In this document: piece by piece, positions 1 to 64,000 of the stretch
Numbering within the stretch: the first letter of the stretch is position 1
Layout: each line of letters opens with the position of its first letter
Assembly: GCA_948099385.1 (NCBI GenBank)
Contig: CANUEZ040000212.1
Location: 1,972,501 to 2,036,500 of the forward strand
Origin: Fasciola hepatica
Taxonomy: Eukaryota > Platyhelminthes > Trematoda > Plagiorchiida > Fasciolidae
Reading direction: 5' to 3'
Length of the DNA stretch: 64,000 nt
Program-made: the position numbers and the translations under genes
The notes under the pieces: generated by a model
Databases searched by the model: none
What the model was told of the DNA's origin: nothing
Seen by the model: the letters and a program-made list of their open reading frames with translations, nothing else

Positions 1-254
1 GAGAAATAGTGGACAATTTATAAAAGTAGTCACATAACTATTCTTCAAATGGCCTTGTGAGTAATAATGTGCAATTTTTACTCATATTTATGTCCGTGAA
101 TTGCAGTGCAATTGTGGGTCTTTGTTTTAATCAAGTGAAGGCTAAATTCAAATCTCGAAGCGGTTCTGCCTTGTCGCACGTGTCACGAGGTTCTGTCCGT
201 AATCTTGAACCGTTTGGGTACATTTTAGAAACTGCTTCCTATTAATCAGTTGCA
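1..254. other. 5' flank of the EnSpm-type element, no gene recognised
   Basis: No convincing coding sequence. A 62-codon frame at 57-245 begins with GTG and resembles nothing I know. The sequence just before 255 ends in a pyrimidine-containing stretch and AG (about 248-249), so a splice acceptor directly ahead of the transposase start is possible. I could not find a CACTA terminal inverted repeat here. Confidence 0.4.
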
Positions 255-2396
255 ATGGCTAAAATAACTAAGTGGAAGAGATATCGTATGAAGACGAAAG
301 AACTTAGCTCCGTGAAGTGTGCTGTTTGTGGAGGAGCCACACTGTGGAAGCACCGCGTGCGTTGCCCAAAGTTGGATTTTCCAGGTGAGAGTAATCGTTG
401 TCTTGTTACTTTCATTCTAGGGAATTCGCTTATTAATGCGGCCGCTGAATGCGGCTCTATGATTCCAAGGAACTCGCCGTTCGGCCAACAACGTGAGGCA
501 TGCTTGCAAGAGGACACTATTCCGACGACTTCTTCAACGCAGCCAGCAGTTATGAGTAATTTAGTCGTTTGAATACCAATATTGACTCATTTGCTCGCAA
601 CAGTTGAGGCTCCCACTCAAGAAGCCGTTATCTCTGAAGGACAGCCACGAATAACAGGTCCTGGTTTCGTTTCTGGCGCACTAACTTCCGTTAATAATTA
701 TTCCTTTGCACTGCTTACGACGTTCACCACAGTCTGCTGACGATGGAAGTTCACATTTGAACTCTTTGGGAAAGGCTTTTGTTCGTTTTCGACTGTCTTT
801 GGTCCAACAAAGGGGAATCTTGGGAGCAATCAGTGAACATATGCCGAATCTTTGTCGGGACCCAAGAACGTTGTTGGGCACACCAAGGGAGTGTCCTATC
901 ACGAATTTGGATAACGGGCTTTACATTCACGTTGGACTGAACAACGTTCTGACGAGACAGCTAAGGAACATTACCACAGTCCCTGACGAGATCGACATTC
1001 AGGTGAATTGTGATGTTACTTCGGTTTATCGTTCATCAAATACACAGCTGTGGCCAATACTAGTGAGAGTAATCACGCCCGTCTGTCTGCCAGTTGTCAC
1101 CGTCGGTTTTTATTGCGGTGTGGGAAAACCGTCCAACGTTTCAACTTTCCTGGGTGAATGCTTGACGGAGTTGAGCAGAGCGTTAACCGAAGGAATACCG
1201 TTTGGCGACAGGCGCATTAAGTGCCGACTGTTGTTAGTGATCTGTGATACTCCGGCCCGGAGTTTCATTAAACAAGTGAAAGGTCCAACCGGTTACTTTG
1301 GCTGTGATAAATGTATCCAACGTGGATTGCACTTTGAAAAAAGAATGACTTTTCCCTATGTTAAGTGCAAGCCTCGTGACGACGAGTCATTTCGTACTTT
1401 GCGGCATCGAAAACATCACATCGGCGTGAGTCCCTTTGTTTCCCTCCCCATTGACATGGTTCAGGCGTTCCCATTAGACTATATACACCTTGTCTGTTTA
1501 GGTGTTATGAATAAACTTCTCGATATCTGGTTGCATGGTCCGCGCAATTCATTTGGTCGCTTGGATAAAAGTGCCTGTGAGGACCTTGGCAATCGGATAA
1601 TCCATTCGCACGCCACCAGTCCGTGTGATTTCCAGCGGCTTTGTCGCCATGTTAATAATATTGACCGGTGGGAAGCCACGGAATTCCGCACATTCTTATT
1701 GTACTTGGAACCTGTTTGCTTAAGGGCTTGTTGAGCGAAGATGCGTATGAGCATTTCATGCTTCTTTCGGTTGCTATTTATATTTTGTGCCATCCAGTTT
1801 TGTATATGTCATGCAATGCTTTCGTGGAATCTATCTTGAGAACATTTGTTCAACAATTCTCTTCTTTGTACGGTGTTTCAAATATTACGTACAACGTCCA
1901 CTCATTGATTCACCTACCCAAAGATGTTCTTATTCACGGGACGCTGGACAAATTTTCCTGTTTCCCCTTTGAATCTTATCTACGAAACTTGACATTTAGT
2001 ATTCATGGTCCCAGAAATCCTGCTCAGCAGTTGTATCGCCGTTTGTGCGAGCGGATTACTTCGGACAACCCGGAGTCCACTGCCCACATACAAGATGACG
2101 TCGGACAACCAATTCACCGGTTCCGTGGATGCAAAAATGCTGTTCTGTTGAACCACATTATCTATTCTACCAGCCCACCAAACAACATCGCCATCGCCGA
2201 TGGTAAACCGGTTAAAATTGTCAACATATGTGAGGCATCGGTTAGTGTGAAGTATTTTAAAAACCCGTGTCAATTTTTCAGCAAACCCATGCGGTCTAAC
2301 CACCTGTACGTATATTCCGTTGACAGTTTGCACGATGATATTGTAAAACTTCCTGTTAGTAGCATTGTTTGTCAGTGCTTTCCCATTACCATGTAA
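255..2396 (+). pseudogene. EnSpm/CACTA-type transposase, three micro-introns, one frameshift
   Basis: Transposase of a cut-and-paste DNA transposon of the animal EnSpm/CACTA type. Family signatures seen: an SSxxxLWPIL-type motif near 1030-1056, a CDTPARSF..KGxTGYFGCDKC segment at about 1236-1320, FPLDYIHLVCLGVMNKLL at about 1465-1522, and an HSLIHLPKDV...FSCFPFESYL segment at 1900-1985. Exons 255-384, 421-555, 604-689 and 733 onward join in phase across GT-AG introns of 36, 48 and 43 bp; the stop at 570-572 then falls inside an intron. The reading frame changes by one base near 1720-1727 (between the LLYLEPVCL and LKGLLSEDAYEHF segments), so this copy is broken unless it is an assembly error. 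Stop TAA is at 2394-2396. Gene 2 of the same element follows 116 bp downstream. The intron calls are inference from phase and splice consensus; family assignment is from memory of conserved motifs. Confidence 0.8.
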
Positions 2397-2504
2397 TCGT
2401 ACCCATATTACACACTTTTAACTATTGATATTTCACTTTTTGATATGTGTCTGGTACTTGAAATTTATAATGAATAATAAATCCGCGTAATGTCAACTGC
2501 TGAC

Positions 2505-2515
2505 TTTTTTAGATG
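2505..2515 (+). promoter_or_regulatory. Possible trans-splice acceptor abutting the gene 2 start
   Basis: A run of T followed by AG at 2511-2512 lies directly against the ATG at 2513, only 116 bp after the transposase stop. Flatworms add spliced leaders to some mRNAs, and such an acceptor could separate gene 2 from a shared transcript. It could equally be an ordinary cis acceptor with an upstream non-coding exon. Confidence 0.35.
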
Positions 2516-3936
2516 TACTTAGTAGTTGTTTTCGTGTGTGATAAATCTGTGGCCATCGTCCACAGTAACTGGCTGGTTGATGATAAAAGAGTGCATTGGC
2601 CCAAGTCGTCAACCTTCCAGGTATATCAGAGATTGCTGTTGGAAGGTTCGAAATTGGAGGATAGTGTTCCAAGTTACGAATTCCATGAGGTATATCACTC
2701 AGGTAAATTCGGAGTATACTCTTATGGTGTCAGATAACCTGAAGGATGCAATGGATTTCGAAAGGAAGTTCGTCGGTGAAACCGGCAGGTCAGCGTCGTC
2801 GGATGACACATTACCGATGACGCCCTTTGCCGAGCGCTATTCCGTTCGCCGCAGGTGAGATATCACTTTATTCCTTACTCTTCAAGGGTACCCATTGCTT
2901 TCACATCAGATGATAGTTCTGTGGAACTCCCTTTACCTCAGCGAATTCGTATGGAATCTCCCGTACCGTCGCCAATGTCTCCAGGACCAGTTTTGGACTC
3001 AGCCCACCCCTCTCCTAGGTAAAGTAAATGCAGCTTTTCTCATCACGCATCTACGTAGTCCACCAAAATTGACAGATGAGGGGAACTGCAGAAGTATGGA
3101 GACAGCAGCTGCATTCAACACTCCCAGGTTAGTGGTTTTATAGATCAGGCGATAAGAACATTTCGTATAGCTCGTCCCATCCGCTAAACACCAGTCAGTC
3201 GGCCGGTCAAATGCAGGATTTTCTACAAAGATGGCAAGGTGATTGATCTATCAACCCCACCTATGATATTCAGACTATATGAAACGTGTTCTCTCCTGCC
3301 TAAATGGTCTGCGGATCGACCATTCTTTGCTAATGGGGAAAATTGACGGTTTTATCAGCCGTAGTGAGCGAGGGGTGGCCTCCACCTACGAGCCGTTCCA
3401 GGCTAACGATGAAGCTCAACTGAATAAGTTGGAAAGTGACCTGGAAATCAACAGAAATTTTAACTGCACAGTGAGTTGCATATTTCGTTAAGCTTACAAA
3501 TTAAGATGAACGCTCTGCAGCGTCATGCTGGCACCGATCTGGGATCAACTGTGCAAAGAATGTCGTCTTCGTTAGTTGGAGAAGACCTGACGCTCCGGTG
3601 TAACTGGACCGGAACGCCTGGAAAAATTCCAATCGGAAATTATCGATTTCCCTACGCTGTGATAGGTAAAGCTGTTTCATCAATGCCAAAGTTAGTTTCA
3701 CAGAAGCCGTCAAAACAACTACTCGGTTACAAGAAGTACCACCTTTGGATATCGAGCGCATCATGAAAAGGTGGTTTACGGATGCTCGGGATCGAGGTTT
3801 CGGTCGTCGGATTGCCAGGTAAGCTCAAATTTCCCTGTGAAATACACCTAAAACAGTTATACTTCATTTGTGTACCACAATTCAATAGTGTCACGTTCTT
3901 CGTTTACGTTGCAAGGTATGCGAAGTTTTCGTATAT

Positions 3937-3980
<44 letters not shown>

Positions 3981-4092
3981 CTATTGGTTTATGCCTTGCA
4001 GTCCGAAGGCATTTCCGCAGTTACCAGAGAGGAGCTCTAAAAGGTTACTGATGAGGACGATGCTCCAACTCTCACAGAAGAGTTTCCTCTAG
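2513..4092 (+). CDS. DUF4806-type protein, second gene of the EnSpm element, nine exons
   Basis: Exons 2513-2702, 2734-2854, 2917-3018, 3059-3127, 3171-3238, 3274-3470, 3506-3665, 3704-3818 and 4002-4092 sum to 1113 nt, an uninterrupted 370-residue frame. Every intron is GT-AG, and seven of eight are 31-62 bp; the last is 183 bp and holds a (TA)n tract. Domains: an N-terminal segment with a WLxxDKxxHWP pattern, a Ser/Pro-rich middle, then a DUF4806-like C-terminal half with an LNKLESDL helix, AGTDLGSTVQRM, CNWTG..GK.P, AVIEAV, and a final IMKRWFTDARDRGFGRR. DUF4806 function is unknown; such proteins occur beside EnSpm-type transposases in animals as far as I recall. The ATG at 2513 sits immediately after a T-rich AG acceptor (2505-2512). 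Exon 1 and the last exon are the least certain. No frameshift or stop was found when exons are joined, unlike the transposase upstream. Confidence 0.72.
3940..3979. repeat. (TA)n microsatellite in intron 8
   Basis: About 40 bp of uninterrupted alternating T and A inside the 183-bp last intron of the DUF4806 gene. It explains why this intron alone is longer than 62 bp. Confidence 0.95.
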
Positions 4093-4136
4093 GGGGTTGG
4101 CCCCACCAAAATAAAACACCTGGATCCATTTGTCCA

Positions 4137-5225
4137 TTCTATGTCCTGCTTCACGAACTGTCCATAGTCGACGGGTGTCTTATGCGTGGCGCGAAATTCG
4201 TGGTTCCTGAGAGCATTGTTCCCAAAATTATCTCTTGCGCCCACGAAGACCACTCCGAAATGGTACTGACCAAACGGAAAGCAGAATCGTGGTTCTCGTG
4301 GACTCCGAAATCCATAGAGAATTTTGTTCGAAACAGCGAACCTTGTCAGTCGTCGGATAAGGCGCAAAATCTTTTGATTCACCGATCCAGGAGATAATTT
4401 ACCCAGCTCGGCCTAGGTCTAAGACTTTAGTCGATATCACGGGTCCGTTTAGTTTAACCCCTGCCCACCACCTGCTTTTACATTGAATGGCCTGAGGTGC
4501 ATCTATGTGGGGAAGTAACGATGGCGGTTAATATTCGGTGGTTACAGCATCTGTTTTGTCTATCTGGTCATCCAGAGCCCCAGTTTACAAGCCTTGAGTT
4601 AGCGGCCTATCTAGAAGCCAACGCGAAACGACATTCACGCACTACACCTTGCAAACCCGGCAGCAAACGGCATGGTGAGACGTTTCAACGGAACACTAAA
4701 CGAAACTGCTCAGGCTGCCTGTCTGTCTGGGAAATGTTGGATAATGCCGTCCTGGAGGCTCTATTAACTTGTCGAACTACGCACCATCGAGCTACCAATC
4801 AGACACTCGCATAACTCATGTTCGGGAGCCTCATTCGGACGAAGCTGAATGCTACCCATGCTTTTCCGGAAGTGACCATCTCAGACCAGCTTGAATGCCG
4901 AAAGAGGAATCAATACACTTACAGTAAAACAGCGGCACGTATCCAGCCATGAAAGTTTGTCCGCCTCCGCAAACAATCTGTGGCCGAGGACCAACCAAGA
5001 TTGTCCGAACCTTCAAAAATTGTACGCGCCTGCTGACCGGGCACGTACGAGCTAGAGGATGGACGTGAAGTGAAAGCCCGGAGGTTGATTACTTGTAGTC
5101 GACAAAGCGATCGAGAACCTTTACTTACGCACCGTGATGTCGCACCAAGAGTACTGCTGCGGCGCTCAACCCGACAGACAGCGCCACCTGAAGAATATGG
5201 GTCGTGCAGGTCGTGTCGTTGAGAA
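4137..5225 (+). pseudogene. Ty3/gypsy integrase remnant (GYP-1)
   Basis: Decayed 3' part of a gypsy pol, starting 45 bp after the DUF4806 stop. The best preserved piece (4155-4397) is the integrase zinc-binding region: an E.sIVDGCLMRGAKFVVP segment, an H-x2-H pair in CAHEDHSEM, and a SEPCQSSDK segment in which the first Cys of the CxxC pair is lost. Further on, in changing frames, come WPEVH, QFTSLE, an LL.CRTTHHRAT segment of the integrase core, and a C-terminal TYELEDGREVKARRLI followed by RRSTRQTAPPE (about 5030-5215), typical of the end of gypsy pol. Many stops and shifts make it non-functional. I did not find its LTRs. Reverse transcriptase and gag are absent, so it is 5'-truncated against the EnSpm element. 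Confidence 0.7.
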
Positions 5226-6569
5226 TAGTAGCGAGGTCGACTGGACATTTTATCGAGTGTGTTTCAGTCTCGCTGAGCGGAGTCCTACCCCACGCGATAG
5301 CAATGACCATTATCCATCTACGATGGTTCCGTTATTCTGCCTCCTTCATCTTGCACCCATCGCAAGTACCATGATATCTGTTACAGTAGGATAGGGAGTC
5401 TTCGACATTGGACAAATTCATGATTAATTTTTTGCCATCCTTGTGGTCTTCTACTAGGCGGTACTACATTCACATAAACATTTTCTTTCACTTCTCGTAG
5501 ACTCCATTTGAGGCTTACGTGCTAAATCCGAAACCATTTTTGAGAGAAGTTTCGTAGTGTCTGCATGGTTAATTGGACCGTCAGTCGCATCCGTCCTTCT
5601 TGTTTGTTCATTCGTTGGTCCTTTAATCTGCACGCTTGCGCATGTCGGACTAACGCATCCAGTCATACCCTGTCCCCCAACCAATCTCGCTTCAGCATTT
5701 TGGCCCCACTTACTTATCGGTCCAGTTTCCGCTTGGTCACACGGGACCAACAACGATACTTGCCTGTGTGGAAGTTTTAGCTGATTCACGAGTGGACAGA
5801 CGTTTTCGTCGTTGCCCGTTATGCCATTGCACGGGTAGAGATATGGCGCCAAAAATACGCTTGTGTAACAAGTGTCCTAGTCTTGATTGCGTACGGAATA
5901 ACTAGATAAAACAAAAACTTTCATCTATCCTACACTACTCGCGGGGAACTGCGTGAGTTATGTAGCAAACGAAAGGACGCTTAATTATATGAGTATGATG
6001 GCCGCACATTTTGCTTTGGGCACTATGTTATTATATTTTCGTACGGTAGTTTTTTCTGAATCTGCTTATTCGAACTAATTCAAATTTCTGCCACTGGAAG
6101 CACTCCCCACACTTTTATGTGGACTCTCGAGCGTACCTCGACATCTGCATGTGGGCCCTCCATTTGCAGGTTTTCTCTAGCTTCTGTTTGCTCAAGTGTC
6201 ATCGGTTGTTTCTCGTAACATGTTTCTATGCCACAGCATCTTCATGCAGCCGGTGTAGAATTACTAAAATGCGCTCGGCCTATCGGTCATCTAAGAAGCC
6301 TTCACCGAATTTGGTATGAAAAATAATCCGACACGATTCCTCGGAGTTTCCTCCATTCACCGTGCTTGTACATGCTGTGGAAGTGCAAAAGGAAGCCCGC
6401 GGGCAAACGGCGATGAGTAAGACGAAAATGAAGTGGCTTAATCTGTCGGCAGGTACAGTACGTGAATTTTAAAATTTACTAATTGTTTTTCTGCTTTCCA
6501 AAATGGTTTTATAGAACGTCAAACAGTGGAAACTGTGTTAAGTGAGATTGAAAAAATAAATGCTGCTTA
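5226..6569. other. No recognisable gene
   Basis: Neither strand gives a recognisable protein. Frames at 5454-5852 (-) and 5557-5784 (+) have no known motif and overlap each other. The left end may include the 3' LTR of GYP-1, but I see no second copy to prove it. Confidence 0.5.
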
Positions 6570-6908
6570 CTAGCCGACTTGGCCGATATACATGACGGAC
6601 AGATCGCGCCTTTCGTTGCGGTCCCAGGGTTTCGGGCTGAGCTGGTTGAGGTTCGGGGTGGTCTCTACTTTGGGTGGGGGAACGACTGAAGCACTGTTGT
6701 TAAGTAATGTCTCCTGTTCTAGACCACCGTCGGGGTGAGCAGCATTGAGATGGTCGATAGATATGATTCCTTGTTTACCTCTTCTGTCTGAAGGGTAAAC
6801 TGGATAGCGATGCTCAATTGCCTTATATGGGCTTTTGCGAGGCCGCTGTAGAGATGTTCTAACGATATCCACGCGTATCAGGACGAAGGGGTAAGAGGAC
6901 AGTTCCAC
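6570..6908 (-). pseudogene. GYP-2 integrase C-terminal tail
   Basis: Segment FVLIRVDIVRTSLQRPRKSPYKAIEHR..., then GKQGIISIDHLNAAH, matching the GPY/F-like C-terminal region of gypsy integrases (a small beta-rich DNA-binding domain). The region between it and the core (6909-7113) carries stops. Confidence 0.65.
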
Positions 6909-7113
6909 TGGACCGTAGCTAGACCGGAAGATGGTCGCGGTGAACGCACTTGCAAAAGGCGCATCTGCGCACCTAACTGCCGAGAGTATGAAGCACTGCC
7001 CTCATCAATCACGTGACCTGTGGCAGAGTAAACCCAGGTGACAAAAGAGTTTGACCAAAAGCTAATTCGGCAGCGGAAGCATTATTATCATGTTTATAAG
7101 CGGAAAACAAACC

Positions 7114-7431
7114 TTAGAGAACGACTGAAAGCGCCCGCACCCTATTAGAGCTGTCAGTTGCGGTCAGCAAGACTTTGAGCTGTGGAAGAAAACGCTCAAC
7201 CACACCGACGGCTTCTGGGTGACGTGCCTTCGTACGAGAACGATGACAGCCTAGAATATGCAGTGTTTCTCCAAGCACATATGATCCAAACCATACGCGA
7301 AGATTAGTAGTTATCGTTGCAGAGCAACCATACGGTGAAACCCAACATTGCATAAAAGCAGCTATTGCGGCTTTTGTCTCTACATTGGCAATGGAGAAGG
7401 CCTCTGGCCAACAAGTGAAACGGTCGGCCAT
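7114..7431 (-). pseudogene. GYP-2 integrase core
   Basis: DDE integrase core fragment: ADRFTCWPEAFSIANVETKAAIAAF, then TITTN where active enzymes have TITTD (second catalytic residue lost), then ARHPEAVGVVERFLPQLK with the catalytic Glu kept. Zinc-binding and first-Asp parts lie in other frames upstream (about 7440-7700). Confidence 0.78.
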
Positions 7432-7981
7432 GATAAGAAGGTAACGGGAACCCTTACCCGGGACTTATGGAACCAACGATACCTATGTGGATATGAGAAA
7501 ATCGTGAGGATACAAGCGAAAGGGGGTCCAAAAGAGCCAAGGGACGTTTAATTGCTTTCGACTGTAGGCGCCGAATACATAAACGAGCCCAATCATGAAC
7601 ATCCTTTTGCACGCCGTGTCAGAAAAGCCTATCTGCAACTAGCTCAGTGGCGCCTGGGATGTCAAGATGGGATAACTTGTGTAAAACGTAGAAAAGTGTG
7701 CACAGCCAGGACGTAGGTACGATGGGCATGAGTGTGGCAAAGTTGTGTCACACTTCATCGAGCCAGGGAAAGTGGATAAAACAAACTTCGAATGATTAAG
7801 TGATTCAGTCTCGCTTGGGTCTGTGAAGTCCAATTCCGACCTTTCCGCTGCAGCCAAAGCTTTCAGGTCAGTGGCCCCTTGGCTGACCAGAAATAGAGTC
7901 AACCCAAGAAAGAGCATGAAGTACAACGCCGTCAGCGTCAGAAACGTGACGGACATCACTGAGGAACTATGCCACGAAGTC

Positions 7982-8266
7982 TTATTGGCGTAACCTACGT
8001 GGTGAGTGCTTATCGGTTCGGCTGTGAAACGCATATGTCAGTGGTTTACGGTCGGAAAGATTGATGAATTTTCTGCCTTTGAGGATACATCGGGAATGTC
8101 GGACAGGGCGGTAAACTGCAAGTAGTTCCCAAATAAACGTGGAATACTCAGCTTCAGCTAGTAGAACACGACGAGAGAAAAAGGCTGGTGGCTTCCATGG
8201 CGACGTAGACCACAGCTCTACCACGCCGCCCATGGCCTTGCCAGAGGCGTCGGAGGCTATATTCAA
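7982..8266 (-). pseudogene. GYP-2 RNase H
   Basis: RNase H domain that degrades the RNA strand of the hybrid. Seen: IASDASGKAMGGVVE (first catalytic Asp), FFSRRVLLAEAEYSTFIWELLAVY (Glu), and LSDRKPLTYAF (Asp, normally TDHKPL). The frame is open for 94 codons and then shifts; the RNase H-integrase linker continues in another frame towards 7640. Confidence 0.8.
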
Positions 8267-8420
8267 TTGAACTCAAGCGTCGACATGGACCAGCAAAGTA
8301 GAAGCCAAAGCATCTTTAGCTGCATTGAAGGCAGTTCAAGCATCCTCGGATTATTTTATGGAACTGTTCTCAACGCCTCAAAGTAAATCCGTTAACCACA
8401 GCTTCACTTCGGCGCAGTTT

Positions 8421-9145
8421 TCAGGGGAAACGCCGATGATAGCCCAATATCCCGTTGAAACGACGAACGGTGGCCAGTGAAGTGGGCAGCGGAAAGTCAC
8501 GGGCGGCTTGTTCTTTTTCTCTTGAAGGCCGGATACCACGTTCATCGGTCATGTGGCCTAAAAACTCAGTTGAAAGTTGGCCAGAGACACTTCTTTCGGC
8601 ACTGACAGTTGTGTCATGTGCGGCCAAACGCTCAAACAACTGATGTGGGTGTTTCTCGTGTGCATCTTCAGATTCACTAATTACTAGCAGACCGCCAATG
8701 TGGACGAAAACAAAATCTAAGCCTCTGGTAACCCGATCGATAAAAAGCTGAAAGGTTTGCACGGCGTAGTGCGGAAGGAGTGATCTTCGTAGGAATCTGA
8801 AGGGACCAAAAGGTGCTGTTACCGCTGTCTTAGGTATATCCTCGTCTGCGATGGGAATCTGGTAGTAAACACGTACCAGACCTATTTTGGAGAAAACACG
8901 CACACCTCTGAGGTTGGCCGTGATATCCTGAATATGTGTGATAGGATACCCATCTGGAACAGTGGCATTACTGAGGAGTCTGTGATTTCCACGTGGTCGC
9001 CAGTCGGCTGACTTTTCAGAGACCATATGAAATGGTGAAGCCCAGGGACTATCTGAGGCACGAATAATAACTTATTCAAGCGTGTGCTCGAACTCAGCTT
9101 GCCCGATCTTGGCCTTTTCGGGTGAAAGCCGATAAGCCCTACCAA
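8421..9145 (-). pseudogene. GYP-2 reverse transcriptase, catalytic Asp residues replaced
   Basis: RNA-directed DNA polymerase domain. The open part (9026-8421) contains the DWRP segment, YPITHIQDITANL, FSKIGLVRVYYQIP, DIPKTAVTAPFGPF, an FVFVHIGGLLVIS segment and an EFLGHMTDERGIRP segment ending in RRFNGILGYHRRF. In active gypsy enzymes the first of these core motifs has FSKIDL and the second YxDDLLV; here both read Gly in place of the three metal-binding Asp residues. Upstream, to about 9145, the start of the domain (RASDSPWASPFHMV) is present after a stop. The enzyme would be inactive. Confidence 0.85.
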
Positions 9146-9178
9146 AAACTGGAGGGCCCGATATGCTTATATGATGAC

Positions 9179-9631
9179 TTACCAGGCGCATACGGTGGAC
9201 AGCACGGACGATGGGTGAAACATTTTTGGGTATGCATTTATTACGCCTACAAACAAAAGCAAACCAGTCATTTTGAGCAGAGCAAGACTGGCCGGGCTAG
9301 AATCAACCGAAATCCAGTTCACAGATAGATTAGTGACACTATCTACAAGACGTTTGCTGCGTGGATAAACCAAGAGGTTAAAGTGATGCAGGAAATCAAC
9401 ACCAGTTATGGGGTTTTGAACCGCTACAGTCAAGAAAACCCAGAAGAATGTGCGACGAAGACCAAAATCTGACGTCTCTGAAATCTGTCCAAAAGTCCTT
9501 ATGAAAGTATCATAAACGGCACGTAAGTTACAGGATGAGCTCCCATCTAAAGCTTGACCTGAAGTAGGGAGCGCACAAGCTTCAACACCCGTGTCAACTA
9601 AGTAGCGTGCCCCTGAATCATGGTCGACCAC
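9179..9631 (-). pseudogene. GYP-2 aspartic protease
   Basis: Retroviral-type aspartic protease that would cleave the polyprotein. The frame begins VDHDSGARYLVDTGVEACALP, carrying the D-T-G active-site triad, followed by a flap-like region and FGLRRTFFWVF...ITGVDFLHHFNLLV, which matches the second half of gypsy proteases. The frame is open, but it is separated from the reverse transcriptase by shifts. Confidence 0.72.
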
Positions 9632-9703
9632 TCAGAATGGGCGACTGCCCCGGGCAGTAGTATCCGTCGTAGCTACGCCCTGAAGTCTCTGCATCCCTGG
9701 CTG

Positions 9704-10051
9704 TCACGGGCCGCGGCACAAGGTGGAGTGCAATAAAGCGCCTTTGAATGATACCTCTGGTAACACCAGCAGAGTGTCAGCTGGTGATGGCTGAACCGGA
9801 ATGTTTATTCGACTGCTTCTGGGAGATCTCTTTAGGCGAAGCTGTCTGATGAGTGATGTCGGGGTTGGGAGCCTAAATGGAGCCACTTTCAGTACCTCGA
9901 CCATTTTGACAAGATCGTGCACGATGGCCGTTAAAGAGGAAATAACAAACTCATTTAGTGAGGAGACCGTGTGATTGACCCTCGGCTCGTAGGTTTCCCC
10001 AACTTTGTCGGCCGTCTCGGCAGGCTTTACGGGACGTTCGTCTGTGGACAA
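9704..10051 (-). pseudogene. GYP-2 gag C-terminal part
   Basis: A 115-codon frame just upstream of the protease. A weak coiled segment (HTVSSLNEFVISSLTAIVHDLV) and its position suggest the C-terminal part of gypsy gag. No zinc knuckle is preserved. The assignment rests mainly on position. Confidence 0.4.
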
Positions 10052-10121
10052 GCAAAGAACCTTCTGCTTGTTGCTGGGAAGGCGAGAGAGCCAAATATAT
10101 TTCAGGGGACTTTAGTCGATC

Positions 10122-10855
10122 TTAGTAGTTCCTGAAAGAGTGTGCATGTGCCGAAGCAACTGCGAATGTTTGCGATCTCAAGGCACAGTGTCTGCACGTC
10201 ATAATACACTCATATCGTTTTTCCAATCTCTTACCGCACTTGATCCACAAGGGCCCGAAATAGTCCACCCCGGTGTCACTCAACGGCCACCAGCCCGTAG
10301 TAACCCTGCATTCTGGTAGTGGGGCCATGAGTTGTTTGCCCGCTGCGGCATTGCGTCTCCTACATTGCACATACCGTCGGATTACGCGTTTTGCAGTCTC
10401 TCGTCCTCTCAACAACCAAAGGCGCTTTCGGATGACGCTCATCACGTGACTTTCCCCGGCATGTCCCTCCATGGCGTGGACGTGCTGAATCATTAGCTCT
10501 ACTACAGGTTGTCCCGCAGACAGCATTGTAGGATACTTTGTGTCGAAGCCCAGGTGGGCGTTGGCCAGCCTACCATCCACCCGCAGCAGTCCGTTGATGA
10601 GTTTGGGGTTTAAACGCTTCAGCTCGTCTCTTGGAGATGGTATGTCTTTATTAGTTGGTCCCACTTCTTCCGCCCTCTTGAGTTCTCGGGCGAAAGCCTC
10701 GCGTTGTATCATTCTGAAAATATCGTACTCCGCCGCTTGTAGCTCATCGGGACCTATCGGGCCGACCGGTATCCGACCTGAGGGCCGTAGCCCTTTCATG
10801 ACTAGTAAATTTATCTTGAACCTGGCTAACAAGAATAAGCACGAAGTGTCTTCAT
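10122..10855 (-). pseudogene. BEL-A integrase, truncated
   Basis: Front half of a DDE integrase. Zinc-binding region: HVHAMEGHAGESH followed by RRYVQCRRRN, in which the first Cys of CxxC is Tyr (copy D has Cys). Core start: WWPLSDTGVDYFGPLWIKCGKRLEKRYECIMTC with the first catalytic Asp. Similarity to copies C and D stops near 10195, so the second Asp and the Glu are missing. Confidence 0.8.
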
Positions 10856-11650
10856 TCAGGAAGAAAACCTGACCAATCGCGATAGAATGGATGTAGCTTC
10901 GACGACGTTGGTTGCTATCACTACGCCTTTGTTCTCCAGTTCCAATTCCGTAGGGGGTTTTAATTCGAACACGGGCCAGTCCTGTTTGGGCAATTGCAAG
11001 AAGTTTGGCCCTCTCGTCCACGTGTCCAGTTGCCTGAAGTTGGTCGTACCTCGGGAGCACAGGTCGGCCGGATTATCGCCAGACCTGAAATGACTCCACT
11101 GGTGCGTGGCTGATTCATCGTGGATAATCGTGAGCCGGTTAGCAACGAAAGTACTAAACCGGCTCCGAACGTTGTTAATGTAGTAAAGTACTATCGTTGA
11201 ATCCGTCCAGAAGCTCACCGACCAAATGTAGAGATCGAAACATCTCTTCACAGCTTGCACCACCCTGACTGCTAACACGGCTGCGCTGAGTTCAAGGCGT
11301 GGGATTGAGACCGACTTCAGTGGAGCAACGCGGGCTTTAGCGAACAGGATCCTCGTGGTATATTGTCCATCTCCTGTGCACCATCGTCCGTACACCACAG
11401 CTCCATAACCGACCTCGGATGCATCGGAAAAAGCATGTAGTTCTCCAGTCCGTGTCGTATGGCCAGGAGTCAAACATCGTGGTATTCTTATGTCCCCTAA
11501 TTTCTTCAAGGTGTTCAGAAATTCTTCCCAGTCCAGCCGGTCCCCTCGGTCCAGTGACTGGTCCCAATCAACTTTCTTACGGCACAGCCGCTGCAGCAAG
11601 ATCTTTCCGGGTAGCAGCCATGGTGAGACGAAACCGAGCGGGTCGAACAA
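10856..11650 (-). pseudogene. BEL-A RNase H
   Basis: Begins FDPLGFVSPWLLPGKILLQ, the conserved BEL segment after reverse transcriptase. RNase H residues: ELHAFSDASEVGYGAVVY, RLELSAAVLAVRV, VSFWTDSTIVLYYINN, and a final Asp in RSGDNPADLCSRG. The frame ends near 10856 and the integrase linker continues one frame over. Confidence 0.85.
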
Positions 11651-11653
11651 ACT

Positions 11654-12934
11654 TCAGACGGCAGATAGTATGCCACGACGGGTTATTGGCAGCTCGGGTA
11701 CGTTCAGTTCGAAAACAAAATCGTCCGTTTCCGCGTCCCATTGTATCCCTAAGGTGCGCTCGATAGGAAGTGGAGAGCCGTCCAAATCTCTTACCCTTTC
11801 GACCTTTTCGTGATACGGGATGACCTTTAGCACTTCTGAAGCGTTCGACATCCATTTTGTTAGATGGAAGCCACCCTCTTCCAGCAATCTCGTCAGACCC
11901 CTGAACTGCTCTAGAGCTGATTCCACATCATCGAATGACCCAAGGTAGTCGTCGACGTAGAAGTTCCTGCTGACGCTTTCTACCACCGTCCGATGTACTA
12001 GATCGCCATGTTTGTTCGCTGATTCTCGGAGGGCGTAGTTTGCACAAAATGGTGACGATATGGCTCCGAAGGGGTGGACGGTCATCCTATAATTCACCAC
12101 TGCGTTGTCCCGGTCGCTCCCTTCCCACCACAGGAAACGCAAAGCATCTCGTTCTCCTACCGGAATCTTCACCTGATGGAACATTTCCCTAATGTCGGCA
12201 GACAAAGCCACTTTACCCACTCTGAAACGGCACAGAACATCGATCAGTGGTGTGGTCCAGTCAGGCCCCTGTAGTAGGCGATCGTTTAACGACTTGCCCT
12301 GGAACTTGGCCGCACAGTCGAAAACCACGCGCAGTTTATTGGGTTTTTTGGGGTTGATAACCGGATGGTGAGGCAGATACCAGATACCCCTTTTGCTGTC
12401 GGTGTTGACAGGCGTCTTTTCAACGTAACCGAGGTCCTCGTTTCGCTTCATCAAATCCGCGTATCGTTCCCACAGATTCTGGTCTCGAATGAAGCGTTCT
12501 TTTAGTCGTAGTAATCGTTGGAGAACATAATTTCTGTTGTCAGTCCACGGGTCGACCGGTGTGCGCCATGGGAGGGGAACCTCGAACTGTTTTTTGAGGC
12601 CTCTAGTGTATTGCCGCACCGTTTGTACAGCGAAGTGATCCTCTTGAGACAACGTCGGTCTTTCGTCTCCAATGTCATGAAACTCCTTTTCATAAAGCCG
12701 TTGCAGATGATACTCTATGCGGTCCGTTTCGGCTGATAAGTAATTCACGGAACCGCGTACCCCTACTGGACCGTATAACATCCATCCCAGAGCCGTGCGT
12801 ACGGCATAAGGTGCCTGGCGGTCGCCCACTCTCTGGTCAAGCACCCAATATGCCTCTGGCAAGTGCGGCCGATGAGGAGATCCACTTCGTCGTCTTCCCA
12901 GCCTACAACGGTTACATCCTGCAGGTGGGGCCAT
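11654..12934 (-). pseudogene. BEL-A reverse transcriptase
   Basis: BEL-type reverse transcriptase. Seen: LPEAYWVLDQRVGDRQAPYAVRTALGW (linker typical of BEL), HHPVINPKKPNKLRVVFDC, LSADIREMFHQVKI (first catalytic Asp) and SRNFYVDDYLGSF (VDD active site). The catalytic residues are intact. The frame enters from a one-base shift near 12857 and ends at a TGA (11651-11653) just before the RNase H segment; copy C has the same shift and the same stop. Confidence 0.88.
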
Positions 12935-12954
12935 CTAGTCAAGATGGCGTTCAC

Positions 12955-13443
12955 CTACCTTAGTGTTCGCATGGAGAGATCAGCTAGTGTGAATGCCTCC
13001 CTTGGTTCGATTTCCTCGTTAGTGTCTAGAGAGATGAGTTGCAGCCTCAGTCTACCGGCGGTCATTACCTGTGTTCCGCCCACCGTGCTCACTGCCAACG
13101 ACGTCGCACCTTTAGCGAGTTGGTGTTTGTCGGCAAACCGCTCTTTCACTAGGGTAGTGTCAAATACTTTGTCGACGAAAGCCAACGCTTCGACCACCTC
13201 AGTCGGGCTCACCACTCCCACGGCAACTACTCATAATAGTACTGGTTTACTGGCAGACCACGACGTTGAACAAATAACGCTGGGTGTGGTACTCGTCTCG
13301 GGTAAGGTTACATTCGCCTGATGCAGCAGCCGATGGTGTCTGCCCGTGCAGCCCTCGTAACCACATCGATTCCTTGTTCTACAGGCTGCTGCCCGGTGCG
13401 TGGTGTTGAGACAGATGAAACATGCTCCTGCCATCCTCGCCAT
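12955..13443 (-). pseudogene. BEL-A gag zinc knuckles and protease, catalytic motif lost
   Basis: Two frames (13443-13231 and 13221-12955) carry the zinc-knuckle region (CFICLNTTHRAAAC, CGYEGCTGRHH) and the aspartic protease. A stop separates them near 13228. The protease active site reads VDKVFDTTL where copy C has VDSGSDTTL, so the DSG triad is destroyed. The frame ends at a TAG that copy C also carries. Confidence 0.82.
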
Positions 13444-13653
13444 TCCCCACCGTTCGTCTATTGCAGCTTTGACGAACTTGGGGCATTCTGGTAGTCCATG
13501 GTTAGCACCACAGGACCTGCAATTCGGTTGCGCAGAAGCATCGCGTGAAATTGTATGTGTATTGGTCCAGGTTTGGTATTTTGCATGTTCCCGTACGGGG
13601 GTTTGGACTTGGCTAGTACTGGGCTTGTTTGCTCGGTTGCTGTCCCGGATGAG

Positions 13654-14565
13654 TCAGCCGAACCTGCTGTCAGCTATCTTCGTTTGCCTGTCTAAGTATT
13701 CAGTCAGGTCTTCGAAGTTGGCTTCTCTGTCGCTTCGGCTTATCCGTTCTGCTTCTTCCGCCCACCGACCCTGTAGTTCAGGAGAAAGGTGACGGACTAT
13801 GTTTCCCAAAGTTTTTATGGCATCTAAGACAGCCCTGTAACCTAAATGGTCGAGGGCTATTGAGCAGTTTTGCATCTTAATCACCAGGTCGGCCATTGTG
13901 TGGACGTCGCCCTTGGCTCTCTTTGCCTCTGCCATCACGCCCTCTATTAGGTTACGGGCTACTTTGAAAGGTTGGCCAAACAAGTCCCTCAGAATCTTTC
14001 TTGCCCTTGTGTAGCCGTTTTCCGGGTGGAGCATGGTACACACATCGGTAGCTTCCCTTGCTCGGCCTCGGCAGTAGTGAGTAAGGTAAAGAAGCCTTTG
14101 TCCAGGGTCGGTTACCTTGTTTTCAACGAACGTCTCGAACTGTTTGACAAACTTGCAATATTGCTCAGCTCGCCCGTCAAAAACCGTTAGTTCCACTCTA
14201 GGCAGACCGATCGATGGTGGTTTGTAGTCGGCCACCGGCGTGGGGTTCCCTATCTTATTGCACCCTGATCTATCGGAAGTGTCGAAGTCGCTGGTCTCAT
14301 GCTCTCGCTCTTTATGTGTGCACTTCTCTGCTTCCTGCGCCTGTAGTCTAGCCGAAAGTAACTGTTGCTCTAGGTCTAGTATTCTCAGCCTATATAAGTC
14401 AACATCCTTACCATCAATATTGCTCTCATTACCACATGAACTAGCACTGAGAGGACTAGGCGATCTAGCATTAACAAAAGGATCAAATGTACCCAAAACT
14501 TCCCCAGGGACTTGCCGTATTACTTCCTGTCCGGATTCGACTGCTTTTGATCCTTTTCTTGGCAT
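13654..14565 (-). pseudogene. BEL-A gag, cut by a stop
   Basis: Capsid protein of BEL copy A. The likely start is the MPRKGSK methionine at 14565, 43 nt inside the LTR boundary; codons further upstream lie in the LTR. Seen: a coiled segment (YRLRILDLEQQLLSARLQAQEAEK), then LPRVELTVFDGRAEQYCKFVKQFE, typical of BEL gag, then LFGQPFKVARNLIEGVMAEAKRAKG. The frame stops at 13651-13653 (TGA), where copies B and C read CGA. The zinc-knuckle part continues downstream in the same element. Confidence 0.85.
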
Positions 14566-14607
14566 TTTGCGTGAATTTTCCTCGTTCCAAATAGATCTAT
14601 TGAGTAT

Positions 14608-14983
14608 TGTTACGAACGTTTGAGCAATGCGTAGCCAAATTCGCAACGGATCCCGAAATCAAAAGACGATTATCCGCGATATTCTACGATACTAGATTAT
14701 TAAGATAAACAATGACATAAACAATATACAAACCTCAATAATACGATCACAGGGACTCAACAACGAGAAACCGAATAGCAGCGTGTGAGCAAACAGCACG
14801 TGCGTCACGCAGGTCCTGAACAAGAATGTCCCAAAGTAGCGCTCTGGGCGCGAACAAACAACAATTGGTCCAGAATAACAACCAGTTCGTAAAGACAAGT
14901 CAATAGTGTAGGCAAATGAGTGACGTTAGGAAAAACACTGAATCGCGAGGGAAAAGGGGGATTTTCCACGATCGGCTGTTACA
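14608..14983 (-). repeat. 5' LTR of BEL copy A
   Basis: 376 bp with TG...CA ends in minus orientation (starts TGTAACAGCC at 14983, ends CGTAACA at 14608). Same family as the LTRs at 16839, 18495, 24829 and 31350; shares with 16839 a variant block (CTACTTTGGGACATTC) not found in the others. Confidence 0.9.
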
Positions 14984-16838
14984 TCCAGTTGGGCCTCGTA
15001 CGACGGATTTCCCAAAAACCGTAGGGTGCTTCATAATTCTCGCTGATGGGATGTTTCCGGAGTGTCCTTCGCCCTTGTTTTTGGTCGTTTATTTAAAACT
15101 GGTAGGTTCCTTGCTTGCTTCAAGTTTAAAAGCATAGAAGGATCAGTGAATAAATTTACTCTTTTGTGTGGCTGAGTCGTAAGGACCCCCTTCCACGAGG
15201 GCACTTGCTATAACAAACTGCGAGTGTGCACCATCACCACCATTGTCAATCAAAGTGTTTGTTTAACCAGGTTGACACAAGCAGCACCTTTCCACTATCT
15301 GCATCGCTCATTGGGTCTTCTCGGTTTTCGGTCGCTTCACAATAGAGGTTTATCAACACACGTCCGGCCTCAGCTTTGCTGACTGGCGCCCCTCAGTTTC
15401 TGATAATAACCGCGTGCAAACTGCAGAATCCTGGTATTTAAGTTTCAGCATCCTCCATTCACCTGCCAACTGATACCGATGCACTATATTCAGCGGAGTC
15501 CGAGGCGATATTGTGCACGTTCTTGACATATACGTCTGCAGACTGGTTTGAGATTATCTGGTGTCTTCCGATACCATATTTCGGACCATCCCACTAACCT
15601 AGGTGAGGAATCCATTCCGCCAGCGAACGGTCCCGTTTTATTTTTGAACGACAAAGCATATATAGGTAAACGGTCCATGTAAGCATCCGTTGGACACGGC
15701 TCGTTAGTCCATCTGTTGTGGGTGACCACGGCTTGAGGCTTGAATGCCCCTGGCAAGATTCGTCTCTCGTTTGTTGATTCACAGCATCGATCAGCTGCCG
15801 TGTTGCTCGTGGTTTCGTGGGCTCGGAAAAGGCCGGCGCCAATGCGCTGTCTTCCAGTGAGACTAAACCTTCTATCGGACGATGCGTCAAACCATACCCT
15901 CACAGCGGTGGTGCTGCATCAAACTTTCTGCAACTCGTCCAAGACCAGGTAGAATCATCGGTTAGCCGAGCAGCTCTGCCACCGGGACGTAGGACACTAT
16001 CATGCAGCTTTAGTCCCAGCTTTTTTAGGTTGGCAGTTGGAGGGCATCTATCAGGTTCGGCTTCCAACAAACTTGTATAGTCTCTGACATAGTGAGCCTG
16101 AGTCAACCTCACGACGACTCTCTCGTCGCTTCCCGCACCTTGAACACGGACTGCGGGCCTAGCCTGACAGTGATCGTGGTATCACACAACTTCATGGCAC
16201 AAAAATGCAGCCACGCTGCGGTTTTTACTAAATTCCGCAGCCGTAAAAAGCATTCAGCAGGTAGAACACAGGTCAAGCTACGCTCTCGGAATGAAAGGCT
16301 GCGATGGCCGGCATCATCAGTCGCTTCACTCAAGGGTACATAGTGGCCCAAGCCCATGCAACCCGATCGTCAATGATTGCTGCATGTCGGCCAGGGTGTA
16401 GCACAACAAAGTAGGCCGCAGGCTGCTGCCACCGGTCATTGGGGTTGGGTTTTAAGAAGCTGTAGAGTACAAATTTCACGACAACAGCTCCGGCTCTACC
16501 GTAGCTATTCAGCAGTTGTCACACGCGATACGGCCAGGTACAGTCTCGTAGCCGTGTAGGTGGATAAGCCTCAACCAATCAGGAACGCCGTGGACGGGTA
16601 CGACGGAAACTCCCTGTGATTTGTCGTCTTCGAGTCCACCGATTATCTTCTGTGATTTAACGTATCTGTGTAAGCCAGTTCTGTAATACAACCAACATGC
16701 TATTCCGCAGCCTTGGTCTTCTCGCTGCTTTCGTTCGCGTAGTTCTGGATGCGGGAAATTTCAATACGTCCTGTCAGTTCAGCTCATCGTAGTCGCTTCA
16801 ACTACGCACGTTCGGGCAGATACGCTGAGTTGTCTAGG
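14984..16838. other. Spacer between head-to-head BEL copies, no recognised gene
   Basis: 1855 bp with no element I recognise. On the minus strand several moderately long frames (16357-16109, 16112-15900, 15903-15490) follow one another and could be a decayed coding sequence, but I match them to no family. It may be the original DNA between two insertions. Confidence 0.4.
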
Positions 16839-17215
16839 TGTAAAAGCCGGTCGTGGAAAATCCCCCTTTTCCCTCGCGATTCAGTGTTTTTTCCCAACAT
16901 CACTCATTTCCATACACTATTGACTTGTCTTTACGAACTGGTTGTTTTTCTGGACCAATTGTTGTTTGTTCGCGCCCAGAGCGCTACTTTGGGACATTCT
17001 TGTTCAGGACCTGCGTGACGCACGTGCTGTTTGCTCACACGCTGCTATTCGGTTTCTCGTTGTTGAGTCCCTGTGATCGTATTATTGAGGTTTGTATATT
17101 GTTTATGTCATTGTTTATCTTAATAATCTAGTATCGTAGAATATCGCGGATAATCGTCTTTTGATTTCGGGATCCGTTGCGAATTTGGCTACGCATTGCT
17201 CAAACGTTCGTAACA
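16839..17215 (+). repeat. LTR of BEL fragment B
   Basis: 377 bp from TGTAAAAGCC to CGTAACA (start TGTAAAAG instead of TGTAACAG). Closest in sequence to the LTR of copy A. Confidence 0.9.
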
Positions 17216-17257
17216 ATACTCAATAGATCTATTTGGAACGAGGAAAATTCACGCAAA

Positions 17258-18499
17258 ATGCCAAGAAAAGGATCAAAAGCAGTCGAATCCGGACAGGAAG
17301 TAATACGGCAAGTCCCTGGGGAAGTTTTGGGTACATTTGATCCTTTTGTTAATGCTAGATCGCCTAGTCCTCTCAGTGCTAGCTCATGTGTTATTGAAAG
17401 CAATATTGATGGTAAGAATGTCGATTTATATAGGCTGAGAATACTAGAACTAGAGCACCAGTTACTTTCGGCTAGACTACAGGCGCATGAAGCAGAGAAG
17501 TGTACACAGAAACAGCGAGAGCATGAGACCAGTGACTTCGACACTTCCGATAGGTTAGAGTGCAACAAGGTAGGGAACCCCACGCAGGTCGCCGACTACA
17601 AACCACCATCGATCGATCTGCCTAGAGTGGAGTTAACGGTTTTCGACGGGCGAGCTGAGCAATATTGCAAGTTTGTCAAACAGTTCGAGACGTTCGTTGA
17701 AAACAAGGTAACCGACCCTGGACAAAGGCTTCTTTACCTTACTCACTACTGCCGAGGCCGAGCGCGAGAAGCTATCGACGGATGCACCGTGCTCGATCCA
17801 GAACAAGGCTACACAAGGGCAAGAAAGATTCTGAGGGACTTGTTTGGCCAACCTTTCAAAGTAGCCCGTAACCTAATAGAGGGCGTGATGGCAGAGGCAA
17901 AGAGAGCCAAGGGCGACGTCTACACCATGGCCGACCTGGTGATCAAGATGCAAAACTGCTCAATAGCCCTCGACCATTTAGGTTACAGGGCTGACCTAGA
18001 CGCCATGCACACTTTGGAAGGCATAGTCCGTCACCTCTCTCCCGAACTACAGGGTCGGTGGGCGGAAGAAGCAGAACGGATAAGCCGAAGCGACAGAGAA
18101 GCCAACTTCGAAGACCTGACTGAATACTTAGACAGGCAAACGAAGATAGCTGACAGCAGATTCGGCCGACTCATCCGGGACAGCAACCGAGCAAACAAGC
18201 CCGGTACTAGCCAAGTCCAAACCCCTGTACGGGAACATCCAAAGTACCAGCCTTGGACCAACACACACGTCATTTCACGAGATGCTACGGCGAAACCAAA
18301 TTGCAGATCCTGTGGTACTAGCCATGGCCTACCAGAATGCCCCAAGTTCAGCAATGCCACAATAGACGAACGGTGGGGAATGGCGAGGATGGCAGGAGCA
18401 TGTTTCATCTGTCTCAACACCACGCACCGGGCAGCAGCCTGTAGAACAAGGAATCGATGTGGTTACGAGGGCTGCACGGGCAGACACCATCGGCTGTAA
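17258..18499 (+). CDS. BEL-B gag, open but ended by the next LTR
   Basis: Intact 413-residue gag frame from MPRKGSK (17258). It contains the coiled segment (YRLRILELEHQLL), the LPRVELTVFDGRAEQYCKFVKQFE segment, and zinc knuckles CRSCGTSHGLPEC and CFICLNTTHRAAAC plus CGYEGCTGRHH. At 18494/18495 the element jumps from gag directly into the LTR of copy C, and the TAA in that LTR's first bases (18497-18499) ends the protein. No protease or pol follows. Residues such as AIDGCTVLDPEQGY differ from both A and C in the middle. A frame probably kept open by recent origin rather than by demonstrated function. Confidence 0.8.
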   Translation: MPRKGSKAVESGQEVIRQVPGEVLGTFDPFVNARSPSPLSASSCVIESNIDGKNVDLYRLRILELEHQLLSARLQAHEAEKCTQKQREHETSDFDTSDRLECNKVGNPTQVADYKPPSIDLPRVELTVFDGRAEQYCKFVKQFETFVENKVTDPGQRLLYLTHYCRGRAREAIDGCTVLDPEQGYTRARKILRDLFGQPFKVARNLIEGVMAEAKRAKGDVYTMADLVIKMQNCSIALDHLGYRADLDAMHTLEGIVRHLSPELQGRWAEEAERISRSDREANFEDLTEYLDRQTKIADSRFGRLIRDSNRANKPGTSQVQTPVREHPKYQPWTNTHVISRDATAKPNCRSCGTSHGLPECPKFSNATIDERWGMARMAGACFICLNTTHRAAACRTRNRCGYEGCTGRHHRL

Positions 18500-18873
18500 C
18501 AGCCGGTCGTGGAAAATCCCCCTTTTTCCCTCGCGATTCAGTGTTTTTTCCCAACATCACTCATTTCCATACACTATTGACTTGTCTTTATGAACTGGTT
18601 GTTTTTCTGGACCAATTGTTATTTGTTCGCGCCCAGAGCGCTATTTTGGCACATCCTTGCTCAGGACCTGCGTGACGCACGTGCTGTCTGCTCACACGCT
18701 GCTATTCGGTTTCTCGTTGTTGAGTCCCTGTGATCGTATTATTGAGGTTTGTATATTGTTTATGTCATTGTTTATTTTAATAATCTAGTATCGTAGAATT
18801 ATCGCGGATAATCGTCTTTTGATTTCGGGATCCGTTGCGAATTTGGCTACGCATTGCTCAAACGTTCGTAACA
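18495..18873 (+). repeat. 5' LTR of BEL copy C
   Basis: 379 bp, TGTAACAGCC to CGTAACA. Differs from the 3' LTR at roughly seven positions that I can see, so the two LTRs are not identical. Confidence 0.93.
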
Positions 18874-18915
18874 ATACTCAATAGATCTATTTGGAACGAG
18901 GAAAATTCACGCAAA

Positions 18916-20526
18916 ATGCCAAGAAAAGGATCAAAAGCAGTCGAATCCGGACAGGAAGTAATACGGCAAGTCCCTGGGGAAGTTTTGGGTACATTTGATC
19001 CTTTTGTTAATGCTAGATCGCCTAGTCCTCTCAGTGCTAGCTCATGTGTTATTGAAAGCAATATTGATGGTAAGAATGTCGATTTATATAGGCTGAGAAT
19101 ACTAGAACTAGAGCACCAGTTACTTTCGGCTAGACTACAGGCGCATGAAGCAGAGAAGTGTACACAGAAACAGCGAGAGCATGAGACCAGTGACTTCGAC
19201 ACTTCCGATAGGTTAGAGTGCAACAAGGTAGGGAACCCCACGCAGGTCGCCGACTACAAACCACCATCGATCGATCTGCCTAGAGTGGAGTTAACGGTTT
19301 TCGACGGGCGAGCTGAGCAATATTGCAAGTTTGTCAAACAGTTCGAGACGTTCGTTGAAAACAAGGTAACCGACCCTGGACAAAGGCTTCTTTACCTTAC
19401 TCACTACTGCCGAGGCCGAGCAAGGGAAGCTACCGATGTGTGTACCATGCTCCACCCGGAAAACGGCTACACAAGGGCAAGAAAGATTCTGAGGGACTTG
19501 TTTGGCCAACCTTTCAAAGTAGCCCGTAACCTAATAGAGGGCGTGATGGCAGAGGCAAAGAGAGCCAAGGGCGACGTCTACACCATGGCCGACCTGGTGA
19601 TCAAGATGCAAAACTGCTCAATAGCCCTCGACCATTTAGGTTACAGGGCTGACCTAGACGCCATGCACACTTTGGAAGGCATAGTCCGTCACCTCTCTCC
19701 CGAACTACAGGGTCGGTGGGCGGAAGAAGCAGAACGGATAAGCCGAAGCGACAGAGAAGCCAACTTCGAAGACCTGACTGAATACTTAGACAGGCAAACG
19801 AAGATAGCTGACAGCAGATTCGGCCGACTCATCCGGGACAGCAACCGAGCAAACAAGCCCGGTACTAGCCAAGTCCAAACCCCTGTACGGGAACATCCAA
19901 AGTACCAGCCTTGGACCAACACACACGTCATTTCACGAGATGCTACGGCGAAACCAAATTGCAGATCCTGTGGTACTAGCCATGGCCTACCAGAATGCCC
20001 CAAGTTCGGCAATGCCACAATAGACGAACGGTGGGGAATGGCGAGGATGGCAGGAGCATGTTTCGTCTGTCTCAACACCACGCACCGGGCAGCAGCCTGT
20101 AGAACAAGGAATCGATGTGGTTACGAGGGCTGCACGGGCAGACACCATCGGCTGCTGCATCAGGCGAGAATAACCATATCCGAGGCGAGTGCCAAGCCCA
20201 GCGTGATTTGTTCAACTTCACAATCTGCCAGTAAACCGGTACGTTTAGTCGTAGTGGCCGTGGGAGTAGTGACTCCGACTGGGATAGTCAAGGCGTTGGC
20301 TTTCGTTGATAGTGGATCCGACACCACTTTAGTGAAAGAGCGGTTTGCCGACAAACACCAACTCGCTAAAGGTGCGACGTCGTTGGCAGTGAGCACGGTG
20401 GGCGGAACACAGGTAATGACCGCCGGTAGACTGAGGCTGCAACTCATCTCTCTAGACACTAACGAGGAAATCGAACCAAGGGAGGCATTCACACTAGCTG
20501 ATCTCTCCATGCGAACACTAAGGTAG
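18916..20526 (+). CDS. BEL-C gag-protease polyprotein
   Basis: Continuous 536-residue frame starting at MPRKGSK (18916). Order: coiled segment; LPRVELTVFDGRAEQYCKFVKQFE core; LFGQPFKVARNLIEG; zinc knuckles CRSCGTSHGLPEC, CFVCLNTTHRAAAC and CGYEGCTGRHHRLLH; then protease with FVDSGSDTTLVKERF (DSG active site intact) and a VGGTQVMTAGRLRLQL segment. Ends at TAG 20524-20526, where the same frame continues for another 64 codons (NAILTRWPHLQDV) that belong to the pol linker; read-through is therefore possible in principle, though a CAG-to-TAG nonsense change is simpler. Copy A has the same TAG. Confidence 0.88.
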   Translation: MPRKGSKAVESGQEVIRQVPGEVLGTFDPFVNARSPSPLSASSCVIESNIDGKNVDLYRLRILELEHQLLSARLQAHEAEKCTQKQREHETSDFDTSDRLECNKVGNPTQVADYKPPSIDLPRVELTVFDGRAEQYCKFVKQFETFVENKVTDPGQRLLYLTHYCRGRAREATDVCTMLHPENGYTRARKILRDLFGQPFKVARNLIEGVMAEAKRAKGDVYTMADLVIKMQNCSIALDHLGYRADLDAMHTLEGIVRHLSPELQGRWAEEAERISRSDREANFEDLTEYLDRQTKIADSRFGRLIRDSNRANKPGTSQVQTPVREHPKYQPWTNTHVISRDATAKPNCRSCGTSHGLPECPKFGNATIDERWGMARMAGACFVCLNTTHRAAACRTRNRCGYEGCTGRHHRLLHQARITISEASAKPSVICSTSQSASKPVRLVVVAVGVVTPTGIVKALAFVDSGSDTTLVKERFADKHQLAKGATSLAVSTVGGTQVMTAGRLRLQLISLDTNEEIEPREAFTLADLSMRTLR

Positions 20527-21827
20527 GTGAACGCCATCTTGACTAGATGGCCCCACCTGCAGGATGTAACCGTTGTAGGCTGGGAAGACGACGAAGTGGA
20601 TCTCCTCATCGGCCGCACTTGCCAGAGGCATATTGGGTGCTTGACCAGAGAGTGGGCGACCGCCAGGCACCTTATGCCGTACGCACGGCTCTGGGATGGA
20701 TGTTATACGGTCCAGTAGGGGTACGCGGTTCCGTGAATTACTTATCAGCCGAAACGGACCGCATAGAGTATCATCTGCAACGGCTTTATGAAAAGGAGTT
20801 TCATGACATTGGAGACGAAAGACCGACGTTGTCTCAAGAGGATCACTTCGCTGTACAAACGGTGCGGCAATACACTAGAGGCCTCAAAAAACAGTTCGAG
20901 GTTCCCCTCCCATGGCGCACACCGGTCGACCCGTGGACTGACAACAGAAATTATGTTCTCCAACGATTACTACGACTAAAAGAACGCTTCATTCGAGACC
21001 AGAATCTGTGGGAACGATACGCGGATTTGATGAAGCGAAACGAGGACCTCGGTTACGTTGAAAAGACGCCCGTCAACACCGACAGCAAAAGGGGTATCTG
21101 GTATCTGCCTCACCATCCGGTTATCAACCCCAAAAAACCCAATAAACTGCGCGTGGTTTTCGACTGTGCGGCCAAGTTCCAGGGCAAGTCGTTAAACGAT
21201 CGCCTACTACAGGGGCCTGACTGGACCACACCACTGATCGATGTTCTGTGCCGTTTCAGAGTGGGTAAAGTGGCTTTGTCTGCCGACATTAGGGAAATGT
21301 TCCATCAGGTGAAGATTCCGGTAGGAGAACGAGATGCTTTGCGTTTCCTGTGGTGGGAAGGGAGCGACCGGGACAACGCAGTGGTGAATTATAGGATGAC
21401 CGTCCACCCCTTCGGAGCCATATCGTCACCATTTTGTGCAAACTACGCCCTCCGAGAATCAGCGAACAAACATGGCGATCTGGTACATCGGACGGTGGTA
21501 GAAAGCGTCAGCAGGAACTTCTACGTCGACGACTACCTTGGGTCATTCGATGATGTGGAATCAGCTCTAGAGCAGTTCAGGGGTCTGACGAGATTGCTGG
21601 AAGAGGGTGGCTTCCATCTAACAAAATGGATGTCGAACGCTTCGGAAGTGCTAAAGGTCATCCCGTATCACGAAAAGGTCGAAAGGGTAAGAGATTTGGA
21701 CGGCTCCCCACTTCCTATCGAGCGCACCTTAGGGATACAATGGGACGCGGAAACGGACGATTTTGTTTTCGAACTGAACGTACCCGAGCTGCCAATAACC
21801 CGTCGTGGCATACTATCTGCCGTCTGA
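20527..21827 (+). pseudogene. BEL-C reverse transcriptase
   Basis: The linker (20527-20620) is in the gag frame, then the coding frame shifts by one base inside CACTTGCCAGAGG near 20622. From there: LPEAYWVLDQRVGD, HHPVINPKKPNKLRVVFDC, LSADIREMFHQVKI, SRNFYVDDYLGSF. Catalytic Asp residues are all present. Ends at TGA 21825-21827 inside the conserved segment that links to FDPLGFVSP. All three defects are shared with copy A. Confidence 0.88.
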
Positions 21828-21830
21828 AGT

Positions 21831-23561
21831 TTGTTCGACCCGCTCGGTTTCGTCTCACCATGGCTGCTACCCGGAAAGATCTTGCTGCAGCGGCTGTGCC
21901 GTAAGAAAGTTGATTGGGACCAGTCACTGGACCGAGGGGACCGGCTGGACTGGGAGGAATTTTTGAACACCTTGAAGAAATTAGGGGACATAAGAATACC
22001 ACGATGTTTGACTCCTGGCCATACGACACGGACTGGAGAACTACATGCCTTTTCCGATGCATCCGAAGTCGGTTATGGAGCTGTGGTGTACGGACGATGG
22101 TGCGCAGGAGATGGACAATATACCACGAGGATCCTGTTCGCTAAAGCCCGCGTTGCTCCACTGAAGTCGGTCTCAATCCCACGCCTCGAACTCAGCGCAG
22201 CCGTGTTGGCAGTCAGGGTGGTGCAAGCTGTGAAGAGATGTTTCGATCTCTACATTTGGTCGGTGAGCTTCTGGACGGATTCAACGATAGTACTTTACTA
22301 CATTAACAACGTACGGAGCCGGTTTAGTAATTTCGTTGCTAACCGGCTCACGATTATCCACGATGAATCAGCCACGCACCAGTGGAGTCATGTCAGGTCT
22401 GGCGATAATCCGGCCGACCTGTGCTCTCGAGGTGCGAACAACTTCAGGCAACTGGACACGTGGACGAGAGGGCCGAACTTCCTGCAATTGCCCAAACAGG
22501 ACTGGCCCGTGTTCGAATTAAAACCCCCTACGGAATTGGAACTGGAGATCAAAGGCGTAGTGATAGCAACCAACGTCGTCGAAGCGTCGCCCATTTTATC
22601 GCGACTGGTCAGGTTTTCTTCCTGGATGAAGACGCTTCGTTCGCTAGTTTGGTTAACCAGGTTCAAGATAAGTTTACTAGTCATGAAAGGGCTACGGCCC
22701 TCAGGTCGGATACCGGTCGGCCCGATAGGTCCCGATGAGCTACAAGCGGCAGAGTACGATATTTTCAGAATGATACAACGCGAGGCTTTCGCCCGAGAAC
22801 TCAAGAGGGCGGAAGAAGTGGGGCTGACCAATGAAGACATGCCATCTCCAAGAGGCGAGCTGAAGCGTTTAAACCCCAAACTCATCAACGGACTGCTGCG
22901 GGTGGATGGTAGGCTGACCAACGCCCACCTGAACTTCGACACAAAGTATCCTATACTGCTGCCTGCGAGACAACCCGTAGTAGAGCTAATGATTCAACAC
23001 GTCCACGCCGTAGAGGGACATGCCGGGGAAAGTCACGTGACGAGCGTCATCCGAAAGCGTCTTTGGTTGTTGAGAGGACGAGAGACTGTAAAACGCGTAA
23101 TCCGACGGTATGTGCAATGTAGGAGACGCAATGCCACAGCAGGCAAACAACTCATGGCCCCACTACCAGAATGCAGGGTTACTACGGGCTGGTGGCCGTT
23201 CAGTGACACCGGGTTGGACTATTTCGGGCCCTTGTGGATCAAGTGCGGGAAAAGATTAGAAAAGCGATACGGATGTATCATGACGTGCATGGAATCATGT
23301 GCGGTGCAACTAGAAGTCGCACATTCGATGACGACCGATTCGTTTCTACGGGCCTTGCAAAGATTTATCAACCGAAGAGGCGTACCGGCCGACATATACT
23401 CAGATAATGGATCGAACTTTGTGGGCGCTCAACGGGAATTGCAGCGTTGGCACAAGAACATAAACAGGGACGAACTGCAGAATCGAACCGTGGCCTACGG
23501 CATACGATGGCATTTCAACCCCCACAGGCCAGTCACCGAGGCGGCATATGGGAACGCATGA
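21831..23561 (+). pseudogene. BEL-C RNase H and integrase front
   Basis: Open frame of 576 codons from FDPLGFVSPWLLPG. RNase H residues: HAFSDASEVGYGAVVY, LELSAAVLAVRV, FWTDSTIVLYYI, SGDNPADLCSRG. Integrase: HVHAVEGHAGESH and RRYVQCRRRN (one zinc Cys changed to Tyr), DTGLDYFGPLWIK (Asp), IYSDNGSNFVGAQ (Asp). Near 23520, in a run of five C, one base is missing relative to the expected NPPQASHRGGIWERM segment; the frame then ends at 23561 before the catalytic Glu, which lies in the next frame. Confidence 0.88.
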
Positions 23562-24109
23562 TCCGGTCCGCCAGACGGATATTGCTGTCAATCATGGAGC
23601 AGCAGCCGCCCGACGACGAGACGCTGAACACCGTCATGACTGAGGTGGAGCGAATCCTGAACAACCGCCCCCTGGTTCCAGTATTGAACGGCGACCCCAC
23701 CCACCTGGCGCTCACCCCAAACGACTTATTGACGCTAAGGTCGAACGAGGGTTTCCAAGGGCCGGCAAACCTTCGTGGGACCTACCTCCACGGGTGGAAG
23801 CAAGCGAACTATCTGGCCAAGGTCTTCTGGAGGCGATGGCTACGGGAGTACCTACCGGCTTTGCAGACTCGACAGAAGTGGCTGGCCAAAACAAGACCAT
23901 TCAAAGTTGGGGACGTGGTTATGATCGCCGACGAACGCGCACATTTCAGCGCTTGGTCTTTGGGAGTAGTTACGGAAACCATCAAAAGCACTGACGAAAT
24001 GATAAGAACGGTGAAGGTGAAGACAGCTAACGGAGTGCTCATTCGTGACATACGCAGTATTAACCTACTCGAGAGCGAAGACGGAGGAGCTGATAACCCT
24101 GAGGCCTAG
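23522..24109 (+). pseudogene. BEL-C integrase C-terminal part
   Basis: Continues integrase after the shift: PPQASHRGGIWERMIRSARR with the catalytic Glu, LNTVMTEVERILNNRPLVPV, LTPNDLLTLRS, then a C-terminal domain with FKVGDVVMIADE and RSINLLESED. Stop TAG at 24107-24109. Only the tail non-coding region follows before the LTR, so there is no envelope gene. Confidence 0.85.
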
Positions 24110-24828
24110 TAAACCTTTTTCACACCAGTAATCGAGGTGGATAAAGAAACACCATATATACCGCACAATCTCCGTCAAACACGTTAAGGTGCTCGCGGTC
24201 CCTTCGTTGACATTACAGAAGGTTCTTTCCGATATGTGGTGATGAGTGCGATTCCATTATACATCCCGATACATACGCGCATGCACGACGCACTCTACAT
24301 CCCGTAAACCCATCATACATGTGACAGTGTTCTTTGTTCGCCTTTTGTTGACGCTACCGAATGCCCCTTGCATATGTGGAAGTAGTGGAGCTCAGGTCAC
24401 ACATACATGCTACATTTACTCGTTTTCTTGCCACCCGGTCTTTTGTTGACATTGCAGAAAGTCCTCCTTTGATGTGTAGTCATAACTGTGATTTCATTGT
24501 TACCCCGGCACACACACACACGCACGCACACACACGCACGCACACACACACACACACTCAAACGCGTACATCCAGGACCGGACGGCCCCTTACGAGGACA
24601 ACGTCTATGTGACCATTCACGCCCGCCATCGGTCATTTGGTCTTGTGGAAGATGTAGACTAGCCTCACGTCTATGTAGCCAATGGATTAGGTGCGACCAG
24701 TAGTAGAACGTCGACGACGAGCATTAGACGCGCGCACTGACAGCAGGGCCTAGGCAGGTAGGAATAATCAGTACCTTTATACCGAACCTTTGACTTTGCT
24801 AAGGATCCAGGAGGATTTTGGTGGGCGG
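24110..24828 (+). other. BEL-C 3' non-coding tail with CA microsatellite and purine tract
   Basis: 719 bp, closely matching 30651-31349 of copy D. A CA-rich microsatellite lies at about 24511-24560. The last ~25 bp before the LTR are purine-rich (AAGGATCCAGGAGGATTTTG then GTGGGCGG), a candidate polypurine tract for plus-strand priming. The small frames here differ between copies and are not genes. Confidence 0.75.
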
Positions 24829-25207
24829 TGTAACAGCCGGTCGCGGAAAATCCCCCTTTTTCCCTCGCGATTCAGTGTTTTTTCCCAACATCACTCATTT
24901 CCATACACTATTGACTTGTCTTTACGAACTGGTTGTTTTTCTGGACCAATTGTTGTTTGTTCGCGCCCAGAGCGCTATTTTGGCACATCCTTGCTCAGGA
25001 CCTGCGTGACGCACGTGCTGTCTGCTCACACGCTGCTATTCGGTTTCTCGTTGTTGAGTCCCTGTGATCGTATTATTGAGGTTTGTATATTGTTTATGTC
25101 ATTGTTTATTTTAATAATCTAGTATCGAGGAATTATCACGGATAATCGCCTTCTGATTTCGGGATCCGTTGCGAATTTGGCTACGCATTGCTCAAACGTT
25201 CGTAACA
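24829..25207 (+). repeat. 3' LTR of BEL copy C
   Basis: 379 bp, TGTAACAGCC to CGTAACA. Followed without a target duplication by pol sequence of copy D. Confidence 0.93.
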
Positions 25208-25442
25208 TACAACGCGAGGCTTTCGCCCAAGAACTCAAGAGGGCGGAAGAAGTGGGGCCGACCAATGAAGACATGCCATCTCCAAGAGGCGAGCTGAAGC
25301 GTTTAAACCCCAAACTCATCAACGGACTGCTGCGGGTGGATGGTAGGCTGACCAACGCCCACCTGAACTTCGACACAAAGTATCCTATACTGCTGCCTGC
25401 GAGACAGCCTGTAGTAGAGCTAATGATTCAACACGTCCACGC
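25208..25442 (+). pseudogene. BEL-D pre-integrase linker fragment
   Basis: Carries QREAFAQELKRAEEVGPTN, LINGLLRVDGRL and PARQPVVELMIQHVHA, the stretch ahead of the integrase zinc-binding region, which ends where E is inserted. Confidence 0.88.
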
Positions 25443-25801
25443 TGTAAGTCAAATCTCGCAAATCGAGCAACGCGTAGCCAATTCAAACGAATCCCAAAAC
25501 CAGAACAAGATTGATTCGTAGCCTCTACGGTACTAAATTGAAATGCACAAAGGATACAAATATATACGAACCTCAAGTATGCGGCCAAATAGACTTCACA
25601 GTAAAACCCAAAGGTCCAAAGCCCCGTGGCTCAAGCACGACAGTCAGAAACGGTTCAAGGCCAAATTCAAATGTCTCACATGCATAAACAAACGTGAAAG
25701 TATGTGGGGTATGAGCGAGCTTTCCAAGATAATGTTAAATATAGTCAAATTCACAAAGCACGTTGAACATTTAGAAGGATTTTCAGTATTCGTTCGTTAC
25801 A
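25443..25801 (-). repeat. 3' LTR of element E
   Basis: 359 bp, matches 29186-29544 almost base for base. Marks the 3' end of the element. Confidence 0.92.
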
Positions 25802-26616
25802 CCGCCGGCCAAAATACTTCCGCGAAAATGGTTGTCTAAGGTTCAGGAAGGGGTCATGATTCTCACCCTATCTACCTTTAACTTATTGTCAGTGCCTGTG
25901 GATACTAACTTCCTGTGTTATCTGAACGTGAAACAGGTTTTTGCCGTAGTCATCATCGCACAATCCATAAGGAATCAATTCCAAATCCCGCTGCACAACT
26001 TGAGATTGACATATTCATCAGGAAACCGGCGCATATAGTCAGACGCACGATGAAGATGAAGGCTTCGCAGAGTGAAGTGTTTCGCCGCACGAAATAAGTC
26101 TAAGCATCACAAGCAGTAACCCATTGCAGCAACTGGTTAGACTAATTTTGTTTACAAGCTTGAGCGCAGAAGTTGAACGCAGGTGCAACGCCTAATGAGA
26201 TATCGCGTAAAATTGACAGGTCACGAACCAGTGGAACTACATAAAATTAACGCACCAAATCTTCCGAAAGAAATGAAAACCGGTTTCTGATTATGAATAA
26301 ATTTCGAAAACAAGTGTACGGCGGACAGTATCGAAATACACATGAACACGGAGATTGATCGAATACTGGCATCTATCAGAGTATTTCAAAGTTTTTCTGT
26401 GCACAAAATATGTGACAATCAATATTGTAAAAAATGTAAATAAATGTTCTTCTTTAAAGATAATAATAGTTTCACAATGTGCTCGCAGCTAGTATGCCTC
26501 ACCTGAACTGTTCAAGTGAAATACTGGTGAATTTCTCCTCTTCACCTATGTGCACGCTAGATAGAAACTGGAACTAAGTACATTTGCAACCTTTCAGAAT
26601 AACTGGGTCCAGTTGA
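25802..26616 (-). other. Element E 3' non-coding region
   Basis: 815 bp between the pol remnant and the 3' LTR with no recognisable coding sequence on either strand; AT-rich around 26240-26470. Confidence 0.6.
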
Positions 26617-27650
26617 TTAGTTGTAGGGCATGAAATGCAATAAAGTGCTGAGTAACTCGGAGCGAGGCGATCTGCGAGCTACTTTGTCTTTTGTATGTGG
26701 TTTCGAGCTCGAATCATCAACATTTTCCTCGCTGTTTCCTGCTACGAGTGGATTAACTCTCTGATGTCTCGAACACGTTCTTCGTTTCTTTCGTTTCCTG
26801 TAATGTAACACAACTGTAGGATCTGTCCAATAGGCAAGGCTCAGTTCGGCGGTGGTGCAGTTCTCTTTTAGCATTCGTGCTACCTTAAAACCCAATACCA
26901 GTGCAGTCGTTTTGAGCTCGTTTAGGGATACTGACTTCAGCTCAGCAATTTTTGTTTTGGCAAAGGGTACTTTGTTTCGCCGCCGGCCATGAAGTTCCAC
27001 CCAGGTACCGTACACTGTCACTGGGTCGGTAAATTTCAAGCTGCTTTGGGTGACCTGCTGGTGTCCTTTTTTGAGGTATTTCAAAAGCCTCCGGGCAACT
27101 TCTCCTTTTCTCAATAAGTGACTTGACGGTGGTCTCTCGGGTATAGCATCTTCATGTTGCCCACTGTGAAGTCCCGTCTTTGAATTCGCCACCGAAAGCG
27201 CCGACTGATCCTTCGAGTGAACTTCGCTTTCCTGAGATGGACCGTTGGATTCAATATCGAAAGGCTGATCGTGTTCTACAGAGGCACTTCTCTCAGCAAC
27301 ATTTGAGCAATTTATTGATGCCGATTGTTGAAGTTCGCTCGTCAGGGGTCCGAGAAGTGTCCAGCCTAGTATCGTTCGCGTAGCGAATGGTTCTTTTCGA
27401 TTGCTTATGCTCTGTTCAAGCACCCAGTGAGCCTCTGGTACATTGCATCCAATTAGTATGTCGACGTGGGGGCTAGAAACTTCTTCGAACTCTATGTCAC
27501 TGAGATGAGACCATCTCTTGGCGATCGATCTAACAGAGTCGACTGGTCTCGTTGGCAAGCTGTCTATTGCAAAAGCTTCCGGAATTTCTACGGTCCCCTC
27601 ATCAGATAAAGACGTTAACTGCAGGGTCAGCCTCTTAGAATTGCTAACAT
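26617..27650 (-). pseudogene. Element E pol remnant without reverse transcriptase
   Basis: After the shift the frame reads KRLTLQL..., PTRPVDSVRSIAKRWSHLSDIEF, VDILIGCNVPEAHWVLEQSI, FATRTILGWTLLGPL: the BEL linker ahead of reverse transcriptase. The polymerase core itself (ADIR and YVDD motifs) is missing. After a ~110-residue low-similarity stretch comes an RNase H piece, KTKIAELKSVSLNELKTTALVLGFKVAR...YWTDPTVVLHY. Integrase is absent. The remaining frame to 26617 has no recognised motif. Confidence 0.8.
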
Positions 27651-29147
27651 GACCCCTGCAATCGTGCTGATAGTGAGCGAGGTAGGCTCGCCTACTAGTT
27701 CACAGCTTTCTACAAGCTCGCGAGTAATCAGCGAGGTATCCGACCCCGTGTCCAAAAATGCATTGACCCTCCTCAGTCCTTTAGGTGTCACGATACCGAC
27801 AGGTACGATGCCTAATCTTGCCGGTTTGAAATCATCATGTCCCGTTGAACAGACAATTTTGGGTTCATCTGGCTGAATAGGTCTATTGTTGAGAAGGCCA
27901 TGCAATAACGAGTGATGATTACCCAAGCATCCGTCTTGGTTGCATTTCACTCTTAAGCTGCATTCAGAGGCTCGATGAGAGTTGTTCAAACACATAAAGC
28001 ATGAGCCAATCCTTTTTACCGCGCACCACCGATCGGGTACACTCATCCCATGAAAGGTCGGACAATCTGGTAACCGATGCAGGGAGTTGCATAGCTTGCA
28101 TTCAGCTGACCTCTCGGGTTCTTGACTTATCATGTGCATGTTAGCCAAAGACTGGGTTTGGTTACAGTCCTTCTCCACAATTCGAGATGTTGGTTCCCTT
28201 CGCGCCAGTCTGCAACTTTCGCGTACGATTTGTCCAAATCGGCTGTTGGCGATACGGGATTGACGACCTATGAACTCCGTCAAATCGTTGAACGTAGATT
28301 CCCGCTCAAGCATATTTATTTTTTCAGCTTCCTCTGCCCATCGGCTCTGTAAATCAATAAATAGACATCGAACAATGCATTCCTGTGTGTGCAATGCATT
28401 CAGATCAGACTGGTATCCTAAGTGCTCCAGTGCTGTACTGCAATTCTGCATTTTTATCACCAAACTCGACAGTGATTCAGCCTTGCCCTCAGTCCTTTTC
28501 GCCTCCAATAAAACACTATCAATTAGGCTTCTAGCCACCTTGAATGGTTGTCCAAACAAATCTTTCAGGATTCTGCGCGCCCTGATGTACCCCATCGGTG
28601 GATCAAGCATCGCGCAGCCTTCGATAGCACTTTTGGCTCTCCCACGACAGTAATGTAATAAATACAAAAACCTTTGACCAGGATCTGCAACTTTGCACTC
28701 AACAAAATTTTCGAACTGTTTCATGAATATACAGTATTGCTCGGGGTGCCCGTCGAAGTGGGACAGCTCCACTCTCGGCAGGTCAAGAGCCAAAACCTCG
28801 GTAGTTTCAGGCTGTCTCAAGGGTTTATATTCGTCGATCACAGTGCCTTTTCGATGTTGACATTGTGAACTACGTGGACTCCTTGCTGGCTCTCTGAGAC
28901 CAGTTCCTTGTGTAAGGGGCTCTGCTTCCTTTCTGGCTAACCGCAGCTCGTTTTCTAATTCTATTACTCTCATTCTATAAGTACTAATATCGTCAAACGC
29001 ATCGCGGTTAGAAATATATGACCTGGCACTGACAGAGCTAGTAAACTTAGTATTATCTAGAGAATCAATAACACCCGAACCATCCCCAGAGACTTGCCGA
29101 ACTATTTCCTGTTGTCTCAAAATGTCCTTGCTTCCTCGTCTGGGCAT
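27627..29147 (-). CDS. Element E gag-protease
   Basis: Open frame of about 506 residues from MPRRGSKDIL (29147), 39 nt inside the LTR boundary. Order: coiled segment (YRMRVIELENELRLARKEAE); LPRVELSHFDGHPEQYCIFMKQFE; LFGQPFKVARSLIDSVLLEAKR; zinc knuckles CKLCNSLHRLPDC, CFMCLNNSHRASEC and CNQDGCLGNHHSLLH; protease with AFLDTGSDTSLIT (DTG intact) and ISTIAGVM. The last residues run out of frame near 27650, where one base is gained or lost, and the frame stops at 27627. The protease is therefore slightly shortened. Gag looks fully usable. Confidence 0.85.
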   Translation of the reverse strand: MPRRGSKDILRQQEIVRQVSGDGSGVIDSLDNTKFTSSVSARSYISNRDAFDDISTYRMRVIELENELRLARKEAEPLTQGTGLREPARSPRSSQCQHRKGTVIDEYKPLRQPETTEVLALDLPRVELSHFDGHPEQYCIFMKQFENFVECKVADPGQRFLYLLHYCRGRAKSAIEGCAMLDPPMGYIRARRILKDLFGQPFKVARSLIDSVLLEAKRTEGKAESLSSLVIKMQNCSTALEHLGYQSDLNALHTQECIVRCLFIDLQSRWAEEAEKINMLERESTFNDLTEFIGRQSRIANSRFGQIVRESCRLARREPTSRIVEKDCNQTQSLANMHMISQEPERSAECKLCNSLHRLPDCPTFHGMSVPDRWCAVKRIGSCFMCLNNSHRASECSLRVKCNQDGCLGNHHSLLHGLLNNRPIQPDEPKIVCSTGHDDFKPARLGIVPVGIVTPKGLRRVNAFLDTGSDTSLITRELVESCELVGEPTSLTISTIAGVMLAILRG

Positions 29148-29185
29148 TTCCAATGAGTTTTCTTGTCCAGGTTCCACTTGAGTAC

Positions 29186-29544
29186 TGTAAGTCAAATCTC
29201 GCAAATCGAGCAACGCGTAGCCAATTCAAACGAATCCCAAAACCAGAACAAGATTGATTCGTAGCTTCTACGGTACTAAATTGAAATGCACAAAGGATAC
29301 AAATATATACGAACCTCAAGTATGCGGCCAAATAGACTTCACAGTAAAACCCAAAGGTCCAAAGCCCCGTGGCTCAAGCACGACAGTCAGAAACGGTTCA
29401 AGGCCAAATTCAAATGTCTCACATGCATAAACAAACGTGAAAGTATGTGGGGTATGAGCGAGCTTTCCAAGATAATGTTAAATATAGTCAAATTCACAAA
29501 GCACGTTGAACATTTAGAAGGATTTTCAGTATTCGTTCGTTACA
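29186..29544 (-). repeat. 5' LTR of element E
   Basis: 359 bp; on the minus strand starts TGTAACGAACG and ends TTGACTTACA. Unrelated in most of its length to the A-D LTRs, so E is a different BEL family. Confidence 0.92.
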
Positions 29545-30650
29545 CACGCCATGGAGGGACATGCCGGGGAAAGTCACGTGACGAGCGTCATCCGAAAGCG
29601 TCTTTGGTTGTTGAGAGGACGAGAGACTGTAAAACGCGTAATCCGACGGTGTGTGCAATGCAGGAGACGCAATGCCACAGCAGGCAAACAACTCATGGCC
29701 CCACTACCAGAATGCAGGGTTACTACGGGCTGGTGGCCGTTCAGTGACACCGGGTTGGACTATTTCGGGCCCTTGTGGATCAAGTGCGGGAAAAGATTAG
29801 AAAAGCGATACGGATGTATCATGACGTGCATGGAATCATGTGCGGTACACCTAGAAGTCGCACATTCGATGACGACCGATTCGTTTCTACGGGCCTTGCA
29901 AAGATTTATCAACCGAAGAGGCGTACCGGCCGACATATACTCAGATAATGGATCGAACTTTGTGGGCGCTCAACGGGAATTGCAGCGTTGGCACAAGAAC
30001 ATAAACGGGGACGAACTGCAGAATCGAACCGTTGCCTACGGCATACGATGGCATTTCAACCCCCACAGGCCAGTCACCGAGGCGGCATATGGGAACGCAT
30101 GATCCGGTCCGCCAGACGGATATTGCTGTCAATCATGGAGCAGCAGCCGCCCGACGACGAGACGCTGAACACCGTCATGACTGAGGTGGAGCGAATCCTG
30201 AACAACCGCCCCCTGGTTCCAGTATTGAACGGCGACCCCACCCACCTGGCGCTCACCCCAAACGACTTATTGACGCTAAGGTCGAACGAGGGTTTCCAAG
30301 GGCCGGCAAACCTTCGTGGGACCTACCTCCACGGGTGGAAGCAAGCGAACTATCTGGCCAAGGTCTTCTGGAGGCGATGGCTACGGGAGTACCTACCGGC
30401 TTTGCAGACTCGACAGAAGTGGCTGGCCAAAACAAGACCATTCAAAGTTGGGGACGTGGTTATGATCGCCGACGAACGCGCACATTTCAGCGCTTGGTCT
30501 TTGGGAGTAGTTACGGAAACCATCAAAAGCACTGACGAAATGATAAGAACGGTGAAGGTGAAGACAGCTAACGGAGTGCTCATTCGTGACATACGCAGTA
30601 TTAACCTACTCGAGAGCGAAGACGGAGGAGCTGATAACCCTGAGGCCTAG
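29545..30650 (+). pseudogene. BEL-D integrase
   Basis: EGHAGESH, RRCVQCRRRN (zinc Cys intact, unlike A and C), DTGLDYFGPLWIK, YSDNGSNFVGAQ, then the same one-base shift in the C run near 30060 as in copy C, followed by the frame with SHRGGIWERMIRS (Glu) and the C-terminal domain, stop TAG 30648-30650. All three DDE residues are present but in two frames. Confidence 0.88.
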
Positions 30651-31349
30651 TAAACCTTTTTCACACCAGTAATCGAGGTGGATAAAGAAACACCATATAT
30701 GCCACACAATCTCCGTCAAACACGTTAAGGTGCTCGCGGTCCTTTCGTTGACATTACAGAAGGTTCTTTCCGATATGTGGTGATGAATGCGATCCCATTG
30801 TACATCCCGATACATACACGCAGGCACGACGCACTCTACATCCCGTAAACCCATCATACATGTGACAGTGTTCTTTGTTTGCCTTTTGTTGACGCTACCG
30901 AATGCCCCTTGCATATGTGGAAGTAGCGGAGCTCAGGTCACACATACATGCTACATTTACTCGTTTTCTTGCCACCCGGTCTTTGGTTGACATTGCAGAA
31001 AGTCCTCCTTTGATGTGTAGTCATAACTGTGATTTCATTGTTACCCCGGCACACACACACGCACACACACACAGACACTCAAGCACGTACTTCCAGGACC
31101 GGACGGCCCCTTACGAGGACAACGTCTATGTGACCATTCACGCCCGCCATCGGTCATTTGGTCTTGTGGAAGATGTAGACTAGCCTCACGTCTATGTATC
31201 CAATGGATTAGGTGCGACCAGTAGTAGAACGTCGACGACGAGCATTAGACGCGCGCACTGACAGCAGGGCCTAGGCAGGCAGGAAGAATCAGTACCTTTA
31301 TACCGAACCTTTGACTTTGCTAAGGATCCAGGAGGATTTTGGTGGGCGG

Positions 31350-31716
31350 TGTAACAGCCGGTCGTGGAAAATCCCCCTTTTTTCCATCGCGATTCAGTGT
31401 TTATCCCAACATCACTCATTTCCATACACTATTGACTTGTCTTTACGAACTGGTTGTTTTTCTGGACCAATTGTTGTTTGTTCGCGCCCGGAGCCCTCCT
31501 TGTTCAGGACCTGCGTGACGCACGTGCTGTCTGCTCACACGCTGCTATTCGGTTTCTCGTTGTTGAGTCTTTGTGATCGTCTTATTGAGGTTTGTATATT
31601 GTTTATGTCATTGTTTATTTTAATAATCTAGTATCGTAGAATATCGCGGATAATCGTCTTTTGATTTCGGGATCCGTTGCGAAATTTGGCTATGCATTGC
31701 TCAAACGTTCGTAGCA
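31350..31716 (+). repeat. 3' LTR of BEL copy D
   Basis: 367 bp, starts TGTAACAGCC and ends CGTAGCA; shorter than the copy C LTRs through small deletions around 31488-31502. Confidence 0.9.
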
Positions 31717-31909
31717 CGTGCTGTCTGCTCACACGCTGCTATTCGGTTTCTCGTTGTTGAGTCCTTGTGATCGTATTATTGAGGTTTGTATATCTTTTAT
31801 GTCATTGTTTATCTTAATAATCTAGTATCGTAGGATATCGCGGATAATCGTCTTTTGATTTCGGGATCCGTTGCGAATTTGGCTACGCATCGCTCGAACG
31901 TTCGTAACA
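31713..31909 (+). repeat. Partial second LTR copy in tandem
   Basis: Repeats the 3' half of the BEL LTR (from GCACGTGCTGTCTGCTCACA to CGTAACA) directly after the copy D LTR, overlapping it by four bases (GCA/C). Internal tandem duplication or remnant of another copy. Confidence 0.85.
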
Positions 31910-33174
31910 ATCTGTTCGACGAATGGTTGTCAGACTGGACTGATCAAAAAATACTGGCTCTTTAGCCCTCACTTTTCGATCACTAGAAAGGCGGACTACA
32001 GTGAGTTTGCGCCAAACGTTTTGCTTCTTTTTAATTTATAATGTGTATGCCCTTTCGTCCTTTCATCTCAGCACGCTTCTCCACCTATCTTAGTTTGCTG
32101 GTGTCGTGTTAGACAGTGTTGGCATAAACTTAGCGTGCCAGATAGACGACTGGTTCACTTCCTATATGAACCATCAGGCTCTAAAGCTAACCAGCCTAGA
32201 TCAGTCAATTGCGTGTCTTCAACGATTCAGGGCTGGGGAATATTCTGAGAAGTGTGTGTGGTGCGGATTTCGCGGATGCTCAGTTGTTGGACAAAGGCCT
32301 CCCTGTGAAAGGCCGTTCTTGAGTTGGAGTCGGGCACTAGGTTTGTTCACAGTCATCTTGTGGTTCATCTATCTCTCAGGGCCCGTGTATTACCTCTTCG
32401 CTTCAAACCTGTTCACGACACCGGCGGACAGTAAACCTCTGTCGATGAAGCGATATGCGGCAGAACTTTAGAGCTTAATAATGACAAACGAAGGAGAGAA
32501 ACGTGAATTTGCATGATACGGAAAACTATGAAGAGAAGTACAAAAAGATGAAAGAAATAAACGAAAGCTACTAATAATGATGTTGCGAACCGGTAAAGAG
32601 ATATGGTGAAAAGGACAACCAGATCTAGAAAGGAAAAGTAAGGCGAAAATTTGTGAAAGGTAGAACGAAGGAATCCAGTAAATGAGACGGAAGAAAAAAA
32701 GGATAATAAGAACAAGACCCCAAGCCGCATGGGCAGACAACGAAGCTAATGGAGGAAATGAAGAATAATCAACCACATTTCTCGTAAGCCGGTCGGATGA
32801 AACTAATGAATAAACTCCGAGTCACCCGACTTGGGGATCCTGACTCCCTAGCATTCTTCGACGAGCACCTATTCCCACGCAACATGCGGCGTCCTAACAT
32901 GCCATTGGATCCAAACTTGATGACACAAGGCTGGTCGTGCAGAAAAGAACAAGCTGAGTCACACGGTTCGGGCGAGGTCCTCCATCATTTACCCCTTTGA
33001 ATGGAGCCACAGGTGGATTGTGTGCAAGGGGTTTTTGAGTTGCTTGCGTGGAATGAAAAGCACCCTGGGAAACTGTAAGGAGAGCGCATTTGACAGCACA
33101 CCATTCAGCACATTTTCGAAGCACTTGATTATATCCGCATTTTGACGACCATAACGCAGTTTGATTTGACCTCG
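31910..33174. other. No recognisable gene
   Basis: Frames at 32106-32471 (+) and 32413-32776 (-) have no known motif; the minus one is low-complexity from purine-rich plus-strand sequence at 32480-32770. Nothing else seen. Confidence 0.5.
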
Positions 33175-33338
33175 CGTAACGGTCAGATTGGAGGCCGCCA
33201 TCTAGTTGTTCGTTCAATGTAAGTGTTGGTGCCGTTGATACACTTACTGGGCCTCGGCTCATGAAGTTTTTCCCTTTTGTGCTTTTGCAGATCACACGTG
33301 CTACCCTCGTCAGAAGAGCATTGCCCCTGCCTGTTACA
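33175..33338 (+). repeat. Left terminal repeat of TRIM-like element
   Basis: 164 bp; about six differences from the right repeat by eye. Contains an internal GTAAGT...TTTTGCAG pattern resembling an intron. Confidence 0.85.
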
Positions 33339-33568
33339 TTTTTGGCACCCATGGCGGGACCGCATTGAGGGGAGTAGGAGGCCTTGCAGATAGGCCTGAT
33401 ATGGGCCGAGGAGATAATTGTGAAGTGATCTGAGTTGTAGATTTGGTGTGGCCCAGGAGAGGTCTTGTGGTATGGCCTACCCAAGGTGTGCTTCCCGGAG
33501 AGTTAATGCTCCTGTAGTGTGTTGGAGTACGGAACACTGGAGGCAGTGTTCTTTTGTGAAGGGAGCAG

Positions 33569-33732
33569 TGTAACGGCCAGATAGGAGGCCGCCATCTAGT
33601 TGTTCGTTTAATGTAAGTGTTGGTGCCGTTGATACACTTACTGGGCCTCGGCTCATGAAGTTTTTCTCTTTTGTGCTTTTGCAGATCACACGTGCTACCC
33701 TCGTCGGAAGAGCATTGCCCCTGCCTGTTACA
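33569..33732 (+). repeat. Right terminal repeat of TRIM-like element
   Basis: 164 bp, TG...CA ends, same internal GTAAGT...GCAG pattern as the left copy. Confidence 0.85.
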
Positions 33733-33740
33733 ATCGAGCT

Positions 33741-34450
33741 CTGCTCATGGTTGCTGCCTTTTGTTGAGTGTTTCGGAACTTCGAACCTTGTTTGGAAGTC
33801 GTTTTGGCCACATTATTAGGGTTTGTGAGTTCTTACGTTTATACTCTGCTAACCGAATGCTGTAGAATATTCGTATCTACCTTGTCCTGCTTTGGGGCCC
33901 GTTCATTTGGTTACGCGTTCCCAGGCAGCACAAAGAGGTACTCAATTTCTTTCCTCCCAAATGACTTTGAATTCACCTCTGGGGTTTGTGAAATGCTGCC
34001 GTCGTACCGTGATAGAAAAATCAGCTAAACACGGAGTAGTGATTTGCACTACTCTGTTCACGCGTTCAGCACCAGAAAATCGAGGAATGTGCCAAGGAGA
34101 GAAGCACAACTTACGGAATCTGGGCAGGAAGCAATTTGGTGAGTCTCTGGATCGGTTCGAGTGGTTTTAATTTTCTGGGTATGGTTAGGCCTGTTAGTCC
34201 CGTCAGTCCCATCTCATGCTCCTCAGATAATTTATAGTACGAAGAGACTGGTACGCGTAGACTTCGAATATTTGAACTAGAGAATGAGTTGAAGTTAGCT
34301 ACTGAGCAGATGATGTGGTTAACACCAATCCCAGTAACCTTCTCGGGGGGAGAACATTCGGTGGAGTCGAAACAACCAAGGAATAGTTCACGAAGTAGAA
34401 TTCCAAGAGTCAGTTTAGTAACCACTCGGGAAAGTCATCAATCGTAGATC
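33741..34450 (+). pseudogene. Old BEL/Pao 5' remnant (LTR end and gag start)
   Basis: From 33800 to 33930 the order of short matches to the A-D LTR is kept (ATTATTAGGGTTTGTGAG, GTAGAATATTCG, TTTGGTTACGC). Downstream near 34245-34305 one frame reads TRRLRIFELENELKLA, like the BEL gag coiled segment. Many differences and stops; an ancient related element cut off by GYP-3. Weak evidence. Confidence 0.4.
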
Positions 34451-34678
34451 ATCCGGGACCATAATAGAATGAGATCGTCTCGAAGTCTCGTAGCAATTCG
34501 CGGGTACGGGGCTTGAGCCGAAATATTCCCGGATCTTGTATTTACGTTGTTTTCGTTGGGACATAGAACTGAAAGGAATTTGGCGACATGGGATGGCAAA
34601 CAAGCGCAAGAACAACAAGCCATTAATCAGACAAAAGGAAAAGACGAAAATACGCATTTGATCACGATTGATTTATCA

Positions 34679-34826
34679 GCGTCATCTAACTGTGTTTTAT
34701 CGACTTGCACGCTCATTGCCCGGCCTTTAAAAACCGCTCTGCAAAGAAACATCAATACACTTTCAGTCCAGAGGTTTGTTTTCTTCCTCTCACTGAGTAA
34801 TCAAGCGAGGACTTACCGTCATAACA
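34679..34826 (+). repeat. 5' LTR of GYP-3, truncated
   Basis: 148 bp matching the last part of the 3' LTR (from GCGTCATC to ATAACA). The first ~100 bp of the LTR are not present; upstream sequence is unrelated. Confidence 0.82.
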
Positions 34827-34830
34827 TTTC

Positions 34831-34842
34831 TGGCGACGTTAG
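34831..34842 (+). promoter_or_regulatory. GYP-3 primer binding site
   Basis: TGGCGACGTTAG four bases after the 5' LTR end, the expected place for tRNA-primed minus-strand DNA synthesis. Which tRNA was used is not decided here. Confidence 0.5.
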
Positions 34843-34845
34843 ATA

Positions 34846-35475
34846 ATGGATATTCCAATGGAATTTATGCAGCAGCTACTCAAGTAACAACAAGAAGAGT
34901 TTGGAATTTTAATCCAACGGCATTCTGTGCTGTCAAAAGTGGATAATCCGAAAATATCAACTGTGGAAACGTTGTCCCGAAGCATGAGTGAATTTTACAA
35001 TCGGATGACGATGGTATAACGTTCGACTTATGGTATCGTAGATGTTCTTTAGGTTGATGGAGCTACTCTCGACGAGGCCTTGTGCGTACGCCTTTTGCTG
35101 CGTAAACTGGGTCCAGCTGAACACGACAGATTCTGCGATTTCATCCTACTGAAACATCCAAAGAGCCTTGATTTAGCACAGACAGTAAAACACCTCACTT
35201 CCATTTTTGGTGGACGTTCCTCCTTGTTTGAGACACGTTACCAGTGTTTACAAATTTCGAAAAATGCAGTCGATGATTTTGTCTTCTATGCAGGCCGTGT
35301 TAACCGTGAATGTAAACGTTTCAAACCCCGGAGTCTCAAACGATCAGTTCAAACTCTTATTTTTGTCTGTGATCTATACGCGTCTGCTGACAGCGACATT
35401 TGCACCCGGCTTCTATCCAAGCTTGAAACAGACCCAGAAACCACATTACAACAAATCACCGAAGATTGTCAATGA
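34846..35475 (+). pseudogene. GYP-3 gag
   Basis: Capsid protein starting MDIPMEFMQQLLK, with a stop at codon 14. Conserved part: VRLLLRKLGPAEHDRFCDFILLKHP, FGGRSSLFETRYQCLQI, DDFVFYAGRVNRECKRF, CTRLLSKLETDPETTLQQITEDC. Stop at about 35473. Zinc-knuckle traces (CLHCGLWHFARFC) follow near 35605-35650. Confidence 0.82.
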
Positions 35476-35841
35476 TGGATCTATTCGAGACTCGATACGC
35501 AGATCCAGAAACCATAGATGCAACCAATTCCTGTAATCAATGCTTAAGCTACGTCTAGAAGACCACGAGTTCCCCAACCAAACTTCCGAAACAGATCACG
35601 CACCGCATGTTTGCACTGCGGACTGTGGCATTTCGCTCGTTTTTGTGCGTACAGGTCACATGAATGTGAAATTGTGGTGGAATTGGTCATAAAGAAAGGA
35701 TCACCGTGACCGCCCTAAGCCACACTAATACAGCAATGCACCAATCAGACGTCGCAGTTCTTCAAACGTCATTTTCGCCATGGATGCCCTCGATTTCCAG
35801 TTACGCTGGAAGTACATTTCTATTTGCACTAATAACCTACC

Positions 35842-36108
35842 ATGAAATTGCAAATGGGCACAGCATCTGATGTGCCTATCATTTCTGAAGCCACGTGGAA
35901 TTTATTAGACAGACCAGTTTATCAGCAAACTACCCATATTGCTCGCGCAGCTTCAGCTGAACAACTGTCATCTGTTGGCGAGTTCCTGTGCGAATTTTCT
36001 TTTCGTGACTGTCCTTCGTGTGGCACTCCTAACATCAAAGCTCAATCACTTGAACCTCTTTGGTATCGATTGGATAGACGGATTAAATTTGTGGCAATTT
36101 CCGTTTAA
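35842..36108 (+). pseudogene. GYP-3 protease, catalytic Asp replaced
   Basis: MKLQMGTASDVPIISEATWNLL...: CsRn1-type proteases have an Asp where this reads the Gly of MGTASD, so the catalytic residue is lost. The rest (SAEQLSSVGEFLCEFSFRDC) fits the family. Confidence 0.7.
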
Positions 36109-36309
36109 TTAAATTCATGATTCTTCTGACTCTATGCCTTTCACAGTCAAACCATGTGAGCGATGTTGTATGTGTCCTCTGAAGACTTGTTTATCGAAAT
36201 TTCACGTTTTAAAACAAACTATCCCGACGTTTTTTCCTTGGCCTTGGTTCATGCTGTAAGGCAAAAGCGGTTTCACATGTAAATCCCGGCATTTGATTTG
36301 TATTTTATC

Positions 36310-37160
36310 CCAAACGACCTGTACCTTACGCATCAGTGGAGCTTGTTGACCGCGAGTTGGCCCGGCTGGAACGACTGGGAGTAATTTGCCCCGTCAACTA
36401 CTTATCATGGGCGGCACTTATCGTAGTAGCCAGAAAAGCAAATGGCAGTCAGGATCTGCACCGATTTTCCAACAGGACTGAATTGATGTCTTGAGACACG
36501 TCAGTACCGACTACCTGTGCCAGATGATTTGTTTGCCAATTTGAAAGGTGGTAAAATATTTCTAAAAATTGATTTTTCTGACGCCTACCTACAAGTTGAG
36601 GAAGAGGACGATTGCAAGGAGTAGCTCACTGTAAGCACTCACAAGGGTCTTTATCGCTACAATCGCTTACCTTTTGGTGTTACATGTGCCCCAGCAATTT
36701 TTCAGCAGATAATAGATACGATGTTAGCCGGCCTAGAATTCTCAGTGGCTTATATAAATGACATAATTATCGTTAGCAAAACAACGGATGAAAGTTTCAT
36801 GCATTTAAATTTGATTTTGCAGAGGATTTCCGAGTACGGGTTCCGAGTCCAACCTCAGAAGTGTTCATTCGGATTATCCAATATCACTTACTTGTGGCCG
36901 ATCATTGACAGTACTGGTAGAAAATCGGATCCAGTGAAGATCGCAGCGATTGACTGCATGCCCGCTCCAATCAATAAAGAAGCACTGCAGTCCTTCTTCG
37001 GGCTTGTTAATTACTATCACAATTTTGTACCATAGATGTATCAGCTAAGAGCTCCCATGAACCAACTGCTGACAAAAAACACTGAATGACACTGGTCATC
37101 GGCATGTCAAAACGCATTTTTCGCCATCAAGCGAGTTCTCACGTCCGACTTGCTCCTCAC
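36310..37160 (+). pseudogene. GYP-3 reverse transcriptase
   Basis: Starts PKRPVPYASVELVDRELARLERLGVICPV, with stops near 36494 and 36624. KIDFSDAYLQVE keeps the first Asp; the active site reads AYINDIIIV, with Asn for the first Asp of YxDD. Ends with PINKEALQSFFGLVNYYHNFVP and a stop at 37033. Confidence 0.82.
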
Positions 37161-37732
37161 TCACTGTGACCCCAAGTGACCCATGATTGTAGCCGCTGAT
37201 ACTTCCGAGTACGGAATGGGAGCGGTTTTACTGCACGAATTTCCCAGTGGCAGTCGTAAGGCCGTATACCTTGTCTTTAGATCACTCACAGCAGCAAAAA
37301 AGAATTGCCAAATTGAAAAAGAAGGACTCGCTAATTTTTGCACTTAAAAAGTTTCATAAGATGCTACATGGCAGAAAATTTACCCTGCCCACTGATCAAA
37401 AACCATTATTATCCATCTTTGGCACGAAGACAGGGGTACCAGTGCCGACTGCAAATCGTTTGCAGCGTTGGGCCACAATACTGTTAATCTATGACTTTGA
37501 GTTGCGCTTCATAAAAACAACAAGTTTTGGGCACGCCGATGCCCTCTCCAGACTGGTAGCTGATCTTGGCAGTCGTCGCCCTGATAAGGATAGTGTAATT
37601 GCATCGATCGCCGTTGATTCCGATGTTCATTATGTTTCCAAAGATTCGCTGCGTGGTCTACCAGTCATCGCTGAAATGATCCGGCGCAGAACAGCGAGGG
37701 GCAAACTATTGCAGAAGGGGTTTACCCCGTAA
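37161..37732 (+). pseudogene. GYP-3 RNase H and linker
   Basis: MIVAADTSEYGMGAVLLHEFP (first Asp), a frame change near 37247, then KKFHKMLHGRKFTLPTDQKPLLSIFG, ANRLQRWATILLIYDFELRF and GHADALSRL, the typical gypsy RNase H end. Linker follows to 37732. Confidence 0.8.
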
Positions 37733-37799
37733 CCTTCCCAACAGCTCACCAAGAGTTCTTCAAAAGGTTAGCCTTATCTATTGAACAAGGATGTCTCAT

Positions 37800-38842
37800 G
37801 CTCGGTGAGTGAGTCTTTGCGCCCCAGACATTGCAGTCAACGGTGTTAAAACAATTCCACCATGGTCACCCTGGTATTAGTCGCATGCATATTGGCCCTT
37901 CAAGGATTAACAAATTGAACGCGAGGTGAAAGCTTGTCACAACTGTTCAGTGGCAGCTAACCTGCCACCTAAGAGTGAACGCCAAGCATGGCAACCCCAG
38001 CAGCCCCTTGGTCCCGCATCTACATTGATTTCGCTGGGCCCATTGACGGTATGTATTACCTAATAACTGTCGATGCACACTCGAAATGGCCCGAAGTTAT
38101 TTCTATGCGTGTCACAACCACAAACAGGAGTAGAATATTTGCTCGGTTCTTTGTGCTGGAAGTTCTCGTCTCGGGGAATGGCCCACAATTTACAACTACA
38201 TAGTTCGCAGTGATTTGCGTTTTGAAGGGCATTCGCTACGTTCGCTCCCCAGTGTACCATCCACAATCGAATGGCCAAGTAGAACGGTTTGTTGACACGC
38301 GCGAGGAGGGCAAACTACATCAGTCAATTGATGCTTTCCTCCTGACATACCGCTCAACTCCGAACCCAGCTACCACAAAGCAGAAGTCTCCAGCTGACCT
38401 ATTTCTAGGCCGACGGAGGAGACTGCCCCTAGATGCCATGATCCCGGTCGCTCGAGATACTAACGAATCGCAGATCTATACACCCATTAATGTCAGAGCA
38501 TTCAAGACGAGATCAAATTTATGTGCGAAATTTTCGGAACGGTTTAAAGAACTGGATTCCCGGACAGATTGCGAGACGAGAACAGTCACGTATAAGGTTA
38601 GGGTGGGCGGTTTCATCTGGACCAGACATGTTAACCATCTCAGACCTCGAAAGATGCTGTACAACTCCGTGGAACATCCCTCCGACTTCACACCTATGGA
38701 TGTATTGATCGGTCATCGAAATGTCAAGACAAGCCCTGAAAAAGTCATCACTCCCATGGAGGCACCTAAACAGTTAGACCGAAGATACTCAAAACGTACT
38801 CGGGCTCCAATACGCCGGTTGAATATCAACCCCAGGAATTGA
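37800..38842 (+). pseudogene. GYP-3 integrase, second catalytic Asp replaced
   Basis: Zinc-binding traces (FHHGHPGISRMH) near 37855-37890; core from 37988 with SRIYIDFAGPIDG (first Asp), then LVSGNGPQFTTT where active enzymes have SDNG, a stop at 38203, then YHPQSNGQVERF (Glu kept) and LTYRSTPNPATTKQKSPADLFLGR. C-terminal region ends RRYSKRTRAPIRRLN, stop at 38840-38842. Confidence 0.83.
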
Positions 38843-38882
38843 ACTTATGAAACTACCGTAGCTTAGGTTACCGAACATCCTC

Positions 38883-38894
38883 AAAGGAGGGAGG
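38883..38894 (+). promoter_or_regulatory. GYP-3 polypurine tract
   Basis: AAAGGAGGGAGG directly before the 3' LTR, the plus-strand primer site. Confidence 0.7.
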
Positions 38895-39148
38895 TGTAGT
38901 GAGACCGCAAACCAGTCCGATTCACGCCGCAGCTGATATCGGTCCACGCTTATTAGGTCGAACGTGACTGGCATGCCTTTGTGTCGCTTTCGCATGCGTC
39001 ATCCAATTATGATTTTTATCGATTTGTACGCCCACTGGCTGACCTTTGAAAAACCGCTCTGCAAAGAAACACCATTACACTGTTCCAGTCCAAAGGTTTG
39101 TTTTCTTCCTCTCACTGGGTAATCAAGCGAGGACTTACCGTTATAACA
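38895..39148 (+). repeat. 3' LTR of GYP-3
   Basis: 254 bp from TGTAGTGAGACC to ATAACA. The last 150 bp match the truncated 5' LTR with multiple differences. Confidence 0.82.
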
Positions 39149-39226
39149 CAGATACTGTGTATTATTGGAATAGTGGTTCGCGCAATATCGATTATTCGCT
39201 GGCGGTAATCACACCCGACTGTCCGG

Positions 39227-39298
39227 ACCGCGATAGCTCAGCTGATAGAGCATCTGTCCGGTATGCGGAGGGTGGCCGGTTCAATTCCGGCTCGCGGC
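39227..39298 (+). tRNA. tRNA-like sequence, possible tRNA pseudogene or SINE head
   Basis: 72 nt that fold as a cloverleaf: acceptor pairs CCGCGA/TCGCGG, D arm GCTC...GAGC, anticodon arm TCTGT/GCGGA, T arm GCCGG-TTCAATT-CCGGC. Boxes A (TAGCTCAGCTGATAGAGC) and B (GGTTCAATTCC) are good. The anticodon triplet would be GGT, but the base before it is C rather than T and pair 1:72 is A-C, so a working tRNA is doubtful. Confidence 0.45.
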
Positions 39299-39629
39299 GT
39301 CCGACTTCTCGATGTGAAAAATGCAATTGAATTTTCCATTACATACACTTCAGGCTCCTCGTGCCAACACTACATTCTATGAGTATGCATATGATTTCGT
39401 TTTTTTCTTTCAGTTACCGGTAAGGAGAAATAGAAATAGATAGAATGAAACTCGCAAAATAGATGGGGACACGACGGTCCAAAAAAAAACGGAGTGTAAT
39501 GTGGTCTCTATTTATTATTTTTCATTTATTACTGATTTATTTCATTGTCTTTTTTAACAATGTCTTTTTTTCTAGGATTTATTTGTTCCTCTTTGTTGAC
39601 AAACGCCCCGGTTTTTTATTGAAAATGGG

Positions 39630-40625
39630 ACAAGTTCAAAAAGGGTGGTGTGAATCGGTGATCGCACCGTCTTATACGGAACGCGACAGGTCCTCCTGTG
39701 AAGACCTCAAGGGAATGGGTCTGGTTAGCAGCGCATCCAGACTGCTCACTAGTGTTATTCTCCAGCGCTTATCTGACGCTCGCGAACAGTGCTCGCGCGA
39801 ATTGCCGGTGGTGCTCGAGTGGCTCAGAGCATTTGCTTACCATCTCGGAGGTCCGAGGTTCGAATCCCCACCACCACCGGTTTCTTCAGTGGTAGACAGC
39901 ATTTCTTTGTCGTCCGGATCGTTACCACACCTAACCTATTGAGTCCTTATGTGGTTCTCTTCCCCAAGTCTCAGGGTCTGGTTGCCGGTTATACCTGATA
40001 GTGCAGTGGGCCTTCGTGGCTCTGGAGTATATACCCCTTTCACTGCACTCATGCACAAGCATGTAATACAATAAAGATTAGACCTGGTCGAGGTTGTATT
40101 TATCGTATACTCACTGTTCGACATGCTTTGGGACATAGGCATGCATGCATGCTCACGGTCTCTGTTTTTCTTGATCTTAATGCGGCCTTTGACTCGGTGG
40201 ACCGCATAGTTCTCCGGCGCTGCTCGTTGAGGGGCGTACCAGAGAAATCCATTTCCATCGGAAAGTCTCTCAAAATGAGTAGCCGAAGCCGAGTTCGGGC
40301 TTACGGTGATTTTTCACCCGACTTCACCACGAGAAGTGGTGTACGTCAGGGTTGTCTTCCGTCTACTTTCCTCTTTACTTTTGCGGTTGATATGGTCCTG
40401 GGGACCGCGCTTTTGTCAGATGACGATGGTGGCAATGAACTTTTCCCAGGTGAAAAGGTGTTAGCTCTTGGATGTGCAGACGACAATTCCTCCAGATAAA
40501 GATCCAAATAAGTTGCAAGTTTTGTAGACAGCTTGATAGACTGCGTAGCAATGTTCGGTATGGGTTTTGCCCCTTCAAAGGGCAAGATGCTGCTGCAGGA
40601 CTGGGTTGGTCCAACGACTAACATG
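39630..40625 (+). pseudogene. LINE reverse transcriptase fragment split by a SINE
   Basis: Front part (about 39655-39804) reads VIAPSYTERDRSSCEDLKGMGLVSSASRLLTSVILQRLSDAREQ. Back part (about 40083-40625) reads RGCIYRILTVRHALGHRHACMLTVSVFLDLNAAFDSVDR, RVRAYGDFSPDFTTRSGVRQGC, an altered active site GCADDN, and FGMGFAPSKGKMLLQDW. It is related to but clearly different from the 45616-49203 LINE. The SINE at 39805-40078 interrupts it. Confidence 0.75.
39805..40078 (+). mobile_element. tRNA-derived SINE, copy 1
   Basis: Head with tRNA-like boxes: TGGCTCAGAGC (A) and GGTTCGAATCC (B) between GGTGGTG and CACCACC acceptor-like arms (39807-39880). The body (GTGGTAGACAGCATTTCTTTGTCGTCCG ... TCTCAGGGTCTGGTTGCCGG) recurs at 41487-41690. 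The tail ends ATACAATAAAG. It lies inside a LINE open region, which supports a real insertion. Exact ends uncertain. Confidence 0.72.
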
Positions 40626-41486
40626 TAACACTGTTATTCCGCTTTTCACGTTTTGCTGCCGACTACTGTTCCAGTAGTCAAACTCGAAAGCTGGAACACG
40701 TTTTCCTTGGTTAATTCTCCTGTTCTTTGGTCTGGCTGGTCGGCCATCTTGAATCTGGCCATTTTTACGCTTGGACTATCAACAGACATTGCTGATTACA
40801 ACGGGTAGGCGCATAGTATGCTTATTTTTTTGTGAAGAGCTACTTGCCAGCCTGCGCGGCGTTTCCTTGGATAACCTCCAGATTTTCTGAGGATTCCTTC
40901 TCATTCAGTGCGTACTGTGTCCAAAAGAGGTCAGTTCCGAAGAGAGGTTCTTGTTCTTGGAATTTTTCAGTAATTTACAGGGATATTTTGCCGAATTAGA
41001 CACTGCTGTAGTGCTACAACAACTGTTATGGTAATTAAGTAGGAAAAGTACAGCAAACCTAGGATGCGTTTATGGTTAAATGATATATATTCCGATCGAG
41101 ACGGAATAGCTCGGCCAATCCATCATCAACGATGCTTCATCGTGCGACGCAATTCTCATACCAACTTACCAGTGTTCATATGCGAATTGTGCTCAAATCT
41201 CGCACCGGAGAACTCCGTCCTGATTTTAAAGAGTGCAATGAGTTCGCCAAACCCCCCAGCGATTCTCTTTAATGAGGGACAAATGCGAACTTCCCTGAAA
41301 TTTTCGCAATCCACTGATGCGTGTCGTTTCTTCGGTCACGAGCTTCGACTTTCAGATGCTATAATAAACGAGAGTAAGCCGTGCCTGAGTGGGCGTAACA
41401 TGCGGTTACAAATCTATCTGGGATAAGTTTGAAGGGCTAGCTCTATCTCACTAAACGAGATAGCACCATTCTATCACTCGAACAAT
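40626..41486. other. No recognisable gene
   Basis: A 120-codon plus frame (41064-41426) has no motif I know. No repeat detected by eye. Confidence 0.45.
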
Positions 41487-41690
41487 GGTGGTCGAAAGGT
41501 TTGGGGTGTGATTTCCACGTAGTGGGTAGGGTTCAAATCTCAATACCGCCGGTTACTTTGGTGGTAAGCAGTAATCCACTGTCGTCCGACTTGCCACCAA
41601 ATCTGACTCATTGGGAGCTTATGTTCTAGGTCACTCGAAGTTTCAGGGTCTTTGCCGGCTATCCCTAATTTGTCTTTGATACTATGGGAT
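41487..41690 (+). mobile_element. tRNA-derived SINE, copy 2
   Basis: Older copy of the 39805 SINE: degraded box B GGTTCAAATCT at about 41530, then CCGCCGGTTACTTTGGTGGTAAGCAGTAATCC...GTCGTCCGACTTGCCACC...CAGGGTCTTTGCCGGCTATCC. Same order of blocks as copy 1, many substitutions. Confidence 0.65.
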
Positions 41691-41834
41691 GCACCTTTTC
41701 ACCGTACTAATTCGAAAGCGCGTACCACAATGGTTTACGCCCCTGACCGCATGGTGATGGACGGCTACGGTACCCAAATTCTCCGTGGAAATATCCGATA
41801 GTCACAAAAGCTTGAGATTCAAAACAACCCTCGT

Positions 41835-42190
41835 AGATAGATTGGTCAGCGAGTGATTCGTCATGAAGTACGAGAGGTTGACTGAGCATCGAGTATGATG
41901 GAAGCACTGTACTGTTGTTTCATGCTTAGTAATAATGATAATCTTTTCACTCCTGTATTTAGTATACGAAATCATGCAATATTTCTGGAAAAGGTTCGCA
42001 GCCAATCGGAGGCCGCCATATGGGAAAAAGGTCGGTGGTGGATGAGTGGGAGTCGAGCATCGTGCCAACGCAGCAGCAACGCCTACAAAATTCAGATCTA
42101 CCGCTCAGGTTCCTCGATGATGTACTTTTGACCACAGCCGGGTAAAGTTTTCAATGGTAACCTCAAATTGAACGTCTTTGTGGTGGAGGA
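41835..42190. repeat. Dispersed ~350-bp repeat, copy 1
   Basis: Shares with 42605-43000 the blocks GATTCGTCATGAAGTA, AGGTTGACTG, GAGTAT..GGAAGCACTGTACT, a short ATA/ATG-rich stretch, GGCAGCCAAT-type sequence and a TTCCTCGATGATG segment. Not coding. Could be a SINE or a DNA-transposon derivative. Confidence 0.55.
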
Positions 42191-42604
42191 CTTCTCCGTC
42201 GAGGCCTCTAGGTTGTAACCGACATTCGTAACTTGGCTAATTGGACAATTCGGGTGGCGTATCGTTTGGTTTGATCAGCAAGTGGTTCGTATTGAGGTAA
42301 GAAGAGTTGACCATGCACTGATGATCACGGAAACACCGTGAAATGGTTTCACCGTTGTTAGGAGCAACCGACAGTGCCCGTCTACTGAGCCGCCACTGAG
42401 ACCCGAACCTGGAGTGAACAAATGCAGGCGTCAAACCTAACCAAATTGCCCGGCTGAGTCAGAATGGTTTTCCAACTTCACCGAATGATATGAAGCCGTT
42501 CTCTAACTGTCTTTTCAAGAGATATAACCAGTCGACGGCATCGTGATCAGTGTCTATGGTGTACGACTTCGTAGAAACAGTGACAAAAGAGGCTTAAGGT
42601 TGGA

Positions 42605-43000
42605 AACAACATTCGAAACTTGGCTGTTCCATCGACTGGAGTAGTAGGAAATTTGACTTGGTCCTCAAATGATTCGTCATGAAGTAAAAAAGGTTGACTG
42701 GACACCGAGTATCTTGAAAGCACTGTACTATTGTTTGCTCCTTGATAATAATAATAATGATGATGATAATAATAATATGCTTTCCATCGTTCAACTTTTC
42801 ACACAACATTGTATAAGACTTGTGTAAGAAAGCGGCAGCCAATGAGGGCTGCCGGAAAGGGCGGTTGCAAGTACCGATACCCTGCGTCGTGGTTCAGATC
42901 CTTCGATGATGAAGTTCTGACCACGACCTGTCAGCGTTTTCCGAACACAATAGCCTCTTGGACGGATGGTGAGCGTGTTCTATTGTGGACGATTTCTCTG
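42605..43000. repeat. Dispersed ~350-bp repeat, copy 2
   Basis: Second copy of the 41835 repeat; a degenerate third trace lies at about 42225-42330. Contains a (TAATAA/TGATGA) microsatellite at 42746-42778. Confidence 0.55.
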
Positions 43001-44043
43001 TAGTAAGCTCAGGTCATGCATGTTTCAGTTTCGAGATAACCTCCGTAGATAGGTTGTTTCGTCCATTTGAGCAGTAGATGTAGTTTTTGTAACGTATAAA
43101 CGGTTAACAGAATGGGAGCTCAGAGGACAGCGCCCGTATGATAGGCTTTGTTCGGCGAAAAACAAGGCATACCAATCGGAACAAGAAGCGAGAAGTGTTC
43201 GATTATACAACGAAATAGGAGCGAATTATGAAGCAGAAGCACAGTAACATATATGTAACATCCACCATCACTTAGAAAACAAGGACTAGTATTTTGTGTT
43301 TCCGTGGATGAGAAATAGAAAATGGTGCCGGTTACCAGAGAGTGCGTTGTTACGCGTCACGGTTTGGAAGGTAATGAGATCTCACTTTTTGTTGTTGCAA
43401 GAGCAGGTTTTCAACGTTCGTTTCTGGTTCACCAGGATACTCTACTGGGTCAGAAACACTTGTTTGCAAATCAGACGTGAATGAGATGTCATTATCGAGG
43501 GAGAGTCAGTAAGAGTGAGACGGATGGTGCAGAAGTTGGTCGTTCTGCAGGGGCAAGATGACCAAGTGATACCATTCTCCCACGCTCATCAGAGGGACAT
43601 TTGAGCGTACTCGAGGTTGCTTTCCAGCGGTTCGACTTCCGCCACTATCGTATCATACTCGGACGAACGGATGTTTTTTTTTGATATGGCACTGGCGCCC
43701 AATATTATTAACCATTGACGTGAACTGATTCCAACGAAAGATTTTTGATGATTAATATGCATTCGTTCGTGGGGAGTCGGATTTAGAGCAGTACACAGCA
43801 ATGACCTGATGGCGTGCAGTGCCTCGAATAGTGCCAACTCTTTTTGACCAATGGCTAGGTTTCTCGGAGACAAAGGTACACAGATACAGTTTTGCATATT
43901 CTGCCACTCAGTCGTTCGACTTGACCGTTGCCCTGCTCGTCGTGCCGATCGTGCTTTCAGTCACTATCACGCGATTATCGTTCTTGAGCTGATCGAACTT
44001 GGCCTTGGGTTTCCAGAAATGAGAGTAGTGTGATTCGGAATCA
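43001..44043. other. No recognisable gene before the satellite array
   Basis: Nothing recognised on either strand; a minus frame at 43589-43897 lacks motifs. Confidence 0.45.
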
Positions 44044-45615
44044 GGGTTAGTGGTCATCTACGTGGTGGCCACAAAGACTGGAAGGGTGAGTGTGAGTAAG
44101 GAAGACGGATTGTGCGTGTGACACCTGAGGATAACTCCGTGTTGGCTGAGTGTGGAGAGCTTGTTCAACTTGAACAGCTGATGATATGTGCGCGTATTGT
44201 GACAAGGTTTAGAAGAAGGTTTTTTGTTTTTCTGAGGTTATTGGGGACGTGTTTTCTGTATAGAGTGTATAGGCCGTTGTCGTGGGTTCGTGACAGGATA
44301 GGGATTGTGCTCGGCCGAGCACAAAGAGTGAGAACTGGGAACGTTTGAACGAGATGAGGTGTGTATTGGAGGAACGCAGCGGGGTGCAGACGGTCTACAC
44401 AGTTTGAGCAAGTGGCGCCACCAAATTCTATAATTGTTCAGATGAAGAGATTTGTTAGTGTTTGTAATTGTGTGTGATATTGGTAGGACTAAAGTTGAGG
44501 TGGTTTAGTTCACAGTGGTGGACTCGGATGATGATGGAGGTCTTGTGTGTGTGCGTGATGGCGAATGGAGCACGAAGGCTTTTGATGGTAAGCGACGTAC
44601 ATAGAGTAAGCGCTATGTGAGCTTGAGTGGTGAGTGTTTTCGTTCCGATTCATGTGATGATTGTTCATGATTTGATTGAACTTGACTGAGGATTTGGAGG
44701 CATGGGAGTGGTGTAGTTGAACTGGATGTAATTATGAATGAGGGTTAGTGGCCATCTAGGTGGGTGGCCGGAGGGAGTGCTATTGGGAGTTTAAGTGGGA
44801 ATGTGAGTGTGAGATAGGATGAAGGATCGTGCGTGTGACACCTGAGGACAACTCCGTGTTGGCTGAGTGTGGAGAGCTTGTTCAACTTGAACAGTTTATG
44901 ATATGTGCGCGTATTGTGACAAGGTTTAGAAGAAGGTTTTTTGTTTTTCTGAGGTAACTGGGGACGCATTTTCTGTATAGAGTGTATAGGCCGTTGTCGT
45001 GGGTTCGTGACAGGATAGGGATTGTGCTCGGCCGAGCACAAAGAGTGAGAACTGGGAACGTTTGAACGAGATGAGGTGTGTGTTGGAGGAACGCAACGGG
45101 GTGCAGACGGTCTACACAGTTTGAGCAAGTGGCGCCACCAAATTCTATAATTGTTCAGATGAAGAGATTTGTTAGTGTTTGTAATTGTGTGTGATATTGG
45201 TAGGACTGAAGTTGAGGTGGTTTAGTTCACAGTGGTGGACTCGGATGATGATGGAGGTCTTGTGTGTGTGCGTGATGGCGAATGGAGCACGAAGGCTTTT
45301 GATGGTAAGCGACGTACATAGAGTAAGCGCTATGTGAGTTTGAGTGGTGAGTGTTTTCGTTCCGATTCATGTGATGATTGTTCATGATTTGAATGAACTT
45401 GACTGAGGATTTGGAGGCATGGGAGTGGTGTAGTTGAACTGGATGTAATTAGGAATGAGGGTTAGTGGCCATCTAGGTGGGTGGCCGGAGGGAGTGCTAT
45501 TGGGAGTTTAAGTGGGAATGTGAGTGTGAGATAGGATGAAGGATCGTGCGTGTGACACCTGAGGACGACTCTGTGTTGGCTGAGTGTGAAGAGTTTGTTC
45601 AACTTGAACAGTTGA
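44044..45615 (+). repeat. ~717-bp satellite, monomers without LINE
   Basis: The GGGTTAGTGG(C/T)CATCTA start recurs at 44044, 44742 and 45459 (spacing 698 and 717), and ATGATATGTGCGCG at 44181 and 44898 (717). Monomers 1 and 2 are uninterrupted; monomer 3 is split at 45615/45616 by the LINE. Minus-strand frames inside are not conserved as proteins. Each monomer holds a 20-bp perfect palindrome (for example 44305-44324). Confidence 0.9.
44305..44324. repeat. 20-bp perfect palindrome in the satellite monomer
   Basis: TTGTGCTCGGCCGAGCACAA is its own reverse complement. It is repeated unchanged in each later monomer that I checked (for example 49329-49348), including the GCGATTG variants, where only the flank changes. 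Confidence 0.9.
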
Positions 45616-46269
45616 CTACGAGACTGCGCCTTGACGTGGTGTGGTGGCTTGCGCGCCTCTATGACCGGAAGAGCTATGTAGGATGGCTTCTTTAAACCGG
45701 AGATGCAATCATGCCTGACAGGTCAATGGGTAGAGGTCAGACAAAGTTCAGTCTCCTGGTCCTCCAGGTTGGGGGTTGATTTGAGCTGGAAACACAATCG
45801 GCAAAATCAGTGGAAGAATAATTGATCCAAGCAAATAGGCTTCCACTAAGCCATCCCGCTGCCTTGCGGATAGGTTCTTGTTAGAACTAAAGGCTTTGGA
45901 TGAGGACCCTAATCGCTCTCCTGCTTTGTGGCTGGACACCCTAGCAGTGCCCGTTCAACATCTCCCATGAACTGCACGAATACAAAGAATTCCATACTGC
46001 ATCGGTCGTCGCGCAGGATAATCAGGACCGCGCTGCCCATTGAATCGAGCGGGGTTGGTAGTGGTAAGTGGGCTACTGCTCAGAGTTCCCTCTCTTTTAT
46101 TCAACCTTTGTCTTCTGTCCTCAACCACCTCTCTTTGCCCCATCTATCCACCCATAATGCTCCCACTGATAACACGGTCGATACCTCGCAACGATTCACT
46201 GTCAAATAGTGTCGGGAATAATCCTCTGTCTGGTAACTCACATTTCCTCAAGCCTCGTCAGCCTCTGAA

Positions 46270-47383
46270 TCTCGGCTCCTTCAACGTGCGTACACTCATG
46301 CAGGCCGGTCAGCCGGCGTGCCTAGCCCTCATATTAGATTCTCTGAAGATTGATGTCTGCTGCTTAAGTGAAACGCGTATCCAAGATTCGAGCAGTGTAA
46401 TTCAACTAACTGCTCCTGGTATCTCATCGAGGTATTTCCTGCGCACCTCAGGAGACGAAGCAGCTAGAGCTGTGGATCAACGTTGTGTATGAATTGTCTT
46501 GACTGACAAGGCTGAGGCTGCCCTTTTAGATTGGATCCCTGTTAACAGTCGTTTATGTGCTGTGAGACTCCAAGGGTCAGTTAGCGTTCGAAAGGATAGT
46601 TGCGTTAAGCGCGATTTGTTTGTGATCTCGGCGTACGCCCCAACGGACTGCAGCTCAGACGCGCAGAAAGATGATTTCTACGATGAACTCGGCACCCTCG
46701 TTTGCAGCAGTAAAGGTTCTGACATTGTAGTGCTAGCTGGTGACTTCAATGCACAAGTTGGCAAACTCAGTGCTTCAGAAGCCTGTTTAGGTGGGTGCTG
46801 TGCTTTACCCGCTGAGCGTACAGATAACGGGGATAGACTTCTCCAGTTTTGTGCAGACAATCGATTGTTCTTGTCTAGCATCAATTTCCGACACAGCTCG
46901 CGTCGCACAGCGACATGGCGCTCTAACTCTACAGGTACTTTGATTCAAATTGATCATATTGCCGTAAGCTACCGGTGGCGCAGTTCTGTTCAGAACTGTA
47001 GATCTTACTGGTCCACGTACGTAGAGTCGGACCATGCATTAGTTTTAATGCGATTATCTCTCCAGCTCCATGGTTATCGTCGCAAACCGCAAACCCGATT
47101 AGCCGTGCAACGTTTGTGTGATTCAGAAGTACGCACCCGTTATGAGCAGAAGTTAGAACATGAGCTAGGATCTACGACGAAGAGTAATGTAGATGAGCAT
47201 TGGGCTCATATCAAACAGGCGATGCACGTGGCAGCAGGTTTTGCCTGTGGTCCTAGATCCGATGTCCATCAAAGACACTGGATCTCGCAAGACAGCAAAG
47301 GCTTGACCGATGGGCCGAGTACTTCAAGGAACAGTTTAGCTGGCCGCACGCTAGTGCAGTTACTCCCGTGTCAACAACTGTGA
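46270..47383 (+). pseudogene. LINE APE-type endonuclease
   Basis: Nicks target DNA to prime reverse transcription. Motifs in order: NVRTL (46282), LSETRIQ (Glu), SAYAPTD, LAGDFNAQVG (about 46735-46763, Asp and Asn), RTDNGDRLLQFC, TATWRSN, QIDHIAVS and VESDHALV (Asp-His, about 47022-47043). Catalytic residues look intact. A TGA at 46490-46492 interrupts the frame after DQRCV, and the frame shifts before about 47313, so this copy is defective. Confidence 0.85.
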
Positions 47384-49044
47384 CTCCTTGGGTGGTGTCA
47401 CTTGAGCCCCCATCGGAAGTAGAAGTAGAGTCGAGCATTCGATTACTAAAGCGAGGGAAAGCGGCAGGTCCCGACGAACTTCCTCCAGTTCTTTTCAAAC
47501 TGGGTGGTGAGGCGTTGATAAAATCACTTACTGCCTTGCTCCGTGACATTTGGAACGAGGAGCGTATTCCGTTAATATAGAGCGAGTCATTGATTGTTCC
47601 CATCTTCGAGAAGGGAATACACAATGACTGTAGTAATCATCGTGGGATTAGCTTAATTCCGATAGTCACCAAAGTATTAGCTTCGATTTTGCTGCATCGT
47701 ATTACATCGGCTCGTGAGAGGAATGTCCGCGAGCAGCAGGCTGGATTCCGCCCAGGTCGAGGATGCATCGACCAGATTTTTACTCTTCGTCGACTACTTG
47801 AAACGCGTCACACACACCGTCGACCGACAATAATGCTTTTCTTAGACCTGAAAGACTCCTTCGATTCAGTTGATCGAACATCGCTTTTCAGTGTTCTTCA
47901 TCGAAAAGGTATGCCCCAGAAGTTCGTGAACCTACTGAGATCATTGTATTCTCATACTTCTGGCCGCGTTAGGGTTTACGGTGAACTATCCGGTCGGTTC
48001 GAAACGACCAGTGGTGTTCGACAGGGATGTCCTTTGTCTCCATTCCTGTTCAACTTCGTCGTGGACGAAATAATGGACAATGCGCAGCAAAATCTTCAGG
48101 ATGTATGCGTCGAACTAGGAAATAGTGAAAAGCTATGTGACCTGGATTACGCGGACGACGTTGTCTGCTTGTTCGAATGCACGGAACATGCTCAGCGTGC
48201 ACTAGATAATCTCGCAAGAGCTGTAGTTCCATTCGGCATGCGCTTTGCACCTTCAAAGTGCAAGGTGATGTTACGAGACTGGACGTCAACAATTCCGAGC
48301 TTGATGCTCGATGGGGAGGTGTTGTCAGTTGTCGACCACTTTATCTATCCCGGTAGCTGCGTGACGACGGATGGGAGCACAGTAGTAGAGGTGAGCACGC
48401 GGATATCCAAGGCTCGAGCGGCGTACGCTGAACTGAAGCATTTTTGGCGCCGATCTGATATTTCACTGAAGTTGAAAGGTCGTGTATACTGTGCTGCTGT
48501 GCGTTCAGTTTTGTTGTATGGTTGCGAAACTTGGAGTCTGCGTGCTGAAGATATTCGTCGTCTTGAGGTTTTTGACCATCGATGTTTGTGTAGTATCACT
48601 AGGATTGGGTGGAATAGCCGAGTAAGCAACGATGAGGTCAGAAAGCGAGTATTGGTTACTAATTCAGAGAACGTTCTGTCACAGCGTATCCAGCTTAGTA
48701 GACTTCGTTGGTTGGGACACGTGTTACGTATGGCAAACACACGTCTACCGTACCGTGTCCTATTCTCCGTTCCTCCTAGGGAGTGGAAGAGACCACGTGG
48801 AGGTCAACAGATGACGTGGCAGCGAGGAATGAGAAAATGTACAGCAGACTTGGGGGAAGTAAGTGCTTCACGTCTTCGTGGTTGGGGTCCAAAAGATCCG
48901 TCTACCAGTTGGCTGAAGACACTGAAGGATATGGCAGCGAACCGCGAGCAGTGGCGATCGTGTTGTCACTTTCTGTCGAATCAGAATGACTGGTCGATGT
49001 GTGTTTGCACAGTTAGACTGTGTACTTCGTGTGTTGGCTACTAG
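47368..49044 (+). pseudogene. LINE reverse transcriptase
   Basis: Reverse transcriptase used for target-primed synthesis. Front: EVESSIRLLKRGKAAGPDELPPVLFK, stop TAG at 47578-47580 (normally W in this position), then SLIVPIFEKG..NHRGISLIP (finger region), QAGFRPGRGCIDQIFTLR, MLFLDLKDSFDSVDR (first Asp), TSGVRQGCPLSPFLFNF, LDYADDVVCLF (48145-48165, YADD active site), FGMRFAPSKCK. After the polymerase: YGCETWSL, FDHRCLCSITRIGW and LRWLGHVLRM. The 484 codons from 47590 are uninterrupted to the stop at 49042-49044. Confidence 0.9.
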
Positions 49045-49203
49045 GGCATTCTTTCCTTTTCCCACCCCCATAGGTCCACTCCCTGTCCATCTTGTATATT
49101 CATACTTTCTAATTGAACGTGCAACATGGTGAGAAAGGCAGTGGTCAGTGGGGCTTGCCCTACTGTTTAACGCTGTACGACGACGACGACGATGATGATG
49201 ATG

Positions 49204-49921
49204 ATGATATGTGCGCGTATTGTGACTAGGTTTAGAAGAAGGTTTTTTTGTTTTTCTGAGGTAATTGGGGACGTGTTTTCTGTATAGAGTGTATAGGCCG
49301 TTGTCGTGGGTTCGTGACAGGATAGGGATTGTGCTCGGCCGAGCACAAAGAGTGAGAACTGGGAACGTTTGAACGAGATGAGGTGTGTATTGGAGGAACG
49401 CAGCGGGGTGCAGACGGTCTACACAGTTTGAGCAAGTGGCGCCACCAAATTCTATAATTGTTCAGATGAAGAGATTTGTTAGTGTTTGTAATTGTGTGTG
49501 ATATTGGTAGGACTGAAGTTGAGGTGGTTTAGCTCACAGTGGTGGACTCGGAGATGATGGAGGTCTTGTGTGTGTGCGTGATGGCGAATGGAGCACGAAG
49601 GCTTTTGATGGTAAGCGACGTACATAGAGTAAGCGCTATGTGAGTTTGAGTGATGAGTGTTTTCGTTCCGATTCATGTGATGATTGTTCATGATTTGATT
49701 GAACTTGACTGAGGATTTGGAGGCATGGGAGTGGTGTAGTTGAACTGGATGTAATTATGAATGAGGGTTAGTGGCCATCTAGGTGGGTGGCCGGAGGGAG
49801 TGCTATTGGGAGTTTAAGTGGGAATGTGAGTGTGAGATAGGATGAAGGATCGTGCGTGTGACACCTGAGGACGACTCTGTGTTGGCTGAGTGTGAAGAGT
49901 TTGTTCAACTTGAACAGTTGA
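49204..49921 (+). repeat. Satellite monomer of array unit 1
   Basis: 718 bp matching 44181-44897 in order and sequence, ending TTGAACAGTTGA immediately before the LINE part. Shows that the satellite is part of each amplified unit. Confidence 0.92.
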
Positions 49922-50183
49922 CTACGAGACTGCGCCTTGACGTGGTGTGGTGGCTTGCGCGCCTCTATGACCGGAAGAGCTATGTAGGATGGCTTCTTTA
50001 AACCGGAGATGCAATCATGCCTGACAGGTCAATGGGTAGAGGTCAGACAAAGTTCAGTCTCCTGGTCCTCCAGGTTGGGGGTTGATTTGAGCTGGAAACA
50101 CAATCGGCAAAATCAGTGGAAGAATAATTGATCCAAGCAAATAGGCTTCCACTAAGCCATCCCGCTGCCTTGCGGATAGGTTC

Positions 50184-51647
50184 TTGTTAGAACTAAAGGC
50201 TTTGGATGAGGACCCTAATCGCTCTCCTGCTTTGTGGCTGGACACCCTAGCAGTGCAGGTTGGTTCTGACATTGTGGTGCTAGCTTCGATTTTGCTGCAT
50301 CGTATTACATCGGCTCGTGAGAGGAATGTCCGCGAGCAGCAGGCTGGATTCCGCCCAGGTCGAGGATGCATCGACCAGATTTTTACTCTTCGTCGACTAC
50401 TTGAAACGCGTCACACACACCGTCGACCGACAATAATGCTTTTCTTAGACCTGAAAGACTCCTTCGATTCAGTTGATCGAACATCGCTTTTCAGTGTTCT
50501 TCATCGAAAAGGTATGCCCCAGAAGTTCGTGAACCTACTGAGATCATTGTATTCTCATACTTCTGGCCGCGTTAGGGTTTACGGTGAACTATCCGGTCGG
50601 TTCGAAACGACCAGTGGTGTTCGACAGGGATGTCCTTTGTCTCCATTCCTGTTCAACTTCGTCATGGACGAAATAATGGACAATGCGCAGCAAAATCTTC
50701 AGGATGTATGCGTCGAACTAGGAAATAGTGAAAAGCTATGTGACCTGGATTACGCGGACGACGTTGTCTGCTTGTTCGAATGCACGGAACATGCTCAGCG
50801 TGCACTAGATAATCTCGCAAGAGCTGTAGTTCCATTCGGCATGCGCTTTGCACCTTCAAAGTGCAAGGTGATGTTACGAGACTGGACGTCAACAATTCCG
50901 AGCTTGATGCTCGATGGGGAGGTGTTGTCAGTTGTCGACCACTTTATCTATCCCGGTAGCTGCGTGACGACGGATGGGAGCACAGTAGTAGAGGTGAGCA
51001 CGCGGATATCCAAGGCTCGAGCGGCGTACGCTGAACTGAAGCATTTTTGGCGCCGATCTGATATTTCACTGAAGTTGAAAGGTCGTGTATACTGTGCTGC
51101 TGTGCGTTCAGTTTTGTTGTATGGTTGCGAAACTTGGAGTCTGCGTGCTGAAGATATTCGTCGTCTTGAGGTTTTTGACCATCGATGTTTGTGTAGTATC
51201 ACTAGGATTGGGTGGAATAGCCGAGTAAGCAACGATGAGGTCAGAAAGCGAGTATTGGTTACTAATTCAGAGAACGTTCTGTCACAGCGTATCCAGCTTA
51301 GTAGACTTCGTTGGTTGGGACACGTGTTACGTATGGCAAACACACGTCTACCGTACCGTGTCCTATTCTCCGTTCCTCCTAGGGAGTGGAAGAGACCACG
51401 TGGAGGTCAACAGATGACGTGGCAGCGAGGAATGAGAAAATGTACAGCAGACTTGGGGGAAGTAAGTGCTTCACGTCTTCGTGGTTGGGGTCCAAAAGAT
51501 CCGTCTACCAGTTGGCTGAAGACACTGAAGGATATGGCAGCGAACCGCGAGCAGTGGCGATCGTGTTGTCACTTTCTGTCGAATCAGAATGACTGGTCGA
51601 TGTGTGTTTGCACAGTTAGACTGTGTACTTCGTGTGTTGGCTACTAG
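50184..51647 (+). CDS. Endonuclease-deleted LINE frame, array unit 1
   Basis: Open frame of 487 codons beginning at TTG (50184); the first ATG is codon 85, so initiation is uncertain. Residues 1-26 come from the LINE leader (LELKALDEDPNRSPALWLDTL), 27-34 (GSDIVVLA) from the endonuclease, and from 35 (SILLHRI) the reverse transcriptase begins, missing its finger motifs. Catalytic Asp at 89 (FLDLKD) and YADD at 190-193 are intact, as are the RQGCPLSPF and RLRWLGHVLRM segments. The stop is in VGY-TAG at 51645-51647. Compared with the full LINE at 45616, two internal stretches are gone. A truncated polymerase of this kind is unlikely to be active, but its frame is intact. Confidence 0.75.
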   Translation: MLELKALDEDPNRSPALWLDTLAVQVGSDIVVLASILLHRITSARERNVREQQAGFRPGRGCIDQIFTLRRLLETRHTHRRPTIMLFLDLKDSFDSVDRTSLFSVLHRKGMPQKFVNLLRSLYSHTSGRVRVYGELSGRFETTSGVRQGCPLSPFLFNFVMDEIMDNAQQNLQDVCVELGNSEKLCDLDYADDVVCLFECTEHAQRALDNLARAVVPFGMRFAPSKCKVMLRDWTSTIPSLMLDGEVLSVVDHFIYPGSCVTTDGSTVVEVSTRISKARAAYAELKHFWRRSDISLKLKGRVYCAAVRSVLLYGCETWSLRAEDIRRLEVFDHRCLCSITRIGWNSRVSNDEVRKRVLVTNSENVLSQRIQLSRLRWLGHVLRMANTRLPYRVLFSVPPREWKRPRGGQQMTWQRGMRKCTADLGEVSASRLRGWGPKDPSTSWLKTLKDMAANREQWRSCCHFLSNQNDWSMCVCTVRLCTSCVGY

Positions 51648-52785
51648 GGCATTCTTTCCTTTTCCCACCCCCATAGGTCCACTCCCTGTCCATCTTGTAT
51701 ATTCATACTTTCTAATTGAACGTGCAACATGGTGAGAAAGGCAGTGGTCAGTGGGGCTTGCCCTACTGTTTAACGCTGTACGACGACGACGACGATGATG
51801 ATGATGATGATATGTGCGCGTATTGTGACTAGGTTTAGAAGAAGGTTTTTTGTTTTTCTGAGGTAATTGGGGACGTGTTTTCTGTATAGAGTGTATAGGC
51901 CGTTGTCGTGGGTTCGTGACAGGATAGGGATTGTGCTCGGCCGAGCACAAAGAGTGAGAACTGGGAACGTTTGAACGAGATGAGGTGTGTATTGGAGGAA
52001 CGCAGCGGGGTGCAGACGGTCTACACAGTTTGAGCAAGTGGCGCCACCAAATTCTATAATTGTTCAGATGAAGAGATTTGTTAGTGTTTGTAATTGTGTG
52101 TGATATTGGTAGGACTGAAGTTGAGGTGGTTTAGCTCACAGTGGTGGACTCGGAGATGATGGAGGTCTTGTGTGTGTGCGTGATGGCGAATGGAGCACGA
52201 AGGCTTTTGATGGTAAGCGACGTACATAGAGTAAGCGCTATGTGAGTTTGAGTGGTGAGTGTTTTCGTTCCGATTCATGTGATGATTGTTCATGATTTGA
52301 TTGAACTTGACTGAGGATTTGGAGGCATGGGAGTGGTGTAGTTGAACTGGATGTAATTATGAATGAGGGTTAGTGGCCATCTAGGTGGGTGGCCGGAGGG
52401 AGTGCTATTGGGAGTTTAAGTGGGAATGTGAGTGTGAGATAGGATGAAGGATCGTGCGTGTGACACCTGAGGACGACTCTGTGTTGGCTGAGTGTGAAGA
52501 GTTTGTTCAACTTGAACAGTTGACTACGAGACTGCGCCTTGACGTGGTGTGGTGGCTTGCGCGCCTCTATGACCGGAAGAGCTATGTAGGATGGCTTCTT
52601 TAAACCGGAGATGCAATCATGCCTGACAGGTCAATGGGTAGAGGTCAGACAAAGTTCAGTCTCCTGGTCCTCCAGGTTGGGGGTTGATTTGAGCTGGAAA
52701 CACAATCGGCAAAATCAGTGGAAGAATAATTGATCCAAGCAAATAGGCTTCCACTAAGCCATCCCGCTGCCTTGCGGATAGGTTC

Positions 52786-54249
52786 TTGTTAGAACTAAAG
52801 GCTTTGGATGAGGACCCTAATCGCTCTCCTGCTTTGTGGCTGGACACCCTAGCAGTGCAGGTTGGTTCTGACATTGTGGTGCTAGCTTCGATTTTGCTGC
52901 ATCGTATTACATCGGCTCGTGAGAGGAATGTCCGCGAGCAGCAGGCTGGATTCCGCCCAGGTCGAGGATGCATCGACCAGATTTTTACTCTTCGTCGACT
53001 ACTTGAAACGCGTCACACACACCGTCGACCGACAATAATGCTTTTCTTAGACCTGAAAGACTCCTTCGATTCAGTTGATCGAACATCGCTTTTCAGTGTT
53101 CTTCATCGAAAAGGTATGCCCCAGAAGTTCGTGAACCTACTGAGATCATTGTATTCTCATACTTCTGGCCGCGTTAGGGTTTACGGTGAACTATCCGGTC
53201 GGTTCGAAACGACCAGTGGTGTTCGACAGGGATGTCCTTTGTCTCCATTCCTGTTCAACTTCGTCATGGACGAAATAATGGACAATGCGCAGCAAAATCT
53301 TCAGGATGTATGCGTCGAACTAGGAAATAGTGAAAAGCTATGTGACCTGGATTACGCGGACGACGTTGTCTGCTTGTTCGAATGCACGGAACATGCTCAG
53401 CGTGCACTAGATAATCTCGCAAGAGCTGTAGTTCCATTCGGCATGCGCTTTGCACCTTCAAAGTGCAAGGTGATGTTACGAGACTGGACGTCAACAATTC
53501 CGAGCTTGATGCTCGATGGGGAGGTGTTGTCAGTTGTCGACCACTTTATCTATCCCGGTAGCTGCGTGACGACGGATGGGAGCACAGTAGTAGAGGTGAG
53601 CACGCGGATATCCAAGGCTCGAGCGGCGTACGCTGAACTGAAGCATTTTTGGCGCCGATCTGATATTTCACTGAAGTTGAAAGGTCGTGTATACTGTGCT
53701 GCTGTGCGTTCAGTTTTGTTGTATGGTTGCGAAACTTGGAGTCTGCGTGCTGAAGATATTCGTCGTCTTGAGGTTTTTGATCATCGATGTTTGTGTAGTA
53801 TCACTAGGATTGGGTGGAATAGCCGAGTAAGCAACGATGAGGTCAGAAAGCGAGTATTGGTTACTAATTCAGAGAACGTTCTGTCACAGCGTATCCAGCT
53901 TAGTAGACTTCGTTGGTTGGGACACGTGTTACGTATGGCAAACACACGTCTACCGTACCGTGTCCTATTCTCCGTTCCTCCTAGGGAGTGGAAGAGACCA
54001 CGTGGAGGTCAACAGATGACGTGGCAGCGAGGAATGAGAAAATGTACAGCAGACTTGGGGGAAGTAAGTGCTTCACGTCTTCGTGGTTGGGGTCCAAAAG
54101 ATCCGTCTACCAGTTGGCTGAAGACACTGAAGGATATGGCAGCGAACCGCGAGCAGTGGCGATCGTGTTGTCACTTTCTGTCGAATCAGAATGACTGGTC
54201 GATGTGTGTTTGCACAGTTAGACTGTGTACTTCGTGTGTTGGCTACTAG
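52786..54249 (+). CDS. Endonuclease-deleted LINE frame, array unit 2
   Basis: Translates the same as unit 1 throughout; only silent differences seen (for example GAC/GAT in FDHRC near 53780). Confidence 0.75.
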   Translation: MLELKALDEDPNRSPALWLDTLAVQVGSDIVVLASILLHRITSARERNVREQQAGFRPGRGCIDQIFTLRRLLETRHTHRRPTIMLFLDLKDSFDSVDRTSLFSVLHRKGMPQKFVNLLRSLYSHTSGRVRVYGELSGRFETTSGVRQGCPLSPFLFNFVMDEIMDNAQQNLQDVCVELGNSEKLCDLDYADDVVCLFECTEHAQRALDNLARAVVPFGMRFAPSKCKVMLRDWTSTIPSLMLDGEVLSVVDHFIYPGSCVTTDGSTVVEVSTRISKARAAYAELKHFWRRSDISLKLKGRVYCAAVRSVLLYGCETWSLRAEDIRRLEVFDHRCLCSITRIGWNSRVSNDEVRKRVLVTNSENVLSQRIQLSRLRWLGHVLRMANTRLPYRVLFSVPPREWKRPRGGQQMTWQRGMRKCTADLGEVSASRLRGWGPKDPSTSWLKTLKDMAANREQWRSCCHFLSNQNDWSMCVCTVRLCTSCVGY

Positions 54250-55388
54250 GGCATTCTTTCCTTTTCCCACCCCCATAGGTCCACTCCCTGTCCATCTTGT
54301 ATATTCATACTTTCTAATTGAACGTGCAACATGGTGAGAAAGGCAGTGGTCAGTGGGGCTTGCCCTACTGTTTAACGCTGTACGACGACGACGACGATGA
54401 TGATGATGATGATATGTGCGCGTATTGTGACTAGGTTTAGAAGAAGGTTTTTTTGTTTTTCTGAGGTAATTGGGGACGTGTTTTCTGTATAGAGTGTATA
54501 GGCCGTTGTCGTGGGTTCGTGACAGGATAGGGATTGTGCTCGGCCGAGCACAAAGAGTGAGAACTGGGAACGTTTGAACGAGATGAGGTGTGTATTGGAG
54601 GAACGCAGCGGGGTGCAGACGGTCTACACAGTTTGAGCAAGTGGCGCCACCAAATTCTATAATTGTTCAGATGAAGAGATTTGTTAGTGTTTGTAATTGT
54701 GTGTGATATTGGTAGGACTGAAGTTGAGGTGGTTTAGCTCACAGTGGTGGACTCGGAGATGATGGAGGTCTTGTGTGTGTGCGTGATGGCGAATGGAGCA
54801 CGAAGGCTTTTGATGGTAAGCGACGTACATAGAGTAAGCGCTATGTGAGTTTGAGTGGTGAGTGTTTTCGTTCCGATTCATGTGATGATTGTTCATGATT
54901 TGATTGAACTTGACTGAGGATTTGGAGGCATGGGAGTGGTGTAGTTGAACTGGATGTAATTATGAATGAGGGTTAGTGGCCATCTAGGTGGGTGGCCGGA
55001 GGGAGTGCTATTGGGAGTTTAAGTGGGAATGTGAGTGTGAGATAGGATGAAGGATCGTGCGTGTGACACCTGAGGACGACTCTGTGTTGGCTGAGTGTGA
55101 AGAGTTTGTTCAACTTGAACAGTTGACTACGAGACTGCGCCTTGACGTGGTGTGGTGGCTTGCGCGCCTCTATGACCGGAAGAGCTATGTAGGATGGCTT
55201 CTTTAAACCGGAGATGCAATCATGCCTGACAGGTCAATGGGTAGAGGTCAGACAAAGTTCAGTCTCCTGGTCCTCCAGGTTGGGGGTTGATTTGAGCTGG
55301 AAACACAATCGGCAAAATCAGTGGAAGAATAATTGATCCAAGCAAATAGGCTTCCACTAAGCCATCCCGCTGCCTTGCGGATAGGTTC

Positions 55389-56852
55389 TTGTTAGAACTA
55401 AAGGCTTTGGATGAGGACCCTAATCGCTCTCCTGCTTTGTGGCTGGACACCCTAGCAGTGCAGGTTGGTTCTGACATTGTGGTGCTAGCTTCGATTTTGC
55501 TGCATCGTATTACATCGGCTCGTGAGAGGAATGTCCGCGAGCAGCAGGCTGGATTCCGCCCAGGTCGAGGATGCATCGACCAGATTTTTACTCTTCGTCG
55601 ACTACTTGAAACGCGTCACACACACCGTCGACCGACAATAATGCTTTTCTTAGACCTGAAAGACTCCTTCGATTCAGTTGATCGAACATCGCTTTTCAGT
55701 GTTCTTCATCGAAAAGGTATGCCCCAGAAGTTCGTGAACCTACTGAGATCATTGTATTCTCATACTTCTGGCCGCGTTAGGGTTTACGGTGAACTATCCG
55801 GTCGGTTCGAAACGACCAGTGGTGTTCGACAGGGATGTCCTTTGTCTCCATTCCTGTTCAACTTCGTCATGGACGAAATAATGGACAATGCGCAGCAAAA
55901 TCTTCAGGATGTATGCGTCGAACTAGGAAATAGTGAAAAGCTATGTGACCTGGATTACGCGGACGACGTTGTCTGCTTGTTCGAATGCACGGAACATGCT
56001 CAGCGTGCACTAGATAATCTCGCAAGAGCTGTAGTTCCATTCGGCATGCGCTTTGCACCTTCAAAGTGCAAGGTGATGTTACGAGACTGGACGTCAACAA
56101 TTCCGAGCTTGATGCTCGATGGGGAGGTGTTGTCAGTTGTCGACCACTTTATCTATCCCGGTAGCTGCGTGACGACGGATGGGAGCACAGTAGTAGAGGT
56201 GAGCACGCGGATATCCAAGGCTCGAGCGGCGTACGCTGAACTGAAGCATTTTTGGCGCCGATCTGATATTTCACTGAAGTTGAAAGGTCGTGTATACTGT
56301 GCTGCTGTGCGTTCAGTTTTGTTGTATGGTTGCGAAACTTGGAGTCTGCGTGCTGAATATATTCGTCGTCTTGAGGTTTTTGACCATCGATGTTTGTGTA
56401 GTATCACTAGGATTGGGTGGAATAGCCGAGTAAGCAACGATGAGGTCAGAAAGCGAGTATTGGTTACTAATTCAGAGAACGTTCTGTCACAGCGTATCCA
56501 GCTTAGTAGACTTCGTTGGTTGGGACACGTGTTACGTATGACAAACACACGTCTACCGTACCGTGTCCTATTCTCCGTTCCTCCTAGGGAGTGGAAGAGA
56601 CCACGTGGAGGTCAACAGATGACGTGGCAGCGAGGAATGAGAAAATGTACAGCAGACTTGGGGGAAGTAAGTGCTTCACGTCTTCGTGGTTGGGGTCCAA
56701 AAGATCCGTCTACCAGTTGGCTGAAGACACTGAAGGATATGGCAGCGAACCGCGAGCAGTGGCGATCGTGTTGTCACTTTCTGTCGAATCAAAATGACTG
56801 GTCGATGTGTGTTTGCACAGTTAGACTGTGTACTTCGTGTGTTGGCTACTAG
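55389..56852 (+). CDS. Endonuclease-deleted LINE frame, array unit 3
   Basis: Same 487-codon frame with private changes: RAEYIRR for RAEDIRR and LRMTNTR for LRMANTR. Still uninterrupted. Confidence 0.75.
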   Translation: MLELKALDEDPNRSPALWLDTLAVQVGSDIVVLASILLHRITSARERNVREQQAGFRPGRGCIDQIFTLRRLLETRHTHRRPTIMLFLDLKDSFDSVDRTSLFSVLHRKGMPQKFVNLLRSLYSHTSGRVRVYGELSGRFETTSGVRQGCPLSPFLFNFVMDEIMDNAQQNLQDVCVELGNSEKLCDLDYADDVVCLFECTEHAQRALDNLARAVVPFGMRFAPSKCKVMLRDWTSTIPSLMLDGEVLSVVDHFIYPGSCVTTDGSTVVEVSTRISKARAAYAELKHFWRRSDISLKLKGRVYCAAVRSVLLYGCETWSLRAEYIRRLEVFDHRCLCSITRIGWNSRVSNDEVRKRVLVTNSENVLSQRIQLSRLRWLGHVLRMTNTRLPYRVLFSVPPREWKRPRGGQQMTWQRGMRKCTADLGEVSASRLRGWGPKDPSTSWLKTLKDMAANREQWRSCCHFLSNQNDWSMCVCTVRLCTSCVGY

Positions 56853-57992
56853 GGCATTCTTTCCTTTTCCCACCCCCATAGGTCCACTCCCTGTCCATCT
56901 TGTATATTCATACTTTCTAATTGAACGTGCAACATGGTGAGAAAGGCAGTGGTCAGTGGGGCTTGCCCTACTGTTTAACGCTGTACGACGACGACGATGA
57001 TGATGATGATGATGATATGTGCGCGTATTGTGACTAGGTTTAGAAGAAGGTTTTTTTGTTTTTCTGAGGTAATTGGGGACGTGTTTTCCGTATAGAGTGT
57101 ATAGGCCGTTGTCGTGGGTTCGTGACAGGATAGCGATTGTGCTCGGCCGAGCACAAAGAGTGAGAACTGGGAACGTTTGAACGAGATGAGGTGTGTATTG
57201 GAGGAACGCAGCGGGGTGCAGACGGTCTACACAGTTTGAGCAAGTGGCGCCACCAAATTCTATAATTGTTCAGATGAAGAGATTTGTTAGTGTTTGTAAT
57301 TGTGTGTGATATTGGTAGGACTGAAGTTGAGGTGGTTTAGCTCACAGCGGTGGACTCGGATGATGATGGAGGTCTTGTGTGTGTGCGTGATGGCGAATGG
57401 AGCACGAAGGCTTTTGATGGTAAGCGACGTACATAGAGTAAGCGCTATGTGAGTTTGAGTGGTGAGTGTTTTCGTTCCGATTCATGTGATGATTGTTCAT
57501 GATTTGATTGAACTTGACTGAGGATTTGGAGGCATGGGAGTGGTGTAGTTGAACTGGATGTAATTATGAATGAGGGTTAGTGGCCATCTAGGTGGGTGGC
57601 CGGAGGGAGTGCTATTGGGAGTTTAAGTGGGAATGTGAGTGTGAGATAGGATGAAGGATCGTGCGTGTGACACCTGAGGACGACTCTGTGTTGGCTGAGT
57701 GTGAAGAGTTTGTTCAACTTGAACAGTTGACTACGAGACTGCGCCTTGACGTGGTGTGGTGGCTTGCGCGCCTCTATGACCGGAAGAGCTATGTAGGATG
57801 GCTTCTTTAAACCGGAGATGCAATCATGCCTGACAGGTCAATGGGTAGAGGTCAGACAAAGTTCAGTCTCCTGGTCTTCCAGGTTGGGGGTTGATTTGAG
57901 CTGGAAACACAATCGGCAAAATCAGCGGAAGAATAATTGATCCAAGCAAATAGGCTTCCACTAAGCCATCCCGCTGCCTTGCGGATAGGTTC

Positions 57993-59456
57993 TTGTTAGA
58001 ACTAAAGGCTTTGGATGAGGACCCTAATCGCTCTCCTGCTTTGTGGCTGGACACCCTAGCAGTGCAGGTTGGTTCTGACATTGTGGTGCTAGCTTCGATT
58101 TTGCTGCATCGTGTTACACCGGCTCGTGAGAGGAATGTCCGCGAGCAGCAGGCTGGATTCCGCCCAGGTCGAGGATGCATCGACCAGATTTTTACTCTTC
58201 GTCGACTACTTGAAACGCGTCACACACACCGTCGACCGACAATAATGCTTTTCTTAGACCTGAAAGACTCCTTCGATTCAGTTGATCGAACATCGCTTTT
58301 CAGTGTTCTTCATCGAAAAGGTATGCCCCAGAAGTTCGTGAACCTACTGAGATCATTGTATTCTCATACTTCTGGCCGCGTTAGGGTTTACGGTGAACTA
58401 TCCGGTCGGTTCGAAACGACCAGTGGTGTTCGACAGGGATGTCCTTTGTCTCCATTCCTGTTCAACTTCGTCATGGACGAAATAATGGACAATGCGCAGC
58501 AAAATCTTCAGGATGTATGCGTCGAACTAGGAAATAGTGAAAAGCTATGTGACCTGGATTACGCGGACGACGTTGTCTGCTTGTTCGAATGCACGGAACA
58601 TGCTCAGCGTGCACTAGATAATCTCGCAAGAGCTGTAGTTCCATTCGGCATGCGCTTTGCACCTTCAAAGTGCAAGGTGATGTTACGAGACTGGACGTCA
58701 ACAATTCCGAGCTTGATGCTCGATGGGGAGGTGTTGTCAGTTGTCGACCACTTTATCTATCCCGGTAGCTGCGTGACGACGGATGGGAGCACAGTAGTAG
58801 AGGTGAGCACGCGGATATCCAAGGCTCGAGCGGCGTACGCTGAACTGAAGCATTTTTGGCGCCGATCTGATATTTCACTGAAGTTGAAAGGTCGTGTATA
58901 CTGTGCTGCTGTGCGTTCAGTTTTGTTGTATGGTTGCGAAACTTGGAGTCTGCGTGCTGAAGATATTCGTCGTCTTGAGGTTTTTGACCATCGATGTTTG
59001 TGTAGTATCACTAGGATTGGGTGGAATAGCCGAGTAAGCAACGATGAGGTCAGAAAGCGAGTATTGGTTACTAATTCAGAGAACGTTCTGTCACAGCGTA
59101 TCCAGCTTAGTAGACTTCGTTGGTTGGGACACGTGTTACGCATGGCAAACACACGTCTACCGTACCGTGTCCTATTCTCCGTTCCTCCTAGGGAGTGGAA
59201 GAGACCACGTGGAGGTCAACAGATGACGTGGCAGCGAGGAATGAGAAAATGTACAGCAGACTTGGGGGAAGTAAGTGCTTCACGTCTTCGTGGTTGGGGT
59301 CCAAAAGATCCGTCTACCAGTTGGCTGAAGACACTGAAGGATATGGCAGCGAACCGCGAGCAGTGGCGATCGTGTTGTCACTTTCTGTCGAATCAGAATG
59401 ACTGGTCGATGTGTGTTTGCACAGTTAGACTGTGTACTTCGTGTGTTGGCTACTAG
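57993..59456 (+). CDS. Endonuclease-deleted LINE frame, array unit 4
   Basis: Same frame with HRVTPARE for HRITSARE near the fusion point. Identical at these sites to unit 5. Confidence 0.75.
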   Translation: MLELKALDEDPNRSPALWLDTLAVQVGSDIVVLASILLHRVTPARERNVREQQAGFRPGRGCIDQIFTLRRLLETRHTHRRPTIMLFLDLKDSFDSVDRTSLFSVLHRKGMPQKFVNLLRSLYSHTSGRVRVYGELSGRFETTSGVRQGCPLSPFLFNFVMDEIMDNAQQNLQDVCVELGNSEKLCDLDYADDVVCLFECTEHAQRALDNLARAVVPFGMRFAPSKCKVMLRDWTSTIPSLMLDGEVLSVVDHFIYPGSCVTTDGSTVVEVSTRISKARAAYAELKHFWRRSDISLKLKGRVYCAAVRSVLLYGCETWSLRAEDIRRLEVFDHRCLCSITRIGWNSRVSNDEVRKRVLVTNSENVLSQRIQLSRLRWLGHVLRMANTRLPYRVLFSVPPREWKRPRGGQQMTWQRGMRKCTADLGEVSASRLRGWGPKDPSTSWLKTLKDMAANREQWRSCCHFLSNQNDWSMCVCTVRLCTSCVGY

Positions 59457-60596
59457 GGCATTCTTTCCTTTTCCCACCCCCATAGGTCCACTCCCTGTCC
59501 ATCTTGTATATTCATACTTTCTAATTGAACGTGCAACATGGTGAGAAAGGCAGTGGTCAGTGGGGCTTGCCCTACTGTTTAACGCTGTACGACGACGACG
59601 ATGATGATGATGATGATGATATGTGCGCGTATTGTGACTAGGTTTAGAAGAAGGTTTTTTTGTTTTTCTGAGGTAATTGGGGACGTGTTTTCCGTATAGA
59701 GTGTATAGGCCGTTGTCGTGGGTTCGTGACAGGATAGCGATTGTGCTCGGCCGAGCACAAAGAGTGAGAACTGGGAACGTTTGAACGAGATGAGGTGTGT
59801 ATTGGAGGAACGCAGCGGGGTGCAGACGGTCTACACAGTTTGAGCAAGTGGCGCCACCAAATTCTATAATTGTTCAGATGAAGAGATTTGTTAGTGTTTG
59901 TAATTGTGTGTGATATTGGTAGGACTGAAGTTGAGGTGGTTTAGCTCACAGCGGTGGACTCGGATGATGATGGAGGTCTTGTGTGTGTGCGTGATGGCGA
60001 ATGGAGCACGAAGGCTTTTGATGGTAAGCGACGTACATAGAGTAAGCGCTATGTGAGTTTGAGTGGTGAGTGTTTTCGTTCCGATTCATGTGATGATTGT
60101 TCATGATTTGATTGAACTTGACTGAGGATTTGGAGGCATGGGAGTGGTGTAGTTGAACTGGATGTAATTATGAATGAGGGTTAGTGGCCATCTAGGTGGG
60201 TGGCCGGAGGGAGTGCTATTGGGAGTTTAAGTGGGAATGTGAGTGTGAGATAGGATGAAGGATCGTGCGTGTGACACCTGAGGACGACTCTGTGTTGGCT
60301 GAGTGTGAAGAGTTTGTTCAACTTGAACAGTTGACTACGAGACTGCGCCTTGACGTGGTGTGGTGGCTTGCGCGCCTCTATGACCGGAAGAGCTATGTAG
60401 GATGGCTTCTTTAAACCGGAGATGCAATCATGCCTGACAGGTCAATGGGTAGAGGTCAGACAAAGTTCAGTCTCCTGGTCTTCCAGGTTGGGGGTTGATT
60501 TGAGCTGGAAACACAATCGGCAAAATCAGCGGAAGAATAATTGATCCAAGCAAATAGGCTTCCACTAAGCCATCCCGCTGCCTTGCGGATAGGTTC

Positions 60597-62060
60597 TTGT
60601 TAGAACTAAAGGCTTTGGATGAGGACCCTAATCGCTCTCCTGCTTTGTGGCTGGACACCCTAGCAGTGCAGGTTGGTTCTGACATTGTGGTGCTAGCTTC
60701 GATTTTGCTGCATCGTGTTACACCGGCTCGTGAGAGGAATGTCCGCGAGCAGCAGGCTGGATTCCGCCCAGGTCGAGGATGCATCGACCAGATTTTTACT
60801 CTTCGTCGACTACTTGAAACGCGTCACACACACCGTCGACCGACAATAATGCTTTTCTTAGACCTGAAAGACTCCTTCGATTCAGTTGATCGAACATCGC
60901 TTTTCAGTGTTCTTCATCGAAAAGGTATGCCCCAGAAGTTCGTGAACCTACTGAGATCATTGTATTCTCATACTTCTGGCCGCGTTAGGGTTTACGGTGA
61001 ACTATCCGGTCGGTTCGAAACGACCAGTGGTGTTCGACAGGGATGTCCTTTGTCTCCATTCCTGTTCAACTTCGTCATGGACGAAATAATGGACAATGCG
61101 CAGCAAAATCTTCAGGATGTATGCGTCGAACTAGGAAATAGTGAAAAGCTATGTGACCTGGATTACGCGGACGACGTTGTCTGCTTGTTCGAATGCACGG
61201 AACATGCTCAGCGTGCACTAGATAATCTCGCAAGAGCTGTAGTTCCATTCGGCATGCGCTTTGCACCTTCAAAGTGCAAGGTGATGTTACGAGACTGGAC
61301 GTCAACAATTCCGAGCTTGATGCTCGATGGGGAGGTGTTGTCAGTTGTCGACCACTTTATCTATCCCGGTAGCTGCGTGACGACGGATGGGAGCACAGTA
61401 GTAGAGGTGAGCACGCGGATATCCAAGGCTCGAGCGGCGTACGCTGAACTGAAGCATTTTTGGCGCCGATCTGATATTTCACTGAAGTTGAAAGGTCGTG
61501 TATACTGTGCTGCTGTGCGTTCAGTTTTGTTGTATGGTTGCGAAACTTGGAGTCTGCGTGCTGAAGATATTCGTCGTCTTGAGGTTTTTGACCATCGATG
61601 TTTGTGTAGTATCACTAGGATTGGGTGGAATAGCCGAGTAAGCAACGATGAGGTCAGAAAGCGAGTATTGGTTACTAATTCAGAGAACGTTCTGTCACAG
61701 CGTATCCAGCTTAGTAGACTTCGTTGGTTGGGACACGTGTTACGCATGGCAAACACACGTCTACCGTACCGTGTCCTATTCTCCGTTCCTCCTAGGGAGT
61801 GGAAGAGACCACGTGGAGGTCAACAGATGACGTGGCAGCGAGGAATGAGAAAATGTACAGCAGACTTGGGGGAAGTAAGTGCTTCACGTCTTCGTGGTTG
61901 GGGTCCAAAAGATCCGTCTACCAGTTGGCTGAAGACACTGAAGGATATGGCAGCGAACCGCGAGCAGTGGCGATCGTGTTGTCACTTTCTGTCGAATCAG
62001 AATGACTGGTCGATGTGTGTTTGCACAGTTAGACTGTGTACTTCGTGTGTTGGCTACTAG
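60597..62060 (+). CDS. Endonuclease-deleted LINE frame, array unit 5
   Basis: Translates as unit 4. Shares with it the variants TTTTCCGTATAGA, GGATAGCGATTG and CTCACAGCGGTGG in the preceding satellite monomer. Confidence 0.75.
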   Translation: MLELKALDEDPNRSPALWLDTLAVQVGSDIVVLASILLHRVTPARERNVREQQAGFRPGRGCIDQIFTLRRLLETRHTHRRPTIMLFLDLKDSFDSVDRTSLFSVLHRKGMPQKFVNLLRSLYSHTSGRVRVYGELSGRFETTSGVRQGCPLSPFLFNFVMDEIMDNAQQNLQDVCVELGNSEKLCDLDYADDVVCLFECTEHAQRALDNLARAVVPFGMRFAPSKCKVMLRDWTSTIPSLMLDGEVLSVVDHFIYPGSCVTTDGSTVVEVSTRISKARAAYAELKHFWRRSDISLKLKGRVYCAAVRSVLLYGCETWSLRAEDIRRLEVFDHRCLCSITRIGWNSRVSNDEVRKRVLVTNSENVLSQRIQLSRLRWLGHVLRMANTRLPYRVLFSVPPREWKRPRGGQQMTWQRGMRKCTADLGEVSASRLRGWGPKDPSTSWLKTLKDMAANREQWRSCCHFLSNQNDWSMCVCTVRLCTSCVGY

Positions 62061-63200
62061 GGCATTCTTTCCTTTTCCCACCCCCATAGGTCCACTCCCT
62101 GTCCATCTTGTATATTCATACTTTCTAATTGAACGTGCAACATGGTGAGAAAGGCAGTGGTCAGTGGGGCTTGCCCTACTGTTTAACGCTGTACGACGAC
62201 GACGATGATGATGATGATGATGATATGTGCGCGTATTGTGACTAGGTTTAGAAGAAGGTTTTTTTGTTTTTCTGAGGTAATTGGGGACATGTTTTCTGTA
62301 TAGAGTGTATAGGCCGTTGTCGTGGGTTCGTGACAGGATAGGGATTGTGCTCGGCCGAGCACAAAGAGTGAGAACTGGGAACGTTTGAACGAGATGAGGT
62401 GTGTATTGGAGGAACGCAACGGGGTGCAGACGGTCTACACAGTTTGAGCAAGTGGCGCCACCAAATTCTATAATTGTTCAGATGAAGAGATTTGTTAGTG
62501 TTTGTAATTGTGTGTGATATTGGTAGGACTGAAGTTGAGGTGGTTTAGCTCACAGTGGTGGACTCGGATGATGATGGAGGTCTTGTGTGTGTGCGTGATG
62601 GCGAATGGAGCACGAAGGCTTTTGATGGTAAGCGACGTACATAGAGTAAGCGCTATGTGAGCTTGAGTGGTGAGTGTTTTCGTTCCGATTCATGTGATGA
62701 TTGTTCATGATTTGATTGAACTTGACTGAGGATTTGGAGGCATGGGAGTGGTGTAGTTGAACTGGATGTAATTATGAATGAGGGTTAGTGGCCATCTAGG
62801 TGGGTGGCCGGAGGGCGTGCTATTGGGAGTTTAAGTGGGAATGTGAGTGTGAGATAGGATGAAGGATCGTGCGTGTGACACCTGAGGACGACTCTGTGTT
62901 GGCTGAGTGTGAAGAGTTTGTTCAACTTGAACAGTTGACTACGAGACTGCGCCTTGACGTGGTGTGGTGGCTTGCGCGCCTCTATGACCGGAAGAGCTAT
63001 GTAGGATGGCTTCTTTAAACCGGAGATGCAATCATGCCTGACAGGTCAATGGGTAGAGGTCAGACAAAGTTCAGTCTCCTGGTCCTCCAGGTTGGGGGTT
63101 GATTTGAGCTGGAAACACAATCGGCAAAATCAGTGGAAGAATAATTGATCCAAGCAAATAGGCTTCCACTAAGCCATCCCGCTGCCTTGCGGATAGGTTC

Positions 63201-64000
63201 TTGTTAGAACTAAAGGCTTTGGATGAGGACCCTAATCGCTCTCCTGCTTTGTGGCTGGACACCCTAGCAGTGCAGGTTGGTTCTGACATTGTGGTGCTAG
63301 CTTCGATTTTGCTGCATCGTATTACATCGGCTCGTGAGAGGAATGTCCGCGAGCAGCAGGCTGGATTCCGCCCAGGTCGAGGATGCATCGACCAGATTTT
63401 TACTCTTCGTCGACTACTTGAAACGCGTCACACACACCGTCGACCGACAATAATGCTTTTCTTAGACCTGAAAGACTCCTTCGATTCAGTTGATCGAACA
63501 TCGCTTTTCAGTGTTCTTCATCGAAAAGGTATGCCCCAGAAGTTCGTGAACCTACTGAGATCATTGTATTCTCATACTTCTGGCCGCGTTAGGGTTTACG
63601 GTGAACTATCCGGTCGGTTCGAAACGACCAGTGGTGTTCGACAGGGATGTCCTTTGTCTCCATTCCTGTTCAACTTCGTCATGGACGAAATAATGGACAA
63701 TGCGCAGCAAAATCTTCAGGATGTATGCGTCGAACTAGGAAATAGTGAAAAGCTATGTGACCTGGATTACGCGGACGACGTTGTCTGCTTGTTCGAATGC
63801 ACGGAACATGCTCAGCGTGCACTAGATAATCTCGCAAGAGCTGTAGTTCCATTCGGCATGCGCTTTGCACCTTCAAAGTGCAAGGTGATGTTACGAGACT
63901 GGACGTCAACAATTCCGAGCTTGATGCTCGATGGGGAGGTGTTGTCAGTTGTCGACCACTTTATCAATCCCGGTAGCTGCGTGACGACGGATGGGAGCAC
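63201..64000 (+). CDS. Endonuclease-deleted LINE frame, array unit 6, cut by window end
   Basis: First 266 codons of the same frame, with ITSARE as in units 1-3 and an Asn for Tyr (DHFINPG) near 63965. Open to the window edge. Confidence 0.72.
   Translation, partial: MLELKALDEDPNRSPALWLDTLAVQVGSDIVVLASILLHRITSARERNVREQQAGFRPGRGCIDQIFTLRRLLETRHTHRRPTIMLFLDLKDSFDSVDRTSLFSVLHRKGMPQKFVNLLRSLYSHTSGRVRVYGELSGRFETTSGVRQGCPLSPFLFNFVMDEIMDNAQQNLQDVCVELGNSEKLCDLDYADDVVCLFECTEHAQRALDNLARAVVPFGMRFAPSKCKVMLRDWTSTIPSLMLDGEVLSVVDHFINPGSCVTTDGS

Follow-up and report, generated by a model that had tools for sequence, protein, structure and literature searches.

Composite satellite-LINE tandem arrays in Fasciola hepatica, probably derived from one dead LINE and its host monomer

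In the genome of the trematode Fasciola hepatica, a LINE and a satellite monomer of ~717 bp form the joint unit of tandem arrays on four contigs, and this is best explained by one dead LINE having been amplified together with the monomer that hosted it (probability of the explanation as a whole, about 0.88, judged from sequence comparison). The window analyzed is a stretch of 64,000 nucleotides (C212:1972501-2036500, contig CANUEZ040000212.1) from an assembly of 1.5 Gb in 656 contigs. The comparison also covered C212 to the contig end, the last 52 kb of C174, the terminal 24 kb of C391 and 60 kb of the 62-kb C417. The satellite monomer is labeled SAT below, and nt positions of the LINE count along the array LINE. 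In a genome search with a window query, 39 of 13,962 candidates were scored; among these, SAT was found only on the four array contigs, and identity of the LINE body to the query was 97-99% in 22 matches on array contigs and 94-95% in 19 matches on other contigs. C212, C174 and C391 may be alleles or else separate loci, matched flank pieces of at least 250 bp being ~88-98% identical among them and shorter pieces often less so.

The period of the array was obtained by comparing each base with the base one unit downstream. Lags of 2602, 2603 and 2604 together span ~47.5-61.4 kb of the window, with an identity of 0.99-1.0 in bins fully within one lag and of 0.20-0.29 elsewhere in the window. This lag cover begins upstream of 49.2 kb owing to the match between the first deleted unit and the 3' part of a long LINE. 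Local alignment to reference pieces (SAT and LINE) gave the following features, all on the forward strand:

44086-44177 (+): fragment of SAT (SAT nt 618-709) at the left edge of the satellite, 89% identical to SAT
44186-44896 (+): bare satellite monomer 1, 98.3% identical to the array SAT
44903-45613 (+): satellite monomer 2, abutting the LINE insertion on its 5' side (alignment; comparison of filled and empty sites)
45614-49208 (+): long LINE lacking ~260 bp near nt 1676, with endonuclease and reverse transcriptase domains and a (GAC)n(GAT)n 3' tail
49209-49919 (+): SAT of 2.6-kb unit 1 (alignment)
49920-51811 (+): deleted LINE of 2.6-kb unit 1 (nt 1-337, 24-bp bridge, 3' 1531 bp)
51812-54413 (+): 2.6-kb unit 2 (SAT 51812-52521, deleted LINE 52522-54413)
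54414-57016 (+): 2.6-kb unit 3 (alignment)
57017-59620 (+): 2.6-kb unit 4 (alignment)
59621-62224 (+): 2.6-kb unit 5, the 3' 1.53 kb of its LINE with 0 base differences from unit 4
62225-64000 (+): 2.6-kb unit 6, cut at the window end, its LINE ending at 64828 of the joined sequence (C212:2037328)

The 2.6-kb units thus start at 49209, 51812, 54414, 57017, 59621 and 62225, the sixth being cut by the window end. Each measures 2602-2604 bp and consists of SAT (710-712 bp, ~711) and an internally deleted LINE of 1892 bp, in pieces that match the reference pieces at 99.2-100%. A sequence-only reading of the window had proposed a head-to-tail array at a spacing of 2602-2604 bp with few differences, satellite and LINE fused within a single tandem unit, and bare tandem satellite adjoining the array; lag identity bears out the spacing, the alignment the fusion, and the two full monomers with their flanking fragment the adjoining satellite. 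A fragment equal to the one at 44086-44177 also opens the satellite on C174. An internal deletion of the LINE had been recognized correctly, but it is not one clean deletion: LINE nt 1-337 are followed by a bridge of 24 bp and then by the 3' 1531 bp of the LINE, which makes two joints. The joint between SAT and LINE, previously placed at 49921/49922, aligns at 49919/49920, give or take a few bases. The deleted units themselves lack the ~260-bp region whose absence marks the long LINE of the window. A known structured RNA or RNA gene was rejected as the identity of the satellite: at gathering score, Rfam returned a tRNA only over the whole window, and when 44050-52200 was scanned permissively, the three weak matches stayed below their cut-offs and were taken as chance.

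The array extends ~62 kb past the window and ends at C212:2098698. Its main unit there is SAT joined to a full LINE of ~3.85 kb, and units of this kind occur on all four contigs, with a length of ~4.56 kb on C212 and of 4.58-4.59 kb on C174, C391 and C417. The 22 LINE-bearing units of C212 comprise the long copy of the window with its ~260-bp deletion, nine deleted units and 12 others that are full or nearly so, two of these being cut on the 3' side. In the stretches covered, the deleted unit was found on C212 only, its nine copies interleaved with full units. Because the main unit outside the window carries the full LINE, the 2.6-kb unit is best read, from these alignments, as a local deletion derivative of the 4.56-kb unit. 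The window had also been taken for a time series, in which a satellite with a long LINE came before the amplified deleted form. This order is not supported, as the main amplified form lies outside the window and deleted and full units are interleaved. Moreover, the ~260 bp missing from the long LINE of the window are present in the other 24 of 25 long copies, so the full units do not descend from this LINE. It differs from the next deleted unit by 1 base across the 3' 1.53 kb, a likeness that exchange at the array edge or local homogenization would also explain and that does not imply parentage.

The array copies compared have a single origin, and evidence for it comes from the stop codons that they share. 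Twenty-five long array LINEs were aligned (13 from C212, four from C174, two from C391 and six from C417), together with three of the 19 dispersed copies found by the genome search, whose flanks are short. A TGA at LINE nt ~876 and a TAG at nt ~2229, both in frame, are common to all 25 array copies, whereas all three dispersed copies have GGA and TGG at these places. Further stops are private to sub-arrays, one being carried by all three C174 copies and two by all eight C391 and C417 copies compared. In a tree of the LINE 3' 1.53 kb, built from the 31 array copies whose 3' part is complete and the three dispersed copies, the 31 array copies all fall into one clade (support 0.995), with the dispersed copies outside it. 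Over this part, the differences number 0-45 bases between array copies, 72-88 between array and dispersed copies and 62-69 between dispersed copies. Two C174 copies ending at LINE nt 1145 were left out of both the stop-codon and the tree sets. The joint between SAT and LINE is also identical in units of the four contigs, the exceptions being some units at array edges with variant joints. Empty sites, found as bare monomers on C212 and C174, read CAG(T/C)TGATGATATGTG or a one-base variant of it, and a filled site reads, for example, CAGTTGA, then LINE, then (GAC)n(GAT)nATGTG.

Within C212, adjacent units differ by a mean of 5.7 bases and non-adjacent units by 11.7, and none of 10,000 shuffles gave a value as low (20 of the 22 units, namely those whose 3' part is complete). 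The units of this array are thus locally homogenized, and the likeness of neighbors is what unequal exchange or conversion would predict. Mosaic variant patterns are common to full and deleted units. The tree groups C212 with C174 (support 0.948) and C391 with C417 (support 0.996). Altogether, the variants have the pattern of concerted evolution, with neighbors alike and arrays distinct, the neighbor test applying to C212 alone. The pattern does not distinguish between unequal crossing over, gene conversion and rolling-circle reinsertion.

The same arrays contain other higher-order units. On C174, two units of ~6.26 kb stand in tandem ahead of the full array, each made of SAT, LINE nt 1-1145 and a flank homologous to window positions 39921-44085. 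On C417, a block recurs after 33.2 kb, with 99.87% identity over 26.5 kb; it combines three full units of 4.59 kb, ~5.8 kb of other DNA that includes a diverged SAT piece, and a 119-bp satellite over ~12.5 kb. The C212 and C174 arrays also give way to the 119-bp satellite, which reaches the contig ends; the break lies within the LINE on C212 and within SAT on C174. The joined stretches of the four contigs contain no three consecutive TTAGGG repeats.

The proposed history, in which we infer the exact insertion site, the exchange mechanism and the order of events before amplification, would begin with a single retrotransposition of the LINE into one monomer of the ~717-bp satellite at TTGATGAT, a point that adjoins a match to the (GAT)n tail of the LINE itself. 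The inserted copy would have had, or would soon have acquired, the two in-frame stops. The pair of SAT and LINE (~4.56-4.59 kb) would then have become the repeat unit, amplified head to tail by recombination and homogenized, with unequal crossing over, gene conversion or rolling-circle reinsertion as the possible routes. In one array, a unit would have lost most of the 5' half of the LINE, and the resulting 2.6-kb form would have spread locally, as in the window. Elsewhere, the same process may have taken up flanking DNA (the 6.26-kb unit of C174) and the 119-bp satellite (the 33.2-kb block of C417). Two of the three dispersed copies start matching at LINE nt 469 and 484, the third stretch having ended short of that point; the initial ~470 bp of the LINE part may or may not be the 5' end of the element itself.

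R2 elements insert repeatedly at the same position in rDNA, and a target-specific LINE of this kind, entering each monomer at one position, would also explain why the LINE starts at the same SAT position in units of all four contigs and why the (GAT)n tail of the element has a match in the target TTGATGAT. It is, however, hardly credible here, since the two stops occur in 25 of 25 long array copies and are absent from the three dispersed copies compared, the 31 array copies form one clade and SAT is absent from the short flanks of all three dispersed copies. Shared stops and a single clade therefore do not fit repeated retrotransposition into the satellite; for the copies compared, independent insertions at one target site are rejected in favor of one dead lineage, though other insertions of LINEs into SAT may exist elsewhere in the genome. 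An rDNA setting for the array is likewise unsupported, no rRNA having been detected at gathering score in the window or in the 13 loci scanned out of 27. Multiplication of one or a few units by the assembler was also considered. In favor of such an artefact are the position of the arrays close to contig ends or on short contigs, the 0 base differences between two adjacent deleted units over 1.53 kb and the 99.87% identity of two C417 stretches over 26.5 kb. Nevertheless, most units carry private bases, indels and mosaics, the deletion joints vary between copies, and related arrays with stops private to sub-arrays stand on four contigs. Repetition of a single unit by the assembler would not produce such differences, which makes this reading very improbable, although the copy number of the arrays in the assembly may be wrong.

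Amplification of one dead LINE with its host monomer could also have been favored by selection on the composite arrays, for example as (peri)centromeric DNA, with the LINE part supplying transcription or size. The arrays border runs of 119-bp satellite reaching the ends of C212 and C174, and the sheep Y centromere offers a precedent in a composite LINE/SINE repeat of 2.51 kb with 47 units (PMC11436988). The LINE reading frames, however, decay, and selection of this kind is considered unlikely. The boldest reading is that SAT-LINE arrays and 119-bp satellite are trematode (peri)centromeric DNA under present rebuilding, in which a dead LINE has been captured as the centromere repeat unit and the three edges (2.6, 6.26 and 33.2 kb) are separate tries at a new higher-order repeat, a scenario to which we give a small chance.

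In the bovine 1.709 and 1.711 satellites, a mobile element inserted in a monomer was amplified along with it; these differ from the fluke arrays in being of a vertebrate and in involving other elements. The arrays described here show near-constant head-to-tail units of high identity, a TE and a non-TE satellite meeting at a common joint, and concerted evolution, and the locus is a well-preserved new case of a TE-containing composite satellite, a class already known from mammals, birds and plants (PMC11436988; PMC9659126; PMC3648361). The centromeric repeat of the sheep Y, where the centromere was called from methylation, resembles it in its tandem units of ~2.5 kb combining a BovB LINE piece with non-TE DNA (PMC11436988). 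Its TE content is confined to a single 171-bp segment containing BOV-A2 and BovB, whereas the fluke LINE measures 1.9-3.9 kb, sits in the monomer of a satellite still existing without it and belongs to an array known from sequence alone. Maize CRM1TR and CRM4TR are similar in having a retrotransposon piece in tandem, locally homogenized, with private variants at their loci, but they consist of LTR-UTR pieces of LTR elements in a unit that has no host satellite (PMC3648361). The chicken CR1 HinfI repeat and a cetacean L1 satellite also contain LINE sequence in the satellite monomer; as outlined in a review (PMC9659126), these monomers resemble part of a LINE, whereas in F. hepatica a whole or half LINE is joined to a separate satellite. 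Among trematodes, satellite-like W-elements are described in Schistosoma mansoni (PMC8490949), and in Himasthla elongata the LINE piece CR1-rng is enriched in heterochromatin. Its authors hypothesize a position within tandem-repeat arrays (PMC8392823). The fragment is not itself tandem, unlike the LINE here, which is part of the tandem unit. Among the titles and abstract beginnings listed in a literature search, none describes the present array. The locus illustrates a known route of satellite DNA growth, and a single assembly displays the empty site, the single insertion, the amplified full unit, the deletion derivative and flank capture. The step from dispersed TE to satellite unit is thereby made readable in a trematode, the shared stops testifying to a single origin; for this group, the relevant paper identified gives LINE pieces within tandem arrays as a hypothesis only (PMC8392823).

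The arrays are most likely without coding function. The deletion removes both shared stops and leaves a 500-codon frame open in seven of the nine deleted units, with one of 496 codons and one split. Across 454 codons of the 3' part that the nine units share, ten polymorphic codons are non-synonymous and five synonymous; we read this, small as the numbers are, as neutral, with no sign of a constrained protein, and a retained function for the 500-residue frame is unsupported by such counts. For the two array groups compared with each other, dN/dS comes to 0.42-0.50 (four pairs), and for C212 against C174 to 0.77 (one pair), values below 1 but based on few differences; dispersed copies give 0.29-0.41 (three pairs). 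The long copy of the window matches PF14529 (E 1e-6) and PF00078 (E 1.7e-34), each on an open stretch of its own, and the presence of an APE-type endonuclease with a reverse transcriptase places the element among APE/RT-type LINEs (RTE- or CR1-like). Among the 120 of 869 matches listed, the closest relatives of the reverse transcriptase bearing an animal name are from Dicrocoelium, Trichobilharzia and Schistosoma, the best of each at 57-61% identity.

On two other contigs of the same assembly, the fused satellite (SAT, ~711-bp monomer) and LINE form part of larger units. At the edge of the array on C174, each unit joins flanking DNA to SAT and LINE nt 1-1145; these units stand in tandem and are followed by the full array. 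The recurring block on C417 comprises three full SAT-LINE units, about 5.8 kb of other DNA that includes a diverged SAT piece, and a near-perfect 119-bp satellite filling about 12.5 kb, with 99.87% identity between block copies across 26.5 kb.

C174:4786001-4828169 (L032, L031, L016-L018), ~6.26-kb edge unit
C417:1-60000 (L022-L027), 33.2-kb block
Window 8421-14658, minus strand, long retroelement copy 1, gag/pol-like frames
Window 17165-24109, plus strand, long retroelement copy 2, gag/pol-like frames
Window 17165/18823, 1658-bp direct repeat
Window 31520-31906, 194-bp tandem repeat, dimer, 94% matches
Window 39227-39299, plus strand, tRNA-Thr (GGT), left flank

C391 likewise carries a tRNA (L019:8757-8829) in its homologous flank. 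The two retroelement copies are alike and oppositely oriented, and from their appearance we take both to resemble BEL/Pao LTR elements; sequence matching this region is also present on C174 (L033).

Among the public protein matches listed (120 of 869), three LINE reverse transcriptases with 58% identity (P0006, P0008, P0013) are labeled Streptococcus dysgalactiae, a label that probably reflects eukaryotic contamination in bacterial assemblies, although this cause is a guess.
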